Positions 1-64,000 of a stretch of DNA of 64,000 bases are shown piece by piece. Made by a program: the position numbers and the translations under genes. The stretch is from Radicibacter daui. GTDB taxonomy: Bacteria; Pseudomonadota; Alphaproteobacteria; Radicibacterales; Radicibacteraceae. Below the pieces are notes generated by a model. The model did no database searches. It was not told the DNA's origin and was given only the letters and a program-made list of their open reading frames with translations. Positions within the stretch are counted from its first letter, which is position 1, and the number at the start of each line of letters is the position of its first letter. The DNA lies in assembly GCA_030657355.1 (NCBI GenBank), contig CP131057.1, positions 393,501 through 457,500 on the forward strand. Reading direction: 5' to 3'.

Positions 1-365
1 CCGGCGCCGCGATAGGGCATCAGCATGGCTTCGATGACGGCAAGGCTGACGCGCGGCTCTGCGCAGATGCGGCTGACCCAGCCGGCACCGGGATTGAGAT
101 CATCCCAGGCGCGGGCGCCTTCGGTCAGCGGATAATGGTCGCGGTAATATTGGCGAATGCCGCTGCGCAGCTTGCGATAGGAGCGGGTGATGCCGAACTG
201 TTCGACCCAGCTATGCTCATCGGAGGGAACGGCCTGGCTGGTCAGCTGGCCGCCGATCCAGTCGAACTCCTCGGTCAGGATGACGCTCTTGCCGGCCCGG
301 CAGGCGCCAAGTGCCGCCGCCACGCCGCCGAGGCCGCCGCCCACCACCAGAATATCTGCTCGCAT
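1..365 (-). CDS. FAD-dependent oxidoreductase, N-terminal part (runs off the left edge)
   Basis: Reading the minus strand from an ATG at 365 gives an open frame to the window edge (121 codons, no stop). Residues 5-20 carry a Rossmann dinucleotide-binding motif (VVGGGLGGVAAAL), followed about 20 residues later by an acidic residue after a beta strand and by a FDWIGGQLTSQAVP segment. This matches the FAD-binding start of the FAD_oxidored/HI0933-like flavoprotein family. The gene starts 13 nt after the stop of the LacI-type regulator and is probably cotranscribed with it, so its substrate is likely the inducer or a related sugar or sugar acid. The substrate cannot be read from this fragment. Confidence 0.8.
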   Translation of the reverse strand, partial: MRADILVVGGGLGGVAAALGACRAGKSVILTEEFDWIGGQLTSQAVPSDEHSWVEQFGITRSYRKLRSGIRQYYRDHYPLTEGARAWDDLNPGAGWVSRICAEPRVSLAVIEAMLMPYRGA

Positions 366-378
366 TTCTTTCACGGTT

Positions 379-1416
379 TCAGTCCGTTTCCTTGCGGGGC
401 CCAAGGCTCTCGCCTTCGACCGGTTCACATGTGAGGAGGATTTGCTCGACCGGCGCCGCACTCTCGATGCGGCGCACCAGCATGGCGGTTGCCCGCCGGC
501 CCATCTCCTCTCGGGGGATGTCGAAGGCAGTGAATTTCATGTGGCTGCGCTCGGCGCGGATGTGGCTGCCGAGCACGACAACCGAGAAATCCCCGGGGAT
601 GGAAAGGCCCCTCATGCGGGCGACCGCTTCCACACGCACGGCATCCGCCAGTTCGACGAAAAAGGCTGCGGTGGCCCCGCTGGAGAGAATGGCATCGAGG
701 ATTTCGCCGGCCGGACGGTCTTCCACGGCGATATGGCGGACGAGTTCCACCCCGTCGCCCAGAGCACCGGTGAAGCCGCTCCAGCGGTCAGTGATCGATT
801 CCGCCGGGCCGCGCGGACCGATATAGGCGAGCCTGGAATGTCCGAAGCGCCGTGCTCGCTCGACGAGCACCCGCGTGCCGTTTTTGTAGTCGCCACCGAC
901 ATAAGGCACCGGGCCGCCCGCATCGTCGCGGCGACCGATAGCGACAAAGGGATAATCGCCGGCAACCAGTCTTGCGAGTTCGGCGCGATCGAATTCACGG
1001 CCAAGTACGAGGCAGCCATCGGCGATACGCAGCCGGTTGCCATCGGCGAAGATTTTGCGCTCCCGGTCGACGCCGGCGCCGGTGAGCAGCAGCAGGTCGT
1101 AATTCTGCACCTGTGCCTCTTCCTCGATGCCAAGCAGGAAGGGTGCGAAGAAATCGGCCTGGGCGCTGGGAAAGGCGGGCTCGTAGGTAAAGACGCCGAG
1201 GATCCGGTTGAGGCCCTTGACCATGCGGCGGGCGATGGGGTCGGCGACGTAACCCGTCTCGCGGATGATCTGTTCAACGCGCTCGCGGGTTTCCTGCGGA
1301 ATACGCGCCAGCGCCGTCGGCGCGCCATTCAGCACCAGCGAGACGGTTGCCTGGCTGACGCCGGCAAGCTTCGCGATGTCATTCTGCGTCAAGCGCTTGG
1401 GGCCGGCGCCCGGCAT
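379..1416 (-). CDS. LacI-family transcriptional regulator
   Basis: 345 aa. Residues 9-28 form the classic LacI helix-turn-helix (TQNDIAKLAGVSQATVSLVL) with the hinge helix near residue 50. The rest is a periplasmic-binding-protein-like effector domain (GVFTYEP, LLGIEEEAQ, VVVLGSHI). The start at 1416 is supported by AAGGAGG ending 8 nt upstream. An 18-bp perfect palindrome lies 21-38 nt upstream of the start on the -10 region, which implies autoregulation. It is probably an operon with the downstream FAD oxidoreductase. LacI regulators normally bind a sugar or sugar acid; which one is unknown here. Confidence 0.93.
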   Translation of the reverse strand: MPGAGPKRLTQNDIAKLAGVSQATVSLVLNGAPTALARIPQETRERVEQIIRETGYVADPIARRMVKGLNRILGVFTYEPAFPSAQADFFAPFLLGIEEEAQVQNYDLLLLTGAGVDRERKIFADGNRLRIADGCLVLGREFDRAELARLVAGDYPFVAIGRRDDAGGPVPYVGGDYKNGTRVLVERARRFGHSRLAYIGPRGPAESITDRWSGFTGALGDGVELVRHIAVEDRPAGEILDAILSSGATAAFFVELADAVRVEAVARMRGLSIPGDFSVVVLGSHIRAERSHMKFTAFDIPREEMGRRATAMLVRRIESAAPVEQILLTCEPVEGESLGPRKETD

Positions 1417-1436
1417 CTCCCTGCCTCCTTCTTATT

Positions 1437-1454
1437 TGCTAATACGTATTAGCA
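1437..1454. promoter_or_regulatory. LacI-type operator, perfect 18-bp palindrome
   Basis: TGCTAATACGTATTAGCA reads identically on both strands and has the central CpG typical of LacI/GalR operators. It lies between the regulator start and a TTGACA box. I saw no second copy elsewhere in the window. Confidence 0.75.
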
Positions 1455-1476
1455 GAAGGGTACATGTTATTGTCAA
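1446..1476 (-). promoter_or_regulatory. Sigma-70 promoter of the lacI-type/FAD oxidoreductase operon
   Basis: On the minus strand a consensus TTGACA (1471-1476) is followed, after 17-19 nt, by GCTAAT/TAATAC as the -10 (1446-1453). The -10 sits inside the palindromic operator, so a bound repressor would block RNA polymerase. Confidence 0.6.
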
Positions 1477-1766
1477 GCGGGAACCAGAGCGGCGGAGAGG
1501 TGGCATCGGACAGGTTGGCCCGGCTGAATAACGGGGCCGGGACGCGTCCGGGCGCGGGACTGAGGGAGGCAGAATCAGGCGCGGCGACATTTCTTTCCGG
1601 GCGGAATGGCAGGGCCGCGAACGAACTTTGGAGTTACCGGCTGCACCCCATCCCCGTTCGGAGGTATGAAATCACTCCTTTGAGATGTATTTAATATAGG
1701 AAAATCACTTTTTTGATGACGACGCCCCATCTACCCTCTTTCATGGCCTCAAGGGGGATACGAAAA
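1477..1766. other. Intergenic region, no gene recognised
   Basis: This stretch separates the left operon from the secreted protein gene. Reading frames across it are low-complexity and lack ribosome binding sites. It presumably holds the promoter of the gene starting at 1767; the AT-rich stretch near 1685-1705 is the most likely place. Confidence 0.4.
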
Positions 1767-2312
1767 ATGGAGTGTCCCATGAAGTCGGTTTTGAGCGTTC
1801 TTGCTCTTTCCCTTTCGTTCGTTCTCGCGGCCGCAGGCGCGGCCCGGGCAGATTTGAGTGCCCTGGATCTGACCTCCTTGCCGGCAAAGGACTTTGCTTT
1901 CTGCGTCAATACCGACGCGACTGTAATTCTGACGCCCCAGCTGGCGACCGAAGTTGGTGTGGTTATCACCAATGTTGGCAATTCGATGAGCAACACTTCG
2001 GGGACCATCGCCGTCGCGGCCGATAACTTCTATGGAAAGGGCGCCGGTGCTTTCTGGAAGTCTGGCATGGGTAACTTCAATTTGCCGGGCGGTAATTGCT
2101 ACAATGTCGCAACCATGGGCAAAGCCACGAGCCCCAACCCCAATTCACCGTGGACCTGCGCTCTGACGAGCGGTGCCGCCGTCAACGCCGGCGCCAACTT
2201 CTCTGGCGTGATGTCCACCCAGACACAGCCCGAGGTTGTTGCCACTGGTTTCGTGGTTTCCGGTATCAGCCAGTTTCAGAACGACGCGCCGGTAATCAAT
2301 TGTCAGAAGTAA
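1767..2312 (+). CDS. Secreted hypothetical protein
   Basis: 181 aa from ATG 1767, chosen because AAGGGGG lies 9 nt upstream. A second in-frame ATG at 1779 would also work. The N-terminus has a clear Sec signal peptide: basic start, a hydrophobic core (VLSVLALSLSFVLAAAGA) and an ARA cleavage site. The mature part is rich in Ser, Thr, Asn and Gly with few charges and several Cys (FCVN, GNCYN, WTCAL, INCQK), which could form disulfides outside the cytoplasm. I do not recognise the family. It is monocistronic and followed by a terminator hairpin, so it is probably a periplasmic or extracellular structural protein. Confidence 0.75.
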   Translation: MECPMKSVLSVLALSLSFVLAAAGAARADLSALDLTSLPAKDFAFCVNTDATVILTPQLATEVGVVITNVGNSMSNTSGTIAVAADNFYGKGAGAFWKSGMGNFNLPGGNCYNVATMGKATSPNPNSPWTCALTSGAAVNAGANFSGVMSTQTQPEVVATGFVVSGISQFQNDAPVINCQK

Positions 2313-2353
2313 CAACCTTTTCCGGCGCCATATATTTTTGAGATAGCGCCGCT

Positions 2354-2386
2354 GGCCGCCCGCATTTTGTGGGCGGCCTCTTTGTT
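2354..2386 (+). terminator. Rho-independent terminator after the secreted protein gene
   Basis: GGCCGCCC (2354-2361) and GGGCGGCC (2371-2378) form an 8-bp GC stem around a 9-nt loop, followed by TCTTTGTT. Confidence 0.8.
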
Positions 2387-2565
2387 GTACCTGGCGTTTG
2401 GCGCCCGGCAGAGACGCTGCCCTGTGTGCTTCCTGCAACGTTGCCAAATGTCCCGCATAATTGCTGCGGCGCAGCACGAAATAGCTCTCAACGCCCGTTG
2501 CTATCCGGCTTAGAACGATCCAAGCGTGGTCGCATTCCCGGCCCGCGGGGCAGGAAATTGCAGAA

Positions 2566-3453
2566 ATGATCAAGGGCGTCGCGCTCGGTTTTCTTACCTA
2601 TTTTCTCTTTTCCGGCACTGACGCCATTTCAAAGCATCTCGGCCAGCACATCTCGGTGTTCGAGATCTCCTGCATCACCTCCATCGCTGGCCTTGCTACG
2701 CTGCCCTTCATCCGCAACAAGGGAGAAAGCTGGCGCATTGCCCTGCATATGAACCGGCCGAGCCTCGTGCTGCTGCGCGCCGGGCTGGGGGTGATCGCCA
2801 CGTTGCTGGGCATGGTCGCCTTTACCACCCTGCCGCTGGCGGAGGCCTATTCGCTGCTGTTCTTGATGCCGCTTTTCGTCACGCTGCTGTCCATCCTGCT
2901 GCTCAAGGAACTGGTGGGCTGGCGGCGCTGGCTGGCCATCTTCATCGGCCTTGCCGGCGTGCTGATGGTGGTGCGCCCGGGCGTGCGCGAGCTGCTGCCG
3001 GGTCATTTTGCTGCCGTGGGGGCTGCGCTGTGTGCGGCTGGCACCATCATCGTGCTGCGTGTGCTGGGCGGGCGGGAGCGCAAGACGGCGATGTTCGCCA
3101 GCGCCAACATGGCGACGGTCGTGGTGGCTGGCGCGGCGATGCTGTTCGACTTCCAGATGCCGTCGGCGTCCGGCTGGTTTTTCCTGGTGCTCAGCGGCCT
3201 GCTGGGCGGCGTCGGCAATGTGTGCCTCTTGTGGGCGACCCAGTTCGCCCCGGCCAACCGGGTGGCGCCGACGCAATATGCGCAGATCGTCTGGGCCATT
3301 CTGCTGGGGGCCGTCTTCTTCGGCGAAATTCCCGATGGCTGGGCGCTGGCCGGCATGGGCCTGGTGCTGGCCTCCGGACTTTTTACCTTCCTGCGCGAGG
3401 AGCAGCGCGGCAGTTTCCCCACGCGCTCCTACCTGCTGCGCAACCGGCCATGA
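2566..3453 (+). CDS. DMT superfamily (EamA) transporter
   Basis: 295 aa, the usual length for EamA exporters. About ten hydrophobic segments lie in two repeated five-helix halves: first half FLTYFLFSGTDAISK, LATLPFIR, GVIATLLGMVAFTTLPLAEAYSLLFLMPLF; second half HFAAVGAALCAAGTIIVLRVL and onwards to GMGLVLASGLFTFLREE. The LAEAYSLLFLMPLF stretch before the inter-repeat loop is characteristic. It is an inner-membrane exporter of metabolites or amino acids, with no clue to the substrate. AGGA 9 nt upstream supports the ATG. It converges with the small membrane protein at 3460. Confidence 0.9.
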   Translation: MIKGVALGFLTYFLFSGTDAISKHLGQHISVFEISCITSIAGLATLPFIRNKGESWRIALHMNRPSLVLLRAGLGVIATLLGMVAFTTLPLAEAYSLLFLMPLFVTLLSILLLKELVGWRRWLAIFIGLAGVLMVVRPGVRELLPGHFAAVGAALCAAGTIIVLRVLGGRERKTAMFASANMATVVVAGAAMLFDFQMPSASGWFFLVLSGLLGGVGNVCLLWATQFAPANRVAPTQYAQIVWAILLGAVFFGEIPDGWALAGMGLVLASGLFTFLREEQRGSFPTRSYLLRNRP

Positions 3454-3459
3454 GACTTT

Positions 3460-3732
3460 TCAGCGGGCCTCGGCCCGCATCAGGCCGCGCATGCCAAGGG
3501 CAAGAGCCGCCGGTACGGCAAAAACGACGAGGGCAATGACGGCTTCCTCGGCCAACGGATAGCCGGCTTTCGTCACCCCTACCCAGAGATTGACGAGGGT
3601 ACAGGCCAGCCAGACGGGCAGGAACGTAAGGGTGCCGGCGCTAGGTTTCTGTCCCTTCGTCAGCCAGCGGGCAACCAGCATCATGGCGCCCAGCAGGATG
3701 AAACCGCCGCCCATAACCATGATGGTATGCAT
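3460..3732 (-). CDS. Small multi-pass membrane protein
   Basis: 90 aa with three predicted membrane helices: residues 5-21 (MVMGGGFILLGAMMLVA), about 36-52 (LTFLPVWLACTLVNLWV) and about 64-82. A Lys/Gln-rich loop follows the first helix. No catalytic motif is visible. It resembles small uncharacterised alphaproteobacterial membrane proteins. It ends 6 nt from the stop of the converging EamA transporter. Function unknown. Confidence 0.7.
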   Translation of the reverse strand: MHTIMVMGGGFILLGAMMLVARWLTKGQKPSAGTLTFLPVWLACTLVNLWVGVTKAGYPLAEEAVIALVVFAVPAALALGMRGLMRAEAR

Positions 3733-3859
3733 GAAACCTGTCCCCGTTTGCTGATGGCGGCACAGTAATGCCGTCTTCCATGATGCCGGGAAAGGAAATT
3801 TGACAACCCCGATACGGGCAAAAGGTACAGGTCTGCCATCAAGGAAGAACCGTACCGGG

Positions 3860-4768
3860 TCAGGCGGGGATTATTGGCATGAGGGCACTTTCCCGCAATT
3901 CCTCTTCCAGCCACGCCGCGAATTTGGCTGCCTTGCGGTCCCGGCTATCCATTATGCGCAGCACGTAGCAGTTACGGGTCTTGCGGAAAGGGTAGGGGGC
4001 TTCAAGCCGGCCCGCCGCGATATCGTCGGCAACCAGGTGGCGCGGCGCCACGCAGGCGCCCAGTCCTGACAAGGCGGCCTGCAGCGCGAAGTGATAATGC
4101 TCAAACATCGCAGGGGCACCGGCGGGCATTGGACGGGCGGCACCAGTATCTGCGGCGGCATGCCACTCTTCCCAGGCATCTGGCCGGGTACTGGCAACAA
4201 GCCGGCGCAGCCGGGGATCCGGAACGCCGCCATCCCCTGCCAGCAAGCCCGGGGCGATGACAAGGCCAAGCTCTTCCTGGAAGAGCAGCCGGTCCCCCGG
4301 ACGCAGCGATGTTTCGTCCTCAAGCACTGTGATCGCCAGATCGAAACTGCCCCGCCTTTCATCGAGGCGATCGGCTGACGTTCCAAGCCGCACGTCGATG
4401 CCGGGGTGACGCTGCGAAAACCGGTGGAGCCTTGGAATGATCCAGCGCACGGCAAAGGAACTCAGGCTCGCCACCTGCAGCAGGCCGTCGTCGCGTGAAT
4501 AGAATGGGCGGACGGCTTCCTCGATCTGGTCAAAAGCCGGCGTCAGGCAGGCAGCGAGCTGGCGGCCGGTTTCAGACAGGCGCGGCTGTCCGCGCGTACC
4601 GGCAAAAAGCCTGACGCCCAGAAGTTGCTCCAGATGAGCGATCTGCCGGCTGATGGCGCCGTGCGTTACGCCAAGCTCCTGCGCGGCTGCCGTGGCGCGG
4701 CCAAGCCGGGCGGCCGCTTCGAAAGCGCGAAGGGCATTGAGAGGCAGGATCTGCCGGCGGCGCTGCAT
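3860..4768 (-). CDS. LysR-family transcriptional regulator (GcvA-like)
   Basis: 302 aa. The N-terminal winged HTH (LNALRAFEAAARLGRATAAAQELGVTHGAISRQI split over residues 9-42) has the V-T-H/Q-G-A-I-S-R pattern of the GcvA/AmpR subgroup. The C-terminal half is a LysR substrate domain (VRLGTSADRLDERRGSFDLAITV). It is transcribed divergently from the tautomerase gene with a 101-bp shared intergenic region, so that gene is its likely target. Confidence 0.92.
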   Translation of the reverse strand: MQRRRQILPLNALRAFEAAARLGRATAAAQELGVTHGAISRQIAHLEQLLGVRLFAGTRGQPRLSETGRQLAACLTPAFDQIEEAVRPFYSRDDGLLQVASLSSFAVRWIIPRLHRFSQRHPGIDVRLGTSADRLDERRGSFDLAITVLEDETSLRPGDRLLFQEELGLVIAPGLLAGDGGVPDPRLRRLVASTRPDAWEEWHAAADTGAARPMPAGAPAMFEHYHFALQAALSGLGACVAPRHLVADDIAAGRLEAPYPFRKTRNCYVLRIMDSRDRKAAKFAAWLEEELRESALMPIIPA

Positions 4769-4869
4769 GTGAGTTTTCCTGACAATGAAGCAGCGATGTT
4801 CTCATTTGAACCGGTGGCCGGCAACTGGCATCGAAAGGCCTGGTTGCAGCGCTATCTAGGAATTGAGAC

Positions 4870-5274
4870 ATGCCCATCGTCAGAACAAACGTCCGCAGCG
4901 ATACGGATCAAGCCACCCGCAAACATATTGTGGAGGGTATTCATCAGGCGCTGGTTACGGCCATCGGAATGCCGGAAGATGAATTATTCAATTTCATCTC
5001 TCCCTACGATCCAGAGGATTATTTCTACTCGCGCAGTTTCAATGGGATTGCCCGATCCGAACGGCTGGTGATGGTTGAAATCACCATGCGGCGCGGGCGC
5101 AGCGACGCCATGAAGCGGGCCCTTTACGCCCAGATTGTCACAAACCTCGAAAACGGGGCCGGGATCTCGCCAAAGGATGTCTTCATCGTCATCCACGAAA
5201 ATGACTATTCAGACTGGAGCGTCGGCAATGGCGTCTTTGCCATGGCTCTCCAGCAGCAGCGCGGGCAGGATTAG
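4870..5274 (+). CDS. Tautomerase family protein (MIF/4-oxalocrotonate-tautomerase fold)
   Basis: 134 aa. The mature enzyme would start with Pro (M-PIVRTNV), the catalytic base of the tautomerase superfamily. The length and internal motifs (VEGIHQALV, MPEDELFNFISPYDPEDYF, VMVEITMRRGRS, VFIVIHENDYSDWSVG) fit the Tautomerase_2 family, single-chain proteins about twice the length of 4-OT subunits. Members act on small keto/enol or halogenated acids; the substrate here is unknown. AGGA lies 8 nt before the ATG. It is divergent from the LysR regulator and followed by a strong terminator. Confidence 0.9.
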   Translation: MPIVRTNVRSDTDQATRKHIVEGIHQALVTAIGMPEDELFNFISPYDPEDYFYSRSFNGIARSERLVMVEITMRRGRSDAMKRALYAQIVTNLENGAGISPKDVFIVIHENDYSDWSVGNGVFAMALQQQRGQD

Positions 5275-5315
5275 GCGCGTGCTATCCTTGCCGCCCGATT
5301 AAAGGCGGAGACAAC

Positions 5316-5348
5316 AAAAAGCCCACCTGCAAACAGGTGGGCTTTTTT
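5316..5348 (+). terminator. Rho-independent terminator after the tautomerase gene
   Basis: A near-perfect hairpin AAAAAGCCCACCTG / CAGGTGGGCTTTTT around a CAAA loop, with a T-tract on the + side and an A-tract that would also make it work on the minus strand. Confidence 0.92.
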
Positions 5349-5618
5349 GTCGGGTCGCTCGCCAGTAACCGACCCGGATACTCGCCCCACTTCCGGCGGC
5401 TTTTGTTACCGTCATAATGAAGGGACAGCGAACGAGGTGCGAGGGGTCGTTTTGACGCTTCGTCTTCGCCAGCCTGTTCAACGGCACTTCATCGACGACC
5501 AGGGGAGCCCCGGGGGCAGTCGGCAAGGGAAATCCGAAAGCTGTCGATCGAGTTTTGCGACACTCTCTTTCTTGCATGGCATCCGGCCGTGTGTGAATTG
5601 GTAAAAAGGGGCGCTACC
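5349..5618. other. Intergenic region at the left border of the RiPP-like cluster
   Basis: No convincing gene lies between the terminator and the first oxygenase. Frames across it lack ribosome binding sites and conserved motifs. I looked here for a second precursor peptide and found none I could support. It must contain the promoter of the oxygenase operon, but I see no consensus -35/-10 pair. Confidence 0.4.
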
Positions 5619-6308
5619 ATGGCTCTTGCGGGGTCGCCCCGCCTCCTGGTTGAACGGAACGTTATAAAAATGACTGCTGCCATGCATGCGTTCGAGGACC
5701 TGCCGCCCTGTCATCGCATAGCCGGGCTTATGGGGCCTGCCATGGTGGAGCGGTTGCTGGAACTGGCATTGACGCAAGAAAGGATGTTCGTGCCGACCAA
5801 GGTCGGCAGCGGCACTGCGGGGGTGGTAAATCCGGTCATCCGCTCCTCGCTGCTGCTGCGTGATTTCGGCGGGCTGCGCCAGGAACTGGAAGCTTGTTTT
5901 ACCGCTGTTCTGGACGAGGCGATCCGCCTGCTGCGCCTTTCTCCCTTCCGCCTGGACCGTCTGGAGCTGGAACTGGTCGCGCATAATGAGGGGGCCTTCT
6001 ACAGCGAACATATCGATACCTTCACGGCGCAGCCCGACGCCCACCGTTCCGACAGGGTGCTGACTGGTGTTTACTACTTCCACCGCCAGCCCAAGGCCTT
6101 CAGCGGCGGTGATCTGCGGCTGCACGCCATAGCCCCGGCCGCAGATGGGGAACGCCGCTTTATCGACATCCCGCCCGATCTGGACACACTCGTGCTGTTC
6201 CCGTCCTGGGTTCCCCACGAGGTGAGGCAGGTCTCCTGCCCTTCCGGCTCCTTCGCCGACAGCCGCTTCGCCCTCAGTTGCTGGTACCGAAGCCGGCGGG
6301 GGGCTTGA
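5619..6308 (+). CDS. 2OG-Fe(II) oxygenase (prolyl-hydroxylase-like fold)
   Basis: 229 aa from ATG 5619, supported by AAAGGGG about 6 nt upstream; other in-frame starts are GTG 5589 and ATG 5670. The iron triad is readable: H131 and D133 in YSEHIDTF, then H200 in PSWVPHEV. R216 in DSRFAL is placed to bind 2-oxoglutarate. The GVYYFHRQPKAFSGGDLRL segment is the usual beta strand between the motifs of P4H-like dioxygenases. Such enzymes hydroxylate amino-acid side chains or small molecules. The next gene, 4 nt downstream, encodes a second member. Its placement suggests tailoring of the putative RiPP, which is inference. Confidence 0.85.
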   Translation: MALAGSPRLLVERNVIKMTAAMHAFEDLPPCHRIAGLMGPAMVERLLELALTQERMFVPTKVGSGTAGVVNPVIRSSLLLRDFGGLRQELEACFTAVLDEAIRLLRLSPFRLDRLELELVAHNEGAFYSEHIDTFTAQPDAHRSDRVLTGVYYFHRQPKAFSGGDLRLHAIAPAADGERRFIDIPPDLDTLVLFPSWVPHEVRQVSCPSGSFADSRFALSCWYRSRRGA

Positions 6309-6312
6309 CCCT

Positions 6313-7164
6313 ATGACCATAGCTGTTCCCACCGCCTTCATCCGCAATCCTGCAACCGATGTCCGGATGGTGGCGAGCGACGCGGATGGGCCCCGGCAGA
6401 TCGTCGTCAGCGCCTATTCGGTACTGAAGGGCTTCAGCGAGACCGTATTCGACCGGACCGAGGACGCTGCCTTTGCGGCGGTGCTCGACCTGGCAGCTGG
6501 CCGGGAAGATGTACTGGACGGGCTTTCGCCCGATATCGGCCTGGCGCTCTGGAGCAGTGGCCTTATCATCCTGCCGCCAGAGAAGGCTGCCCCCTTCGCG
6601 CCGCCGCGCTTCACGGCCTCTCCCGCCGCCTTCGCCGCCGACGGATTTGCCCTGCTCCAGGACTGCCTGACGCCGACCATCGCCGATATCCTGGCCGCCT
6701 ATTATCGGGAGCAGGTGCAAAGCGGCTCCGCCTGGTTGACCACGGACGGCATAGACCGCTGGCAACTGCACAATGACCCGGCAGGCAGGGTAGTGCAGCG
6801 TGCCCTGCTGCCGGCGGTGGAGGCGCTGGTGGACGTACCCGTCATGCCCAGCTACAGCTTTGCTTCCCTCTACCGCGAAGGCGCCTCATTGCCGGTCCAT
6901 CGGGACCGTGAGCAGTGCGAATACACCCTGTCCCTGCTGATCGACCATCAGCCCCTTCCGGCTGACGGGATCTCCCCCTGGGCCATCCAGGTCCATGCAC
7001 GGCCCGGCGCGGAGCCCGTCGATTGTTACCAGAGCCTGCGCGGCGGCATCCTGTTCCGCGGCCGTGACCTGCCCCATGGCCGCAAGGCGCTGGCGGCGGA
7101 CGAGACGTGCTGGACGCTGCTGGTTCATTACGTGGATGCCGGTTTCGAGGGGCCGCTGGATTGA
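6313..7164 (+). CDS. 2OG-Fe(II) oxygenase-like protein with an extra N-terminal domain
   Basis: 283 aa. The C-terminal half carries a dioxygenase core: H196-x-D198 in LPVHRDREQCEYTL and H255 in RDLPHGRKAL. The N-terminal ~100 residues (VLKGFSETVFDRTEDAAFAA, ending in LWSSGLIILPPE) do not belong to the oxygenase core. They look like a small beta/alpha winged-helix domain and faintly resemble RiPP recognition elements. The gene starts 4 nt after the first oxygenase. Likely role: hydroxylation of a peptide or small molecule in the same pathway; the substrate is not known. Confidence 0.72.
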   Translation: MTIAVPTAFIRNPATDVRMVASDADGPRQIVVSAYSVLKGFSETVFDRTEDAAFAAVLDLAAGREDVLDGLSPDIGLALWSSGLIILPPEKAAPFAPPRFTASPAAFAADGFALLQDCLTPTIADILAAYYREQVQSGSAWLTTDGIDRWQLHNDPAGRVVQRALLPAVEALVDVPVMPSYSFASLYREGASLPVHRDREQCEYTLSLLIDHQPLPADGISPWAIQVHARPGAEPVDCYQSLRGGILFRGRDLPHGRKALAADETCWTLLVHYVDAGFEGPLD

Positions 7165-7232
7165 CCGGCAGCCGGCGATGGCCTGGCGGCGGCGAGGCCT
7201 GGGAACGGCTGCTCAAGGGGGGCTTCCCCTTC

Positions 7233-8396
7233 ATGCCGTGGCCGGGACGCCGGCCGATGCGCCGTTTGCGCCATCTGGCACGGCGGGCTCTGTTCGCCCA
7301 CCAGCCTCCCTGGCGGCGAGGGTTGTTGAGGGCGGCCATGATGCTGGCCTGGCCTGTCGGCGCGGTGTGGGAGACCGGGCGTTACCTGCGCCGGACGCCG
7401 GAGGCGGATCGACCCGCGCGGTTGATGGGCTGGGCATTGCGTGCCGGCCATATGCTGGCGCTGGCCCTGGTCGACAATGTGCCGCCTCGCAGTTATGTCG
7501 CCTACCGTTTGCATGTTCCGCACCGACGCTTCCGGATCGGAGCCTCCTTCTATGGGCAAGAGGTCCAGCTGTTGACCTCCCTCCTGAACCGGCTGAATGG
7601 TGCGGTCGAAGGTGATGTGCAGGACAAGGCCCGGTTTGCCGACCTTTGCCACACCCGGGGCCTGCCCTGCATTCCCACCCTCGCCGTATTCCAGGAGGAG
7701 TCCCAGTCCATACCATCAATGCCCTTCCTGCCAGGCGCCCCTGATATCTGGGTCAAGGATCTGGCCGGCTATCAGGGATCGGGCGCGGCCCGCTGGGTAC
7801 GGGAAGGGGATGCCTATCGCCATGCCTGGCAGGGCGACCTGTGCAGCCTTTCGGAGCTGGTGGAGCAATGGCGCCGGCACAGTTGCATCATCCAGCCCTG
7901 CCTGGGTAACCACCCCTCCCTGGAGGCGTTGTCGGATGGTTCGCTGGCGGTTTTCCGTGTGATTACCGGGATCGATCGAGCAGGCCATGTGGTCGTGGTC
8001 GATGCCCTGGCCCAGTTTCCCTGTGGCGGTTGGGGGGAGCAGCAGATATTCGCGGGAGTAGGGGCGGCGGGTGACATTCTTTCCCCCCATCTGTGGGGGC
8101 TCCATCCGGTTACGCAGCATCCCGACACCGGGGCAAATCTTGTGGGGGTAAAGGTTCCCTTCTGGCCGGAGGCTCTGAATCTCGTTGTTCGTGCCCATGG
8201 CGAGGTGCCGGAGTTCTCCCGCTTCGTCTTTCTGGGCTGGGACGTCGCTCTCACCGCACAGGGGGCGCTGCTGATTGAAACCAATGCCGGCTGGGGCGGG
8301 CTCAACCATCAACTGGGGGAGGGCATCCCGCTGGGCCTTACGGCCCTACCGGGCATCGCCCTTGATCATCTTGAGGGGCACGCCCCGTGCGGCTGA
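7233..8396 (+). CDS. ATP-grasp protein of the sugar-transfer-associated type
   Basis: 387 aa from ATG 7233, preceded by AAGGGGGG at about 10 nt. A TTG at 7161 overlapping the previous stop would add 24 residues. The N-terminal ~120 residues are basic with a hydrophobic stretch (GLLRAAMMLAWPVGAV). The rest fits the ATPgrasp_ST family (PF14397): DKARFADLC, WVKDLAGYQGSGAARW as the nucleotide-binding Lys/Gly loop, FRVITGID, and near the C-terminus LLIETNAGWGGLNHQL with the metal-binding E and N. ATP-grasp enzymes join carboxylates to amines via acyl phosphates. The position just before the cyclase-like gene (10-bp overlap) points to the same pathway. Confidence 0.72.
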   Translation: MPWPGRRPMRRLRHLARRALFAHQPPWRRGLLRAAMMLAWPVGAVWETGRYLRRTPEADRPARLMGWALRAGHMLALALVDNVPPRSYVAYRLHVPHRRFRIGASFYGQEVQLLTSLLNRLNGAVEGDVQDKARFADLCHTRGLPCIPTLAVFQEESQSIPSMPFLPGAPDIWVKDLAGYQGSGAARWVREGDAYRHAWQGDLCSLSELVEQWRRHSCIIQPCLGNHPSLEALSDGSLAVFRVITGIDRAGHVVVVDALAQFPCGGWGEQQIFAGVGAAGDILSPHLWGLHPVTQHPDTGANLVGVKVPFWPEALNLVVRAHGEVPEFSRFVFLGWDVALTAQGALLIETNAGWGGLNHQLGEGIPLGLTALPGIALDHLEGHAPCG

Positions 8397-10258
8397 TCGG
8401 CGGGTTCCTGCATCTGGACGGAAGGCCGGCCGAGGCGAGCCGACTTCTTGCCATGGCGGCGGCCATGACCCCTTCCGCGAGCGGACCCGGATCGCCCCCC
8501 CGGATCGTCTCTCATGTCGAGGGGCCCGTCGCCCTGCTAACCCTGGATTTTACTTCCGGCACGGCAGAGGAAGGTTCTGCGCCAGGCGGAGACGATCTGG
8601 TACTGGCCGCGGACATCCGGCTGGACGAACCCGATCAGGCGCGGAATGAGGCCGGACTGGCCACCCTGCTGACAGAGGCGGGGGAGAGCGGGCTGAGGCG
8701 GCTGGCGGGCGACTTCGCCTTTGCTGCCTGGAACAGGCGGGATCGAACCCTCCTCTGTGCCCGTGACGGTTTTGGCGTGCGGCCCTTCTTCTTCGCCCAT
8801 CGCCCGGATGATCTGTTCGTCTTTGCCTCGCTGCCACGCGGGTTATTTGCCACCGGCCTGATCAAGCGATCGGTCGATCCGGATTATCTGGTAAGTGAAC
8901 TGCTGTTCCAGTTCGACGGGCCGGAACGGTCACTGTTCAAAAGGGTGGAGCGGTTGCCCCCCGGTGGCTGGTTGAGGCTGGCGCCGGGCGCCAGAATCCA
9001 CTCAGGCGTTCACTGGCGCCCGGATTCCGCCATGGCCGGGTCGCGGCGCATTGGCCCCCGGGATGCCGCGGCCGAGCTGTCGTGGCTGACCCAACAGGCC
9101 GTGCGGCGGCGCCTGCCCGCGGCGGGGCCCGTCGCCGCCCATCTCAGCGGCGGGATGGATTCCAGCGCCATCACGATTGTGGCGGCACGCGCCCTGTGCC
9201 CGGCAGGCCGCGAAGTTCTGGCCTATTCCCACAGCCCCGGCCCCTTCAGTTCCTATCGCTTCGGGGGAAATGGACCCTATATCGCGCCCGTGCTGCAGCA
9301 GGAGCCGGATGTTAACTGGCAGCCGGTGCAGATCGGCGATCCGGCTGCCTTTGTGCTGCCGGAGATGGATCCGGACCAGCTTTTTCCGCTGGATGCTTCC
9401 CATCGTGAGAGCCGTGTTTTTGCCGATGCGGCGGCCCGGGGAGCTTCCATGCTGCTATCGGGCTGGGGCGGGGACGAAGGAGCAAGCTACAGGGGGGGCG
9501 GTGTCCTGATGGAGGCCCTGCTGAGAGGACACTGGCTTTATCTGGCGGCGGAGCTGCGCGCCGCCGGGGCAATCCGCCCGGCACTGGGCGGCCTCGCGCC
9601 CCTGCTGCTCCCCGAGACTGTTCGTACAGTCGCACGCCGTCTTGCGGGGCGGCCGTCCTCTTCTCCGGGCATAGCCGTTCTGGCGGCGGGTCTGATGCGT
9701 GCGGAGGCGGTCGCCGGACGTGTCCTGTCCCAGCCAGTAAAGCCCCTTGAAGCCCGGCGGATGCGCCACTCACTGCTGACAGGCCATGGCCTGACCCGGC
9801 GGGTGGAGCAATGGGCCTTGCTGGGAGCCCGCTACGGCATGGCTGCCGGGTTCCCGATGCTGGATCGCCGGCTGGTGGAGTTTGCCCTGTCGCTGCCCAG
9901 CTGGCTTTTCGTGAGCGGGGGCTGGTCGCGCCGGGTATTCCGCGACGCCATGGAAGGTGTGCTGCCCGAAGAACTGCGCTGGAAACCGACGAAAGTCGAC
10001 CTGATGGCCGAGGATCCGGTCCATGTAGCGGCGCAGCGTCCGCTGCTTGCCAGACGGCTGGCGGCTTTGCGGGAACGGGAAGTCATTGCCGGCCTGTTCG
10101 ATCTGGATGCCGTGGCGGCGTGGCTGGCTGACTTGCCTTCGGCGGATATCCTGGCCCGCACCATCGAGACCGGCCAAGGGGACTGGCCCGCCGTGGAACG
10201 GGCCGGCAGCCTCATGCGGGCGTTCCGGGTCATGGCTTATCTGGAACAGCACGGGTGA
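8387..10258 (+). CDS. Asparagine-synthetase-like protein, putative lasso peptide cyclase
   Basis: 623 aa, GTG start with GAGGGG 8 nt upstream, overlapping the ATP-grasp gene by 10 bp. The N-terminal half is a class II glutamine-amidotransferase fold, but the catalytic Cys expected at residue 2 is missing (it begins M-R-L-I-G-G), so it should not release ammonia from glutamine. The C-terminal half has the ATP-pyrophosphatase loop SGGMDS at residues 254-259 and SGWGGDEGASYRGGG. A dead glutaminase joined to an active synthetase domain is the signature of lasso macrolactam synthetases (McjC type) and beta-lactam synthetases. The nearby RRE, HPr-kinase-like protein and precursor-like peptide favour the lasso reading. 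It would adenylate an Asp/Glu side chain and join it to the core N-terminus. Confidence 0.8.
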   Translation: MRLIGGFLHLDGRPAEASRLLAMAAAMTPSASGPGSPPRIVSHVEGPVALLTLDFTSGTAEEGSAPGGDDLVLAADIRLDEPDQARNEAGLATLLTEAGESGLRRLAGDFAFAAWNRRDRTLLCARDGFGVRPFFFAHRPDDLFVFASLPRGLFATGLIKRSVDPDYLVSELLFQFDGPERSLFKRVERLPPGGWLRLAPGARIHSGVHWRPDSAMAGSRRIGPRDAAAELSWLTQQAVRRRLPAAGPVAAHLSGGMDSSAITIVAARALCPAGREVLAYSHSPGPFSSYRFGGNGPYIAPVLQQEPDVNWQPVQIGDPAAFVLPEMDPDQLFPLDASHRESRVFADAAARGASMLLSGWGGDEGASYRGGGVLMEALLRGHWLYLAAELRAAGAIRPALGGLAPLLLPETVRTVARRLAGRPSSSPGIAVLAAGLMRAEAVAGRVLSQPVKPLEARRMRHSLLTGHGLTRRVEQWALLGARYGMAAGFPMLDRRLVEFALSLPSWLFVSGGWSRRVFRDAMEGVLPEELRWKPTKVDLMAEDPVHVAAQRPLLARRLAALREREVIAGLFDLDAVAAWLADLPSADILARTIETGQGDWPAVERAGSLMRAFRVMAYLEQHG

Positions 10259-10340
10259 CAGGGATCACCGTGAGCCACAGGTCGGCAAATTGAATTCTTG
10301 GCGTTGGAAGCGGCGTTCGCGCGGACTTTAATCTGCAAAC

Positions 10341-10637
10341 CTATGCCGTCGGTGCGCCGGACGGGGCAAGCAGGCCACGCTCGCGCAGCGCCGACAGAAA
10401 TTCCTGCACTTCGGCCCGGGCTTGATCCGCATCCACCGCATACTCGGCGGTCAGGCTTGCCACCAGCCCCTCCACGCTCACCGGCTGGGCCAGCAATTCC
10501 CAGATGCGGCTACCGACATCGTTGAGGTTGAAATATTTGCCCGCCGCCACACTCATCATAAGCAACTCCTCACCGACAGCAGCGGTAAGCACCTCGCCGG
10601 TGCGGTGCACCAGATCGGACCTTGCACCTTCATTCAT
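10341..10637 (-). CDS. PqqD-family RiPP recognition element (lasso B1-like)
   Basis: 98 aa from ATG 10637, which has AGGAAGG 8 nt upstream; an in-frame upstream ATG at 10691 lacks such a site. The protein is a single PqqD-like winged helix: VLTAAVGEELLMMSVAAGKYFNLN, then VGSRIWELLAQP, then ADQARAEVQEFLSALRERGLL. This is the standard pattern of stand-alone B1 proteins that bind the leader of a lasso precursor and deliver it to the enzymes. It is the last gene of the minus-strand group, 67 nt after the sulfotransferase. Confidence 0.88.
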   Translation of the reverse strand: MNEGARSDLVHRTGEVLTAAVGEELLMMSVAAGKYFNLNDVGSRIWELLAQPVSVEGLVASLTAEYAVDADQARAEVQEFLSALRERGLLAPSGAPTA

Positions 10638-10704
10638 AGCCGGTTCCTTCCTGTGGCGGCCCATTTGATTGCCGGGAGTGACGTCCTGCATTTTTCCCGG
10701 TTGT

Positions 10705-11544
10705 TCACAGATACCCGAACTCAGCCATCACCGCACCATGCGCAGCTTCAATGGCGGATGCCTGGTCAGGGGTCAGGGCATCGCGCCAGCTGCCGACCCG
10801 GCCGGCGCGGAAGAAAGGCGCCGTCGATTCCAGCCGGCGCTCGCGAAAACCCTTCTCCGTCTCCTGGCGTTGCAGCTCGCTGAAATCGGATTGGCGGACG
10901 GCCCGCGCCAGTTCATCCGGTGTCGCTTCCAGTCCCAGAAAAGTGGCGGCGCGGCCAAAGAAGCCCGCCGTATCGGCGCGCAGGTCCTCGTAGCGCAGCA
11001 CATGTACCGGTACGTCACGCTGTGCGGTCCAGCTGCGCACATGGCTGCTCCAGTCCAGAAGCGGCTGGGAAAGCTGTTCATGGTGCGGTTTGTTCCCGCC
11101 CATGCGCGTACTGCCAGACAGCATCTGCTCGACGACCCTTCCGATCGGCAGGCCGGTATGGAAGGCCAGGGACACGGCAACATCGCGGGGGTCCCGAAGG
11201 ATGTAGACTGCCGCGCGGGCGGGGCGCCCCAAGACAGGGCTGCCATTGGCAAGATGGCAATAAGCCTCGTGCAGCTTGATGAAGACGTCGAGATCGGCCG
11301 CTTCCCGCCAGGCTTCCTCCATCAGGGCCGGGCGTATCCTGTCGCATTCGTCCCTAGTGAGCAGAAAAGTGTCGACCAGGGTCAGCTCTTCGGCCACCTG
11401 CCTGGTCACCAGGCTAAGCGTGGCCAGGCCGATATCGTTGATATCTTGCGGATCCGACCGACGGCACAGCAGATTGGCCAGTAGCAGGCGCAGCCAGGTG
11501 TTTCCCGATTTGGGATAGGAGACCAGCCAGACCGGCCCGGACAT
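10705..11544 (-). CDS. Sulfotransferase domain protein
   Basis: 279 aa. The 5'-phosphosulfate loop is at residues 9-17 (SYPKSGNTW) and the 3'-phosphate motif is ILRDPRDVAVSL near residue 115-125. RYEDLRADTAGFFGRAATFLGL and a C-terminal GSWRDALTPDQ motif complete the PAPS-dependent sulfotransferase fold. Its ATG overlaps the stop of the HPr-kinase-like gene by 1 nt (TAATG), so the two are translationally coupled. Homologous genes occur in some lasso peptide clusters. Here it may sulfate the peptide or another small molecule, which is inference. Confidence 0.88.
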   Translation of the reverse strand: MSGPVWLVSYPKSGNTWLRLLLANLLCRRSDPQDINDIGLATLSLVTRQVAEELTLVDTFLLTRDECDRIRPALMEEAWREAADLDVFIKLHEAYCHLANGSPVLGRPARAAVYILRDPRDVAVSLAFHTGLPIGRVVEQMLSGSTRMGGNKPHHEQLSQPLLDWSSHVRSWTAQRDVPVHVLRYEDLRADTAGFFGRAATFLGLEATPDELARAVRQSDFSELQRQETEKGFRERRLESTAPFFRAGRVGSWRDALTPDQASAIEAAHGAVMAEFGYL

Positions 11545-12467
11545 TACCCGGCCCTCGTCATCGCATCCAGAACCAGGGTAGCGCTGGCGTCCAGATGTTC
11601 CAGACCGCGTGTGCGTTCCAGCCGGAAGACGGGTACCCGGTCCAGCAGCGCCGCGATCTGGAGGAACAGCAGCGGGTCGTGGCCCATGCAGCGGGCAAGG
11701 GAGGGGCGATAGACTTCCCTCCGCAGCAGGGAGGCGGCATCCGCCAATGCAAGGCGCTCAATTCCGGGCGGGCCCGGCGGGAGCGTGTTCTCCCGTGTTC
11801 GCAGCAGGATCACGGCTGCCAGGGGGCACGCGTCCCCTGCGCGTTCCACGGGCGACGACGGAGCAACATGGAACTTGCGCATGTGGCTACGAATGGGCGC
11901 TCCTTGCCGCTCGGCCAGGGTCAGATGCTCGATGGCATCGGCCCATAACCGGTGCTGGCGTCCGTCCGGCCAGACCACAGGAGTACCATCGGGGCCATCG
12001 GTGCGGATGGCGGCGATATCGTCGCCCACAAAATCGGCGCCAGCCTGACACAAAGCAGCCGACAGGGTCGATTTTCCCGCTCCTGTTGGCCCGCACAGGG
12101 TAATGGCCTGGCCTTTCCAGGCCACCGTGGCGGCATGCAGCGCCAGCAACCGGCGCTGATGCAGGATGGCGGCAAAGCCAGTCGACAGAATGAAGGGGGC
12201 GATGTCAGTCTCGGTGACGGCGCTCAAGGGCTGGGCTACGATTTCCCGTCCGTCATGGACCATCAGCCGGACAACGCCGGGCACTTCGAGATAGAAACGC
12301 CGTCCGACCAGCCGCCAGGCCGTTCCCACGTAGTCTGGCGTGTTCGGGTCATCAGGAATTTCCCCGATGCTCACACTCACGTCTGGGTCCGGCACGGGAG
12401 GAACCGCGAGCCCGCCCGGCAGGTTCAAGGTGGCAGCGACCGACAGGCCACAGATCGAATAATACAC
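11544..12467 (-). CDS. HPr-kinase-like protein (putative peptide kinase)
   Basis: 307 aa, GTG start. Walker A GPTGAGKST is at residues 126-134, preceded by LLALHAATVAWKGQAITL and followed by GADFVGDDIAAI, the layout of the HprK/P catalytic domain without the usual N-terminal regulatory domain. In lasso clusters of the paeninodin type, such kinases phosphorylate the C-terminal Ser of the precursor. The gene lies 21 nt downstream of a short peptide gene that ends in Ser, which fits. Hexuronate or HPr regulation is unlikely because no PTS genes are near. Confidence 0.82.
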   Translation of the reverse strand: MYYSICGLSVAATLNLPGGLAVPPVPDPDVSVSIGEIPDDPNTPDYVGTAWRLVGRRFYLEVPGVVRLMVHDGREIVAQPLSAVTETDIAPFILSTGFAAILHQRRLLALHAATVAWKGQAITLCGPTGAGKSTLSAALCQAGADFVGDDIAAIRTDGPDGTPVVWPDGRQHRLWADAIEHLTLAERQGAPIRSHMRKFHVAPSSPVERAGDACPLAAVILLRTRENTLPPGPPGIERLALADAASLLRREVYRPSLARCMGHDPLLFLQIAALLDRVPVFRLERTRGLEHLDASATLVLDAMTRAG

Positions 12468-12488
12468 CGGACCGCAATCTGGAAGATG

Positions 12489-12656
12489 TCAGGAACCGGT
12501 GGCCGGTGAAGCTTCGGTCGGATTGGCGAAGGCTTTGCCCTCGGTCAGGCTGCGGATGCTCTGGTCGCGGATCAAGGGCTTGTTCCAGACCTTCATCGCA
12601 GGTTTGTAGCCTGCCTTCTCGGCGTCGGGCTGTTCGTCGCTGTTTGTCGGGTTCAT
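12489..12656 (-). CDS. Putative lasso-type RiPP precursor peptide (55 aa)
   Basis: Found by reading the minus strand: ATG 12656, or an in-frame ATG 12665 that adds M-Q-D; stop TGA at 12489. The leader has a W-N-K-P-L-I motif (residues 24-29) like the Y/W-x-x-P-x-L element bound by RRE proteins, and ends in R-S-L-T-E. Thr is then at -2, and the predicted core is GKAFANPTEASPATGS: Gly1 could form an isopeptide bond with Glu9 (9-residue ring), and the C-terminal residue is Ser, a site phosphorylated by HPr-like kinases in related clusters. The short tail (ASPATGS) has no bulky plug residue, so threading is uncertain. It is first in the minus-strand operon, 21 nt before the kinase-like gene. Confidence 0.68.
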   Translation of the reverse strand: MNPTNSDEQPDAEKAGYKPAMKVWNKPLIRDQSIRSLTEGKAFANPTEASPATGS

Positions 12657-12701
12657 GTCTTGCATCTCGATCCGGTAGGCTTATTCCAGACATATACAGT
12701 A

Positions 12702-12710
12702 ACTATAGCA
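12702..12710 (-). promoter_or_regulatory. Candidate extended -10 promoter of the precursor operon
   Basis: On the minus strand TGCTATAGT matches an extended -10 (TGnTATAaT), 37-46 nt upstream of the two possible precursor starts. No clear -35 box is visible. Confidence 0.35.
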
Positions 12711-13038
12711 AGACCTGGCTGTACTGATAAGTGCTTATGCGCAACAAGAGATCGCGGCGACGCTACGGCCAACTCAGCTACAGCGCTCGTTACCCTTCTT
12801 GAGGATGCCCAGTGCTGCCTCTTCCATGCGATTCCAGCCTGGTTGCGGCGGAACCTTCCTTAAAGATGGAGGGGCCACACCGCACACAGGCCGGAATATG
12901 GCTTTCCCGTTATTCAGCCTCTGGCCTGAACGTCCGGGTTTTCGTCATCGTGCAGACCAGGCAGCGCGGCCGGCTGGATCAGCGCCGGTTCGCGACGGTT
13001 CTGTTTTTTTGCCGGGCAAAGGGAGAAAAGGGTCAACC
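12711..13038. other. Intergenic region, no gene recognised
   Basis: This stretch between the RiPP precursor and the DUF1479 gene has only short frames without ribosome binding sites. I searched it for the missing leader peptidase (Cys-His-Asp transglutaminase-like) and saw nothing. It may contain decayed sequence at the right border of the cluster. Confidence 0.4.
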
Positions 13039-14289
13039 TTACCAGGCCTCAAACCCCATCTGCTTGCGCCCGAGCGGCGTCAGGTCGGCTTCCCGCGCGC
13101 GACCGTCAAAACCGATCTCGTAGTTCTCCGCGGCAAAGTCCGGCGCGCTTTGGCCTTGCAGGAAATGCGGGCGCTGTTTTTCCAGATAGGCGGCATTCTT
13201 TCCGCACCAGGGCGCCGCGCCGATATAGATGACATTGCTGTAGCCCTTGCCGTCATGCCGGTCTTCGACGGCATGCACCACGTCGCTGTGCCACCACACC
13301 GTGTCACCGGGCTCTACCCGCGGGATGGGGGTAAGGGCCGGCAGCAGCAGGCTGTGCCATTCGGCATTGGCGGAAAGGGCGCGGCCGGGTTCGGCACCGC
13401 ACAGGCTTTCTTCCGGCACGTCGCTGAGCAGCGGGCGCAGCAGCATGTAGGCGATGGCGTTCGCGATGGGTAGCAGCTGGAGCGTGCCGTCGCCCGGCCC
13501 CTGCGCCGTCAGCGCCGTCCAGCCCTGATAGGTGCGGAACATGCTGCACACGGCGGGGGAGGGAATTTCGGATGTCTCCGTGCGCCAGGCGGCATCGAAC
13601 GGATCATAGTCCCGCCAGTCGCCCGAAAAGACATGGCGGTAGACCTGCCGATACCCCTCGTCGATCCAGCGCTCGACGGAGCCGCCATCCATGTGCGGGG
13701 AAAGGCCGAGTGTGGCATCGCCCGGTTCACGCCGCCGGATGCGGTCAGCATAGGTGCATTCACGGTCGGGGATGAAATAGCTCTGCCCGCCCGGCCCCTG
13801 ATGGTGCCAGAGCCCGTTGAGGAAAGCGCGGGTGCGCGCCAGTTCCTCACCCTGCCGTGCCTGCATCTGCGGTTTTGACCAGTAGATGCCAAAAATCTGC
13901 GGCCGGCCGGCCTTCAGCTTGCTGAAATATTTGTCGAGATCAGGGTCAACCTTCTGCTCGCCGTAGCGGTTGCGGGTCAGATACTCGCCGATCTCCTCAT
14001 TCCAGCAGCCGGCCTGCTCCTTCGAGTAGACGCCGCGCACCACGGCCGCGCCGCGACGCCGTATCAGCGCCTCCTCGGCCGGGGTAATGCGCCCGGCGGC
14101 GATATCGCTATAGGCGATTTCCGGGATCACCGGCTGCCCGGCTTCGCGGGCGGCGACGATCTGCGCCACTTCGCTGCGGAAGTGCTCTTCCATCCCGGCA
14201 AAGCGTCCGGCCAGGTCCGGCAGCCCTGCACGCAGGCGCTTCTTGGCATCCCGGATGGCGGCCGGGAGGTCCTTCACGATGAGGCTCAT
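13039..14289 (-). CDS. DUF1479 family protein (YbiU-like, probable non-haem iron dioxygenase fold)
   Basis: 416 aa from ATG 14289, chosen over an upstream in-frame start because GAGGAAA lies 8 nt before it. The sequence follows the DUF1479/YbiU family: ALIRRRGAAVVRGVYSKEQA, LSPHMDGGSVERW and VEPGDTVWWHSDVVHAVED. H-x-D in SPHMDGG and the late H in DVVHAVED fit the iron triad of the phytanoyl-CoA/2OG dioxygenase fold. The natural substrate of this family is not established. It stands alone between the RiPP-like cluster and the uronate locus and could belong to either or neither. Confidence 0.87.
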   Translation of the reverse strand: MSLIVKDLPAAIRDAKKRLRAGLPDLAGRFAGMEEHFRSEVAQIVAAREAGQPVIPEIAYSDIAAGRITPAEEALIRRRGAAVVRGVYSKEQAGCWNEEIGEYLTRNRYGEQKVDPDLDKYFSKLKAGRPQIFGIYWSKPQMQARQGEELARTRAFLNGLWHHQGPGGQSYFIPDRECTYADRIRRREPGDATLGLSPHMDGGSVERWIDEGYRQVYRHVFSGDWRDYDPFDAAWRTETSEIPSPAVCSMFRTYQGWTALTAQGPGDGTLQLLPIANAIAYMLLRPLLSDVPEESLCGAEPGRALSANAEWHSLLLPALTPIPRVEPGDTVWWHSDVVHAVEDRHDGKGYSNVIYIGAAPWCGKNAAYLEKQRPHFLQGQSAPDFAAENYEIGFDGRAREADLTPLGRKQMGFEAW

Positions 14290-14388
14290 GGCGTCGTTTC
14301 CTCGATATCCCGTCGGAAAGCGGCGCTGCTCTTTTGATGGCAGCACTCGCCGGACCTGCGTCCGCCGGCAAGCCTATCACCGCCGGCA

Positions 14389-14411
14389 GGCGAAAGCCGA
14401 TGGCTTTCGCC
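14389..14411. repeat. Inverted repeat upstream of the DUF1479 gene
   Basis: GGCGAAAGCC / GGCTTTCGCC form a 10-bp stem around GAT. It lies about 100 nt upstream of the DUF1479 start with no T-tract. It could be an operator or an RNA hairpin. Confidence 0.45.
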
Positions 14412-14807
14412 GGGCAAGCAATCTTCTGAGCGTCCGGACCGTCCCTGCGCCGGTTTCGTCGCTGGCGCGGCATCCCGGAAAACAGTCGCCTCCGTTGCCG
14501 CGCCGCCACCGGTCAGGGGCGGCGGAGTCACCATAAAAAATCGCCGCGATGTGGTCGGGCGGGTGCGTCATTTGGTGGCAGGGCGGGACGCCCTTATGGC
14601 GAGACAGCTGCGATGGCCGGCGGAATACACAAAGTTTTTGCAGGAGAATCAGCTCGCTATTCTGCTACCATACTAGTGTCCACGCCTGTTTTTGATGAGA
14701 TGAACGTCATCATACAAATCTTGTTTTTTCGTATGTTGACATTCCCTGATCATGCCTTAGTGTCCCATCTCAATAAAAAACAGGTACCCTCCGTTTTTAG
14801 GGATCAC
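14412..14807. other. Intergenic region with candidate uronate-operon control sites
   Basis: No gene is recognised. The right half is clearly more AT-rich than its surroundings. It contains a TTGACA (14736-14741) that could be the -35 of the uxaC/TRAP operon, and the imperfect inverted repeat at 14707-14739. The -10 is not obvious. Confidence 0.4.
14707..14739. promoter_or_regulatory. Candidate regulator site upstream of uxaC
   Basis: TCATCATACAA (14707-14717) and TCGTATGTTGA (14729-14739) are imperfect inverted copies (9 of 11 positions match). The right arm overlaps the candidate TTGACA box. The GntR protein encoded further down the operon is the obvious candidate to bind here. Confidence 0.35.
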
Positions 14808-16217
14808 ATGGAAACGCTCATTCATCCTGACCGGCTTCTGCCGGCGGATTCCAATACCCGTTCCATTGCTCGCGAGCTTTATGCCGCCGTCTCGGACCTG
14901 CCGATCGTCAGCCCGCACGGGCACACCGATCCGCGCTGGTTCGCCGAGAACGAGAAGTTCGCCGATCCGGCCTCGCTGCTGATCGTGCCGGATCATTACA
15001 TTTTCCGCATGCTGTTCTCGCAGGGCGTGAAGCTGGAAGATCTGGGTGTGCCGCGCCGCGATGGCGGCCCGGTGGAGACCGATGGCCGCAAGATCTGGCG
15101 TCTGTTCGCCGAGAATTATTACCTCTTCCGCGGCACGCCGACCCGCATGTGGTTCGACCACACGATGGAAACCCTGTTCGGCCTTTCCGAACGGCTGACG
15201 CCGAAGAATGCTGACAGGATTTACGACCACATCGCCGGCCTGCTGGCGAGCGAGGGCTTCCGTCCGCGGGCTCTCTACGAGCGTTTTGGCCTTGAAGCGC
15301 TGGCGACGACCGAAGGCGCACTCGACGATCTCAAATGGCACCGCCAGATCAAGGAGAGCGGCTGGAAGGGCAAGGTGATCACAGCCTACCGCCCGGATGC
15401 TGTTGTTGATCCGGATTTTGAAGGTTTCGGCGCCAATCTCGACGAGCTTGGCAGCATTACCGGCTGCGATACTGGCAGCTGGAAGGGCTATCTCGACGCT
15501 CACCGCAAGCGCCGGGACTATTTCAAGAGCTTTGGCGCCACCTCGACCGACCATGGCCATGCCACGGCAGAGACCGCGAACCTTTCGGGCAGTGAAGCAG
15601 CGGCCCTGTTCGACAAGGTGCGCTCGGGCAAGGGCAGCGCGGCGGACCACAATCTCTTCCGCGCTCAGATGCTGACGGAAATGGCCAAGATGAGCCTTGA
15701 TGACGGCCTCGTCTTCCAGATCCATCCGGGGTCGTCGCGCAACCACTCCGCCCCGATGCTGGAGCGCTTTGGCCGCGATAAAGGCTTCGATATCCCGACG
15801 CGCACCGACTATGTGAAGGCACTGAAGCCGATGCTCGACTGTGTCGGGCTGGAGGCCGGCCTCACCGTCATCGTCTTTACCCTTGATGAAACCAGCTATG
15901 CCCGTGAACTGGCGCCGCTGGCCGGCGTCTATCCGGCCCTCAAGCTCGGCCCGGCATGGTGGTTCCACGATAGTCCCGAAGGCATGCGCCGCTTCCGCGA
16001 AATGACCACGGAAACGGCCGGGTTCTACAACACCGTCGGCTTCAACGACGATACCCGTGCCTTCCCTTCGATACCGGCGCGCCATGATGTGGCGCGGCGG
16101 GTAGATTGCGCCTTCCTCGCGCGCCTTGTGGCCGAGCATCGCCTCGACCACGACGAGGCGCTCGAGCTGGCGCATGACCTGGCGTACGGCCTCGCGAAGC
16201 GGGCCTACAAACTCTGA
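14808..16217 (+). CDS. uxaC: Glucuronate isomerase
   Basis: 469 aa from ATG 14808 with AGGGA just upstream, matching the ~470-aa UxaC family. Family motifs: PIVSPHGHTDPRWFAEN near residue 35 (metal-binding H-x-H), DHYIFRMLFSQGVKLEDLG, WFDHTMETLFGL, VFQIHPGSSRNHS and KLGPAWWFHDSPEGM. It interconverts D-glucuronate and D-fructuronate, and D-galacturonate and D-tagaturonate, in the cytoplasm. It is the first gene of the uronate locus, 30 nt before the TRAP binding protein. Confidence 0.96.
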   Translation: METLIHPDRLLPADSNTRSIARELYAAVSDLPIVSPHGHTDPRWFAENEKFADPASLLIVPDHYIFRMLFSQGVKLEDLGVPRRDGGPVETDGRKIWRLFAENYYLFRGTPTRMWFDHTMETLFGLSERLTPKNADRIYDHIAGLLASEGFRPRALYERFGLEALATTEGALDDLKWHRQIKESGWKGKVITAYRPDAVVDPDFEGFGANLDELGSITGCDTGSWKGYLDAHRKRRDYFKSFGATSTDHGHATAETANLSGSEAAALFDKVRSGKGSAADHNLFRAQMLTEMAKMSLDDGLVFQIHPGSSRNHSAPMLERFGRDKGFDIPTRTDYVKALKPMLDCVGLEAGLTVIVFTLDETSYARELAPLAGVYPALKLGPAWWFHDSPEGMRRFREMTTETAGFYNTVGFNDDTRAFPSIPARHDVARRVDCAFLARLVAEHRLDHDEALELAHDLAYGLAKRAYKL

Positions 16218-16247
16218 AAACCCAGAACAAAAAACGGGAGGAAATGA

Positions 16248-17234
16248 ATGTTTCAGAATAAAGGGTTTGCTGTCGCCGCTTTCGTGGCTGCCAGCATGGT
16301 GGCCGGTGCTGCTGCGGCCGCCGACAACATCGTGCTGCGCTCGTCTGACACCCATCCCGACGGTTACCCGACTGTCGAGGCGGTGAAATATATGGGCGAG
16401 CTGCTCAAGGAACGCACCAAGGGTCATCTCTCCATCGATGTCTATCACTCCGCCCAGCTGGGTGAGGAGAAGGACACCATCGAGCAAACCCAGGCCGGTG
16501 TGCTTGACCTCAACCGCGTATCCATGGGCCCGTTCAACGGCATCGTGCCGGAGACGGCCATTCCGTCGCTGCCTTACATCTTCCGCTCGACCGAGCACAT
16601 GCATCATGTGATGGATGGCCCGATCGGCGAGAGCATCCTCAAGGCTTTCGAGCCGCATGGCCTCGTCGGCCTGGCTTTCTATGACAGCGGTTCGCGTTCT
16701 TTCTACAACCGCATCAAGCCGATCAAGTCAATCGAGGACCTCAAGGGCATGAAGTTCCGCGTTATCCAGTCCGACGTGTTCGTCGACATGGTGAACGCTC
16801 TCGGCGCCAACGCCACGCCGATGCCCTACGGCGAAGTCTACTCCGCCCTGCAGACCGGCGTTATCGACGGCGCCGAGAACAACTGGCCGAGCTTCGAGAG
16901 CTCCAAGCATTATGAAGTGGCCAAGTACTACACCCTCGACCAGCACCAGAGCGTGCCGGAAGTGCTGGTGATGTCGAAGATCGTCTGGGACAAGCTTTCG
17001 GATGACGATCATGCCGCCATCCGCCAGGCCGCCAAGGACAGTGTCGGCAAGATGCGCGAGCTGTGGGAAGCGGCGGAAGCCAAGTCCAAGAAGATCGTCG
17101 AGGATGCCGGCGTCCAGGTGGTCTCCGACATCGACAAGAAGCCGTTCATCGATGCCATGAAGCCGGTCTATGAGAAGTACGCAACCACACCGGCTCTCAA
17201 GAAACTGATCGCCGACATCCAGGCGACCCAGTAA
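16248..17234 (+). CDS. TRAP transporter substrate-binding protein (DctP family)
   Basis: 328 aa with a signal peptide (residues 1-24, [19 protein letters not shown]). The DctP signature is clear: [38 protein letters not shown] with the carboxylate-binding Arg, and [26 protein letters not shown] proteins of this type bind organic or sugar acids in the periplasm. The neighbouring uxaC and kdu genes indicate hexuronates or unsaturated uronates. GGGAGG lies upstream of the ATG. Confidence 0.94.
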
Positions 17235-17307
17235 CAACCCGCAAAAACTGCTGTTGTGCGGCGCGGGGGACGGACCCCCGTGCCGCCTTCCCTGGGGAGG
17301 GAAAGAA

Positions 17308-17895
17308 GTGAGTGAGTTTATCGTGTGGGCGGACCGGTGGCTCCGGCGCCTGAGCACACTTGCCCTGTGGATCAGCGGGGCCGGGCTTGTGCTGATGACT
17401 GTCATCATTGCCTGGCAGGTGTTCTCCCGCTTCGTTCTGAATGACTCCCCGAGCTGGACCGAAGCCTCCTCCGTCCTGCTGATGGGCTGGTTTATCTTCC
17501 TCGGCGCGGCGGTTGGTGTGCGCGAGCGCACCCATCTCGGCTTCGACGTGCTGCTCTATTTCATGCCGCCGGGCGCCAAGCAGATTTTCCGCACCATTTC
17601 CGACCTTGTCGTGTTCGCCTTCGGCATCGGCATGATTATCTACGGCACGAAGCTGTCGTTGCTGACCTGGAACACCGTCATGCCGGCGCTAAAATGGCCC
17701 GGCGGCCTTGCATTCTTCCCCGTGATCGGGGGAGGCGTTCTTGTCGTGCTCTTCACGCTTGAACGCATGGTTGGGCGCCTTGCCGGCCTGCCGGTCGATG
17801 AAAGCCCCGAGCAGACCACCGAGCACCTCATCGAGGCGGAAGGTACCGGCCACGACACGGCCACTTCCGCGCGCAGCACCGCTGTCGGAGCCTGA
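17308..17895 (+). CDS. TRAP transporter small permease (DctQ family)
   Basis: 195 aa from GTG 17308, chosen because GGGAGGGAAAG precedes it; no ATG is near. Four predicted membrane helices, including STLALWISGAGLVLMTVIIAWQVFSRF (with the DctQ W-Q-V-F-S-R-F pattern) and ASSVLLMGWFIFLGAAVGV followed by RERTHLGFDVL. Partner of the downstream DctM; together they form the membrane part of the uronate TRAP transporter. Confidence 0.92.
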   Translation: MSEFIVWADRWLRRLSTLALWISGAGLVLMTVIIAWQVFSRFVLNDSPSWTEASSVLLMGWFIFLGAAVGVRERTHLGFDVLLYFMPPGAKQIFRTISDLVVFAFGIGMIIYGTKLSLLTWNTVMPALKWPGGLAFFPVIGGGVLVVLFTLERMVGRLAGLPVDESPEQTTEHLIEAEGTGHDTATSARSTAVGA

Positions 17896-17903
17896 GTGAA
17901 AAA

Positions 17904-19184
17904 ATGACCCTTATCATTCTCTTCGGCGTGTTCGTGGCACTGCTGCTGATCGGCACTCCCATCGCCTTCTGTCTCGGCGTCGCCAGCTTCGCGACCGTGC
18001 TTTATATGGGGCTGCCGCCCATCGTGGTGTTCCAGCGCCTCAACTCCGGCGTCAGCGTCTTTTCGCTGATGGCTATTCCCTTCTTCATCTTCGCCGGTGA
18101 CCTGATGGTGCGCGGCGGCATCGCCGCACGCCTAGTCGCGCTGGCAGGCGCGCTGGTCGGCCACTTCAAGGGTGGCCTCGGACAGGTGAATATCGCGGCT
18201 TCCACCATGTTTGGTGGCATCTCCGGCTCGGCCGTGGCCGATGCCTCGGCTGTCGGCGGCCTGATGATCCCGCAGATGAAGGCGCGTGGCTATGACGTCG
18301 ACTATGCGGTCAACGTCACTTCCATCGGCGCCATCATCGCGCTGATGATCCCGCCCTCGCACAACATGATCATCTATTCGATCTCGGCGGGCGGGCGCAT
18401 TTCGATTGCCGACCTCTTCACCGCAGGCGTCATTCCGGGCTTCCTGCTGGCGATCAGCCTGATGGTCACGGCCTACATTGTGGCCTCGCGCCGCGGTTAC
18501 CCGACAGAGCCGTTCCCCGGCGGGCGCATGCTGCTGACGCTGCTGTTCAGTGCCATTCCTGGCCTCATCCTCATCGGCATCATCTTTGGCGGCGTGCGTT
18601 CCGGTGTCTTCACCGCGACCGAAAGCTCCTGCATCGCCATCGTCTACGCGTTTCTCGTCACGCTCGTCGTCTATCGCTCGATGAGTTTCAAGGATTTCGT
18701 CGAGGCGACGCAGGGTGCGGTGCGCACCACCGCCATGGTGCTGATGGTCATCGGCTGCTCGGCCACCTTCGGCTGGCTGCTCGCCTATCTGCGCGTGCCG
18801 GCTGCCCTGGTCACCTTCCTGCAATCGGTCTCCGACAATCCTTACGTCATCCTGCTGCTGATCAATGTGATGCTGCTGGTGCTCGGCACTTTCATGGATA
18901 TGTCGCCGCTCATCATCATCACCACGCCGATCTTCCTGCCGGTGGTACAGGCCTACGGCATCGACCCGGTGCATTTCGGCGTCATCCTCATCCTAAATCT
19001 CGGTATCGGTCTCTGCACGCCGCCTGTGGGTGCCGTGCTGTTCGTCGGCTGTGCGCTTGCCAGGATATCCATCTGGCAAGCCATGCGAACGATCTGGCCG
19101 ATGTATGGCGCAGCCATCGTGGCGCTTGGTATCGTGACCTACGTGCCGGCGGTCTCGCTCTGGCTGCCAAGCCTCTTCCACTAA
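17904..19184 (+). CDS. TRAP transporter large permease (DctM family)
   Basis: 426 aa, the usual DctM length with about 12 membrane segments. Family hallmarks: IPFFIFAGDLMVRGGIA, ASTMFGGISGSAVADASAVGG and IPPSHNMIIYS in the first half, FMDMSPLIIITTPIFLPV and NLGIGLCTPPVGAVLFVG in the second. It is the ion-coupled translocator of the tripartite transporter. Its stop codon lies within the ribosome binding site region of the GntR gene. Confidence 0.95.
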   Translation: MTLIILFGVFVALLLIGTPIAFCLGVASFATVLYMGLPPIVVFQRLNSGVSVFSLMAIPFFIFAGDLMVRGGIAARLVALAGALVGHFKGGLGQVNIAASTMFGGISGSAVADASAVGGLMIPQMKARGYDVDYAVNVTSIGAIIALMIPPSHNMIIYSISAGGRISIADLFTAGVIPGFLLAISLMVTAYIVASRRGYPTEPFPGGRMLLTLLFSAIPGLILIGIIFGGVRSGVFTATESSCIAIVYAFLVTLVVYRSMSFKDFVEATQGAVRTTAMVLMVIGCSATFGWLLAYLRVPAALVTFLQSVSDNPYVILLLINVMLLVLGTFMDMSPLIIITTPIFLPVVQAYGIDPVHFGVILILNLGIGLCTPPVGAVLFVGCALARISIWQAMRTIWPMYGAAIVALGIVTYVPAVSLWLPSLFH

Positions 19185-19199
19185 GGAGCCCGGCCCCTC

Positions 19200-19976
19200 G
19201 TGTCGCTCGTTGATCCCACCATGATGCGCAGCGCGCGCAAGCCCAAGCTGTCGGACCGCGTGATCAGCGCGCTCCGGCAGCAGCTTGCGGCGGGAGAGCT
19301 CAGGCGCGGCCAGAAGCTGCCGACGGAAAACCAGCTGTCGGCGACCTTCGGCGTCAGCCGTACCGTGGTGCGCGAGGCGATTGCCGCCCTCGCCGCCGAC
19401 GGGATGGTCGAGGCCCGGCAGGGGGCCGGCGTGTTCGTTACCGCCAACCTCACCACCTCCATCGGCGGTATCGCCGCCGACATGGGAAACAGCGACAGCA
19501 TTGCCCTCAACGTGTTGGAAGTACGGCTTGCCATGGAGGTGGAGAGTGCCGGCCTTGCCGCCCTTCGCCGTAGCGCCTCGCAGGAAGCGGCGATCCAGGA
19601 AGCCTTCTTCGAGTTCGAAAAGCTGCTGCGCAAGGCCGAGCCGACCGGTCCGGCGGATCTCGCCTTTCACCGCGCCATCGCCACCGCGACGGGCAATCCC
19701 TTTTATGTCGAGGTGCTCGACGTGCTCGGCGCCCGCGCCATCCCCTGCGACGTGACCTCGCCCTGGGCAACTGAAACGGCACTGTCGATCGATTATCAGA
19801 TCGGCTTGCAGCGCGAACATCTGGCCATTCTGGACGCCATTTCCGCAGCCGATGCCGATGCCGCCCGCGATGCCATGCGTGTGCACCTGACCCGCAGCCA
19901 GGAGCGCTATCGCGAAAACCTGCAGAAACGGCAGGCCTATTACGCCCGGGAGCTAGAAGCCTCCAAACGCGGCTGA
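19200..19976 (+). CDS. GntR-family regulator, FadR/FCD subfamily
   Basis: 258 aa, GTG start with AAGGAG 9 nt upstream. An N-terminal winged HTH (KLPTENQLSATFGVSRTVVREAI, split around residues 40-62) is followed by an FCD effector domain (VLEVRLAMEVESAGLAAL, ADLAFHRAIATATGNPF, EHLAILDAISAADADAARDAM) whose His and Asp residues usually bind a metal and a carboxylic acid. Uronate regulators of the ExuR/UxuR/KdgR type belong here. Being inside the uronate operon, it is likely its repressor. Confidence 0.93.
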   Translation: MSLVDPTMMRSARKPKLSDRVISALRQQLAAGELRRGQKLPTENQLSATFGVSRTVVREAIAALAADGMVEARQGAGVFVTANLTTSIGGIAADMGNSDSIALNVLEVRLAMEVESAGLAALRRSASQEAAIQEAFFEFEKLLRKAEPTGPADLAFHRAIATATGNPFYVEVLDVLGARAIPCDVTSPWATETALSIDYQIGLQREHLAILDAISAADADAARDAMRVHLTRSQERYRENLQKRQAYYARELEASKRG

Positions 19977-20034
19977 TTGCCGCCGGCCCTTCCCCGATTT
20001 GTCCCTTAAGCCCGAGAAGATGAACGAGGTTCAG

Positions 20035-20892
20035 ATGACCGAGACCACCACCCATACCGATTACGAATGCCGGTGGGCCATCGACCCCGCAAGCGCCGCC
20101 CGCATGGGCACCGACGAGCTGCGCAGCAATTTCCATGTCGGCGGCCTGTTCGAGGTCGGGCGCATTCGTCTGACCTATGCGCATTATGACCGCATGATCA
20201 TCGGCGGCGCGACGCCGGGCTCGCTGGCGCTCGATCTGGAAGCGATCAAGCCGACCGGTACGGCCAATTTCCTCGACCGGCGCGAACTGATCGCCGTCAA
20301 TGTCGGCGGCGCCGGCTCCATCACCACCGATGGCACGAAGCACAGCGTCGATCATCGCGACATGCTCTATGTCGGGCTCGGTACGAAGAAGGTTTCTTTC
20401 GCCTCCGCCGATGCCACCAGCCCGGCAAAGTTCTATCTGGTGAGCGCCCCGGCGCATGCGACTTTCCCGACCAAGCTCATTCGCATCGGCGATGCCAAGA
20501 GGCTTGATCTCGGCTCGCAGGAAACTTCCAACGAGCGCTCGATCTTCCAGTTCATCCATCCGGAAGGGGCGCAGACCTGCCAGCTGGTTGTCGGCATGAC
20601 GACGCTGGCGCCGGGCTCGGTGTGGAACACCATGCCGTGCCACATCCATGACCGCCGCTCCGAGGCCTATCTCTATTTCAACCTCGCCGAGAGCGCGCGG
20701 GTCTTCCACTTCATGGGCGAACCCAACGAGACGCGCCATCTGGTGATCCGCAACGAGGAAGCCATCCTCTCTCCGGGCTGGTCCATCCATTCCGGCGCCG
20801 GCACCGCCAACTACACTTTCATCTGGGCGATGGCCGGCGACAATGTCGACTACACCGATGTCGACAAGGTCGAGATGGGGGATCTGCGCTGA
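20035..20892 (+). CDS. kduI: 5-dehydro-4-deoxy-D-glucuronate isomerase
   Basis: 285 aa from ATG 20035, with GAGG 5-6 nt upstream; an earlier in-frame ATG at 20020 is possible. It follows KduI throughout: NFLDRRELIAVNVGGAGSI, and the zinc site H203, H205 and E210 in PCHIHDRRSEAYLYF plus H252 in WSIHSG. It isomerises 4-deoxy-L-threo-5-hexosulose uronate to 3-deoxy-D-glycero-2,5-hexodiulosonate, the second cytoplasmic step of unsaturated-uronate use. The stop overlaps the kduD start (TGATG). Confidence 0.96.
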   Translation: MTETTTHTDYECRWAIDPASAARMGTDELRSNFHVGGLFEVGRIRLTYAHYDRMIIGGATPGSLALDLEAIKPTGTANFLDRRELIAVNVGGAGSITTDGTKHSVDHRDMLYVGLGTKKVSFASADATSPAKFYLVSAPAHATFPTKLIRIGDAKRLDLGSQETSNERSIFQFIHPEGAQTCQLVVGMTTLAPGSVWNTMPCHIHDRRSEAYLYFNLAESARVFHFMGEPNETRHLVIRNEEAILSPGWSIHSGAGTANYTFIWAMAGDNVDYTDVDKVEMGDLR

Positions 20893-21653
20893 TGGCCTCT
20901 TCCCCCTTCAGCCTTGCCGGTCGCCGGATCGTGGTGACCGGCGCCAATACCGGCATCGGGCAGGGCATTGCCATTTCCATCGCCCGGGCGGGCGGCCACG
21001 TCATTGCCGTCGGCCGTTCCTCCATGGAGGGGACGAAGGAAGCCGTCGAGGCTCATGGCAACGGTTTTACCGCGATGAGTTGCGATCTCTCCCAAGCCAA
21101 GGCTGCACAGGCCATGCTGGAGGAGGCGTTTGCCGCCGGTCCGGTTGACGGGCTCGTCAACAATGCCGGCATCATCCGTCGCAACGATGCCGTGGATTTC
21201 AGCGAGGAAGACTGGGACGAGGTGATGGATATCAACCTCAAATCCATGTTCTTCCTGTGCCAGACCTTCGGCCGCAAGGTGCTGGCGCTACCGGGCCATC
21301 ATGGCAAGATCGTCAACATCGCCTCGATGCTGAGTTTCCAGGGCGGCATTCGCGTTGCTTCCTATACGGCCTCCAAACATGGCGTGCTGGGTATCACCCG
21401 CCTGCTTGCCAACGAGTGGGCCGCCAAGGGCATCAACGTCAACGCCATTGCCCCGGGTTATATCGAGACCAACAATACCGAGGCGCTGCGCGCCGACCCC
21501 GACCGCAGCGCGTCCATTCTGGCGCGCATCCCGGCCGGGCGCTGGGGCCGCCCGCAGGATATCGGCGACAGTGCCGTTTACCTGCTGGCACCGGCCTCGG
21601 ACTATATGCATGGCGCCGTGATCCCGGTGGATGGCGGTTGGCTGGCGCGCTGA
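20892..21653 (+). CDS. kduD: 2-dehydro-3-deoxy-D-gluconate 5-dehydrogenase
   Basis: 253 aa short-chain dehydrogenase. Cofactor motif TGANTGIGQG (residues 17-26), NNAG near residue 91, catalytic S-Y-K with YTASKHG, and GRWGRPQDIGDSAVYLLAPASDYMHGAVIPVDGGWLAR at the C-terminus, which follows KduD closely. It reduces the KduI product to 2-keto-3-deoxygluconate. It is translationally coupled to kduI. A KDG kinase and aldolase are not in the window. Confidence 0.94.
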   Translation: MASSPFSLAGRRIVVTGANTGIGQGIAISIARAGGHVIAVGRSSMEGTKEAVEAHGNGFTAMSCDLSQAKAAQAMLEEAFAAGPVDGLVNNAGIIRRNDAVDFSEEDWDEVMDINLKSMFFLCQTFGRKVLALPGHHGKIVNIASMLSFQGGIRVASYTASKHGVLGITRLLANEWAAKGINVNAIAPGYIETNNTEALRADPDRSASILARIPAGRWGRPQDIGDSAVYLLAPASDYMHGAVIPVDGGWLAR

Positions 21654-21685
21654 GGCGCGGCGACACGACAAAGGAGGGCAAATCC

Positions 21686-22030
21686 ATGACCACTGCGGCA
21701 GAAACCACCTTGTTCGCCCCGCCGACCGATGATGGCTGGATCGAGGTCGCGCCCGGCAACCGCCGGCGCGTGCTGGTTTATACCGAGGGGTTGATGCAGG
21801 TGGAGTTCGCCTTTGAAAAGGGCGCCATCGGTTATCTGCACTCCCACCCGCATGTGCAGTCGAGCTATGTGGCCGAAGGCAGCTTCGAGGTCACCATTGA
21901 CGGCAAGAAAGAGGTCATCAAGGCCGGAGGCAGCTTCATCGTGCCGTCGGGCCTCGAGCATGGCGTCGTGGCGCTCGAGCCCGGCCGCCTGATCGACTGC
22001 TTCACGCCGATCCGGCAGGATTTTCTGTGA
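21686..22030 (+). CDS. kdgF: KdgF-type cupin, unsaturated uronate linearising protein
   Basis: 114 aa, with AAGGAGGG 7 nt upstream. A single cupin domain with metal ligands in GYLHSHPHVQSSYV and GLEHGVV. KdgF proteins speed the ring opening of 4,5-unsaturated monouronates to the ketone that KduI uses, so the order kduI-kduD-kdgF makes a complete short pathway. Its last 68 bp are duplicated 3.2 kb downstream. A strong terminator follows, ending the operon. Confidence 0.93.
   Translation: MTTAAETTLFAPPTDDGWIEVAPGNRRRVLVYTEGLMQVEFAFEKGAIGYLHSHPHVQSSYVAEGSFEVTIDGKKEVIKAGGSFIVPSGLEHGVVALEPGRLIDCFTPIRQDFL
21959..22026 (+). repeat. Left copy of a 68-bp direct repeat (3' end of kdgF)
   Basis: Matches 25171-25238 at 67 of 68 positions: 61 exact bases, one A/G difference, then six more matches. 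It covers the last ~22 codons of kdgF. The two copies bracket the 3.2-kb islet. Confidence 0.95.
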
Positions 22031-22042
22031 GTACGTAAGGTC

Positions 22043-22085
22043 AAAACAGCCGCCTGCTCATGGTGATGAGCAGGCGGCTGTTTTT
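22043..22085 (+). terminator. Rho-independent terminator of the uronate operon
   Basis: AACAGCCGCCTGCTCA / TGAGCAGGCGGCTGTT form a long perfect stem around TGGTGA, flanked by AAAA and TTTTT. The strong stem 13 nt after the kdgF stop ends the operon and sits at the left edge of the islet. Confidence 0.95.
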
Positions 22086-22129
22086 GTATTTGAATGAGAC
22101 TGGCTGCTGCTTCCCGGAACGCAGATTTC

Positions 22130-22405
22130 TCAAGGGGTATCGAAATGACTGCCGCATTTGTTGCATGCCCTTCTGGGGGGCGCCAAAAGCGGAGCGGTTG
22201 GATATTTCGGATCGTAATACATGTTCGTCCCGCATATCGCACACGTAATAACTCTGTTATGCAAAAGATAGACTGCGCCGATTAGGATTGATACCGTTAT
22301 GTCTTTAAAAATAAGAAGCGATACCATCATTATGGGGATAAATAATAATATCACAGGTCTCGTTACTCTGGCGTATTGATATTTATTGATGTTGAAAAAT
22401 TTCAT
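22130..22405 (-). CDS. Small membrane protein with a C-terminal zinc ribbon
   Basis: 91 aa. Two hydrophobic helices (PVILLFIPIMMVSLLIF and ITVSILIGAVYLL) are followed by CAICGTNMYYD and CNKCGSHF, two CxxC knuckles that should bind one zinc. Its ATG follows the Imm53 stop directly (TAAATG), so the two form an operon. The surrounding DNA is much more AT-rich than the rest of the window, a sign of acquisition. Function unknown; it may be an accessory to the immunity protein. Confidence 0.7.
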   Translation of the reverse strand: MKFFNINKYQYARVTRPVILLFIPIMMVSLLIFKDITVSILIGAVYLLHNRVITCAICGTNMYYDPKYPTAPLLAPPRRACNKCGSHFDTP

Positions 22406-22726
22406 TTATTTATATTCCGATAAATTATCAGATACTAAATCTGAATTCGCCCAATCCACAAAGGCCGAGACGGCAGCCGTCAGATTCTTTGGTCCGCAAA
22501 AAATTAAAACCTTCCCACCAGTTGCCGTACCATGAATCCAATCCGAATTCGCCGTTTCTTCAAGAACGGCAAAGGTATCCGCACGGTTTTCAAGGCCGGT
22601 TCCTTCAAGGTCGATTTCTATGCACCAGCCTGGATTGTCGAGTGTCTTTATCTCTATGCCAAATTGATGCTCCCATTGGCCGTCGCAACGAGATGCATAC
22701 CACGCCTGCAAGTCCTCAAAGGCCAT
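22406..22726 (-). CDS. Imm53-family immunity protein (orphan)
   Basis: 106 aa from ATG 22726. The sequence LQAWYASRCDGQWEHQFG then IEIKTLDNPGWCIEIDLEGT is the hallmark of immunity protein 53 (WYxxqCDGxWEHxxGixIxTLDNPGW). Imm53 proteins protect against polymorphic toxins delivered by contact-dependent or type VI-like systems. No toxin gene is adjacent, so this is an orphan immunity gene in an AT-rich islet. It is the first gene of a two-gene minus-strand operon. Confidence 0.85.
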   Translation of the reverse strand: MAFEDLQAWYASRCDGQWEHQFGIEIKTLDNPGWCIEIDLEGTGLENRADTFAVLEETANSDWIHGTATGGKVLIFCGPKNLTAAVSAFVDWANSDLVSDNLSEYK

Positions 22727-22984
22727 AGTGCTCAAACCTGCAATCATCTTCCGACCCAGATTGGGAGATCAAAAAAATCCAGTTTCTCCGCATTATAGCA
22801 CGCGAAAAACAACAACATCTTCAACCGTGAAATCATGCTGGATTAACAGCGATCACTTCCTGCATGGCACAAAGCGCCCCGCATGGATCAAATAGAAAGG
22901 TTGGGCCGACCTTGATCGCGTTCGAGGTCTCGGCATCGACATGCGCCAGTCAGATTGGGTTTCCCCTGTTTTGTGGAGAAACCC

Positions 22985-23998
22985 ATGCGCATTCTTGTCG
23001 CTCTCATCACCTATTTCGGCCTTATGGCGGCCTGCTCGGCGGGAACGCTTCCGCCTGTCGGCTTCCGCACGCTTGATGCCCATGGGCTGAGCGCCGTCAT
23101 CTGGTATCCAGCCGCAGCCGCGGGACCGGTCACGCTTGTCGGCGACAATCCGGCCTTCGTTGGCGTGCCCGTGGTCAAGGACGCCCCGGTTCAAGGAACG
23201 GCGCTTCCGCTGGCCCTGCTGTCTCATGGCTTCAGCGGCCTGTGGCGCAATCAGGCCTGGCTCGCCGAACGCCTCGCCGAAGCAGGGTATATCGCTGTCG
23301 CTTTCAATCACCCCGGCACCTCCTGGGGAGACATGGACCCGGCGTGGGCGACAGATCCGGGCAGGCGTCCGCACGATGTCTCCCGGGTTCTGGATACCCT
23401 GCTGGCGGACGGGGAAATGGCCGCGCTGATCGATCAGACGCGGATTTCCGTTATCGGCCATTCCTTGGGAGGCGCAACGGCGCTGGAACTGGTTGGCGGA
23501 GAGCTGGACCCGGCGCTGCTGGAGAATGCCTGCGGCACGGACAGGAGCAGGATTGTCTGCAATGTTTACCGCAGCGGCGGCATGACGGCGGCAACACCGA
23601 AGGTATCAGCCCGGGATCCCCGTATTTCGGCTGCGATATTGCTGGATATGGAAGGCATCCGTGGTTTTACCCTGGAAAGCCTGAGTGCGCTTTCCGTCCC
23701 GGTCCTCGCGCTCGTTTCTGGGGTGGAGGATCCGGGTTTGCCGCTGGGGTGGGAGGGCAGGGCGCAGGCAAACCTGCTACCCCCGGCGACCACCCGTTAT
23801 GCCGAGATCGTGGGCGCCACCCATTTTTCCTTCATGAGCGAGTGCAAACCCGGCGCAATCGGCCTGCTGGGGGAGGATGCCTATGTTTGTGAAGGGGAAA
23901 CGGCGCTGCGCGCCGCTCTGCATGAGGAGATCGCGCAGACCGTCATTCGTTTCCTGAATGCCGGTACTCGGTTGGCGATAACCCTGCAGCAGCCCTGA
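22985..23998 (+). CDS. Alpha/beta hydrolase, exported or lipoprotein (dienelactone-hydrolase/PAF-acetylhydrolase-like)
   Basis: 337 aa from ATG 22985. A short N-terminal signal ends in LMAAC, which could be a lipobox, so it may be a lipoprotein. LPLALLSHGFSGLWRNQAWLAE is the oxyanion region, GHSLGGA the nucleophile elbow and GATHFSF the catalytic His. SVPVLALVSGVEDPG fits the acid-bearing strand. These proteins are esterases or lipases of unknown natural substrate. Its 3' end overlaps the converging AraC gene by 56 bp. It lies inside the repeat-flanked islet. Confidence 0.85.
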   Translation: MRILVALITYFGLMAACSAGTLPPVGFRTLDAHGLSAVIWYPAAAAGPVTLVGDNPAFVGVPVVKDAPVQGTALPLALLSHGFSGLWRNQAWLAERLAEAGYIAVAFNHPGTSWGDMDPAWATDPGRRPHDVSRVLDTLLADGEMAALIDQTRISVIGHSLGGATALELVGGELDPALLENACGTDRSRIVCNVYRSGGMTAATPKVSARDPRISAAILLDMEGIRGFTLESLSALSVPVLALVSGVEDPGLPLGWEGRAQANLLPPATTRYAEIVGATHFSFMSECKPGAIGLLGEDAYVCEGETALRAALHEEIAQTVIRFLNAGTRLAITLQQP

Positions 23999-24941
23999 AG
24001 GCCCGGTTGAAGTTGGATTTGGTCTGGAAACCGGCCTCCAGCATGACCTGCGTTACCGGCAGGTCGGTTTCCCGAAGCAGCCGTTTGGCTTCCCGGACAC
24101 GATAACCGTTGACCAGATCGGTTACCGAACAGCCCTGCAGCCGGTTTACGGCGGCAGAGATCTTACGGGCCGGCACGAGAGAGCGGCGTGCAAGGCGCTG
24201 GAGTGTCAGGTCGTAATCCTTGTAGAGGCCCTGCTCCAGCAGGGGGATCACAACGGCAAGGACCGCCTGTTCCTCTCCGGTTTCGGCCGGCGCTCCGGCG
24301 GGCCCGTCCGGAACCGGAGGTTCTGCCTCCTGCGGCACGGCGCGGCTGGCGCGGGACAGAACTGTGCCGGCGGCGCCGACCAGCATAACACTCATCAAGG
24401 CCGCAATGGCCGAAGCGGCGAGAGCATTATCGCCACGCGTCAGTGCAAAGGAGACCAGTGCGTCGACCGCAGCACTGAGGATAAGCAGGGCCGCAATGCC
24501 TCTTTGGGCCTGAAACACCGTCCATTCATCGCCGATGCGGACGCGCGTCAGTGTGCCGTCAGGAAATTGCAGACGGAGAATACAGAGGCCGTAGAGCAGG
24601 AACTCGGCAATTAACAGCGCGTCGACAATGGCCGGAAGCAGCCAGTAACAGACGATCACCAAAAACGGCCACAGCCCGTGAAGAACAGACGGTCTTTGCT
24701 GGCGCAGGCTCTGGAATGCGGCCCAGGCCAGAGCCGGCAGGCAGGCCGCAAAAACCGGCTGAACGATATGAACCCAGGCAGGGTTCGCGCTCCACCGTAA
24801 CCCGACCAGTACGCTTTGGGTCGCGCAAGCCCCGACAAAGAGCACGAACCAGCGCTGCCGCCCGCCGTCCTGCACCATGCGGAAAAGGACAAAAGCCAGA
24901 AAGACCGTGACGAGGAAAGGCAGAGAGATCGACGGCATCAC
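23943..24941 (-). CDS. Membrane-anchored AraC-family regulator
   Basis: 332 aa. Residues 1-200 hold about six or seven membrane helices (SLPFLVTVFLAFVLF, GLWPFLVIVCYWLLPAIVDALLIAEF, and others). The C-terminal ~100 residues are an AraC double HTH (LTLQRLARRSLVPARKISAAVN, VTQVMLEAGFQTKSNFNRAF, LSPTEYR). This 7TM-plus-AraC architecture would sense a membrane or periplasmic signal directly. It converges with and overlaps the esterase gene, which may be its target. Confidence 0.88.
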   Translation of the reverse strand: MMPSISLPFLVTVFLAFVLFRMVQDGGRQRWFVLFVGACATQSVLVGLRWSANPAWVHIVQPVFAACLPALAWAAFQSLRQQRPSVLHGLWPFLVIVCYWLLPAIVDALLIAEFLLYGLCILRLQFPDGTLTRVRIGDEWTVFQAQRGIAALLILSAAVDALVSFALTRGDNALAASAIAALMSVMLVGAAGTVLSRASRAVPQEAEPPVPDGPAGAPAETGEEQAVLAVVIPLLEQGLYKDYDLTLQRLARRSLVPARKISAAVNRLQGCSVTDLVNGYRVREAKRLLRETDLPVTQVMLEAGFQTKSNFNRAFRAAAGLSPTEYRHSGNE

Positions 24942-25170
24942 GTGTCATGAAGGTTGGAAGCGTCTGCTTTCTTTTAGACGCTTCGGACCGTCCTTTACAT
25001 CACTGAGGGAGTCGTAGGTGTCCGCCTCGGTGTTGTATGGGGCGGGCATTCAGGCAAATTCACCATAATAGACCGCGCCGGCTCTGCTGGAGCCTAGCAG
25101 GTGGGTGAGTAACGGCTGAGTGCGAGAGTGGATAGACTTGGGCGGCCAAGAGCTCAGGCAGTGACAGGAA

Positions 25171-25238
25171 CATGGCGTCGTGGCGCTCGAGCCCGGCCGC
25201 CTGATCGACTGCTTCACGCCGATCCGGCAGGGTTTTCT
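25171..25238 (+). pseudogene. kdgF 3'-end remnant, right copy of the 68-bp direct repeat
   Basis: In the kdgF frame it encodes HGVVALEPGRLIDCFTPIRQ then G-F-L and a stop (CTT TAA), where the intact gene ends D-F-L and stops (CTG TGA). The duplicate therefore keeps the protein end but has different last codons, as expected if an insertion replaced the original gene end with its own copy. No start or upstream kdgF sequence is present. Confidence 0.9.
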
Positions 25239-25266
25239 TTAAAACGGCTGTGACGCGCTTTTCGAG

Positions 25267-25308
25267 CAAGGCCGGCTATAGACTGTTCCAGCAGTCTGCC
25301 CGGCCTTG
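25267..25308. repeat. Two-tier hairpin downstream of the beta-lactamase gene
   Basis: Outer arms CAAGGCCGG / CCGGCCTTG (25267-25275, 25300-25308) and inner arms AGACTG / CAGTCT (25280-25285, 25292-25297). It begins 9 nt past the bla stop and lacks a T-tract, so it may protect or end the bla transcript. Confidence 0.55.
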
Positions 25309-25316
25309 TCCGGAGG

Positions 25317-26339
25317 TTATCTGGTATGAAATGCAACCTCCTGCATCATTTTGGAAAACAGGTCTGTCCGTTCGTCCAGCGGCTTGTCGGACCCGGCCAG
25401 AAAAGCGGCAATGATTACGGCATGGCCATCAGGCCAGCTCACAATTCCGATATCGTTGAACGCGGCGGTAATGCCGTTCATGGAAATCGACGTGCCGCAT
25501 TTATCCGCCAGCGCCGCGCCGGCAGGCAGACCGGCTCTCAGGCGCAATGGTTTAGTCTGGCCATACATCAACGCCAAAAGATGTTGCGTGGACTTCGGTG
25601 ACAGCAGCTCGTTTTTCCAGAGTTTTTGAAGAAATAGCGCTGCAGCATCGGGCGTTGTGGGGTTGCGCGGGTTCTGAAGGAAATCCTGATAGCCGTGCCA
25701 CAGGCGCAGGTTTCGCTGATGAGCGGTTTCGTTTACCGGCGGCCTTTGACCACTCGGCAAGGCTGAAAAAACCTCATTTATCGCCCCCTCTTCCATCTCG
25801 ACGTGCATGTCGCCCAGTTGGTGTTTCTTAAGGAAGCGCGCAACAGTCTCAACGCCTCCGATCTGTCGGACAAGAGCGTCAACTGCGGTGTTGTCACTTT
25901 TGCTGACCGCCGCTGCGAGAAGCTGCTCGACGGTAAAGTTCATGCGCTGACCCTGGAAGGTTCGGGCTATATCGCTTGCGCCGGGGCGCAGCTCGTTTCG
26001 CTGAATGATCACGCTCGCCTGCAAGGACAGCAGCCCTTGATCAACCCTGTCGAGCACTGCAGCGGCAACCGGAGCCTTGAAGACGCTCATCATTGCAAAA
26101 GGCTGATCCTGGTTTACGCCCCAATGATCGCCTGTTCTCAAATCAATAATGGTGACACCCAAGACGCCCGGCCGCGCCCGTGCAGCAAGGGAGGAAAGCT
26201 TGTCTTGCAGAGAAAGGAGAACGTCACTTTTCTCCGGGTTAGCCAAAGCTGCCGGGGAGTACAGGACAGGCATGAAGATGACGGCGAAAATCGCAGCCAG
26301 CCTGACCATCATTCCGCCAAGCAGGTATTGTTGACGCAT
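25317..26339 (-). CDS. Class A beta-lactamase (PER-like, A2-type)
   Basis: 340 aa from ATG 26339, which has AAGGGG 8 nt upstream; longer in-frame starts lack a good site. A signal peptide covers about residues 10-33. Active-site motifs: S85-V-F-K88 (the SxxK nucleophile), S148-D-N150, and E184-G-A-I-N188 as the omega-loop Glu and Asn. The KTG box is K280-C-G282, an unusual Cys in place of Thr/Ser. A long insert (ALPSGQRPPVNETAHQRNLRLW) resembles the extended subclass A2. It should hydrolyse beta-lactams in the periplasm; the spectrum cannot be read. The LysR gene upstream ends 133 nt before it. Confidence 0.9.
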   Translation of the reverse strand: MRQQYLLGGMMVRLAAIFAVIFMPVLYSPAALANPEKSDVLLSLQDKLSSLAARARPGVLGVTIIDLRTGDHWGVNQDQPFAMMSVFKAPVAAAVLDRVDQGLLSLQASVIIQRNELRPGASDIARTFQGQRMNFTVEQLLAAAVSKSDNTAVDALVRQIGGVETVARFLKKHQLGDMHVEMEEGAINEVFSALPSGQRPPVNETAHQRNLRLWHGYQDFLQNPRNPTTPDAAALFLQKLWKNELLSPKSTQHLLALMYGQTKPLRLRAGLPAGAALADKCGTSISMNGITAAFNDIGIVSWPDGHAVIIAAFLAGSDKPLDERTDLFSKMMQEVAFHTR

Positions 26340-26471
26340 TGCCAGTGCCCCTTCGCCCGAACGGCCGTTACGCCATCGTAGCGCTGCCATCCCCATGACT
26401 TGTCATCCCTCAATTTTTTGGTACAAGCCATTGTTTAACTGTAATAAGTTCAATTTCGGGCGGAAGAGCCT

Positions 26472-27392
26472 CTAGTCCGGGCTGTTACGGGCAACGGCCA
26501 TGATCTGTTTCCGCAGCCACATATGAGCAGCGTCACTGCGCATCCGGGGATGCCAGAAAAGCTGCATGCCCAGCCGCTCCAGCGCCAGTGGCGGCTGGAA
26601 CAGTTCAAGGGTCTGGTTGAAGCGGGTTAAAAAGCGGCGGGGCAGGGTGCAGATGCAGTCCGTGCTGGCAAGCACCAGCGGCGCCAGACCATAGCTCTGG
26701 ATGGAAACCGTAACCCGGCGTTCCCGGCCAATTTCGGTCAGAGCCGTGTCGATCATTCCGGTGAAATGTCCGCCGGCGGTGGAAATCAGCAGGTGGTCGA
26801 GGGTGCAGAACTCATCCAGCGTGATCGGCTGCGCGCCGCGCGGATGGCCGCGCCGCTGCGCGGTGACAAAATCATCGTCAAAGAGATTACGCGCAATCAG
26901 CCCGTCGGCCATGTCCTCGGTCGATCCGATGAAAACGTCGATATTGCCCTCTTCCAGATGCTGGGCGATCCGGGCCTTGTCCGGCAGGGTCAGGGCAAAT
27001 TTCGCCTCCGGCGCCAGGGCCTGCAACTGAGGGATCAAATCCGGCGCCAGAATGGCGGCGGGATTATCCGTGGCGGCGATGCGAAATACCCGCGTGCTGG
27101 TGGCAGGGTCAAAACGGTGCGCCGTATTGATGAAGTCGTTGAAATGTTCAATCAGCCCGGCAAGCTCCGGCACCAGGGCCGTTGCATGGGGCGTGGGCAC
27201 CATACCCCGGCCTGAAGTGGCCGGGGTAAAGAGCGGATCATTCAGTAACTGGCGCAGGCGCGTCAGCCGCGCTGAAAGAGCAGACTGGGTAATGTTGAGC
27301 CGGGCGGCTGCATGCGTGACATTCAGGTCTTTCAGCAGTGCATCCAGCGTCAGCAGCAAGCCGACATCAAAGTCAGAAATTCTTGTGGCCAA
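26472..27392 (-). CDS. LysR-family transcriptional regulator (NodD/LeuO-like group)
   Basis: 306 aa. The HTH is at residues 10-45 (LLLTLDALLKDLNVTHAAARL, NITQSALSARLTRLRQLLNDPLF), with the two-strand-linker wording DPLFTP found in the NodD/NahR group, followed by a substrate-binding domain (FRIAATDNPAAILAPDLIPQL). It lies between the GST and beta-lactamase genes, all on the minus strand, 49 nt after the GST start-distal end. It may regulate one of them. Confidence 0.9.
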   Translation of the reverse strand: MATRISDFDVGLLLTLDALLKDLNVTHAAARLNITQSALSARLTRLRQLLNDPLFTPATSGRGMVPTPHATALVPELAGLIEHFNDFINTAHRFDPATSTRVFRIAATDNPAAILAPDLIPQLQALAPEAKFALTLPDKARIAQHLEEGNIDVFIGSTEDMADGLIARNLFDDDFVTAQRRGHPRGAQPITLDEFCTLDHLLISTAGGHFTGMIDTALTEIGRERRVTVSIQSYGLAPLVLASTDCICTLPRRFLTRFNQTLELFQPPLALERLGMQLFWHPRMRSDAAHMWLRKQIMAVARNSPD

Positions 27393-27440
27393 TGAATTTC
27401 CTTATCAATGGCGTGGCTGGGTGCCGGTTCTGGTTGCCGC

Positions 27441-28115
27441 TTATGCCGCATTTTGCGGAAAGAGCGCACGCCGGCTTTCGGCATCAAGCTCTGATTTGAA
27501 GCTGTGATCCTGCTTCAGGGCAAGAGCCTGCGTGACTGCCGGACGGGCGGCCATCTGTTCCATGAAGCGCTGCACCGACGGGTAGTCGGCAAGACCCTTT
27601 TCTCCAAAGGCATAACCGGCTGAAGCTGCCCAGCCCCAGAGCGCCATGTCCGCGATGGTATATTCCTGCCCGGCCAGCCAGGGGAACTTGGCCAGATGGC
27701 CGTCAAGCACGGCATAATGGCGCCCCAGCTCCCGCACATAACGGTTGATCGCGTAAGGCAGCTTTTCCGGTGCGTAGTGCAGGAAATGAATAGCCTGGCC
27801 GGAAAAAGGCGAAAGGCCGGTCGCCACGAACTGAAGCCAGGAGAGTGTCGCTGCGCGGCCCGCCGCCTCGTCGGCAATGAACCGGCCATGCTTTTCCGCG
27901 AGGTAGAGCAGGATGGCGTGTGAATCAAAAACCGTCACGCCGTCATCCACAATCGCCGGCACCTTGGCGTTGGGGTTGATGGCCCGGAAGGCTTCGCTGT
28001 GCTGCTCGCCCTTGAAGATATCGATGGCGGTGACGTCGAAGGGCAACCCCAGCTCGTAGAGCAGCACGGCAACCTTCATCGAATTGGGCGTCGCGTGGAA
28101 ATAGAAGTTCAGCAT
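27441..28115 (-). CDS. Glutathione S-transferase family protein
   Basis: 224 aa. The N-terminal thioredoxin-fold domain carries the SNAIL-type motif: NAKVPAIVDDGVTVFDSHAILLYLAEKHGRF, with the cis-Pro and the D-S pair that bind glutathione. The C-terminal helical domain holds EYTIADMALWGWAA, the N-capping box. The usual catalytic Ser/Tyr/Cys near residue 10-13 falls in ATPNSMK (Ser). It conjugates or detoxifies electrophiles. An inverted repeat lies just upstream of the start. Confidence 0.92.
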   Translation of the reverse strand: MLNFYFHATPNSMKVAVLLYELGLPFDVTAIDIFKGEQHSEAFRAINPNAKVPAIVDDGVTVFDSHAILLYLAEKHGRFIADEAAGRAATLSWLQFVATGLSPFSGQAIHFLHYAPEKLPYAINRYVRELGRHYAVLDGHLAKFPWLAGQEYTIADMALWGWAASAGYAFGEKGLADYPSVQRFMEQMAARPAVTQALALKQDHSFKSELDAESRRALFPQNAA

Positions 28116-28124
28116 CTTGCGGAC

Positions 28125-28161
28125 ATTCTCGTGAGGTGAGGGGAAAGACCGCCACGAGAAT
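28125..28161. repeat. Inverted repeat just upstream of the GST gene
   Basis: ATTCTCGTG (28125-28133) and CACGAGAAT (28153-28161), perfect 9-bp arms with a 19-nt spacer, 10 nt upstream of the GST start. It could be an operator or a hairpin around the GST leader. Confidence 0.5.
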
Positions 28162-28230
28162 GGCCGGGCGAAGCATCACGCGACCAATCGATGCTGCCGC
28201 TTTCACCTATCGTCCGGCTCGATACCCGAT

Positions 28231-29295
28231 CTAACCGGCGGAAACGGTGCGAAAGCCCATCATCTCTGCCGTGACGCCCGGCCCGAAGGCCATGGCGACG
28301 CCCGTTTCCCCGGGGGCGGCCCCGGCCATGATGTCGGCAAGGGCGAACATCACCGTGGGGGAGGACATGTTGCCGTGGGCTTCCAGCACCCGGCGGGAGG
28401 CGGCCAGCGCTTCGGGCGGCAGGCTCATCGCCTGCTGGGCGGCATCCAGCACCGAGCGGCCACCGGGATGCACCGCCCAATGGGTAAAATCAGCGATGCC
28501 TGTCTTTTCCCTGAGTGTGGTGATCACAGGGTCGAGGCCGCGTCCAACCGTCGCGGGCACGGCGCCGGAGAGATACATATCAAAGCCCTGATCGCCGATC
28601 TGCCAGGTAATCTGTTCGCCGGTCTCCGGCACGATGCCGGCGGTAAAACCGACAATCTCCACCCCGGCCGGGCGGGCGGTGATGAGGCTGGCGGCCGCCC
28701 CGTCGGCAAAGATGAGGAAGGAGAGCAGCGCCTCCACATCATCGGTCGGCTGCAGATGCAGGGTGCAAAGCTCCACATTCACCATCAGCACCCGGGCTGC
28801 CGGGTCAGAGCGCACGATGTGGTGGGCAAGCTTCAACCCGTTGATGGCGGCATAACAGCCCATGAAGCCCACCAGCGTGCGTTCGGTGCTGCCCGGCAGG
28901 CCGAGAGCATGCAGCAGGTAAAGATCAAGCCCCGGCGCCATGAAGCCGGTGCAGCTGGTGATGATGATGTGGGTCGGCTGCTCCCCGGCATCGAGGTCGA
29001 GGCCCTTTACCGCGGCCAGTGCCAGCTCCGGTGCATGCTTCTCGTAGAGCGCCATGCGGGCAGCCGTGCCGGCGTGGCCGGTGGCGTCATAGAGGCCCTG
29101 GCGGTCGATACGATCCGGCGTTTCGACCGGCTCCAGGAAAGAATAACGATGGGCGATCTGCGCACGGCTTGCCATGCGCCGGAAGAGCGCCAGCTTGCGG
29201 CTGTCACCGATGCGGGTGGTTACGTAGTCGATGAACTTGCGGTGCACATCGTGCGGCGGCACGGCAGTCGCGATGCGGTTGATATAGGCAGGCAT
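28231..29295 (-). CDS. Type III polyketide synthase (chalcone/stilbene-synthase family)
   Basis: 354 aa from ATG 29295 with GGAG 9 nt upstream. The catalytic Cys is in LVGFMGCYAAINGLK, the His in HWAVHPGGRSVLDA and the Asn in EAHGNMSSPTVMFAL, the complete Cys-His-Asn triad. Bacterial members extend an acyl-CoA with malonyl-CoA to alkylresorcinols or pyrones. The b561 gene is 39 nt upstream and an ICMT-like gene is nearby, a pairing common for bacterial type III PKS that make modified lipids. Product unknown. Confidence 0.95.
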   Translation of the reverse strand: MPAYINRIATAVPPHDVHRKFIDYVTTRIGDSRKLALFRRMASRAQIAHRYSFLEPVETPDRIDRQGLYDATGHAGTAARMALYEKHAPELALAAVKGLDLDAGEQPTHIIITSCTGFMAPGLDLYLLHALGLPGSTERTLVGFMGCYAAINGLKLAHHIVRSDPAARVLMVNVELCTLHLQPTDDVEALLSFLIFADGAAASLITARPAGVEIVGFTAGIVPETGEQITWQIGDQGFDMYLSGAVPATVGRGLDPVITTLREKTGIADFTHWAVHPGGRSVLDAAQQAMSLPPEALAASRRVLEAHGNMSSPTVMFALADIMAGAAPGETGVAMAFGPGVTAEMMGFRTVSAG

Positions 29296-29334
29296 GGAGA
29301 AAACTCCCGGCTCAAGGGGCAAGGGACGACGATA

Positions 29335-29916
29335 TCAACCGGCCGTCCGGCCCGGCGCCATGCGCCGGAGCAGCCCGTCCTTCAGCACATAATGATGCAG
29401 CAACGCCGCCAGTGCATGCAGGCCGGCAAGCGTGATGATGATCCACGCATTGGTCTCGTGCATTTCATGCAGCGGACCACGCAGGCCGGCGGAAAGGGCA
29501 AAAGGCGGCTCCAGCGAAAACAGGCCGAAGAAACTGAGCCCCTGACCATAGGACCAATGCCACAGAAAGCCGATGACAACCTGCGCCACCACCAGAAGAT
29601 AAAGCAGCCCATGCATCATATGAGCGGCGATGGCCTGCAAACCGGCAAGCGGCAGGGCCGGGCGGCGCTGGCGGGTGAGGCGCCAGACGAGCCGGAAGAG
29701 GATGACGCCGGCCAGCGCAATGCCGAGCGAGATGTGCAGATCTTCCATGCCCTCCCGCAGTTCGGAATGGCGCGGGGCGAAGTGCCACCCCTGGGCAAGA
29801 CCGAAGAGGGTGATGACCAGAAGGGCCGTCAGCCAGTGCAGCAGGATGGAGATGCCGTCATAGCGCTCTCGGCGATCACCCGTGCCGGCAGGCCGGTCAT
29901 AGGACAGGGCATTCAT
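29335..29916 (-). CDS. Cytochrome b561 family protein
   Basis: 193 aa, four membrane helices. Haem-ligand histidines lie in ISILLHWLTALLVI, EDLHISLGIAL, AHMMHGLLYLLVV and LHEMHETNAW, the spacing of the bacterial di-haem b561 family. It passes electrons across the inner membrane between quinols and an acceptor. It is upstream of the PKS by 39 nt and may supply redox equivalents or guard against oxidised quinones. Confidence 0.92.
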   Translation of the reverse strand: MNALSYDRPAGTGDRRERYDGISILLHWLTALLVITLFGLAQGWHFAPRHSELREGMEDLHISLGIALAGVILFRLVWRLTRQRRPALPLAGLQAIAAHMMHGLLYLLVVAQVVIGFLWHWSYGQGLSFFGLFSLEPPFALSAGLRGPLHEMHETNAWIIITLAGLHALAALLHHYVLKDGLLRRMAPGRTAG

Positions 29917-29987
29917 CGGATTTTCCTTGCCTTGAAGATGAGTTTTCCCGTGCCGGGCCGCTTTGGTGCGGGCCCGGGGGGAAGATA

Positions 29988-29998
29988 ACGGGGTGAAA
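29988..29998 (-). promoter_or_regulatory. Copy 1 of a shared TTTCACCCCGT motif, upstream of cytochrome b561
   Basis: On the minus strand TTTCACCCCGT lies 72 nt upstream of the b561 start. The same 11 bases are found upstream of the TPR/sigma operon at 32125-32135. A promoter element for the locally encoded ECF sigma is one reading; no common -10 is apparent. Confidence 0.35.
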
Positions 29999-30003
29999 CG
30001 AGA

Positions 30004-30810
30004 TCAGGTGAGGCGGCTGTGCAGCGTGCTCGCGCGTGCCTCCAGAACATCGGGCGGCATCTTGCCAATCAGCATGAAGCCGTGGCCCGACTGCTTCCAG
30101 AACACCACCTGCAACCCCAGCCGTTCTTCCGGCTTCGGCGCGCTGTTGCCGCCACCGGCCTTGATGACGCAGAGCGCCATCGGCCCGTATCGCGGATCGA
30201 GCCAGGTGATCTGGCCAAGCGGTGCCCCGTCATATTGCAGGATCTGGGCGCGCTTGAGCTCCGCATCGGGCAGGCTGGCGAGCACCGGTGCCAGGTCGAG
30301 GTCAAGCCGGTTGCCGAGGCTCGCCAGCTCTACTGCCTGCCTTGCGGGGTCGGCCGGGATGTCGGCAAGTGTCTCGGGGGTATAGAGCGTCATGTACTGG
30401 GCGACGAGATCGCGCCAGCCGGGCGCGGCCACCTTCTCTTCCAGCAGTGGAGAGAGCAGGAAACGGTCGCCAAGTCCGCCGGCAAGCAGCAGGGCAATGC
30501 CCGCGGCCATGAAGCCGCGCCGGGAGGCCATGAAGCCCGATGCGCGCATCGGGGCAGCCACGGGCGGCGGTTCCAGCGCTTTATCGAGCATGGCTTCCAG
30601 CCTTGCCTCAGGGGCGGCATCCAGAAGCGGCGCAAAAGCTTCGGCAAACGGCAGGCTTGCGCGGGAAAGAGCCTCCAGCCGGTCGGCGGCCTCCGGGTCG
30701 CTCTCCAGCATCTTTTCAACGCGCGTGGTGTCGACCGCGTCCAGCTCGCCATCCAGATAGGCCGTGAGCAACGGGTCGAGCGGGTGCTGGCTGTCGTGTG
30801 TGCTGCTCAT
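30004..30810 (-). CDS. Anti-sigma factor (membrane)
   Basis: 268 aa. The N-terminal ~65 residues resemble an anti-sigma domain (LDPLLTAYLDGELDAVDTTRVEKML, SDPEAADRLEAL) without the HxxxCxxC zinc motif. A single membrane segment follows at about residue 100-117, introduced by a twin-arginine-like string (ASRRGFMAAGIALLLAGG). The C-terminal domain would be periplasmic. The ATG overlaps the sigma stop by 4 nt, the classic ECF/anti-sigma arrangement. It should hold the sigma factor inactive until an envelope or redox signal arrives. Confidence 0.88.
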   Translation of the reverse strand: MSSTHDSQHPLDPLLTAYLDGELDAVDTTRVEKMLESDPEAADRLEALSRASLPFAEAFAPLLDAAPEARLEAMLDKALEPPPVAAPMRASGFMASRRGFMAAGIALLLAGGLGDRFLLSPLLEEKVAAPGWRDLVAQYMTLYTPETLADIPADPARQAVELASLGNRLDLDLAPVLASLPDAELKRAQILQYDGAPLGQITWLDPRYGPMALCVIKAGGGNSAPKPEERLGLQVVFWKQSGHGFMLIGKMPPDVLEARASTLHSRLT

Positions 30811-31433
30811 GGCGTTTCTGCCTCACGGGGCGAAGGGACGGGCTTGTCGCCGAGTGTCGCGGCGATCCGGGCCCGGCCGGCGGCAAGGCGGCTCATCACC
30901 GTGCCGATGGGGATTTCAAGAACCTCCGCTACTTCGCGATAGGCCATTCCCTCGACATAGGCGAGGAAGAGGGCGGAGCGCTGTGCCTCCGGCAAGGTTT
31001 CCACCAGCCGGATGACCTCGCGCGCCGCCATGTGGGTTTCCACCGCCGCGCTGCCATCGAAGACCAGAGAGGTTTCGGCATCGACAAACCCCTGGCCCTC
31101 CCGGATCTTCCGGGAGCGGATCTCGTTGATCCACAAGGAATGCAGGATGGTGAACAGCCACTTGTCGAGCCGGGAGCCGGGCTGGAATTGCTCCGCCCGC
31201 TCCAGTGCGCGCAAGCAGGTTGCCTGCACCAGATCATCCGCTGTGTCCCGACGACCGGAAAGAACCAGCCCGTAGCGCCACAATCTTGTCAGTTGGCCAC
31301 GAAGACCGTCACGTACTTCGCTGATGGCCGCTTGCCGGCTATCGATTGTCGCCTCCGCTAGTGCCGCTTTGCCGGCCGGGCGATAAGGGGGCCTCGCACG
31401 GCCATGATCGGCCCTCTGAGCGATTACCTGCAC
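30807..31433 (-). CDS. ECF RNA polymerase sigma factor
   Basis: 208 aa from GTG 31433, chosen because GGGAGG lies 8 nt upstream; no ATG start is well placed. Sigma region 2 is DTADDLVQATCLRALERAEQF to LDKWLFTILHSLWINE, and region 4 is LPEAQRSALFLAYVEGMAYREV, EVLEIPIGTVMSRLAAGRARI. It is cotranscribed with the TPR gene upstream (31-nt gap) and the anti-sigma factor downstream. The PKS and b561 genes are plausible targets. The N-terminal ~40 residues are a non-conserved extension. Confidence 0.92.
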   Translation of the reverse strand: MQVIAQRADHGRARPPYRPAGKAALAEATIDSRQAAISEVRDGLRGQLTRLWRYGLVLSGRRDTADDLVQATCLRALERAEQFQPGSRLDKWLFTILHSLWINEIRSRKIREGQGFVDAETSLVFDGSAAVETHMAAREVIRLVETLPEAQRSALFLAYVEGMAYREVAEVLEIPIGTVMSRLAAGRARIAATLGDKPVPSPREAETP

Positions 31434-31464
31434 CGGCAATACCTCCCTCAAGAGTAGCGAAAGC

Positions 31465-32034
31465 TCACTCCCAGAGCGAGGCCGGATTGGAGATGGCCAG
31501 GGCAAGGTCCTGATATTCCTCGCAGCCGGTGCCGCAAAGCCCGCGGATCGTGGTCAGCTGCTCACGGGCAAGATCGGTCCGGCCCTTGATGACATAGGCC
31601 TCGCCCAGATACTCGCGCACCTTGGCATAGTGCGGATCGAGCGCGACGGATTTCAGGTAGAAAGAAATGCCTTCGTCGGTACGGCCGAGCTTGCGCGTGG
31701 CGTAACCACGGTAGTTCAGCGCCTCGGGCGTGTTCGGATCCTTGAGGGTGTCCAGCATCGCCAGCGCCTCGTCATACCGGCCGGCCTTGGCCAGCGAATA
31801 GGCATAATGGGTCAGGTTCTCGTCCGGCAGCAGCGCGCCCTGCTGCTCCACACAGGCCTTCTTGTGCTCGTCATAAACCTGGCCCTTGGGGCAGGTGGGG
31901 GTGGTGTCGTCGTCATCGCCCGCCGCACGGGCCGGAAAGCTGAGGACAACGGTTGCAATCCCTGCGCCGATAACCAGCACCGCCAGCAGGGCGGAAGGCG
32001 AGCGCAGGAAAGAAGAGATCAGAGTGCGTTTCAT
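31465..32034 (-). CDS. Exported TPR-repeat protein
   Basis: 189 aa from ATG 32034. N-terminal signal-type hydrophobic segment (LLAVLVIGAGIATVVLSFPARA) followed by an acidic linker (GDDDDTTP) and a two-Cys stretch (CPKGQVYDEHKKACVEQ). TPR helices follow: AYSLAKAGRYDEALAMLDTLK, ALNYRGYATRKLGRTDEGISFYLKSVALDP, AKVREYLGEAYVIKGRTDLAREQL. It ends 31 nt before the ECF sigma start and heads the operon, so it may take part in signal sensing in the periplasm. Confidence 0.88.
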   Translation of the reverse strand: MKRTLISSFLRSPSALLAVLVIGAGIATVVLSFPARAAGDDDDTTPTCPKGQVYDEHKKACVEQQGALLPDENLTHYAYSLAKAGRYDEALAMLDTLKDPNTPEALNYRGYATRKLGRTDEGISFYLKSVALDPHYAKVREYLGEAYVIKGRTDLAREQLTTIRGLCGTGCEEYQDLALAISNPASLWE

Positions 32035-32124
32035 GGGATGACGCTCCGTCGTGTGTTCGGATGGTTCAGCCTCATCAACACGCCGGCTCCGGCTTTTATT
32101 CGCCGGCCTCTTCAAAAAAATGTG

Positions 32125-32135
32125 ACGGGGTGAAA
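32125..32135 (-). promoter_or_regulatory. Copy 2 of a shared TTTCACCCCGT motif, upstream of the TPR/sigma operon
   Basis: On the minus strand TTTCACCCCGT, followed by CACATTTTTTT, lies 91 nt upstream of the TPR start. It matches the motif upstream of b561 at 11 of 11 bases. Candidate ECF promoter element. Confidence 0.35.
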
Positions 32136-32250
32136 ATCCCGCAAAGGCTTGACCCGCGAACCCCGCCTGTCGGATAGGAGCCGCGCCATTAACCTTTTGT
32201 TCATTCCGGCGGAGCCCCCGGCCGCCCATCCGGCAACTGGAGTTCAATCT

Positions 32251-32778
32251 GTGCCCGCCGCTATTGTTGTTTTTATCGTTCTTGCCCTGATCTTCCGCTT
32301 CTCCTCCCTGTTCATCTCCATCCGGCACGAAAAGGCGCTGAAGGGCGCCGGCGCACAGGAATTTGGCGCCGGGAACAGCAAGGCGCTCGCCGCCATGCAT
32401 ATCCTCTTCTATGTCGCGGCCATCACCGAGGGCGCCTTGATGCCGGGGGTATGGAACACCGGCCTGACCGTAACGGGTGTGGTAATCTATCTGCTGGCGG
32501 CGCTGGCTCTGGTATCCGTTATCCGCTCGCTCGGTGCGCTCTGGACCATCAAGATCATCATCGCGCCCGGACATCATGTGGTGCGCAGCGGCCTTTTCCG
32601 CTGGGTGCGCCACCCGAACTACTTCCTCAACGTGCTGCCGGAACTCATCGGTTTTGCCGTGGCGCTCAATGCCTTCACCACATTGCTGGTCGGCATCCCG
32701 CTTTATCTGGTGCCGCTCATCATCCGCATCCGGCAGGAGGAGCGGGTCATGCGCGATCAGGTGGCCGACTACACCTGA
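32251..32778 (+). CDS. Isoprenylcysteine carboxyl methyltransferase (ICMT)-like membrane protein
   Basis: 175 aa from GTG 32251 with GGAG 8 nt upstream; a TTG at 32149 is less likely. Four or five membrane helices and the ICMT/PEMT signature: APGHHVVRSGLFRWVRHPNYFLNVLPELIGF, then RIRQEERVMRD, which together bind S-adenosylmethionine. In bacteria this family often sits by type III PKS genes and methylates the alkylresorcinol-type product. Here it is divergent from the TPR/sigma operon across a 216-bp region. Confidence 0.9.
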   Translation: MPAAIVVFIVLALIFRFSSLFISIRHEKALKGAGAQEFGAGNSKALAAMHILFYVAAITEGALMPGVWNTGLTVTGVVIYLLAALALVSVIRSLGALWTIKIIIAPGHHVVRSGLFRWVRHPNYFLNVLPELIGFAVALNAFTTLLVGIPLYLVPLIIRIRQEERVMRDQVADYT

Positions 32779-32895
32779 GGATCTGGACCTGAGGATCTGG
32801 CCAACACCCCCGGATCCGCCGGGGGTGTCGCGCCTTAATTATATCCTTCTATCTGCTATTCTCTCCGGAACAGAATTCCTGTTCCGGATTACACC

Positions 32896-33873
32896 ATGGC
32901 ATTTCACCGGCCGCTCCTGCGGCTCGTCCCGGCCCTGATCATCACTACCCTGCTGGCTCTCGCCGGGGCCGGCGGGGCGCAGGCCGGGACATCGGGTGTT
33001 TCGGGCTGCGGTCCGGCGCCGGATCCGGCGCTGGTGCTCAGGGAAAATCTGCTGGGCAATCCTCCGGATGGCGGTGCGGTGCCCGATATCCGCCGTGCCT
33101 ATGTAACCCGCTGGGACCAGGCCCATCATGTGCCGGCCTGGAGCGCCTGGCAGGAAAACGAGGCCTTTCGCCAGACCCCGCCGCGCAAGGGCCGCTGGTC
33201 CAGTTTCCGCACCGATCCGGAACATGCGGAGGTGACGGACAGGGACTATGTGGGCTGGATGGCGGCGCTTGGCCTTGCCCGTGGCCATATGGTGCCCTTT
33301 GCCATTGCCGGCGGCGACCGCGACGGTGACGGGCTGCTGGCCGCGGATCCGAAAACCGGCATGCTGGCCGATCCGGACGATGCCTGCGCGCTTTATGAAA
33401 TCAATTCCTTCACCAATATCACCCCGCAATATCAGGATGCCTTCAACGGACAAGGCGGGCTGTGGTTCGCCGCCGAGGAAGCCGAGCGGGACCTGATGGC
33501 ACGCGGCCGGCGGCTGATGGTGATGGCCGGCACTGTCTTTCTGGCCGGCAAGCCGGTGCAGGAGATCGGGGATCGCCGACAGACGGCGGCGCGATGGGAT
33601 ATCGGCGTGCCGCACGGCTTCTGGCGACTGGTGAGCGATCCGGCAGCGGGGGAGGCGGTGGCCTTTCTCTTCGACCATGACGGTGACGTGCCGCATGGTT
33701 GCCCGATGGATGCCGGGGAGCTGGCACGCTGTATCGTGCCCGTCGCCACGCTGGAAGCAGCGACCGGCCTCAGCTTCTGGCATGGCCTTGACCCATCCGT
33801 TGCCGCCCGCCTGCGCGGTGGCAAGGGAAGCGAGATCTGGCAGCGCTGGATGGCACCGCGCCCCGCCTCCTGA
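32896..33873 (+). CDS. Secreted DNA/RNA non-specific endonuclease (NucA family)
   Basis: 325 aa with a signal peptide (LVPALIITTLLALAGAGGAQA). The catalytic segment ALGLARGHMVPFA is a variant of the D-R-G-H motif (Asp replaced by Ala), with a downstream N in ALYEINSFTNITPQ and E in AAEEAERD for the metal site. The family degrades nucleic acids outside the cell. The D-R-G-H variant keeps R, G and H. It is separated from the giant repeat gene by 102 bp on the same strand. Confidence 0.85.
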   Translation: MAFHRPLLRLVPALIITTLLALAGAGGAQAGTSGVSGCGPAPDPALVLRENLLGNPPDGGAVPDIRRAYVTRWDQAHHVPAWSAWQENEAFRQTPPRKGRWSSFRTDPEHAEVTDRDYVGWMAALGLARGHMVPFAIAGGDRDGDGLLAADPKTGMLADPDDACALYEINSFTNITPQYQDAFNGQGGLWFAAEEAERDLMARGRRLMVMAGTVFLAGKPVQEIGDRRQTAARWDIGVPHGFWRLVSDPAAGEAVAFLFDHDGDVPHGCPMDAGELARCIVPVATLEAATGLSFWHGLDPSVAARLRGGKGSEIWQRWMAPRPAS

Positions 33874-33975
33874 CGCTTCAGGACCCGGTATCGGGCGACA
33901 CTTTGTCGCGGCATGCGGCTTGCTTGTCGGGTGGTGGCGGAGTGACCGCTGCTTTCCGGAAAGAGCACCCTGACG

Positions 33976-36900
33976 ATGACGGCTGCAGTTCAGACCACCT
34001 CCACCCCTGTCAGCAGTCTTTCCCTCAAGAGCATCGCCGCTCTTACTGCCGCCCAGATCAGCGCCTTTTCGCTGGAGGATGTCGCAAGCCTGTCAAAGGC
34101 GCAGGTCGGCGCGATTTCTGTTAACCAGATCAGTGGGTTGACGGCCGAGCAGATCACCCATCTAACCACCAGCCAGATCGGCTTTACCGCCGCTCAACTC
34201 AACGCGCTGAGTGATGACCAGTTCAACGCCTTCGAGGCGGAGGATTTCTCCGTCATGAATGCGGCGCAGATCCGGGGCCTCTCCCCGCATGAAATTTCGC
34301 TGCTCACTCCGGAAAAGATTGCCGCCTTCTCCCCGGTACAAATTGCCGCACTGACCGCAACCCAGATCCGGGCGCTTGGCACCGTACAGATCGCCGCGCT
34401 CGGCACCACCCAGATGAGCGCTTTTGGCGCCAGCCAGATCGGCTGCCTGACGACGACGCAGCTTAATAGCCTCAGCACCGCCCAGCTCGGTGCGCTTTCC
34501 GGCGCGCAGCTTTCCGGTCTTACCTCCGCCCAGATCCGCGAAGTGAGCGACGGGCAGCTGGCAAAGCTCAGCGCCAGCCAGATTTCCGGCTTTACCACCA
34601 CGCAGGTAAAGTTCTTCTCCGCCGACCAGCTTAACAAGCTGAGCCTTGCGCAATGGTCGGGTTTTACCGCTGCCCAGATCGGCAATCTCACCACCACCCA
34701 GATCAAGGGGGTGAGCCCGGAACTCATCGGCAGCCTGATGAGCACCCAGTTCAAGGGGCTGACCGGGGCCCAGATCGCGTCGCTGACAACTGATCAGGTC
34801 GCGCAGCTGACCGACGAGCATATGGGCCTGCTCACCGCAACACAGATCAAGAGCCTGACGACGGCCGAGCTTGCGGCGCTCTCGCCCGAGCAGATGGCGG
34901 TTTTGAAGCCGGCGCAGATCACGGCGCTTACCGCCTCCCAGATCAAGACCCTGCCGGCCGCCAAGATTTCGGGCCTGACCACCGAGCAGATCTCCGGCCT
35001 TACCAATGTGCAGATCGCCTCGCTGACACCCGAGCAGTTCAAGAGCCTCAATGCCGACCAGATCGCCGCCTTTACGCCGGCCCAGTTCGCCGCCATCAAC
35101 GGCGTCAACATCCCCTCGCTGACGGAAGACAAGCTGGCCGTGTTGAGCCCGGCGCAGCTGGGAGTGATGACGCTGGGGCAGGTGAGAGCCTTTTCCGTCA
35201 CCCAGCTCAACGAGCTGACCGACGACCAGTTTGCCAGCCTCGGCAAGGTGCAGATCGCCGCGCTTGCCGCCAGCCAGCTGAGCGCCCTGCCGGAAAGCCG
35301 CATCGCCAGTATGACGGCAATCCAGATCGGCGCCCTCAGCGCATCGCAGATGGCATCGCTCACCGGCTCGCAGCTCTCGAGCCTTGGCGCCGCCCAGCTT
35401 CCCCAGCTGAGCGCCGTGCAACTGCGCGCGCTGACAGCCAGCCAGCTCAACGCCTTCAGCGATGACCAGCTGGCAACCTTTACGGCCAAGCAGTTCGCCT
35501 CCTTCAGCCCGGCGCAGATCGGCGGGCTTTCAACTGACCATCTGGCCGCTCTGCCGGTGGCGCAGCTCAACGCGCTGACCGCCAGCCAGATCGCCGGTAT
35601 CACCACCAGCCAGATGAAGGCGCTCACCTCCGAGCAGCTTTCCGGCATGTCCGCCGCCCAGCTCAAGAGCTTTACCGCGGCCCAGATCGGCTCCATCGCC
35701 GAGGACCAGGTGGCGGAGCTGCCGGCAAACATGCTCTCGGCGCTCACCACGACGCAGATGAAGGGGCTTACCGGCGCGCAGACCGCCGTGCTCAGCCAGG
35801 ATCAGTTGGCGGCGTTCAGCAAAAGCCAGATGGCCGGCTTTACGACCTTCGCGCTTGCCGGTTTCTCCGCCACGCAAATTTCCTGGCTCACAACCACGCA
35901 GCTCTCCGGTATGACGGCCGGGCAAATCTGGGCACTGAAGGACGGGCAGATCGGCGGGCTTTCCACCACCCAGATCGCCGCCATGAGCAACGAGCAGGTG
36001 AAGAACCTGTCGCCGGCAGCGCTCGCGGCGCTGAGCCCCGACCAGCTTGCCTCCTTCTCCCCGGCGCAGATCGCAAGCCTGACCACGACCCAGATAAAGG
36101 GGCTGACGGCCGATCAGATCTCCTCCCTCAGCGATACCCAGACCGCGGCGCTGACGGCGGCCCATATCGCGTCTCTCACCACCGCGCAGGTCACCGGCCT
36201 TACCGGAACGCAGGTCGCAAACCTCTCCAGCCTGCAGGTCAAAAGCCTGACAGCGGCGCAGATCGGCGCCATGCAGGCCGAGCAGGTGAGTGCGCTCACC
36301 CCGGCACAGATCGGCGTATTGGCAGCCGCTCAGCTCAAGGGACTGACGGCGGACCAGCTTGCCGTGCTCACGCCTACCCAGACGGCTGCGCTCGCCGCAG
36401 CCCAGCTCGCCAGCCTTTCGGCAACCCAGCTTAACGCGCTGAACGGGGAGGATTTTTCCGCCCTGAGCTCCACGCAGCTTGCTAGCCTGACCGCAACGCA
36501 GATCGGTGCGCTCTCCACTGAAAAGATCGGCCAGTTGACCGCCGGACAGATTGCCGGGCTAACCGCCGCTCAGATGAAGGGGTTGACGACCGGGCAGCTT
36601 AACAGCTTCAGCGATACCCAGATTGCCGCGCTGAAGCCAACGCAGCTGACGAGCCTGACGACCACGCAGATCGCCGGCCTCAGCAACGATTTTCTCGCGC
36701 TGCTCACGACCGACCAGTTTGCCGGTATCACCGCGGCCCAGGTCGGCACCATGACCAGCACGCAGTTGAACGGGCTTGATGATGAAACCGTCTCCGGCCT
36801 TTCCACCGGCCAACTCTCGGGCCTGACGACGACGCAGGTCGGCGCCCTGAGTGCCGACCGGCTGATCGTGCTCAGCGATACGCAGTTTGCCGGCCTCAGC

Positions 36901-39051
36901 GCCAATCAGCTGAAGGGCCTGAAGGCAGAGCAGGTGGCTGTGCTGGGCAGTAGCAAGATCAACGCGCTGACGGCAACGCAGTTTGCCGCGCTGACCCCGG
37001 CAGCGATCGCTGGCCTGACGCCTGACCAGATCGTGAACCTGAAGCCGGAACTTCTGGCCGGCATGACATCGAGCCAGATTGCCGGTTTTACCGGGGACCA
37101 GCTGGCCTTGCTGTCTCCGCAGCAGGTTGCCGATTTTACCGCATCGCAGATTGCGGGCCTTACGGCGGCCCAGGTTCAGGCACTGAGCCCGGACCAGCTA
37201 GCCGGATTGCCCGCGGCCAAGATATCCGCCATTTCAACGGCCGCCATTTCCGGCCTCACCACCGGACAGGTAAGCGCCCTGACCAGCCAGCAGGTGGCCG
37301 CGCTGACAGCCTCCCAGCTGGCCTCCCTGCAAACGACGCAGGTCGGCGCGCTCAGCGCCGATCAGATAACGGCGCTCAACACCACGCAGATCAAGGCGCT
37401 GTCAGCCACCCAGATCGCTGCGCTGAGCCCGGTGATCGTCCCGATGATCAGCGACGATCAGTTGAAGGCGCTGACGGCAGCCCAGATGGGCGGCCTGACA
37501 GCGGATCAGGTGGGCACGCTCAGCGGCAGCCAGCTCTCTGCCTTCTCGCCGGCGCAGATAGCCGCGATCAATCCGGCAGCAACCGCCAGCCTGCGCACCA
37601 CACAACTGGCAGCACTCAGCGACACGCAGTTCGCCGCGCTTACCGCGGCCCAGATCAAGAGCCTGCCGGCAGCGCAGATCGCCGAGTTGCCGGCCGAGCG
37701 TCTCATGAGCCTCAGTGCTGCACAGATGGGCGGCCTCAGTGCCGGCCAGCTCAATGCGCTGACGCCGGCACAGTTCGATCTCTTTACCCCGACGCAGATT
37801 GCGGCGATTGCCCCGGCCAGCCTTGGCGGCGTCTCCACGGCAATCATTAGCACCCTTGATGCCGACCGGGCGGCTGCGCTGACATCGCAGCAGGTCGCCG
37901 CGCTGACGAGCGAGCAGCTTTCCGCCTTGCCGGCCGATATTTTCGACAAGATCACCACCAGCAAGCTCTCTTCTTTCACCAGTGCCCAGATCAGCGGCCT
38001 TACCGAGGCGGAGATCGCCTCGCTGGATGCGAGCGAACTTGGCTCGCTCAGCAGCGCCCAGCTGGGCAGCCTTACGGCGACCCAGGTGGCGTGGCTGACA
38101 CCCGCGCAGCTTGGCGTGCTGACGACCAGCCAGGTGACCGGCCTTTCAACGGGCTTCCTCGCGGGGCTCAGCAGCACCCAGCTGGTGGGGCTGACCGGCG
38201 CGCAGCTCAATGCTCTTTCGGAAACCCAGTTTGCCGCGCTGACGGCGCAGCAAATCGCGGCCCTGCAGCCGGCGCAGGTTGCTGCTCTCAGCAATGCGCA
38301 TGTCAATGCGATGAGCGCGGCGCAGGTGAGCGGACTTGGCAGTGAACAGCTTCAGGCGCTCACGTCCAGCCAGATCACCGGCCTTGGCACCGGCTTCATC
38401 GGCAAACTGTCCGCCACCCAGTTGGGCAGCCTGACGGGGGCGCAGGTCGGGGCTTTCACCGCCGAACAGCTGGGCGGGCTTTCAACTACCGCGCTCGGCG
38501 CTCTCACCGGGGCGCAGCTTGCCGGCCTATCGGCCACGCAGCTGGCCGGTCTCTCCACCACGCAGTGGCAATCGCTGACCGCAACGCAAATCCAGGGCCT
38601 CACCCCGGCCACGGTGGCGAGCCTCAGCCAGAGCCAGCTTTCCTCCATGCTGCGTATCCAGCAACGGGCGATGACGAACGAGCAGGTTGCCGCGCTGACG
38701 ACGGTGCAGATCGCCGGGCTCAGCACCACACAGATGTCCAACTTTACCGGCGCTCAGCTCAAGGCCTTTACCGCAACGCAGTTCGCCCAGTTTACGCCGA
38801 CGCAGCTCGGCGCACTCAGCACCAGCCAGTTCGCCAATTTGAGCCCGTCGCAGATCGGCCAGATGACGGCGGTGCAGATCACCGGCCTTTCCACCGGCCA
38901 GGTGGCGGCGATGACAAGCGACCAGATTGCCGCGCTCACCCCGTACCAGATCGAATCCATGTCCGAGCAGCAGGTGCGTTCCTTCACCAGCGCCCAGCTG
39001 GCCGGCATGACGGCGGAGCAGCTGCAGGGCGTGCAGAACTCGCTCGCCTGA
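33976..39051 (+). CDS. Giant octapeptide-repeat protein, function unknown
   Basis: 1691 aa, almost entirely tandem eight-residue units of the form [ST]-x-x-Q-[IL]-x-x-[LF], about 200 in all (for example TAEQITHL, SPVQIAAL, TTTQLNSL, SGAQLSGL). The first ~20 residues are non-repetitive (Thr/Ser rich) with no signal peptide or membrane helix. The C-terminus ends in TAEQLQGVQNSLA. The S/T-x-x-Q start of each unit looks like a helix N-cap, so an alpha-helical or mixed solenoid is plausible. The units vary in codon and residue choice, so the array is old and not freshly amplified. It is flanked by a secreted nuclease and an EmrAB-type efflux pair. No family recognised; a surface or matrix role is inference only. 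Confidence 0.9.
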   Translation: MTAAVQTTSTPVSSLSLKSIAALTAAQISAFSLEDVASLSKAQVGAISVNQISGLTAEQITHLTTSQIGFTAAQLNALSDDQFNAFEAEDFSVMNAAQIRGLSPHEISLLTPEKIAAFSPVQIAALTATQIRALGTVQIAALGTTQMSAFGASQIGCLTTTQLNSLSTAQLGALSGAQLSGLTSAQIREVSDGQLAKLSASQISGFTTTQVKFFSADQLNKLSLAQWSGFTAAQIGNLTTTQIKGVSPELIGSLMSTQFKGLTGAQIASLTTDQVAQLTDEHMGLLTATQIKSLTTAELAALSPEQMAVLKPAQITALTASQIKTLPAAKISGLTTEQISGLTNVQIASLTPEQFKSLNADQIAAFTPAQFAAINGVNIPSLTEDKLAVLSPAQLGVMTLGQVRAFSVTQLNELTDDQFASLGKVQIAALAASQLSALPESRIASMTAIQIGALSASQMASLTGSQLSSLGAAQLPQLSAVQLRALTASQLNAFSDDQLATFTAKQFASFSPAQIGGLSTDHLAALPVAQLNALTASQIAGITTSQMKALTSEQLSGMSAAQLKSFTAAQIGSIAEDQVAELPANMLSALTTTQMKGLTGAQTAVLSQDQLAAFSKSQMAGFTTFALAGFSATQISWLTTTQLSGMTAGQIWALKDGQIGGLSTTQIAAMSNEQVKNLSPAALAALSPDQLASFSPAQIASLTTTQIKGLTADQISSLSDTQTAALTAAHIASLTTAQVTGLTGTQVANLSSLQVKSLTAAQIGAMQAEQVSALTPAQIGVLAAAQLKGLTADQLAVLTPTQTAALAAAQLASLSATQLNALNGEDFSALSSTQLASLTATQIGALSTEKIGQLTAGQIAGLTAAQMKGLTTGQLNSFSDTQIAALKPTQLTSLTTTQIAGLSNDFLALLTTDQFAGITAAQVGTMTSTQLNGLDDETVSGLSTGQLSGLTTTQVGALSADRLIVLSDTQFAGLSANQLKGLKAEQVAVLGSSKINALTATQFAALTPAAIAGLTPDQIVNLKPELLAGMTSSQIAGFTGDQLALLSPQQVADFTASQIAGLTAAQVQALSPDQLAGLPAAKISAISTAAISGLTTGQVSALTSQQVAALTASQLASLQTTQVGALSADQITALNTTQIKALSATQIAALSPVIVPMISDDQLKALTAAQMGGLTADQVGTLSGSQLSAFSPAQIAAINPAATASLRTTQLAALSDTQFAALTAAQIKSLPAAQIAELPAERLMSLSAAQMGGLSAGQLNALTPAQFDLFTPTQIAAIAPASLGGVSTAIISTLDADRAAALTSQQVAALTSEQLSALPADIFDKITTSKLSSFTSAQISGLTEAEIASLDASELGSLSSAQLGSLTATQVAWLTPAQLGVLTTSQVTGLSTGFLAGLSSTQLVGLTGAQLNALSETQFAALTAQQIAALQPAQVAALSNAHVNAMSAAQVSGLGSEQLQALTSSQITGLGTGFIGKLSATQLGSLTGAQVGAFTAEQLGGLSTTALGALTGAQLAGLSATQLAGLSTTQWQSLTATQIQGLTPATVASLSQSQLSSMLRIQQRAMTNEQVAALTTVQIAGLSTTQMSNFTGAQLKAFTATQFAQFTPTQLGALSTSQFANLSPSQIGQMTAVQITGLSTGQVAAMTSDQIAALTPYQIESMSEQQVRSFTSAQLAGMTAEQLQGVQNSLA
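34036..39036 (+). repeat. About 200 tandem 24-bp coding repeats
   Basis: Period 24 bp (8 codons), consensus codons near ACC-xxx-xxx-CAG-ATC-xxx-xxx-CTG. A few units are one residue short (for example TTSQIGF). It fills nearly the whole giant gene. Confidence 0.93.
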
Positions 39052-39074
39052 TCTCGATTGACGCGCAAATAGCA

Positions 39075-39104
39075 CCACAGGGAGGGTCCGCACCCTCCCT
39101 GTGG
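39075..39104. terminator. Hairpin after the giant repeat gene (possible terminator)
   Basis: CCACAGGGAGGGT / ACCCTCCCTGTGG, a perfect 13-bp stem around 4 nt, 24 nt after the stop. There is no T-tract, so it may be a Rho-dependent or mRNA-stabilising hairpin. Confidence 0.55.
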
Positions 39105-39116
39105 GTTCGCTCACAC

Positions 39117-39147
39117 AGCACTAACTTGCATAATGCAAGTTAGTGCT
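39117..39147. promoter_or_regulatory. Palindromic operator upstream of the efflux operon
   Basis: AGCACTAACTTGCA and TGCAAGTTAGTGCT are perfect 14-bp inverted arms around TAA, ending 50 nt before the efflux start. The TTGCATAATGCAA core resembles MarR-family operators of emr-type pumps. No MarR-type gene is adjacent. Confidence 0.75.
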
Positions 39148-39196
39148 TCATACCCGTCGGCAGACTGCTTTTCCCTGCATGACGGGAGTGACGGAG

Positions 39197-40366
39197 ATGA
39201 GTGCTGGAACCGAAGGTGCCGCGGAGATCGGGGCCGGCGCGCGTCGCCGCCTGCCGCTGAAGAAGCTGCTGATGGGCGCGATCCTTATTGCCGCGCTGGC
39301 TGGCGGCGGCCTCTATGGCAAGGAATGGTGGCAGACCGGGCGCTTCCTTGAAGAGACGGACGATGCCTATGTCGGCGCGGACGTGACGGTGATCGCCCCG
39401 CGCATCGCCGGCTTTATCGATCAGGTGCTGGTAACGGATAACCAGCATGTGCGTGCCGGCGACCTGCTGGTGCGGCTTGACGGGCGTGACCTTGCTGCGG
39501 CGCTGGCCAAGGCCGATGCTGCGGTGGAAGCTGCGGAAGCCGCGCTCGGCAATCTCGACGCCAGCTACCGGTTGCAGCAGTCGAGCATCGCCGAAACCGA
39601 GGCCGCGCAGGTCGCAACCCAGGCCGAAACCGCCAGGGCGAAGCTGGACTATAGCCGCTACACCAGGCTTTCCGGCAGCCAGTATGTCTCCGACCAGCGC
39701 CTGCAGCAGGCGAGAGCCGACTACCAGAAGGCCGTGGCGGCGGAAGACAAGGCCGGCGCTACGGTCGAGGCCGCGAACCGCCAGCTTGCCGTGCTGGAAA
39801 CCCGCCGCAAGCAACTGGCGGCCAGCCTCGATCAGGCGATTGCCGAACGCGATATCGCAAGGCTCAATCTTAGCTACACCGAGATCCGCGCGCCGGTAGA
39901 CGGGGTGATCGGCAATCGTTCAGCCCGCGACGGCGCCTATGCCACCGCCGGCGCAGCGCTGCTGTCGGTCGTGCCCTCCGAGGGGCTGTGGATCGATGCC
40001 AATTTCAAGGAAAGCCAGCTGGCAGAGCTGAAACCGGGCCAGAAGGCCGAGATACGAGCCGATATCCTGCCGGGGCAGATCTTTACCGGGCATGTCGAGA
40101 GCGTGGCGCCGGCAACCGGCGCCGAGTTCAGCGTGCTGCCGCCGGAAAACGCCACCGGCAACTTCACCAAGATCGTGCAGCGCGTGCCGGTGCGCATCCG
40201 GCTGGAAGGGGCGGCCGCAAGGCTCGGTGCCCTGCGCCCCGGCCTGTCGGTCACAGCAGAGGTGGATGTGCGCGGCGGCGATAGTGCCCCGCTGGCAGGC
40301 TCGTTCGAGCCGGCGACCAATGTTGCCGAGGCGACGCTCGGCAAGAGCGCGGAGCAGCTGCCATGA
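39197..40366 (+). CDS. HlyD/EmrA-family membrane fusion protein
   Basis: 389 aa from ATG 39197, with GGGAG 8 nt upstream. One N-terminal membrane helix (LLMGAILIAALAGGGLYG), then a lipoyl-type half (TDDAYVGADVTVIAPRIAGFI, HVRAGDLLVRLD), a coiled-coil hairpin (ADAAVEAAEAALGNLDASY and ADYQKAVAAEDKAGATVEAA) and a beta-barrel (LNLSYTEIRAPVDGVIGN). This is the EmrA layout. It spans the periplasm to link the MFS pump to an outer-membrane channel. The stop overlaps the emrB start by 4 nt. Confidence 0.92.
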   Translation: MSAGTEGAAEIGAGARRRLPLKKLLMGAILIAALAGGGLYGKEWWQTGRFLEETDDAYVGADVTVIAPRIAGFIDQVLVTDNQHVRAGDLLVRLDGRDLAAALAKADAAVEAAEAALGNLDASYRLQQSSIAETEAAQVATQAETARAKLDYSRYTRLSGSQYVSDQRLQQARADYQKAVAAEDKAGATVEAANRQLAVLETRRKQLAASLDQAIAERDIARLNLSYTEIRAPVDGVIGNRSARDGAYATAGAALLSVVPSEGLWIDANFKESQLAELKPGQKAEIRADILPGQIFTGHVESVAPATGAEFSVLPPENATGNFTKIVQRVPVRIRLEGAAARLGALRPGLSVTAEVDVRGGDSAPLAGSFEPATNVAEATLGKSAEQLP

Positions 40367-41988
40367 GCACGCCCGCTTCCGCCACTGCCGCTCCTGCGAC
40401 GGCTTCCCCAGCCGCTGAGCTGGCGGCGGGCAGCACGGCGACCCTTACCGAAGGGCAGAAGATCTTCGCCTTCGCGGTGATGTGCGTCGGGTTCTTTATC
40501 GCGCTGCTGGATATCCAGATCGTCTCTGCCTCGCTGCGCGATATCGGCGGCGGGCTTTCGGCCAGCCAGGATGAGGTTGCCTGGGTGCAGACAAGTTATC
40601 TCATCGCCGAGATCATCGTCATTCCGCTCTCTGGCTTTCTGGCCCGGATCATGTCCACGCGCTGGCTCTTCTGTGTCTCTGCGGCCGGCTTCACCATCAC
40701 CAGCCTGATGTGCGGCTGGGCGTGGGACATCAACAGCATGATCGCCTTTCGCGCCGCGCAGGGCTTCCTTGGCGGCTCGATGATCCCGACCGTCTTCACC
40801 ACGGCCTTCGCCTTCTTTCCGGGCCGCAAGGTGGTGGTGGCTGCGGCAACCATCGGAGCGCTGGCTTCTCTCGCCCCCACGCTGGGACCAACCGTGGGCG
40901 GCTGGATTACCGACCATTATTCCTGGCACTGGCTGTTCTTCGTCAATCTGGTGCCCGGCCTCTTCGTCGCCGTCGTCGTGCCGCTGCTGGTCAGGATCGA
41001 CAAGCCCGACCTGTCGCTGATTGCCAAGGCCGACTATCTCGGCATCGTGCTGATGACGCTCTTTCTCGGCTGCCTTGAATATACGCTGGAGGAAGGGCCG
41101 CGTTATGGCTGGATGGATGACCATGTCATCCGCTCCACCGCCTGGATTGCCGGGCTTTCCGGCATCGGCTTCGTGCTGCGCACACTGACGGCAAAGAACC
41201 CCATCGTCGACCTGACTGCACTTGGCAGCCGCAACTTCGCGCTTGGCTGCTTTTTCTCCTTCATGTCCGGTGTCGGCATCTTTTCAACCATCTATCTGAC
41301 GCCCCTCTTTCTTGGCCGCGTGCGGGGTTTCAGCGCGCTGGAGATCGGCCTTGCCGTCTTCTCGACCGGCATCTTCCAGGTGGCGGCAATCCCGGTCTAC
41401 GCCATCGCCTCGCGCAAGATCGACCTGCGCTGGCTCATGATGTTCGGCCTCGGCCTTTTCGGGCTCAGCATGTTCTTCTTCACCCCCATCACCCATGAAT
41501 GGGGCTGGAAGGAGCTGCTTCTGCCGCAGGCGCTGCGCGGTTTTTCCCAGCAATTCGCCGTTGCTCCGGCGGTAACGCTGACGCTCGGCGGGCTGACGCC
41601 CACCAAGCTGAAGCTGGCTTCCGGCCTCTTCAACCTCATGCGCAATCTGGGCGGCGCCATCGGCATTGCCGCCTGCGGCACCATTCTTAATGACCGCACC
41701 AACCTGCATTTCCTGCGGCTTGCCGAAAACCTGACCCCCGCCAATCCGGCAATGAAGGCCTGGCTCGCCAAGGTGGCGGCCCACGGCAGCGCCTATTATG
41801 GCGATGTGGTGCAGGGCAGGGAGGTTGCGATCCATCAGCTGCGGGCACTCGCCTTCCGCGAGGCGCAGGTGCTGACCTATGGCGATGCCTTCGTGGCGCT
41901 GATGCTGTGCTTCATCCTGGCCACCGCCATGGTGCCGCTGATGCGCAAGGTTGCCCCGCCCAAAGGCCCGTCGGCGGACGCGCACTGA
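40363..41988 (+). CDS. DHA2 family MFS drug efflux pump (EmrB-like)
   Basis: 541 aa with about 14 membrane segments, the DHA2 hallmark. FFIALLDIQIVSASLRDIGGGL with the D-x-x-I-V-S/N motif D1, and SWHWLFFVNLVPG, WLAYVR-type motif C region near APTLGPTVGGWITDHY. It expels toxic compounds by proton exchange. Cotranscribed with the EmrA-like gene. The outer-membrane component is not in the window. Confidence 0.94.
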   Translation: MSTPASATAAPATASPAAELAAGSTATLTEGQKIFAFAVMCVGFFIALLDIQIVSASLRDIGGGLSASQDEVAWVQTSYLIAEIIVIPLSGFLARIMSTRWLFCVSAAGFTITSLMCGWAWDINSMIAFRAAQGFLGGSMIPTVFTTAFAFFPGRKVVVAAATIGALASLAPTLGPTVGGWITDHYSWHWLFFVNLVPGLFVAVVVPLLVRIDKPDLSLIAKADYLGIVLMTLFLGCLEYTLEEGPRYGWMDDHVIRSTAWIAGLSGIGFVLRTLTAKNPIVDLTALGSRNFALGCFFSFMSGVGIFSTIYLTPLFLGRVRGFSALEIGLAVFSTGIFQVAAIPVYAIASRKIDLRWLMMFGLGLFGLSMFFFTPITHEWGWKELLLPQALRGFSQQFAVAPAVTLTLGGLTPTKLKLASGLFNLMRNLGGAIGIAACGTILNDRTNLHFLRLAENLTPANPAMKAWLAKVAAHGSAYYGDVVQGREVAIHQLRALAFREAQVLTYGDAFVALMLCFILATAMVPLMRKVAPPKGPSADAH

Positions 41989-42119
41989 AGCGCCGCTGCT
42001 CATGCGGATAGGCCGGGCTCTCGAGGCTTGCCCGGCCGCCGCACTTCATCCTATGCATCCTTTTGTAATCAAACGGATGCAGTCCATCGCGCGGCTGCCT
42101 GTGTGCGTAGGGGATCGGG

Positions 42120-43760
42120 ATGAAGAGCCTTACCGTCCGGATGCGGATCATCGCCAGTTTTGCGGTGATCGTGGCCATCCTATTGCTGGTTGCGGGCACG
42201 GCGGCCCTGCGGATGGCCAAGGTTTCCGACGATGCTGAAAGCATCGCCCGGCAGGCCGTTCCCGGCATCCTCAATGCCGCCGCCATCCGCTCGGTCTGGG
42301 TCGATCACATGCTGACAACCCGGGCAACGATGACCGATCTTGTGGACAGTGACGGCCAGTTCGCTGCAGACGCCGGTGCGGTGCAAGGCCAGTTCGAGGC
42401 GCTGAACCGCCGGCTGGACGAGGCCGTGACCGGTTATCAGGGCACCATTGCCCAGACGGACGACCACAAGCTGGCGGAAGCCTTTATCAAGGGGCGGGAT
42501 CATTATCTGGCCCTGCACGGCCAATGGCTGGCCTTGCTCGCGCAATCTGCGCCCAGGGATGAAATCCGCAAGTTCGTCGCCACGCAGCTGCTGCCGGCCT
42601 GGACGGAAGGGCGCGCCCAGCTGGACCAGCTGATGGTCTATAATCAGGGTGTCTCTGCTCGCGCCACGCAGGAAATCAGCGATGCGGCGAGAATGACCAG
42701 CATCATTCTCGTCATTGCCGTGCTGCTGGCGGCAATCATCGCCATCCTCAGCGGCTATCTGTTGTTGCAGGCGATGACAAAGCCCATCGCAGGCATCGTG
42801 CGCTCGCTCGGCATCATGGCCGGCGGCGATCTGTCGGTCCGTCTCGACCTGCAGCGCACTGACGAATTCAACGCCATCGAGCTGGGCTTCAACAGCATGG
42901 TCGATGAGCTGCGGGGGCTGGTGAGCCAGGCTCAGCGCTCCGCCGTGCAGATGACGACTTCCGTTACCGAAATCGCCGCCTCTTCCAAGCAGCAGCAGAG
43001 CACCGCGTCCGAAACGGCGGCGACGACGATGGAAATCGGCGCCACCTCGCGGGAAATCGCGGCAACAGCGCGCGATCTGGTGCGCACCATGGGCGAAGTC
43101 TCCGGCACGGCCGAGCAGACCTCGGTGCTCGCCGGCTCCGGCCAGCTCGGCCTCTCGCGCATGGAAGAGGTGATGCATCAGGTGATGGGCGCCGCCGAGG
43201 TGGTGAACAGCAAGCTTGCCGTGCTCAATGAAAAGGCCGGCAATATCACCCAGATGGTGACCACCATCGTCAAGGTGTCGGACCAGACCAACCTTCTGTC
43301 GCTGAATGCCGCCATCGAGGCGGAAAAGGCCGGTGAATACGGGCGCGGCTTTGCCGTCGTCGCCTCGGAAGTGCGCCGCCTTGCCGACCAGACGGCCGTT
43401 GCGACCTATGACATCGACCTGATGGTGCGGGACATTCAGTCCGCCGTCTCCGCCGGCGTGATGGGCATGGACAAGTTCTCCGAGGAAGTGCGCCGCGGCC
43501 TTGCCGAAATGGGTCAGGTCGGAAGCCAGCTCTCCCAGATCATCCAGCAGGTCCAGGCTCTCGCACCTCGGGTGCTGACGGTCAATGAAGGCATGCAGGC
43601 CCAGGCCGCGGGCGCCGAGCAGATCAATGAAGCCTTGAGCCAGCTGGGTGAAGCGAGTTCCCAGACGGCGGAATCGCTGCGTCAGGCCAGCCTTGCGATC
43701 GAGGAACTCAACCAGGTGGCGACCGGGCTCAGAACCGGCGTCAGCCGCTTCAAGGTCTGA
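42120..43760 (+). CDS. wspA: Methyl-accepting receptor of the Wsp system
   Basis: 546 aa. TM1 at residues 8-31, a periplasmic four-helix ligand domain (residues about 35-190), TM2 about 193-220, then HAMP and an MCP signalling domain. The hairpin tip is [42 protein letters not shown], with the E-A-G-E-Y-G-R-G-F wording typical of WspA (the sensor of surface contact in Pseudomonas). First gene of the seven-gene cluster; it controls the WspE kinase. Confidence 0.93.
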
Positions 43761-43772
43761 GGAGCCACGGCA

Positions 43773-44288
43773 ATGCTCGCGGGCGGGCAGGCGCGACACG
43801 ACGGCGAAGGCCGGCTCTACCTGCTGTTTCAGCTAGGGGCGGACCGCTATGCGCTCGACAGCCGCGCGATAAGCGAGGTGCTGCCGCGCCGGACCTTGAA
43901 GCGTCTGCCGGAGGCACCGGCCTGGGTCGCCGGCGTTCTTGAGCATCGCGGCGGGCTGGTGCCAGTGATCGATCTTGCCGCCCGGGTATCGGGCAACGCC
44001 GCCCGTCAGCAGACCAGCACCCGGCTGGTCATCGTGCAGTATCCGGTGACAGCGCAGCCGCAGGATTATCGCCTGCTCGGCTTGCTTCTGGAACGGGCGA
44101 CCGAGACGAAGTGGTTGCCGGATGCGGGGTTTGAAGCCTATGGACTCGACCGGGGAAGCGCCGATTATCTGGGCCCGATCCAGAAGGACGACCAGTTGAT
44201 CCAGCGGGTGGAAGTGGCAGGGCTGCTTCCCGACGATGTGCGTGCAATGTTGTTCGCGCCCTCCGATCCCGGGGGCGCTGCCGCATGA
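43773..44288 (+). CDS. wspB: CheW-like coupling protein WspB
   Basis: 171 aa CheW domain: YLLFQLGADRYALDSRAISEVLP, WVAGVLEHRGGLVPVIDLAARV, TRLVIVQY. It couples the receptor to the kinase. The C-terminal ~30 residues (QRVEVAGLLPDDVRAML) match WspB better than standard CheW. Starts 12 nt after wspA; its stop overlaps wspC by 4 nt. Confidence 0.9.
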   Translation: MLAGGQARHDGEGRLYLLFQLGADRYALDSRAISEVLPRRTLKRLPEAPAWVAGVLEHRGGLVPVIDLAARVSGNAARQQTSTRLVIVQYPVTAQPQDYRLLGLLLERATETKWLPDAGFEAYGLDRGSADYLGPIQKDDQLIQRVEVAGLLPDDVRAMLFAPSDPGGAAA

Positions 44289-45508
44289 GCGCCCGTATCG
44301 AACAATTTCTTAAAGACCGGATCGGCCTTGATGCCGCCTCCATCGGCCCTTCGGTAATCGGCGCGGCCGTGCGCCAGCGTATCACCGCTACAGGAAGCGA
44401 CGGCGCGGCCGGCTATTGGGACAGGCTCTCGACCTCCACCACCGAGCAACAGGCGCTGATCGAGGCGGTGGTGGTGCCGGAGACCTGGTTCTTCCGCTAT
44501 CCGGAATCCTTCCAGTTGCTTGCCCGCCTAGCCCTGTCGCGCGCTGCCACGCTGACCGCAGGGCGCAAACTGCGCCTCCTCAGCCTTCCGTGTTCCACGG
44601 GGGAGGAGCCCTATTCCATGGCCATGGCGCTGCTGGATGCCGGCGTGCCGGCCACCAGCTTCGAGATCGATGCCCTCGATATCAGTGCCCGTGTGCTTGA
44701 GGTGGCGCAGAAAGGCGTGTTCCGCGCCAACTCTTTTCGCGCCGACGATCTGACCTTCCGCGCCCGGTATTTTACCGGGGGTGAGGACGGCTTTCTGCTG
44801 AACAGCGCGGTGCGCGCACAGGTGCGGTTCCGCACGGCCAATCTGCTGGAGGCCGCCCCGGCTGCCGATCACAGCTATGATTTCATCTTCTGCCGTAACC
44901 TGCTGATCTATTTCGATCTTGAAACCCAGCTTGCTGCTCTGGCGCGGCTGGAGCGCCTATTGCATCCGCAAGGCATCCTGTTTGCGGGCCCGGCCGAAGC
45001 TTCCCTGCTGACCGGCAACGGGCTGAAGCCGCTTGGGGAACCCCGAACCTTCGCCTTTGCGGCCCGTGAGGCCAGCAACGAGATGGCGACCCGCCGCGAA
45101 CCCAAGGCGCCTCCACCCGTGCGCAGCCCGCTTCCGGCAGCGCCGGCCCGTACTGCCTTTGCCGGGGTAAAACCGGCCTTCGCGCAGGCCGCCCGGCCGG
45201 CACAGCCCAAAGCTGAGGCATCTGATCCTGCCGCTGCCGAAATGCTTCAGGCAATCTCCCGGCACGCCGATAGAGGCGAGCGGGATGCCGCGCTGGCGCT
45301 CTGCGAGGGCTATCTGCAGAAATTTGGCCCGGCGGCGGACATTTTCTGCTGGCTCGGCCTGCTGAATGACGCTGCCGGCCAGGTAAGGGCGGCAGAGGGA
45401 TATTACCGCAAGGCGCTTTATCTGGAGCCGCAGCACGCCGAAGCGAAGGCACACATGGCAGCGCTCAGGGCCTTTCATAATCCGGCCTCCGGCGGAGGCA
45501 GGCGATGA
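44285..45508 (+). CDS. wspC: CheR-type methyltransferase with C-terminal TPR, WspC
   Basis: 407 aa. Methyltransferase domain: LRLLSLPCSTGEEPYSMAMALLDAG binds SAM, and YDFIFCRNLLIYFDLETQ is the CheR motif. After a Pro/Ala-rich linker (about residues 260-310) the C-terminus has TPR-like helices (AALALCEGYLQKFGPAADIFCWLGLLNDAAG, YRKALYLEPQHAEAKAH), the arrangement of WspC. It methylates WspA glutamates to tune sensitivity. Overlaps both neighbours by 4 nt. Confidence 0.93.
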   Translation: MSARIEQFLKDRIGLDAASIGPSVIGAAVRQRITATGSDGAAGYWDRLSTSTTEQQALIEAVVVPETWFFRYPESFQLLARLALSRAATLTAGRKLRLLSLPCSTGEEPYSMAMALLDAGVPATSFEIDALDISARVLEVAQKGVFRANSFRADDLTFRARYFTGGEDGFLLNSAVRAQVRFRTANLLEAAPAADHSYDFIFCRNLLIYFDLETQLAALARLERLLHPQGILFAGPAEASLLTGNGLKPLGEPRTFAFAAREASNEMATRREPKAPPPVRSPLPAAPARTAFAGVKPAFAQAARPAQPKAEASDPAAAEMLQAISRHADRGERDAALALCEGYLQKFGPAADIFCWLGLLNDAAGQVRAAEGYYRKALYLEPQHAEAKAHMAALRAFHNPASGGGRR

Positions 45509-46185
45509 CAGCCGGCCTGAACAACCCGCTCGAAGCAGCCGTGGATGATTGCTGGAACCGCATTGGCATTCGCGGCGACCGTAGCTGCGAAAAGCTGACC
45601 GAGCACATCCACTGCCGCAATTGCCCGGTCCATGCCGAAGCGGCTGTGCTGATGCTCGACCGCTACAGTGCCGGCACCGATACCGGTTTTGAAGAAAGGG
45701 CGGCGCCGGAAGGCGATACCGGCCCCCGCCAGCCGACGCTCATCTTCCGCATCGGGGACGAGTGGCTGGGGCTGGCAACAACCTTCCTGCTGGAAGTCTC
45801 TCCGGTGGCACCGATCCATACGTTGCCGCATCAGCGCTCGCGCAGCCTGATGGGCCTCACCAATGTGCGCGGCACCCTTGCGGCCTGCCTGTCCCTGCCC
45901 GAGCTGCTCGGCATTGCAGGCGCCGGCGGCAGTCCGGCAGCGACGGGGCGCAGGGTCGTGCCGCTGATGCTGATCCTCTCGGCGCCGGGCGGCCCGCTGG
46001 TTACGCCGGTTGAAGAGGTCGCCGGCATCGACGCCATCCCGCTCGCCACCATCGTGGAGCCGGCAGGCGGCGCCGAGGTCGGGGCACCCTCCTTTACGCG
46101 CGGTGTCCTGCAATGGCAGGGGCGGTCGGTAACGCTGCTGGACGGCGACACGCTGATGGCCGCCATGACCAGGAGCCTCGCGTGA
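45505..46185 (+). CDS. wspD: CheW-like coupling protein WspD
   Basis: 226 aa. The N-terminal ~75 residues carry the WspD-type cysteine segment DDCWNRIGIRGDRSCEKLTEHIHCRNCPVH, followed by a CheW domain (LIFRIGDEWLGLATTFLLEV, LMGLTNVRGTLAACLSLPELLG, VTPVEEVAGI). It is the second scaffold linking WspA to WspE. The stop overlaps the wspE GTG by 4 nt. Confidence 0.92.
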   Translation: MTAGLNNPLEAAVDDCWNRIGIRGDRSCEKLTEHIHCRNCPVHAEAAVLMLDRYSAGTDTGFEERAAPEGDTGPRQPTLIFRIGDEWLGLATTFLLEVSPVAPIHTLPHQRSRSLMGLTNVRGTLAACLSLPELLGIAGAGGSPAATGRRVVPLMLILSAPGGPLVTPVEEVAGIDAIPLATIVEPAGGAEVGAPSFTRGVLQWQGRSVTLLDGDTLMAAMTRSLA

Positions 46186-48407
46186 ACCCGGACGATATGC
46201 GCGATGCCTCGATGCTCGAGCTCTTCCGCATGGAGGCGGAAGCGCAATGTGCCGTTCTCAATAGCGGGCTGATCGAGCTTGAGCGCATGGCAAGCGATGC
46301 CGGCGCGCTGGAAGCCTGCATGCGCGCTGCCCACTCCCTGAAGGGCGCGGCCCGCATCATCGACCTTGAGCCGGCGGTGCATGTTGCCCACGCCATGGAA
46401 GATCTGCTGGTGGCCGCTCAGGAAGGGCGGCTCGCCTTGTCCACCCCGCATATCGATGTGCTGCTGCAAGGCGCCGATATGCTGCTGCGCCTTGGCAGCG
46501 ACGCCGGAGCGGACAGCCTTGCGGCAGCGGGCGCATTGACGGAGAGGCTGAAGGCCCTGCTGGCAGGAGAGGCTGTCATTGCACAGGTGTCCGCCTCTGG
46601 CCCGGCGCCAACGGTAGCAGCAGCTCCTGCGGCGGACCGGGCACCAGCCGAACCGGCCGGCGCCAAGCTCCTGCGGGTCTCGACGGAAAATCTCGACCAT
46701 CTGCTGGATATTTCCGCCAAATCCCTTGTCGAGTTCCAGCGGGTCAAGGCACTGCGAACAGCGCTTGACCGGATCAAGCAAGGGCAGAAGGACGTGGCCC
46801 GCGTCTTTGCGGCCCTGCGCGAGACCACCAGCCTTAACGATCTCGCCCCCCAGGCCCGTGCCCTTATCGAGGAGCTACAGCGGCTGCTCGCCGCCGGGCA
46901 GCAGGATATGCAGACGCATATTGAGGCCTTTGACGATTTTGCCTGGGCCGGAGAGCGGCGCGGCAAGCAGCTTTACGATGCGGCGCTCGGCTCGCGCATG
47001 CGACCCTTTTCGGAAATCACCGCCGGCTGGCAGCGCATGGTACGCGACCTCGGGCAGGAACTGGGCAAGAGGGTGCGGCTGGAGATCGTTGGCGGCTCCA
47101 CCCAGGTAGACCGGGATGTGCTGGAGCGGCTGGATGCACCGCTGCTGCATCTGCTGCGCAACGCCGTTGATCACGGGATCGAAGCACCGGAAGAGCGCCG
47201 CCGGCGCGGCAAGGCAGAGGAGGGGCGCCTGCTCCTCACCGCCCGCCATCATGCCGGCATGCTGGTGCTTGAACTGGCGGATGACGGCGCCGGCGTCGAT
47301 CTGGAAAGGCTGCGCGGCCTTGTTGTCGAGCGCGGTTACGCGCGGGCTGAAACTGCCGCCTTGATGGAAGAGGAAGAGCTGCTGGCTTTCCTTTTCCTGC
47401 CCGGCTTCAGCATGCGGGGAGAGGTAACAGCCATCTCCGGCCGCGGTGTCGGACTGGATGCCGTACAGCATGACCTGCGCCAGCTGCGCGGCGGGCTACA
47501 TATGACCCATGAACCGGGGCTCGGCAGCCAGTTTCATCTGGAAGTCCCGCTCACCCTCTCCGTGATCCGCAGCCTGCTGGTTGAGATTGGCGGCGAGGCC
47601 TATGCCTTCCCGCTGACTCATATTGACCGCATGATCCGCCTGCAACCTGACGGGATCGTGCAGCTCGAGGGCCGGCAGCATTTCTGGCACGAGGGCAAAC
47701 ATGTCGGCCTTGTGCTGGCAAGCCAGTTGCTGCAGCGCCCGGCCGGTGAAGTGGATGCCGCAGGCATTCCGGTGGTGCTCGTCGGAGACAGGCAGACGAC
47801 TTATGGCCTCGCCGTCGATCGTTTCCTCGGCGAGCGCAATCTGGTGGTGCTGCCGCTCGACCCGCGCCTTGGCAAGATACGGGATGTTTCTGCCGGCGCG
47901 TTGCTCGAGGACGGCCGGCCGGCGCTTATCCTCGATGTGGAGGATCTGCTGGGCACCGTTGGACGCCTGCTCGGTTCCGGCACGCTGGAGCGGGTTGGCG
48001 GGCAGGGGCGTTCTGACAATGCCGTTGCCCGCAAGCGGGTGCTGGTGGTCGACGATTCCCTGACGGTGCGTGAGCTGGAACGCAAGTTGCTGGCAGGGCG
48101 GGGCTATGACGTGGCTGTAGCCGTCGATGGCATCGATGGCTGGAACGCCCTCAAGGCCGAGCAGTTCGATCTGCTGATCACCGATATCGATATGCCGCGC
48201 ATGGACGGCATCGAGCTGGTTACCCGGGTACGTGGAAATAGCCGACTGCAGTCTCTGCCTGTAATGGTAGTGTCCTACAAGGACCGCGAGCAGGACCGCC
48301 AGCGCGGGCTGGAGGCAGGCGCCGACTACTATCTCGCCAAGGCCAGCTTCCATGACGAGACCCTGCTGGACGCAGTCCATGGTTTGATCGGGCCTGCGCT
48401 TGGATGA
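46182..48407 (+). CDS. wspE: Hybrid CheA kinase with C-terminal receiver, WspE
   Basis: 741 aa from GTG 46182 (GTGA overlap with wspD). HPt domain with H51 in MRAAHSLKGAAR; dimerisation and HATPase region (LLRNAVDHGIEAPEERRRRGK, LELADDGAGVDLERL, SGRGVGLDAVQHDL); CheW-like domain (PLTLSVIRSLLVEIGGEAYAFPL); C-terminal receiver (VLVVDDSLTVREL, phospho-acceptor Asp in LLITDIDMPRMDG). It phosphorylates WspR and WspF. The layout matches Pseudomonas WspE. Confidence 0.94.
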   Translation: MNPDDMRDASMLELFRMEAEAQCAVLNSGLIELERMASDAGALEACMRAAHSLKGAARIIDLEPAVHVAHAMEDLLVAAQEGRLALSTPHIDVLLQGADMLLRLGSDAGADSLAAAGALTERLKALLAGEAVIAQVSASGPAPTVAAAPAADRAPAEPAGAKLLRVSTENLDHLLDISAKSLVEFQRVKALRTALDRIKQGQKDVARVFAALRETTSLNDLAPQARALIEELQRLLAAGQQDMQTHIEAFDDFAWAGERRGKQLYDAALGSRMRPFSEITAGWQRMVRDLGQELGKRVRLEIVGGSTQVDRDVLERLDAPLLHLLRNAVDHGIEAPEERRRRGKAEEGRLLLTARHHAGMLVLELADDGAGVDLERLRGLVVERGYARAETAALMEEEELLAFLFLPGFSMRGEVTAISGRGVGLDAVQHDLRQLRGGLHMTHEPGLGSQFHLEVPLTLSVIRSLLVEIGGEAYAFPLTHIDRMIRLQPDGIVQLEGRQHFWHEGKHVGLVLASQLLQRPAGEVDAAGIPVVLVGDRQTTYGLAVDRFLGERNLVVLPLDPRLGKIRDVSAGALLEDGRPALILDVEDLLGTVGRLLGSGTLERVGGQGRSDNAVARKRVLVVDDSLTVRELERKLLAGRGYDVAVAVDGIDGWNALKAEQFDLLITDIDMPRMDGIELVTRVRGNSRLQSLPVMVVSYKDREQDRQRGLEAGADYYLAKASFHDETLLDAVHGLIGPALG

Positions 48408-49411
48408 AGATCGGTATCGTCAATGATATGCCGTTGGCCGTCGCGGCCCTGCGCCGGGCACTGGCCGCCGAGCCGGCCCACAGTGTGGTCTGGGAGGCTG
48501 CCAACGGCGTCGAAGCGGTGAGCCGCTGTGCGGCGGAAACGCCCGACCTGCTGCTGATGGATCTGCTGATGCCCGAGATGAACGGGGCAGAGGCTGTCCG
48601 CCGCATCATGACGGCTACCCCTTGCGCCATCCTGCTGGTTACCTCCGACATCGACCGCAACATGAACCACGTCTTCGAGGCGATGGGCCATGGCGCCATG
48701 GACGTGGTGCGCACGCCGGCCATCGGCCAGTCCGGCCGCGCCGATGTCGAGGCACTGCTTAACAAGATCAACAATATCGGCTGGCTTGTCGGCCAGGGCG
48801 TTCGCCGTAACAGGCCGGCCGGCGGCCAGCCCCGGCATGGCGCGAGGGCAGGGGCGCCACTGGTTGCTATCGGCGCATCTGCAGGGGGGCCCATGGCGCT
48901 GGAAAGCCTGCTCCGGCAACTGCCGGCGGATTTCGACGGCTCGGTTGCCATTGTCCAGCATGTCGACAGCGTTTTTGCCGCCGACATGGCTGCATGGCTC
49001 GGCACCACCTCGCCGCTTCCGGTGCGGGTCGCCAGGGAAGGCGACCGTCCCACCGCCGGCGAAGTGCTCCTTGCCGGAACCGGTGATCACCTGCGGGTCG
49101 AGCCTGGCAACACACTCGCCTATTCTTCTGCACCGCAAAATTACATCTATCGGCCATCGATAGATGTATTTTTCGACAGTATAGTAGAGAACTGGAGCGG
49201 AGATGCGTTCGGCGTGCTGCTGACCGGAATGGGACGGGACGGTGCCCTGGGCCTCAAACACATGCGTGAAAACGGCTTCCTGACCATCGCACAGGACCGT
49301 GAAAGCAGCGCGGTGTACGGCATGCCCAAGGCGGCGTTCGAGATTGGAGCTGCGACGGAGATATTGCCGTTGCAGCGAATTGCCCCCCGACTGGTCGAGG
49401 CGATTGCCTGA
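48404..49411 (+). CDS. wspF: CheB-type methylesterase response regulator WspF
   Basis: 335 aa. Receiver domain residues 1-120 (KIGIVNDMPLAVAALRRAL, phospho-acceptor in DLLLMDLLMPEMNGAEA), then a CheB esterase domain: catalytic Ser in AIGASAGGPMALESLL, His in IVQHVDSVFAADMA and Asp in LLTGMGRDGALGLKHM. It demethylates WspA and resets the system; loss in Pseudomonas locks c-di-GMP high. Starts within the wspE stop (ATGA). It contains an internal terminator-like palindrome. Confidence 0.93.
   Translation: MKIGIVNDMPLAVAALRRALAAEPAHSVVWEAANGVEAVSRCAAETPDLLLMDLLMPEMNGAEAVRRIMTATPCAILLVTSDIDRNMNHVFEAMGHGAMDVVRTPAIGQSGRADVEALLNKINNIGWLVGQGVRRNRPAGGQPRHGARAGAPLVAIGASAGGPMALESLLRQLPADFDGSVAIVQHVDSVFAADMAAWLGTTSPLPVRVAREGDRPTAGEVLLAGTGDHLRVEPGNTLAYSSAPQNYIYRPSIDVFFDSIVENWSGDAFGVLLTGMGRDGALGLKHMRENGFLTIAQDRESSAVYGMPKAAFEIGAATEILPLQRIAPRLVEAIA
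49142..49173 (+). terminator. Terminator-like hairpin inside the wspF coding region
   Basis: TACATCTATCG (49142-49152) and CGATAGATGTA (49158-49168) are perfect 11-bp arms around GCCAT, followed at once by TTTTT. It encodes the conserved Y-I-Y-R-P-S-I-D-V-F-F segment, so it may be coincidence, but the AT-rich codons are unusual here. Confidence 0.45.
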
Positions 49412-49474
49412 ACCCTGCCTCATGCACCGACATGACAAGATGCGCTCGATCGGAAAGTAAAGGGCATGCAGGTG

Positions 49475-50491
49475 ATGGAATTACCCGTCCAGCAGGTGGC
49501 AAAACAGGCGACAGGCCATGCTGCCGACAGCACCATTCTGGTGCTGCTGGTCGATGATCAGGTGATGGTATGCGAGGCGATCCGCCGGGCGCTTGCCAGT
49601 GAAGCCGATATAGAATTTCACTACTGCATCGATCCGGCAAAGGCGCTGGACCTGGTAGAACAGCTGCAGCCGACCGTGCTGCTGCAAGACCTTATCATGC
49701 CGGGCGTCGACGGGTTGCAGCTGGTGGCCCAATACCGCGCCAACCCGCAGCTCAGGGACCTGCCGATCCTCGTGCTCTCCAGCAAGGAAGACGCGAAGGT
49801 CAAGAGCGCTGCTTTCGCCGCCGGCGCCAATGACTATCTGGTAAAACTGCCCGACACCATCGAGCTTATTGCCCGTCTGCGCTACCACTCACGTTCGTAC
49901 ATCGCCCTGCAACAGCGCGACGAGGCGTTCAGGGCGCTGCGTGACAGTCAGCGCAAGCTGGTGGAAGCCAATCTCGAGCTTGAACGGCTCATGAAGTCGG
50001 ACGGGCTGACCGGCCTCGCCAACCGCCGGCATTTTGACGAATATCTCGAGATGGAATGGCGCCGCTCGCAGCGCATGCAGGACGAGCTGTCACTGCTGCT
50101 GATCGATGTCGACTATTTCAAGGTTTATAATGACCGCTTCGGCCATGTCGCCGGCGACGACGTGCTGCGGCGTGTCGGGCGGGTGCTGCATGAAAATTGC
50201 GGCCGGGCACCGGATCTCGCCGCCCGTTATGGCGGCGAGGAATTTGCCATCATCCTGCCAGGGACCCCGCTTGACGGCGCAGAGCGGGTCGCGGCCCGCG
50301 TGCTGGAGAGCATTCAGGCCCTGGCCATCCCCCACAGCATGCCGCAAGAGGGCAGTGTGCTCAGCGTCAGCATCGGCGTTGCCACACTGCCGCCGGAGGG
50401 CGATAGCGGCCCGGTCCAGCTCATCGAGCAGGCTGACGGGGCGCTTTATGAAGCCAAACGGGCGGGCAGGGCGCGGGTAGTGGCCGGTTAA
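49475..50491 (+). CDS. wspR: Diguanylate cyclase response regulator WspR
   Basis: 338 aa from ATG 49475, 10 nt after AAAGGG; an in-frame ATG at 49466 has only a 1-nt gap to that site. An N-terminal receiver with phospho-acceptor Asp in [13 protein letters not shown] (residue 75 counting from 49466), a coiled-coil linker ([21 protein letters not shown]) and a GGDEF domain with the active site [10 protein letters not shown]. The inhibitory I-site RxxD (R-A-P-D) sits five residues before it, so product feedback is intact. It makes cyclic-di-GMP when phosphorylated by WspE, favouring biofilm. The gap to wspF is about 60 nt. Confidence 0.94.
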
Positions 50492-50645
50492 GGCGCCTTT
50501 GGCCAGCCAGGCTTGCTTGTCAGGATTTCCGGCGTGTGATCCAGTATCAGGCCGCTGGAGAAGGCAGCTTCACCCTTGAGTGATCTTCTCCCGGGACAAG
50601 GCGATAAAGCCGGTTGCGGACAAGCCTGGAGGAGGAGCGGCCGCA

Positions 50646-51647
50646 ATGAACAACACGCGCAAACTTGCCCGGGCGCATGAGGCGCTCGGCATCAAGGCGG
50701 CCTCAATGGCGGCCAACCTGCCGACTTTCGAGCATATCGTGCCGGAGGCCGACGAAAGTTTTGTCTGGCGGGTCGATGATTATCCGTGGGAGCGCAATGT
50801 ATGGAACTTCCATCCCGAGGTGGAAATCCACCTCATCTGCAATGCCTCCGGCATGGCCTTTGTCGGTGACTATATCGGGGAGTTCCAGCCCGGTTATCTG
50901 ACCGTCGTCGGCCGCAATCTGCCGCATGACTGGGTCACGGCCACGCGGCCGGGCGAGATCATCAAGGGCCGGGACATCGTGCTTCAGTTTGATGCGGATC
51001 GCATTCTGGGGATTGCCGAAACCCTGCCGGAGCTGGGGCAACTGGAAGAGTTTTTCCTGCGGGCAGAGCGCGGCCTCATCTTCTCCGGCCAGACACTGGT
51101 GGAAGCGCGCCGCCTTGTGGAGGAAATGGGCACCGTCTCCGGCTTTTCCCGCTTTGCCCTCTTCATCCGGCTGCTGGCCCTGCTGAGCAGCACCGAGGAA
51201 TATGAAATCCTCTCCTCGCCGGAATTCGCCCCCAAGCTGGATGCCGAGACGCTGGATACCCTGCAGCGCGCGCTCATCTATATTTTCGAGCACCTGGCCA
51301 GCGAGATACATCTTGCCGATGTCGCTGCACTCTCCGGCATGAGCGAGAGCGCCTTTTCACGGTTTTTCAAAAAGAACACCGGCAACAGCTTTACCGACCA
51401 CGTCAACAAGCTGCGCATCTGGCAAGCCTGCAAGCTGCTGACGGAAAGCGACATGCCGATTACCGAGATCTGCTTTGAGGTCGGTTACCTCAACATTTCC
51501 AATTTCAATCGTACTTTCCTGCGCCACCATCGCATGACGCCCTCCGCCTACAGGCGCCTGGCAATTCACCGCCGACCGGTTCGCACCAGCCCGGAAAGCG
51601 CTTCCGATGCGCATGAAAGTATAGATCTGGCGCATAGCGCGCGCTAG
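50646..51647 (+). CDS. AraC-family regulator of the polyol-type ABC operon
   Basis: 333 aa from ATG 50646, with GGAGGAGGAG about 9 nt upstream. An N-terminal cupin-like sensor (WNFHPEVEIHLICNASGMAFVGDYIGEF) and a C-terminal AraC double HTH (IHLADVAALSGMSESAFSRFF, ITEICFEVGYLNISNFNRTF, MTPSAYRRL). It lies 128 nt upstream of the ABC transporter operon on the same strand and is its likely sugar- or polyol-responsive activator. Confidence 0.92.
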   Translation: MNNTRKLARAHEALGIKAASMAANLPTFEHIVPEADESFVWRVDDYPWERNVWNFHPEVEIHLICNASGMAFVGDYIGEFQPGYLTVVGRNLPHDWVTATRPGEIIKGRDIVLQFDADRILGIAETLPELGQLEEFFLRAERGLIFSGQTLVEARRLVEEMGTVSGFSRFALFIRLLALLSSTEEYEILSSPEFAPKLDAETLDTLQRALIYIFEHLASEIHLADVAALSGMSESAFSRFFKKNTGNSFTDHVNKLRIWQACKLLTESDMPITEICFEVGYLNISNFNRTFLRHHRMTPSAYRRLAIHRRPVRTSPESASDAHESIDLAHSAR

Positions 51648-51775
51648 TTCGCCGCAGCCAAACCTCCCTAGAATTGGCCCCGCGATTGGCTGGCAACGCC
51701 GGCCGCCGGAAAGGCCGCAGCGTGTCTGCATCAAAAGGCCCGCTGAAAAAACAGATAAAATAGGGAGGTCCAGTG

Positions 51776-53053
51776 ATGAAAAGCGTAACAGCGCTCCTCT
51801 CGGGCGCCGCGTTGGTTTGCCTTGTCTCGGGCGCCATGCCCCTTGCAGCCTCTGCTGCTGAATGCTCCGGCACCATCAAGGTGCTGGCCCAGCCGCGTGA
51901 CGGTCTGACCCTGCTCGACAAATATCGCGACGAATTTGCCAAGCTGAGCGGCGGGGCGAATTTCCAGATCGATTATCTCAATGAGAATGATCGCCGCGCC
52001 AAGACCAAGGCGGATGCGTCGACCATCGGCCGCTATAATGTGTATTATATTGACGAAGCCAACGTGGCGCTCTTCGCCTCGTCCGGCTGGGTGGCGCCGC
52101 TGCTCGACTATTATCCCAAGGACTATGATTACAACGATTTCGACCCCGGCCGCCGGGCGGTTGCGACCTATGACGGCAAGGTGTGGTTTGCCCCGCTGAC
52201 CGGCGGCGGTGACCTGATGGTCTATCGCAAGGATCTGCTGGAAGCCGCCGGCATCCAGCCGCCGCGCACGCTCGATGACTATATCGCCGCGGTCAAGAAG
52301 CTGAACCAGCCGGACAAAGGCATCTATGGCACGGCACTGCGCGGCCAGCGCGGTTCGGGCGCCAATGTCTGGCGCTGGATGCCGTTCTTCAAGGGCTTCG
52401 GCGGCCAGTGGTTCGATGGCAATACGCCGGTCTTCGACAGCGATGCCGCCGTCAAGGCGACCGAGACCTATCTTGAGCTTTTCAAATATTCCGCTCCCGG
52501 CACCCAGACCGGCAGCTGGGACGAGGCGGTCGGCGCCTTCACCTCCGGTCAGGTGGCGATGCTGACGGAATCCACGCCGCTCGTCGGCATGGCGCTCGAT
52601 CCCAAGCAGTCGCAGGTCTCCGACAAGATCGGTTACCTGCCGCCGCCCAGCCCGCTCACCGGCGGTGGATACGGCCATGGCCTCGCCATCGGCACCAAGG
52701 CCAACAAGGACGAGGTCTCGAAGCAATGCGCCGGCCTCTTCATCGCCTGGGCGACCTCAAAGGAGAATGAGCAGCGCCGCCTTGAGGAACATCAGTTCAG
52801 CGAGCTGAACCGCAGCAGCGTGTTTGCCAGCAAGAAGTTCGCCGAACTCTATGGCCCCGATCTCGGCCAGGCCCTGGCCGATACCGGCAAGGTCACGGCA
52901 GTCAATTTCTGGCAGAGCCCGCTGTGGCCGGAACTGGGCGACCGGTGGGGCATCATCCTTGAAGAGCTGGTGACGGGTACGCGCACCGACATCAAGGGCG
53001 GCCTCGACGAGCTCAATGACTTTGCCAAACAACTGGTCGCGCGCGGCCAATAA
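51776..53053 (+). CDS. ABC transporter sugar/polyol-binding protein
   Basis: 425 aa from ATG 51776, 7 nt after AGGGAGG. Signal peptide residues 1-24 (LVSGAMPLAASA then AECSG). The body is an extracellular solute-binding protein family 1 fold: YYIDEANVALFASSGWVAPL, GDLMVYRKDLLEAAGIQPPRTLDDYIAA, GQVAMLTESTPLVGMAL. It binds a carbohydrate or polyol in the periplasm; the dehydrogenase in the operon points to a polyol such as sorbitol, mannitol or xylitol. A terminator-like hairpin follows. Confidence 0.93.
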   Translation: MKSVTALLSGAALVCLVSGAMPLAASAAECSGTIKVLAQPRDGLTLLDKYRDEFAKLSGGANFQIDYLNENDRRAKTKADASTIGRYNVYYIDEANVALFASSGWVAPLLDYYPKDYDYNDFDPGRRAVATYDGKVWFAPLTGGGDLMVYRKDLLEAAGIQPPRTLDDYIAAVKKLNQPDKGIYGTALRGQRGSGANVWRWMPFFKGFGGQWFDGNTPVFDSDAAVKATETYLELFKYSAPGTQTGSWDEAVGAFTSGQVAMLTESTPLVGMALDPKQSQVSDKIGYLPPPSPLTGGGYGHGLAIGTKANKDEVSKQCAGLFIAWATSKENEQRRLEEHQFSELNRSSVFASKKFAELYGPDLGQALADTGKVTAVNFWQSPLWPELGDRWGIILEELVTGTRTDIKGGLDELNDFAKQLVARGQ

Positions 53054-53074
53054 CCTCTCCTCCTGACCTCGGAG

Positions 53075-53111
53075 CCCGGCAGGCTGCCTCAAGGAGCCTG
53101 CCGGGATTTTT
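53075..53111 (+). terminator. Attenuator between binding protein and permease genes
   Basis: CCCGGCAGGCT / AGCCTGCCGGG, an 11-bp stem around 9 nt, then ATTTTT. Partial termination here would give more binding protein than permease, common in such operons. Confidence 0.75.
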
Positions 53112-53152
53112 CCGTCCAGGAAGGTGCCACCCGCCCGCGGGAGCATTCGCTA

Positions 53153-54016
53153 GTGAAACACAAGAGCACCCTGCCGGCCGTTTTCCTGTCGCCGGCGCTG
53201 CTGATCCTGGCCGTCCTGGCCCTGGTGCCAACGGTCTTTGCCGTCTTCATCTCGTTTCAGGACCGGGAGTTGAGCCGCCCGGACGGGCGTTTTGTTGGTC
53301 TCGACAATTATCTCGCCCTGTTCTCCGACCGGCGTTTCGTGAATGCCATCGGCGTTTCGCTGACCTGGGAAGTGTTGACCGTCGGCCTTACGCTGCTCGT
53401 CGCACTCCTCATCGGCATCCTGATGTTCGAATATGCCGGCCCGCGCTGGCGCAGTGCGCTGTCACTGATGTTTTTGACGCCGGTGATCCTGCCGCGTGTC
53501 TCCGCCGCCTTCGTGTGGAAATTCGCCTTTCACCCGCTCTACGGCATCATTACCTGGCCTTACAAGGCCATCACCGGCCAGCCGCTCGACCTGCTGTCGG
53601 ACCCGGCAACCGCGCTCGGCACCGTCGCTCTCGTCGATATCTGGCAATGGGGGCTCTTCTTCGCGGTCATCGTGCTGAAGCTGCTGGAAACGCTGCCACC
53701 GCAGCCCTTCGAGGCCGCGCGGCTTGATCATGCGCGCACCTGGCAGGTCTATGCCTATGTCGCCATTCCCATGCTCAAGGCGCCGCTCATCTCGCTCGCC
53801 TTCGTCAAGATGGTGGAATCCCTGCGCGCCTTCGACCTCATCTATGTGATGACGCGCGGCGGGCCGGGCATCACCACCGAGACGCTCGACATGTATGCCT
53901 TCTCGCAAGGTTTCATTGAATCCGGACGCATCTCCTACGCCTCCGGCATGGCGGTCCTGATGATGATCGCCACCTCCATCGTCTTTACCGTGATCTGGAA
54001 GAGGACAAGGGCATGA
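53153..54016 (+). CDS. ABC transporter permease, MalF-type
   Basis: 287 aa, GTG start with GGGAG 9 nt upstream. Six membrane helices ([27 protein letters not shown] first) and the EAA loop [24 protein letters not shown] that docks the ATPase. It is the first permease of a CUT1-type sugar/polyol importer. The stop overlaps the next permease start by 4 nt. Confidence 0.93.
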
Positions 54017-54831
54017 GCGTGCGCCGCAAGGGCCGCTTCGTCGGCCGTTTCATCCTCGCGCTGGCCGCCTTCTCGGCAGTGTTTCCCTTCCTGTGGACGG
54101 CGCTCAACGCCTTCAAGAACCGGGTCGATATCGTCACCCCCACGCCGCTCTTCTTCTTCACCCCCACGCTCGACAATTTTGCCTATGTGCTGGGGCGGGG
54201 CAGCGTCTTCCAGGGGCTGACCAACTCGCTCGTCATTTCCGGCAGCGCAGTCGCCATCGGCGCCATTCTGGGTCTGCCGGCAGCCTATGCGCTGGCGCGT
54301 TATCCCGGAAAATGGGCCAAGGACATCCAGTTCTTCGTCCTCTCCCTGCGTTTCCTGCCGCCGGTAGCGGTCGCTATTCCGCTGATGGTCATCTGGCTGG
54401 AACTCGGCCTCTACGACACGCGCCTTTCCATGATCGTCACCTACACACTGCTGACGCTGGCGACGGTCATCTGGCTCAGCGTGCCGGCCTTCCAGCGTGT
54501 GCCGCGCGAGGTGGAGGAGGCGGCGCGGGTGGATGGATATGGCCCCTATGCCATCTTCTTCCGCATTGCACTGCCCATTGCCTCGCGCTCGCTCATCGGC
54601 GCCATCGCCTTCAGCTTCGTGCTGGTGTGGAACGAGTTTCTCATCGCACTGATGCTGACCACATCGGACGCCAAGACGCTGCCCATCGTCGCCTCCGAGC
54701 TGACCCAGCTTGGCCGCGACGTGCCCTGGGGCATCCTCAATGCCTCGGTCGTCCTGCTCTCCATTCCGCCGCTCCTGCTCATCGGCATCCTCAGCGGCAT
54801 GCTCAACAGCGCGTTCCGGCGCAAGAATTGA
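54013..54831 (+). CDS. ABC transporter permease, MalG-type
   Basis: 272 aa. Six membrane helices and the EAA motif [24 protein letters not shown]. The partner of the MalF-type permease; together they form the channel. A 4-nt overlap (ATGA) ties them. Confidence 0.94.
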
Positions 54832-54851
54832 TGATACCGAAGGAAACCACC

Positions 54852-55895
54852 ATGAAAGCCCTGGTGCTTGAAGAAAAAGGCGTGCTGTCGCTGCGGGATA
54901 TCGATCTGCCGCAGGAAGTTGGCGCCGACGAAGTGAAGATCGCCATCCACACCGTCGGTATCTGTGGCAGCGACGTGCATTATTATACCCACGGCGCCAT
55001 CGGCCCCTATGTGGTGCGCGCACCGATGGTGCTGGGGCACGAGGCCGCCGGCGTCATTACCGAGGTGGGCGCCAACGTGCTGGGCCTTGCCGTGGGCGAC
55101 CGTGTCTGCATGGAGCCGGGCGTGCCGGACCTCTCGTCCCGCGCCAGCAAGCTTGGCATCTACAATGTCGACCCTGCGGTGCGCTTCTGGGCAACGCCGC
55201 CCATCCATGGCGTGCTTACCCCCACCGTCGTGCATCCGGCCGCCTTCACCTACAAGCTGCCGGACAGTGTGAGTTTTGCCGAAGGCGCGATGGTGGAGCC
55301 CTTCGCCATCGGCATGCAGGCCGCGGCGCGGGCGAAGATCACGCCGGGCGATGTGGCGGCTGTCAGCGGTTGCGGCCCCATCGGCATCATGGTGGCACTG
55401 GCCGCGCTCGCCGGCGGATGCGCCCGTGTCTACATCTCCGATTTCAGCGCCGAGAAGCTGGCGATTGCCGGCTCCTACCCCGGCATCATCCCGGTCAATA
55501 TCGGCGAGAAAAACTTTGCCGAGGTGATCGCGGCGGAAACCGACGGTTGGGGCGCGGATATCGTCTTCGAGGCGAGCGGCAGCCCGAAGGCCTTCGACAG
55601 CATTTTCTCCCTCGTGCGGCCGGGCGGCACCATCGTGCTGGTGGGCCTGCCGGTGGAGCGTGTGGCCTTCGATGTGGCCGGTGCCATCTCCAAGGAAGTG
55701 CGCATCGAAACCGTATTCCGCTACGCCAACATTTTCGATCGGGCGCTGCAGCTGATTGCCTCAGGCAAGGTCGACCTCAAGCCGCTGATCGCCGACACCT
55801 ACAGGTTCCGCGACAGTATCGAGGCGTTCAAGCGAGCGGCGGCGGCAAGGCCCGCCGACGTCAAGCTGCAGATCGTGATGGAAAGCGGGGAGTAA
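54852..55895 (+). CDS. Zinc-type medium-chain dehydrogenase (xylitol/sorbitol dehydrogenase-like)
   Basis: 347 aa. Catalytic zinc motif [14 protein letters not shown] and GHEAAGVI; Rossmann loop [18 protein letters not shown] near residue 173; [30 protein letters not shown] in place of the usual structural zinc loop, so all four structural-zinc Cys are gone, as in some rhizobial xylitol dehydrogenases. It oxidises a polyol to a ketose with NAD+. It sits between the permease and ATPase genes, so it probably acts on the imported substrate. Confidence 0.92.
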
Positions 55896-55899
55896 GCCC

Positions 55900-57006
<1,107 letters not shown>

Positions 57007-57009
57007 GGC

Positions 57010-57588
57010 TCAATCACCGATCCGGGCGAGAAAATCGAGCGTGCGGCCGAGCAGCAGCCCCGCCGAGCCGGTGTCATAGTCGCCGGAGCCCGGATCGGCG
57101 AAGAGATGGCCGCTGCCGGGATAGATAAAGAGCCGGGTTGCCGCGACCACTGTCGCGGCATCGATGAGCTGGCGCGTGCGGTCCATATCCATCCAGGGAT
57201 CAGCCTCCGCCGTGTGTATTTCCAGCGGCAGGCCGGGCGGCCAGCCGACGGAAAATTCGGCGGCCGGCTCGCCGCCATGGAAAAGCAGCACGCCCCGCGC
57301 GCCGGCCCTTGTCTGCGCCACCGCCTGCGCTGGCAGTGCGCCGAGAGAAAAACCGGCATAGACGATACCGGCCGGCAGGGCTTCGGCCGCCGCACGGCCG
57401 TGCCGGATGATCTCTCCAAAGCCGATGCTTTGCGCGAAAGCCACGCCTTCGCTGAGGTCGGCAAAGACCTGCCCTTCATAAAGATCGGGCGTTACCACCT
57501 CATGCCCGGCGCCGCGCAGGGCGTCCGCGAAGGCAAGAAAACCCGCCGTCCGGCCATGGGCGTGGTGGAAAAGCAGAATGGTCGTCAT
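57010..57588 (-). CDS. Dienelactone-hydrolase-like protein
   Basis: 192 aa from ATG 57588 with AGGAGA about 11 nt upstream. Dienelactone hydrolase layout: LLFHHAHGRTAGFLAFADALRGAGHEVVTPDLYEG, nucleophile elbow YAGFSLGALPAQ, acid in TAEADPWMDMD and His in YPGSGHLFAD. The usual DLH Cys in G-x-C-x-G is a Ser here (GFSLGA), so it may be a plain serine esterase. It converges on the ABC operon with a 3-nt gap. Substrate unknown. Confidence 0.85.
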   Translation of the reverse strand: MTTILLFHHAHGRTAGFLAFADALRGAGHEVVTPDLYEGQVFADLSEGVAFAQSIGFGEIIRHGRAAAEALPAGIVYAGFSLGALPAQAVAQTRAGARGVLLFHGGEPAAEFSVGWPPGLPLEIHTAEADPWMDMDRTRQLIDAATVVAATRLFIYPGSGHLFADPGSGDYDTGSAGLLLGRTLDFLARIGD

Positions 57589-57745
57589 GGGCCTTTGTCT
57601 CCTGGCATTGGCAAAAATCGGGATACATCCCGCGGCAACCGGAGTTGCCTTTAAGGGTGGCCTGACCGGACCCACGCCGCATCAGAACCCGCATCGCGCC
57701 GATTTTGGTGAACCAGCCGCCTTTCAGGGGAGACACCACACCGCC

Positions 57746-59044
57746 ATGCTGTCGTTGTTCGAGCTGATCGCCGCCCTTCTGGTTCTGACGGCCACCTTCG
57801 CCTGGCTCAATCACCGACTTCTGGGACTGCCGGCCAATATAGGCCTGCTCGTCATCGGCGTCGCCGTTTCGTTATTGCTGACGCTGACCGCGGCGCTGTT
57901 TCCCGGCCTTTCGATTGCAAAGATACTTTCCGCCGCCATTGCCCAGGTCGATCTCTATGAGACAGTGATGACCGGCATGCTTTCTTTCCTGCTGTTTGCC
58001 GGAGCGCTCAATGTCGATATCGGACAATTGCGTGACCGCGCGCCGGTAATCGGGGCGCTGGCCAGTTTTGGCACCATCCTGTCGACACTGCTCATGGGGG
58101 GCGGCCTATGGGGGCTGGCGAAGCTCTGCGGGGTTCCCCTTCCTTTCGACTGGGCGCTGGTGTTCGGCGCCATTGTCGCGCCGACCGACCCGATCGCCGT
58201 CCTGGCAACCCTGAAATCGGCGCGCATCCCCCGCCCGCTGGAGATGGATATCGCCGGAGAGGCGCTTTTTAACGACGGCGTGGCCATCGTTCTCTTCACT
58301 GTGTTGCTGCAATCTGCGGCCGCAAACAGCGCGCCGGGCCTTCTCGAGGGGGCCGGACTGTTGCTGCTTGAGGCCGGCGGCGGGGCTTTCCTGGGCCTTG
58401 CTGCCGGATATCTGGCGTACCGGGCAATGCGCGCGCTCGACGACTACTCCATTGAGGTGATGATCTCGCTGGCACTGGTGATGGGGGTCTACGCACTGGC
58501 CAGCCGTCTGCATATGAGCGGCCCGATTGCCGTGGTCGTCGCCGGTGTCATTATCGGCAACCACGGTGCCGATACGGCAATGAGCACCCTTACCCGGCGT
58601 TATGTCTTCGGTTTCTGGACGCTGGTGGATGACATTCTCAATGCACTTCTGTTTCTGCTCATCGGGCTTGAAGTGCTGGTGCTCAATTTCGTGCCCCGGC
58701 TGGGCTGGATCGCTCTTGGCGTGGTGCCGCTTGCCCTGGCAGTGCGCTTCATGGCGGTCAGCATTCCGGTCACTTTGCTCGACCGGTTTCGTCCGTTCGT
58801 CAAAGGAACCATTCCGGTCATGACCTGGGGCGGGGTGAGGGGCGGCATTTCCGTGGCACTCGCCTTGTCCCTGCCGGCCGGTGAAGCCCGTTTGCCCATT
58901 CTGGTGGCCACCTACTGCGTGGTGCTGTTCAGCGTCGTCGTTCAGGGACTGACCCTGTCGAAGGTGGTTGACCGCCGTGTGCCCCGCGAGGCCCGCGACT
59001 TGAGGCAACCCGAAGGACACGATCGCGCATCCCGTCGGCAATGA
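57746..59044 (+). CDS. CPA1-family Na+/H+ antiporter (NhaP-like)
   Basis: 432 aa from ATG 57746, about 12 membrane segments. Ion-site motifs of CPA1: IVAPTDPIAVLATL and IAGEALFNDGVAIVLFTV (the N-D pair). It exchanges Na+ or K+ for H+ at the inner membrane. The ribosome binding site (AGGGGAG) is rather far (about 14 nt). The CDF transporter follows 96 nt downstream on the same strand. Confidence 0.92.
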   Translation: MLSLFELIAALLVLTATFAWLNHRLLGLPANIGLLVIGVAVSLLLTLTAALFPGLSIAKILSAAIAQVDLYETVMTGMLSFLLFAGALNVDIGQLRDRAPVIGALASFGTILSTLLMGGGLWGLAKLCGVPLPFDWALVFGAIVAPTDPIAVLATLKSARIPRPLEMDIAGEALFNDGVAIVLFTVLLQSAAANSAPGLLEGAGLLLLEAGGGAFLGLAAGYLAYRAMRALDDYSIEVMISLALVMGVYALASRLHMSGPIAVVVAGVIIGNHGADTAMSTLTRRYVFGFWTLVDDILNALLFLLIGLEVLVLNFVPRLGWIALGVVPLALAVRFMAVSIPVTLLDRFRPFVKGTIPVMTWGGVRGGISVALALSLPAGEARLPILVATYCVVLFSVVVQGLTLSKVVDRRVPREARDLRQPEGHDRASRRQ

Positions 59045-59140
59045 CAGCCTCGCCGGAACCGGCGACGGACGGCAGCTGTTTCAGGGGCAGCACAAGGCTG
59101 ATTTCCCGCACGATTGATACTGGAAGGCAAGGCAAGCGGT

Positions 59141-60097
59141 ATGGCTGCAAGACATTCGGATTCCCGCAAGACGATCTATGCGGCACTGGCCGGCAATCTG
59201 CTGATCGCCATTACCAAATTCCTTGCGGCAGCGGTGACCGGCAGCGCGTCCATGCTGAGCGAAGGGGTGCATTCGCTGGTGGATACCAGCAATGAATTGC
59301 TATTGCTTTACGGGCTGCGCCGCGCCGCCTTGCCGCCCGACGACACCCATCCGCTCGGACATGGGCGCGAACTTTATTTCTGGAGCTTCATTGTCGCGGT
59401 CATGATCTTCGCCCTCGGTGCCGGCGTTTCCTTCTACGAGGGTGTCACCCACCTGCTGCGGCCCGAGCCGGTGAAGCACGTTCTTGCCAATTATGGCGTC
59501 CTGGCACTGTCCTTTCTGTTTGAAGGTTTCTCTTGGGTCATCGCCCTGCGGCGCTTTCGGGCACGCAAGGGCAAGCTCGGCTATTTTGCCGCCTTCCGCC
59601 AAAGCAAGGACCCGACCGATTTTACCGTACTGTTCGAGGATTCAGCGGCGCTTGTCGGCATCGTGATCGCCTTTGCCAGCATTGCCGCCGCCGACAGTTT
59701 CAATTTGCCGGCGCTGGATGGTGTCGGCTCGCTTGCCATCGGGCTCGTTCTGGCGATCACCGCCGGGTTTCTGGCTCGCGAAAGCAAGGACCTGCTGATC
59801 GGCGAGCAGGCGAGCCCCGTCCTTGCCCGGCAGATCGTCGCCGCCCTCGATGCGGATGCGGCGATCCAGCGCGTCAACGGCCTGATAACGGCGCATCTGG
59901 CCCCGGATCAGGTCATGGTGGCACTGAGTGCCGAATTTCATGACGAGGCAACGGCCCCGGTCATCGAACGCAGCATCGAGCGGCTTGAAGAGCGGCTGCG
60001 TGCCGATCATCCCGAAATCACCATGCTGTTCGTCAAGCCGCAGTCCGCCGACACCTGGCGCCGCCGGGCCGGGAAACCGGCGGATGCCCGAAGCTGA
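59141..60097 (+). CDS. Cation diffusion facilitator (CDF) transporter
   Basis: 318 aa from ATG 59141. CDF motifs: SMLSEGVHSLVDTSNELLLLYG carries the H-x-x-x-D metal site in TM2, and LFEDSAALVGIVIAFAS the D-x-x-A-x site in TM5; FWSFIVAVMIFALGAG is TM3. The C-terminal cytoplasmic domain (INGLITAHLAPDQVMVALSAEFH type fold) is of the usual size. It exports divalent metals (Zn, Co, Fe or Mn) by proton exchange; the metal is not clear. Confidence 0.93.
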   Translation: MAARHSDSRKTIYAALAGNLLIAITKFLAAAVTGSASMLSEGVHSLVDTSNELLLLYGLRRAALPPDDTHPLGHGRELYFWSFIVAVMIFALGAGVSFYEGVTHLLRPEPVKHVLANYGVLALSFLFEGFSWVIALRRFRARKGKLGYFAAFRQSKDPTDFTVLFEDSAALVGIVIAFASIAAADSFNLPALDGVGSLAIGLVLAITAGFLARESKDLLIGEQASPVLARQIVAALDADAAIQRVNGLITAHLAPDQVMVALSAEFHDEATAPVIERSIERLEERLRADHPEITMLFVKPQSADTWRRRAGKPADARS

Positions 60098-60134
60098 TGC
60101 CGCTTCCGTCTGTATCCCGGCCCGTGCCGCCTGC

Positions 60135-62546
60135 TCAGGGCAGGGCGTAAGCGACGAGTTCATCGCCAATCGGCGTTTCCATGAAATGGTGGCCGCCGGC
60201 CATGATCACGAGATACTGCTTGCCGCCGATCTCATAGGTCATCGGCGTTGCCTGGCCGCCGGCCGGCAGCACATCCGTCCACAGGGTCTTGCCCGTCTTC
60301 ATGTCGATGGCGCGGATGAGATTATCGGTGGTGGCTGCGACGAAGATCACACCGCCTGCCGTGATCACTGCGCCGCCATTGTTGGGCGTGCCGATGGTGA
60401 CAGGCAACATGGAGGGAATGCCGAAGGGCCCGTTGGTGCGCGCTTCACCCAGCGGCCGGTCCCACAGCGTCTTGCCGGTCTTGAGGTCGATGGCGCGGAT
60501 ACCGCCATAAGGCGGCTGCTTGCACAGCAGCCCGGTGAAAGGCAGGCGCCAGCCCGCGTTCACATCAATGGCATAGGGCGTGCCGGCCTGCGGATCGCCC
60601 GCGCCTTCCGCGCCGCCGAGAGCGCCCCTGGCTTCACCACGCGGCTTCCAGCCCTTGGCATCGGCCTCCTTGCGCGGAACAAGCCGGTTGTAGTTGGGCA
60701 TGTCGTTATAATTGGCGATGATCACACCCCGGCCAGGATCGACAGCAATGCCGCCCCAGTCCGAACCGCCGTTATAACCCGGATACTCGACCCAATGCCG
60801 ATCGGTGGTCGGCGGGGTGAAGATGCCGTCATAACTCGCCCGGCGGAACTCGATGCGGCACACCATCTGGTCGATCGGCGACATGCCCCACATGTCCTTC
60901 TCGGTCAGATCCGGTTTGGCCAGTGTGTGATAGAGGCTGAAAGGCTGGGTGGGGGAGCGTTCTCCCGGCTCCACGCCGCCATGCGGCACCTCGCGCTCCT
61001 CTACCCCCACCAGCGGTTTGCCGGTGCGGCGGTCGAGCACGAAGATATCGCCGCGTTTGCTCGGCAGCAGCAGCGCGGGCACGGTGCCGGTATCGGTGGG
61101 ATAATCGACAAGCGTTGCCTGCGAGCCAAGATCGTAGTCCCAGACGTCATTATGCACGGTCTGGAAATGCCAGGCGGGTTTGCCGCTCCGGACATCAATG
61201 GCAACCAGCGAGGTTGCGAATTTTTTCTCTACATCCGAGCGGCTGCCGCTCCAGTAATCGACGGCGGAAACACCCAGCGGCAGATAGACGAGGCCCAGTT
61301 CTTCATCACCTGACGCAGCCGTCCACATGTTGGGCGTGCCGCGAGTATAGATATCATCGCCCTGCGGCACACCCGTCAGGTCGGGCTTCGCCATGTCCCA
61401 GGCCCATTTGAGCTCGCCGGTTGCCGCGTCATACCCCTGGATGACACCCGAGGGGGCGTTACGCTTCTGTCCATCCAGCACTTGATGGCCAGTGATCACC
61501 ACACCCTGCACGATGGTGGGAGCGGCGGTGATGGAATACATGCCCGGGGCATTCTCGCCGATGCCGAGCGCGGTATTGACGCTGCCATCCTCACCAAAAT
61601 CGGCGCAGGGGCGGCCATCCTTTGCATCCACGGCAATCAGCCTGGCATCCAGCGTACCCTCGATGATGCGATTGGCACAGGCTGTGGCGGCCGGGTCGGC
61701 GCCCGGCATGGAATAATAGGCGACGCCGCGGCAAGCTGCCGTATAGGGGATAAACTCGTCCGAGACGCTGGGATTATAGCGCCACTTCTCCTTGCCGCTT
61801 TTGGCATCAAGCGCGATCAGAATGTTTTTGGGTGTGCAGAGGTAAAGGCTGTCACCAATCTTGAGCGGCGTGTTCTCGGCACCGTACATGTCCCGGGTTT
61901 GGTTGTTCGGCAGATCCTGAGTGTGGAAAACCCAGGCGCGCTTCAACTGGCTGACATTTTGCGGCGTGATCTGGTCAAGCGGCGAATAGCGCCGGGCGCT
62001 GTAGGTGCCGCCATAAGCAGGCCAGTCGGTGCCGGTCCTGGCGGGGGAAGGATCGACCATCGCCGCATCAGACGGGCCGGGAATCGCCGCAGGCGGTGGG
62101 TTCTTCTGCAGATGACCGACGCCGAAACCGACGACAATCGCGATGATGATACTGCCGGCGGCACCGGAAAGCGCCGCGCGCGGCGCCAGATAAAGCGGCC
62201 GCAGGCGCGGCGCGGCAAGGATGACAAGAACCAGCAGCACGAAAGGCGCAACGAGGCGGGGCACCAGCGCCCAGCCATTGAGCCCGGCTTCCCAGAACGC
62301 CCAGATGAGTGTTGCGAGGAAAACAGCGCAATAAACCCAGGCGCCGGCAACATGGCGACGAAAGAGAAAATAGCCGGAAACCAGCAAGCCAAGGCCTGCC
62401 AGCACATAGTAGGGCGATCCGCCGAGGCTGACGAGCCAGCCGCCACCGACGGCCAGCACCAGGCCGATAAGGGCCAGTACGATGCCAAGCAGCATGGTGG
62501 CGCCATCCGCAATGCGGGTGCGCAGGAGGGTGGGTTCATCAGCCAT
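60135..62546 (-). CDS. gcd: Membrane-bound PQQ-dependent glucose dehydrogenase
   Basis: 803 aa, close to the 796-aa E. coli Gcd. The N-terminal ~150 residues hold five membrane helices (MLLGIVLALIGLVLAVGGGWL onwards); the rest is an eight-bladed PQQ propeller: ARRYSPLDQITPQNVSQLKRAW, LDAKSGKEKWRYNP, HNDVWDYDLGSQATL, GGSDWGGIAVDPGRG, IRAIDLKTGKTLWD. It oxidises glucose to gluconolactone in the periplasm and passes electrons to ubiquinone. PQQ synthesis genes are not in the window (the PqqD-like gene at 10341 is a RiPP RRE, not evidence of PQQ synthesis). Confidence 0.96.
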   Translation of the reverse strand: MADEPTLLRTRIADGATMLLGIVLALIGLVLAVGGGWLVSLGGSPYYVLAGLGLLVSGYFLFRRHVAGAWVYCAVFLATLIWAFWEAGLNGWALVPRLVAPFVLLVLVILAAPRLRPLYLAPRAALSGAAGSIIIAIVVGFGVGHLQKNPPPAAIPGPSDAAMVDPSPARTGTDWPAYGGTYSARRYSPLDQITPQNVSQLKRAWVFHTQDLPNNQTRDMYGAENTPLKIGDSLYLCTPKNILIALDAKSGKEKWRYNPSVSDEFIPYTAACRGVAYYSMPGADPAATACANRIIEGTLDARLIAVDAKDGRPCADFGEDGSVNTALGIGENAPGMYSITAAPTIVQGVVITGHQVLDGQKRNAPSGVIQGYDAATGELKWAWDMAKPDLTGVPQGDDIYTRGTPNMWTAASGDEELGLVYLPLGVSAVDYWSGSRSDVEKKFATSLVAIDVRSGKPAWHFQTVHNDVWDYDLGSQATLVDYPTDTGTVPALLLPSKRGDIFVLDRRTGKPLVGVEEREVPHGGVEPGERSPTQPFSLYHTLAKPDLTEKDMWGMSPIDQMVCRIEFRRASYDGIFTPPTTDRHWVEYPGYNGGSDWGGIAVDPGRGVIIANYNDMPNYNRLVPRKEADAKGWKPRGEARGALGGAEGAGDPQAGTPYAIDVNAGWRLPFTGLLCKQPPYGGIRAIDLKTGKTLWDRPLGEARTNGPFGIPSMLPVTIGTPNNGGAVITAGGVIFVAATTDNLIRAIDMKTGKTLWTDVLPAGGQATPMTYEIGGKQYLVIMAGGHHFMETPIGDELVAYALP

Positions 62547-62756
62547 CAGAAACGGTCCCTTGTTCAGTCGACCTGATGACTCCTCAACACCCCCCTTGCG
62601 TGATCGTTCCGTAGTTTTGCCCCGGTTCCGGCATAGTCGGGGTCAACCGGATCGTCACTTTTCATACCTGACATCAATGGGTTGGCTGATGTTTCGCTTC
62701 GTTTTGACGCAGGGGCCCTGCCACAATTCACCCGTGAAGAACACACAAGATGGCAT

Positions 62757-63569
62757 TCACGCCGTCGGCACGGTGCCGCCATCGATGGTAATTTCGGTAC
62801 CGGTAATGGCGGCGGCGAGGGGGCTCACAAGGAAAGCAATCAGGTCTGCGACCTCCTGCGGCCTGGCAGGCCGCCCAAGCGGGATGCCGCCAAGTGCCTG
62901 CATGATCAACTGCTTGCCGCCCTCATAATCCGTGCCTGCTTCCGCAGCGAGCCGCTCGGCAAGGCCAACCGCCGCTTCAGTCTCGATCCAGCCGGGGGAG
63001 ACCCGCAGCACTCGCACGCCCTTGGGCGTTACTTCCTTCGACAGGCTCTTGCTGTAAGTAGAAAGCGCGGCCTTGGCCGCAGCATAGGCCGTGGTCGATT
63101 GCGGCAACGGCAAGACATGCTGGATGGAGGTGACATGCAGGATAACGCCGGCCCCTTGCGCCAGCATGCCCGGCAGTATCGTCCGGTCCAGCCGGACGGC
63201 GGCCATCAGGTTGAGATCAAGCTCGCGCTGCCAGATATCATCATCAAGCGCCGCAAAACCGCCGGGCGGGGCGGAGGAGCCACCCAGGACATTGACGAGG
63301 ATATCGATGCCGCCGAACTGCTCCCTGGCCGCGGTTGCAATCGCCGCACAGCCGGCGGCCGTCGTGGCATCGGCCGCCAGATAATGCAGGCCGGCAGGCT
63401 GCATCCCGGGCAGACTGCGCGCAACGGCCAGCACCCGGGCGCCTTGCGCCGCCAGCGCGGCCGCGACAGCAGCACCGGTTCCCCGCGTTCCGCCTGTCAC
63501 AAGGACACGGCGGCCGGCAAGGCCAAGATCGAAACGGGCCTGGGGCATGGGGGGAAGATCAAGCGGCAT
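62757..63569 (-). CDS. Short-chain dehydrogenase/reductase (SDR)
   Basis: 270 aa from ATG 63569 with AAGGAAA 5 nt upstream. Cofactor motif [23 protein letters not shown] in place of NNAG, catalytic Ser in [10 protein letters not shown] and Y-x-x-x-K in [16 protein letters not shown]. Residues after GWIETEA are the substrate loop. Reaction unknown. It is divergent from the HxlR regulator (105-bp gap), which probably controls it. Confidence 0.92.
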
Positions 63570-63674
63570 CCTGTTTCCTTCTGGCGCTAGGGGCAGGCTA
63601 GACCGGAACCTCTCCGGTATCGCCCGCACTCCTCATGAATTGCCTGATGCCCGGGATGCGCTTACGCTTACAAA

Positions 63675-64000
63675 ATGACAAGAACGCACGAAAAAGTTGG
63701 GTACTTACCAGAAAGTAAGCCTCATGGCTTTACGCGAGAAACGGCTGCCGAAGGGGTGGAGCAGGCGCTCAAGCTGCTGGAAGGCCGCTGGAAGCTGGTC
63801 ATCCTCTTCCATCTCTTCGGCGGCAATGTGTTGCGCTTTTCCGATCTGGAGCGCGCCATCCCCGGCATCTCGCAAAAGATGCTGATCCAGCAGCTCAGGC
63901 AGATGGAGAGTGACGGGATCGTGCACCGCACCGTCTATCCGCAGGTGCCGCCCAAAGTGGAATATCGCCTCACCGACTGGGGGCAGGCCCTGTGTCCGGC
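63675..64000 (+). CDS. HxlR-family transcriptional regulator, 5' part (runs off the right edge)
   Basis: The frame from ATG 63675 is open to the window end (108 codons). It holds the HxlR winged helix: VEQALKLLEGRWKLVILFHLFGGNVLRFSDLERAIPGISQKMLIQQLRQMESDGIVHRTVYPQVPPKVEYRLTDWG. A later in-frame GTG (63756) is an alternative start, because the segment between includes an inverted CTTAC/GTAAG pair that could be an operator. It is divergent from the SDR gene. Confidence 0.88.
   Translation, partial: MTRTHEKVGYLPESKPHGFTRETAAEGVEQALKLLEGRWKLVILFHLFGGNVLRFSDLERAIPGISQKMLIQQLRQMESDGIVHRTVYPQVPPKVEYRLTDWGQALCP
63704..63719. promoter_or_regulatory. Candidate HxlR operator
   Basis: CTTAC (63704-63708) and GTAAG (63715-63719) are inverted around 6 nt. 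If real, translation would start downstream at GTG 63756. Short arms, so weak. Confidence 0.3.

Follow-up and report, generated by a model that had tools for sequence, protein, structure and literature searches.

A gene cluster in Radicibacter daui probably belongs to the kinase-type lasso peptide clusters, resembling those of paeninodin and SyanK, and carries additional tailoring enzymes. We have high confidence in the broader assignment of the locus to the lasso family of RiPPs. The analyzed window is a stretch of 64,000 nucleotides (C2:393501-457500) on the 802 kb contig C2, one of two contigs in a genome of 5.06 Mb. Based on reading frames, translation and profile searches, the cluster consists of eight genes, each intact, in two convergent units (Table 1). 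The original prediction had claimed convergent transcription units, and these are found as four genes on the plus strand and four on the minus strand; each enzyme family that it had named was confirmed by translation, profiles and homologs at or near the expected position. It had also called the combination unrecognized. The extra enzymes are indeed unusual, but the combination is not unique: other classes of Proteobacteria have close versions of it.

Table 1. Features of the cluster, with positions counted from the first letter of the window.
Feature	Position	Strand	Evidence or remark
2OG-Fe(II) oxygenase 1	5619..6308	+	PF13640, 3.7e-16; homologs in L005, L006, L050 and L051 clusters, 51-65% identity
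2OG-Fe(II) oxygenase 2	6313..7164	+	N-terminal domain of ~100 aa and prolyl-hydroxylase-like catalytic domain (predicted)
ATP-grasp protein, ATPgrasp_ST family	7161..8396	+	PF14397, 3.2e-28
Asparagine-synthetase-like macrolactam cyclase (C), no Cys2	8387..10258	+	N-terminus MRLIGGF; tree
PqqD-like RiPP recognition element (B1)	10341..10637	-	PF05402, 2.8e-21; NF033536
PAPS sulfotransferase (S)	10705..11544	-	PF00685, 3e-26
HprK-like lasso-peptide kinase (K)	11544..12467	-	P-loop, His, Lys, Asp-Asp
Precursor peptide, 58 aa (55 aa from ATG at 12656)	12489..12665	-	Leader ...MKVWNKPLIRDQSIRSLTE, proposed core GKAFANPTEASPATGS
Proposed 16-residue core, Gly1-Glu9 macrolactam, C-terminal Ser16	12492..12539	-	Thr(-2), W-to-T spacing
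Possible extended -10 promoter ahead of precursor	12702..12730	-	Sole promoter-like site in 5400-12900; number at chance level, weak

A single cyclase scan of species genomes identified four relatives: an alphaproteobacterium (L005), a member of the Burkholderiales (L006), a Methylobacter (L007) and a member of the Bryobacteraceae in the Acidobacteriota (L008). Twelve additional regions were mapped. Comparing gene order in relatives had been suggested as a check, and L005, L006 and L007 indeed share the relative order of the kinase, sulfotransferase, PqqD and cyclase genes with the window cluster. The precursor is conserved with the same neighbors in these three loci, showing that the arrangement is not due to chance. 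The acidobacterial locus L008 has a more divergent counterpart of the cluster and precursor, in which the contig ends within the sulfotransferase gene and the PqqD and kinase genes are separated by a B2 gene. Nucleotidyltransferase genes are found beside L006, L019 and L059 and are absent at the window cluster. With the kinase profile, a kinase-type gene was detected in 19 of the 385 genomes of the class. Because related gene sets span several bacterial classes and one other phylum, we regard the cluster as a variant of a known natural-product family and not as a new kind of system.

The 55-aa peptide gene of the original prediction is real and conserved, but its frame encodes 58 aa, and the shorter form corresponds to an alternative start at an internal ATG. 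The lasso-like spacing that had been described is present: at the leader/core junction (SLTE/GKAFANPTE, with the slash at the proposed boundary) there are a Thr at position -2, Gly1 and Glu9, which places an acidic residue within the lasso range of core positions 7-9. The core position in the window precursor was inferred from Thr(-2) and the constant W-to-T spacing. The leader contains the motif W..P.[LI], which across relatives takes the form W (rarely Y)..P.[LIV]. In most of the precursors found, the second-to-last leader residue is a Thr that follows the W by 13-14 residues, and the first acidic core residue is number 8 or 9. The wider family does not share a single ring position: in L007 the acid is shifted to core position 10/11 (the first at 10), and L019 has no acid at positions 7-9 and none elsewhere in the core; in L006, the core would start with an unusual Lys1. 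For the unmodified 9-ring macrolactam, the computed mass of 1486.705 Da agrees with the ~1486.7 Da previously summed by hand.

Conservation of the peptide beside these enzymes in relatives had been set as a test of the lasso reading, and the peptide is conserved, so the reading was not refuted: the precursor shares 55% identity with that of L005 (E 4.7e-17) and is recognizable in L006 and L007. The final residue is Ser in every precursor found, a count that is partly biased because some searches required Ser or a short list of residues. Eight precursors (window, L005, L006, L007, L052, L054 and two in L055) came from searches that placed no condition on the final residue, and all of them end in Ser.

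This terminal residue is relevant to the kinase. The HprK-like protein has only weak Pfam and NCBIfam matches, and the kinase profile matched HprK in the PDB through the P-loop region only. In the alignment, the P-loop and residues His111, Lys132 and Asp149-Asp150 are invariant among relatives, and His-Lys-Asp-Asp is the catalytic set described for lasso kinases. Characterized lasso kinases phosphorylate the C-terminal Ser of the linear precursor, at times adding several phosphates (PMC8498205; PMC9266682), with the exception of BsfK, which modifies Ser3 (PMC10368454). The cluster is assigned to the kinase type (paeninodin/SyanK-like) because the C-terminal Ser of its precursor corresponds to the acceptor of the characterized enzymes. 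Via this acceptor, the phosphate group of the original hypothesis is better founded than it was stated to be; by analogy, we propose phosphate on Ser16 with moderate confidence. The PqqD-like B1 protein is predicted to bind the leader, as is typical of the RRE-type B1 proteins of lasso peptides. Its best NCBIfam model is the lasso PqqD model NF033536, with a score of 78.5 bits, 1.5 bits short of the cut-off of 80.

The description of the cyclase as a glutaminase-dead asparagine synthetase is borne out by the lack of Cys2 and the N-terminus MRLIGGF. We discarded the match to the NCBIfam lasso cyclase model NF033535 as support, given that ordinary Cys2 AsnB-like proteins score equally high; because the model fails to discriminate from AsnB, it was replaced by a tree. 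In this maximum-likelihood tree of 51 rows, which was built without characterized cyclases such as McjC, 24 rows, nearly all MCG-starting, are separated with 100/100 support from 27 rows that start differently. The 27-row side includes the window gene, all cyclases linked to PqqD or a kinase, and two MTALA-type cyclases. Rows L070, L074 and L080 do start with MCG despite their labels and the start of L086 is misplaced; the split is unaffected. The window cyclase is sister to that of L005, in a clade that also includes L050, L051, L006, L007, L008 and L052. Grouping with AsnB would have spoken against the lasso reading. Instead, the enzyme joins the non-Cys2, PqqD/kinase-linked cyclases and, by sequence phylogeny, is distinct from AsnB-type enzymes.

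The sulfotransferase has a PKSGNTW loop and an RDPRDVA stretch that are conserved across the family; we take the PKSGNTW and RDPRD stretches of sulfotransferases to bind the sulfate donor. The gene accompanies the kinase in most loci, including some without any oxygenase, which makes a hydroxylation-dependent target unlikely.

Of the two 2OG-Fe(II) oxygenases that had been proposed, the first is identified by PF13640, whereas the second is recognized as such an enzyme by its predicted fold only. Oxygenase 2 alone has no Pfam match, and a PDB sequence search with its profile gave no match. An AlphaFold model built from nine homologs reached a pLDDT of 90.3 (a model from two sequences only 37), and in this model residues 94-283 resemble SnoN and PHD2/prolyl-4-hydroxylase with Z scores of 17-19 (best PDB Z 19.1). 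His196-x-Asp198, His255 and Arg257 are invariant. Oxygenase 1 is common to L005, L006, L050 and L051, and oxygenase 2 to L005 and L051; L050 retains only the N-terminal part of the latter and a short C-terminal tail. The core motif E-x-x-P occurs in the window, L005, L006, L050 and L051a but not in L007, a locus that is itself without oxygenase 1. A tie between oxygenase 1 and this motif would be post hoc, with about one independent contrast, and we do not claim it. Overall, the hypothesis of a product with hydroxyl, sulfate and/or phosphate groups is supported, but hydroxyl and sulfate are still deduced from intact enzymes, and confidence in their positions on the product is lower.

The ATP-grasp protein is probably active, because Lys199 and Glu373-Thr-Asn375 are kept; these residues are invariant in L005, L006 and L007, and the gene also occurs in L052. 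Among the Pfam families compared, its only match is ATPgrasp_ST, and its profile matched no PDB chain by sequence. Potentially, the cyclase and the ATP-grasp protein could each form amide or ester links, as in graspetides, giving a macrolactam or cross-linked, unthreaded product with a ring other than the classical Gly1-Glu9 lasso. We consider this unlikely, although the ATP-grasp gene, which lies between oxygenase and cyclase, is conserved in L005, L006, L007 and L052, each of the five loci with an ATP-grasp gene has a Lys as core residue 2 or 3, and the acid of L007 is shifted. ATPgrasp_ST proteins also occur outside such clusters, and the precursor grammar is unchanged in L050 and L051, which have no ATP-grasp gene. 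The Lys in the core is a lead for the ATP-grasp target and not firmer than that, because it is also found in L050, L051a and L008, with no close ATP-grasp homolog found nearby.

In the most likely order of steps for a kinase-type lasso pathway, the PqqD-like B1 would first bind the leader via the W..P.[LI] motif. On the linear peptide, the HprK-like kinase would phosphorylate the C-terminal Ser16, the sulfotransferase would sulfate a hydroxyl group and the 2OG oxygenases would hydroxylate the core, with Pro7 and/or Pro12 as best guesses. A B2 transglutaminase-like peptidase from elsewhere in the genome would cut after Thr41-Glu42. The asparagine-synthetase-like enzyme would then form the Gly1-Glu9 macrolactam ring with the tail threaded through it, and the product would be secreted by an ABC exporter whose gene likewise lies outside the cluster. 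In this scheme, we infer the threading, all modifications and their sites, the order of steps and the use of the distant B2 and exporter.

Neither a B2 peptidase nor an exporter is encoded within the window cluster. The sole PF13471 (B2) gene of the genome is an orphan at C2:630033, on the replicon of the cluster but far from it. Its product retains Cys77 and His112 and shares 52% identity with a Thalassobaculum protein annotated as lasso B2. The exporter at C2:248698 is the clear best match in the genome to cluster-linked exporters (34-45% identity). A B2 gene adjoins the cluster in L006, L007, L008, L050 and L051. The L005 cluster is likewise without a local B2 or exporter; the L005 genome has two B2 genes elsewhere, and a B2 of 50% identity is encoded next to an exporter, away from the cluster. 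Plasmid searches returned distant relatives only, both for the kinase (Thalassobaculum, Tistrella and Priestia) and for B2 (Azospirillum and Thalassobaculum).

The window genome also has a second cluster (L009, C1:1.283-1.291 Mb), with three collar genes and genes for a GNAT protein, cyclase, sulfotransferase, kinase, PqqD and its own precursor (RRAWRKPTLDVLPVSATA/GGSGSTCETTSVSNASQSS, slash as above). This cluster looks complete, yet has no B2. The simplest reading may be that one shared B2 and one shared exporter serve both clusters.

The missing B2 and exporter could also indicate a degenerate or orphan lasso cluster that lost both and makes no mature product. This seems quite improbable, as the eight genes are intact with their active-site residues kept, and L005, with the same local absence, retains the gene set and precursor. 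Moreover, shared enzymes acting in trans would fit the one B2 and the one exporter of lasso type that the genome encodes elsewhere, as well as the lack of an own B2 in L009. Decay of the cluster itself was rejected, every gene being intact. The locus suggests that a pathway without core genes may borrow a shared peptidase and exporter, and that genome mining centered on clusters would miss it.

Paeninodin from Paenibacillus dendritiformis (PadeA/K/C/B1/B2/D) and SyanA/SyanK from Sphingobium yanoikuyae resemble the kinase-type cluster described here in having a precursor with a C-terminal Ser, an HprK-like kinase with His-Lys-Asp-Asp, a split B1 and a cyclase. In contrast to these systems (SyanK being compared by description), the window cluster adds a sulfotransferase, an ATP-grasp protein and two 2OG oxygenases, is arranged in two convergent units, and has its B2 and exporter encoded elsewhere. 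Paeninodin-like clusters in Firmicutes carry a putative sulfotransferase or nucleotidyltransferase (PMC8498205), and a putative sulfotransferase adjoining a kinase-bearing lasso cluster is thus common to both. However, these clusters belong to another phylum, an ATP-grasp protein and a 2OG pair are undescribed there, and the window cluster is without a nucleotidyltransferase.

In the canucin A cluster, CanE carries out 2OG hydroxylation of the lasso precursor, aided by B1. CanE targets a C-terminal Asp, whereas the window core has no Asp and the cluster encodes two different 2OG enzymes. A list of Pontixanthobacter genes discussed as linked to halotolerance (PMC10040529, Table 2) includes B2, a nucleotidyltransferase, sulfotransferases, an aspartyl beta-hydroxylase, PqqD and an asparagine synthase-related protein. 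With their consecutive numbers, these genes apparently represent the same kind of tailored lasso cluster, unrecognized as such; unlike the window cluster, the list has an Asp hydroxylase and no ATP-grasp protein. While the natural-product family itself is known, the set of extra enzymes in this kinase-type lasso cluster (sulfotransferase, ATP-grasp protein and a 2OG oxygenase pair) is unusual. The locus offers a compact conserved gene set, a clear precursor and a predicted mass of 1486.705 Da for the untailored product, and natural comparisons are possible between relatives that have a given tailoring gene and relatives that lack it.

Of 43 kinase loci, 9 have genes for tail-collar proteins (PF07484) at most 10 kb from the kinase; these loci are distributed over 8 of 19 genomes. 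Random placement would give ~0.29 collar-associated loci, with a maximum of 4 in 20,000 simulations; the collar clusters were tallied manually, and the null model takes no account of island effects. No collar gene lies beside the window cluster or the L005 cluster. In the literature searched, we found no paper joining "lasso peptide" with "tail collar". The collar-triplet neighborhood is an unexplained link that may hint at the role of these peptides.

The least probable alternative, and a very remote one, is that the enzymes make no free antimicrobial or signal but modify a peptide still bearing its leader, or a partner on the cell surface such as the tail-collar proteins. Collar triplets recur next to related clusters, but the window and L005 clusters have none, and the precursor comes with a conserved core of its own and a C-terminal Ser. 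It is conceivable, if rather doubtful, that a lasso family in several proteobacterial classes bears phosphate, sulfate, hydroxyproline and an ATP-grasp-added group on the core Lys, and works with three tail-collar proteins in many lineages. If true, the lasso would, through the collar link, belong to a secreted fiber-like assembly and not be a free peptide.

Eight of the nine collar loci carry a gene triplet, and the locus G098 C1 has a single collar gene. L006, L007 and the second cluster in the L005 genome (L098) are three more collar cases, and L009, the second cluster of the window genome, has three collar genes.

Genes encoding phage-tail-collar proteins (PF07484) lie within 10 kb of 9 of the 43 kinase loci, versus 0.29 expected under random placement, and were found close to such loci in genomes G016, G046, G054, G098, G167, G274 and G358. 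Where they adjoin kinase-type lasso clusters, there are mostly three per site. The window genome itself encodes another kinase-type lasso cluster (C1:1.283-1.291 Mb, in L009), the contents of which include a collar triplet, a GNAT and a separate precursor of its own. A 270-aa protein without a known function is also encoded there.

Coordinates of collar genes and other features
Locus	Feature	Position
L006 (Burkholderiales)	PF07484 collar genes	14741-16608
L007 (Methylobacter)	PF07484 collar genes	14546-16277
L007	oxygenase and sulfotransferase-like genes	16527-18249
L009	kinase-type lasso cluster	4497-10612
L009	PF07484 collar genes	3335-5036
L098 (second cluster, L005 genome)	PF07484 collar genes	8963-10689
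L055	tandem precursors	13540-14310
L019 (Thalassobaculum plasmid)	precursor	12983-13210
L096	precursor	9232-9465
L120 (G054)	truncated oxygenase 2 homologue	1414-1791

L055 carries a tandem pair of similar lasso-like precursors (WQAPVIELFDVSEAE... and WQAPVIEVFDVTEAE...), both with leaders lacking Thr at -2, and a collar triplet adjoins them. A Thalassobaculum plasmid bears a cluster (L019) with lasso B2 and PqqD annotations, and the post-leader part of that cluster's precursor (GPSTFSSGQAAHVS) lacks an acid for lasso ring formation. The lasso-like L096 precursor (WQRPQLTVLDVTDNTI|AGGPVVVNDGLGNAS) is the immediate neighbor of a collar triplet, and its 20-kb stretch yielded no matches to the reference-set cyclases and kinases.

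Past the collar genes, L007 encodes an aspartyl-hydroxylase-type oxygenase (type judged by eye) and a second sulfotransferase-like protein. The L007 precursor core contains Asp and Asn, and lacks Pro.

The oxygenase 2 homologue adjoining L050, a related cluster in G054, has lost the catalytic domain and retains the ~100-aa N-terminal domain in frame, which suggests that this domain has its own function.

Follow-up and report, generated by a model that had tools for sequence, protein, structure and literature searches.

The window analysed here, a stretch of 64,000 nucleotides from Radicibacter daui, contains a complete kdgF-type cupin gene on the forward strand (21686-22030; 114 aa, Cupin_2 E 1.2e-13). 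It is the last gene of a conserved TRAP transporter-GntR-kduI-kduD-kdgF cluster (16248-22030) that was found in many Devosia and rhizobial loci, with conserved synteny in Devosia, Mesorhizobium and Sinorhizobium, among others. For the TRAP large subunit, identity to the Mesorhizobium protein reaches 85%, in a comparison that includes no further genome from the order of this DNA, and this similarity suggests that the kdg cluster was acquired by horizontal transfer. Downstream of kdgF lies an islet of about 3.1 kb with four open reading frames (22031-25167), and at its far border the end of kdgF is present a second time.

A repeat search of the window returned the pair 21956-22026 / 25168-25238, with 97% identity across 71 bp and a spacing of 3212. 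Extended to the stop codons, the repeat measures 75 bp with 71 matching positions and corresponds to 25 in-frame codons including the stop. The left copy (21956-22030, forward strand) is made up of the last 24 codons and the stop of kdgF and ends in ...RQDFL*; the right copy (25168-25242, forward strand) is a headless 3' fragment without the first 90 codons of kdgF, still in frame with a stop and ending in ...RQGFL* (right-hand end sequence of the displaced copy: TTTTCTTTAA). The exact core of the repeat is 61 bp long (21959-22019 / 25171-25231). A duplication of the kdgF 3' end around the islet had been proposed in an earlier note on this DNA; with 71 of 75 bases matching, 61 of them consecutive, it is real, and the 68 bp given there are the 61+1+6 portion of the 75-bp repeat.

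The borders of the repeat are sharp on both sides: identity per 15-base block falls from 12-15 inside the repeat to 2-7 outside, and the 120-bp flanks of the two copies give local alignments no better than those of shuffled sequences. Upstream of the right copy, tblastx gave a weak similarity, which was dismissed for the same reason. When the kdgF end was compared with the window by blastn, the right copy was found with an E value of 4e-30 and the next-best match with 5e-4. Across the 5.06-Mb genome the repeat occurs at just these two places; the earlier note had considered that it might be common elsewhere, and no further copy was found.

The two copies differ at four positions (left/right copy: 21958 G/A, 22020 A/G, 22027 G/T and 22029 G/A). 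The difference at the left border is silent (GAG/GAA, Glu in both copies), while those at the right border are GAT/GGT (Asp/Gly), CTG/CTT (both Leu) and TGA/TAA (stop). Three of the four mismatches are within the last 11 bases of the repeat and the fourth is at the opposite border. With random placement, four changes over 75 positions would all fall into the 14 border positions in about 0.08% of arrangements, and three changes would all fall into the last 11 of 72 positions in 0.28%; both figures are guides only, as the test is post hoc and the borders were picked after the data had been seen.

All 59 alphaproteobacterial kdgF loci inspected have an acidic residue, Asp or Glu, directly before the terminal Phe-Leu (or Phe-Val, Phe-Ile); the left copy has Asp at this position and the right copy Gly. 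Judged by its sequence, the left copy is the functional one and the right copy a fossil, because the left keeps the conserved acidic residue and the right has Gly. That the right copy keeps the protein end with different last codons, as had been noted before, holds true (...RQGFL*, encoded with GGT, CTT and TAA). As kdgF stays intact, the effect of the islet on the host is probably small.

The two leftmost genes of the islet are both on the reverse strand. The first (22130-22405, GC 0.41) encodes an orphan of 91 amino acids that is likely a membrane protein; its N-terminal half is hydrophobic, and plasmids and viral contigs yielded no relative. The earlier note had called it a zinc-ribbon protein: a C-terminal match to Zn_ribbon_3 does exist, but it is weak (E 0.006) and below the cut-off. 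The second gene (22406-22747, GC 0.465) encodes an Imm53 immunity protein (PF15580, E 1.7e-27), scoring 95.5 bits where the cut-off of its Pfam family is 25. No viral relatives of either protein were found in the viral collection. Imm53 has been linked to Ntox24 and Ntox10 toxins (PMC3482391). Pfam and NCBIfam scans of the genes at 19.2-27.4 kb identified no toxin gene, in agreement with the orphan status assigned earlier: by sequence, the gene is a member of the Imm53 family and an orphan. A plasmid of Rhizobium sp. N324 (L133:3019-3763) has a cluster of immunity genes in which Imm53 adjoins Imm8, with an IS630 transposase close by; the Imm53 of the islet, by contrast, has neither a toxin nor another immunity gene alongside.

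The other two genes are an alpha/beta-hydrolase (esterase) on the forward strand (22985-23998; Abhydrolase/PAF-AH matches) and a membrane AraC-type regulator on the reverse strand (23943-24941; HTH_18 E 5e-20), arranged tail-to-tail with a 56-bp overlap; the regulator is assigned a membrane part because the N-terminal half of its sequence is hydrophobic. The Imm53 and AraC-type assignments of the earlier note both stand. Tail-to-tail pairs of an esterase and a membrane AraC protein are also present on plasmids: the two genes overlap by 62 bp in Klebsiella, by 95 bp in Pantoea and by 46 and 0 bp in Rhizobium, and lie 20 bp apart in Vibrio, with identities to the islet proteins of 31-51% for AraC and 38-43% for the esterase. 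These plasmid pairs consist of the same two protein types and are convergent like the pair of the islet; unlike the latter, they are not linked to kdgF. Because the convergent pair recurs on plasmids of these four genera, it is, as far as gene order and protein similarity can tell, a conserved convergent module in its own right. Between the regulator and the right copy of the repeat lies a non-coding stretch of 226 bp (24942-25167) that is unique in the genome and has no recognised integrase remnant. The short open frames within it were catalogued; the profile-library scans covered the annotated genes. RNA families were not detected in the region, and searches with defence and phage libraries returned no defence family but only generic matches to the esterase and the regulator.

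In base composition the islet is not uniform. The two left genes have GC contents of 0.41-0.47 versus 0.56-0.68 in the other genes examined, and their GC3 values (0.45 for Imm53 and 0.47 for the orphan membrane protein) compare with 0.63-0.85 in the others; the block of these two genes also has the most atypical tetranucleotide composition of the window (z 6 to 7). The first ~0.8 kb of the islet, that is the orphan membrane protein and Imm53, is clearly foreign, and the left part is as AT-rich as described before. The GC3 values of the esterase (0.71) and the membrane AraC protein (0.70), however, are within the range of the window's other genes. The suggestion in the earlier note that the gene content supports acquisition therefore applies to the AT-rich left quarter but not to the host-like esterase/AraC pair: composition does not show that all four genes are foreign, as this pair is host-like and occurs as a separate module on plasmids. 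The islet may be composite, or the element may have taken up the esterase/AraC module from a donor of host-like composition.

Twelve bases after the kdgF stop codon starts a perfect stem-loop of 19 base pairs followed by a U tract (22043-22084, forward strand; fold -39 kcal/mol, z -8.6) that is unique in the genome. It was called in a terminator scan that yielded as many hits as scans of shuffled sequences, the one at 22043-22084 having 19 pairs. This stem-loop is a predicted intrinsic terminator, which the element would have supplied if the insertion model developed below is right. A long stem-loop without a U tract (25265-25309; fold -35.9 kcal/mol, z -3.6) follows the right copy and was not called in the terminator scan; it separates the kdgF fragment from a class A beta-lactamase gene in convergent orientation. 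The latter (25317-26396) is immediately past the right copy, has a GC content of 0.56, below that of its neighbours, and has a score that barely exceeds the cut-off for class A in general and stays far under the named-family cut-offs shown.

Profile scans found no integrase, relaxase, transposase or conjugation genes among the four open reading frames of the islet, so that the earlier statement that no integrase remains is correct for these four, and at the inner borders the repeat search gave no terminal inverted repeats. The genome has five Phage_integrase genes, all on contig C1, while the window is on C2. No integrase was found near kdgF in relatives with queries taken from the open reading frames of the five integrase loci of this genome, two of which are possibly other open reading frames; one weak match to these queries was in a locus that had been retrieved through a short DNA match. 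Within the limited query sets, no second copy of the kdgF end beyond short chance matches was found in the kdgF loci of relatives, all of them from outside this order, and in none of these loci were the islet genes found downstream of kdgF. Class-wide and plasmid searches with kdgF returned distant genes only, and the kdgF homologues contained in phage records are likewise not close. A 23-bp piece of the exact core was absent from viral contigs, and no related integrase-bearing element beside kdgF was identified in the relatives examined or in the viral collection.

We consider it rather probable that the islet (22031-25167) is a decayed, CIME-like integrative element that entered the 3' end of kdgF by site-specific recombination. 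In this model the element arrived as a DNA circle whose attP contained a variant of the last ~25 kdgF codons and stop. Through a crossover within the shared 61-bp core, kdgF would have exchanged its own 3' end for that of the element, with a strong terminator behind it, and would have remained intact; the original end would have been displaced to the far border as the headless fragment at 25168-25242, where it could drift (Asp to Gly). The gene for the integrase would since have been lost, or the enzyme would have been supplied in trans. From the arrangement we infer that the left and right repeat copies are attL and attR, and likewise the former attP, the integrase and the direction of the event. 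We favour integration at the 3' end of kdgF because the duplication covers exactly the last 24 codons plus stop, has sharp borders and is unique, and the clustering of the mismatches at the borders argues for recombination between two gene ends that had already diverged rather than for a duplication followed by random decay. The foreign composition of the left end and the absence of the islet genes after kdgF in the loci of relatives also count for an insertion. Several observations count against an integrase-driven one: there is no integrase or recognised remnant of one inside the islet and all five integrase genes of the genome map to contig C1; no relative with the element or with a duplicated kdgF end was found with the limited query sets; most of the islet is host-like in composition; and 61 bp are at the long end of the range for att cores.

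The same scar, with two diverged ends, would also be left by a RecA-dependent, Campbell-type single crossover of circular DNA that carried a short kdgF 3' piece from a relative, and this route needs no dedicated integrase, in line with none being found. It would, however, need efficient recombination over about 61-75 bp and a donor whose homology starts 75 bp before the stop codon and ends at it, and it leaves the border at the stop codon, which is typical of att sites, unexplained; we regard it as unlikely. A local rearrangement, in which the kdgF end was duplicated by a replication error or repair and the AT-rich Imm53 segment and the esterase/AraC pair were gathered piecemeal, fits the mixed composition of the islet and the existence of the pair as a separate conserved module. 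Yet neither the restriction of the mismatches to the borders nor the precise end at the stop codon is expected from such events, and a duplication plus at least one independent insertion is less economical, which makes this origin quite unlikely. The direct repeats that flank the insert could finally be read as a very long target-site duplication of a transposon. Usual target-site duplications are far shorter than 61-75 bp, a fresh one would be identical up to the edge, and the scans and the repeat search found neither a transposase nor a terminal inverted repeat at the inner borders, so that we give this reading hardly any weight.

The proposed insertion into the 3' end of kdgF by site-specific recombination has a close counterpart in the element e14 of Escherichia coli, which resides in icd, supplies 3' codons with an Asp/Glu difference and leaves a duplicated pseudo-icd' of 163 bp (PMC6379469). 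On this model, both target the 3' end of a metabolic gene, provide a new end in which an acidic residue is changed and leave a displaced fragment at the far border (PMC6379469). They differ in that e14 has integrase and prophage genes of its own and a duplicated end of 163 bp, while the duplicated end at the islet is 75 bp long and the islet has neither an integrase nor a phage gene. An insertion at the 3' end with one side restoring the gene, as put forward in the earlier note, is thus backed by the att-like anatomy and by the match to e14/icd, although a single crossover leaves the same scar.

Elements that carry cargo but no recombination genes (CIMEs, cis-mobilizable elements, 1.2-13 kb) are common at the 3' ends of protein genes (PMC7563491). 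The islet looks like a CIME by its anatomy: it has direct repeats at a gene end and no integrase, relaxase or conjugation genes inside, and it resembles the Streptococcus CIMEs at rpmG, rpsI, fda and rplL in its size, in having cargo only and in being flanked by att-type repeats where a protein gene ends (PMC7563491). The Streptococcus CIMEs were recognised via tandem ICE/IME partners that share the att site, whereas the islet has no known partner.

None of the five top-ranked papers in a literature search on kdgF and integration mentions kdgF, and no earlier report of it as an attachment gene was found there. It is conceivable, if doubtful, that the kdgF 3' end is an undescribed attachment site of an alphaproteobacterial integrase family, with the islet as a still-mobilizable satellite that replaces the last codons and the terminator. 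Leftovers without an integrase at a gene end are a recognised kind; kdgF would be a candidate new attachment gene, joining those protein genes whose 3' ends serve for integration. A displaced gene end alone can reveal an integrase-free islet, and islets of this kind can be composite.
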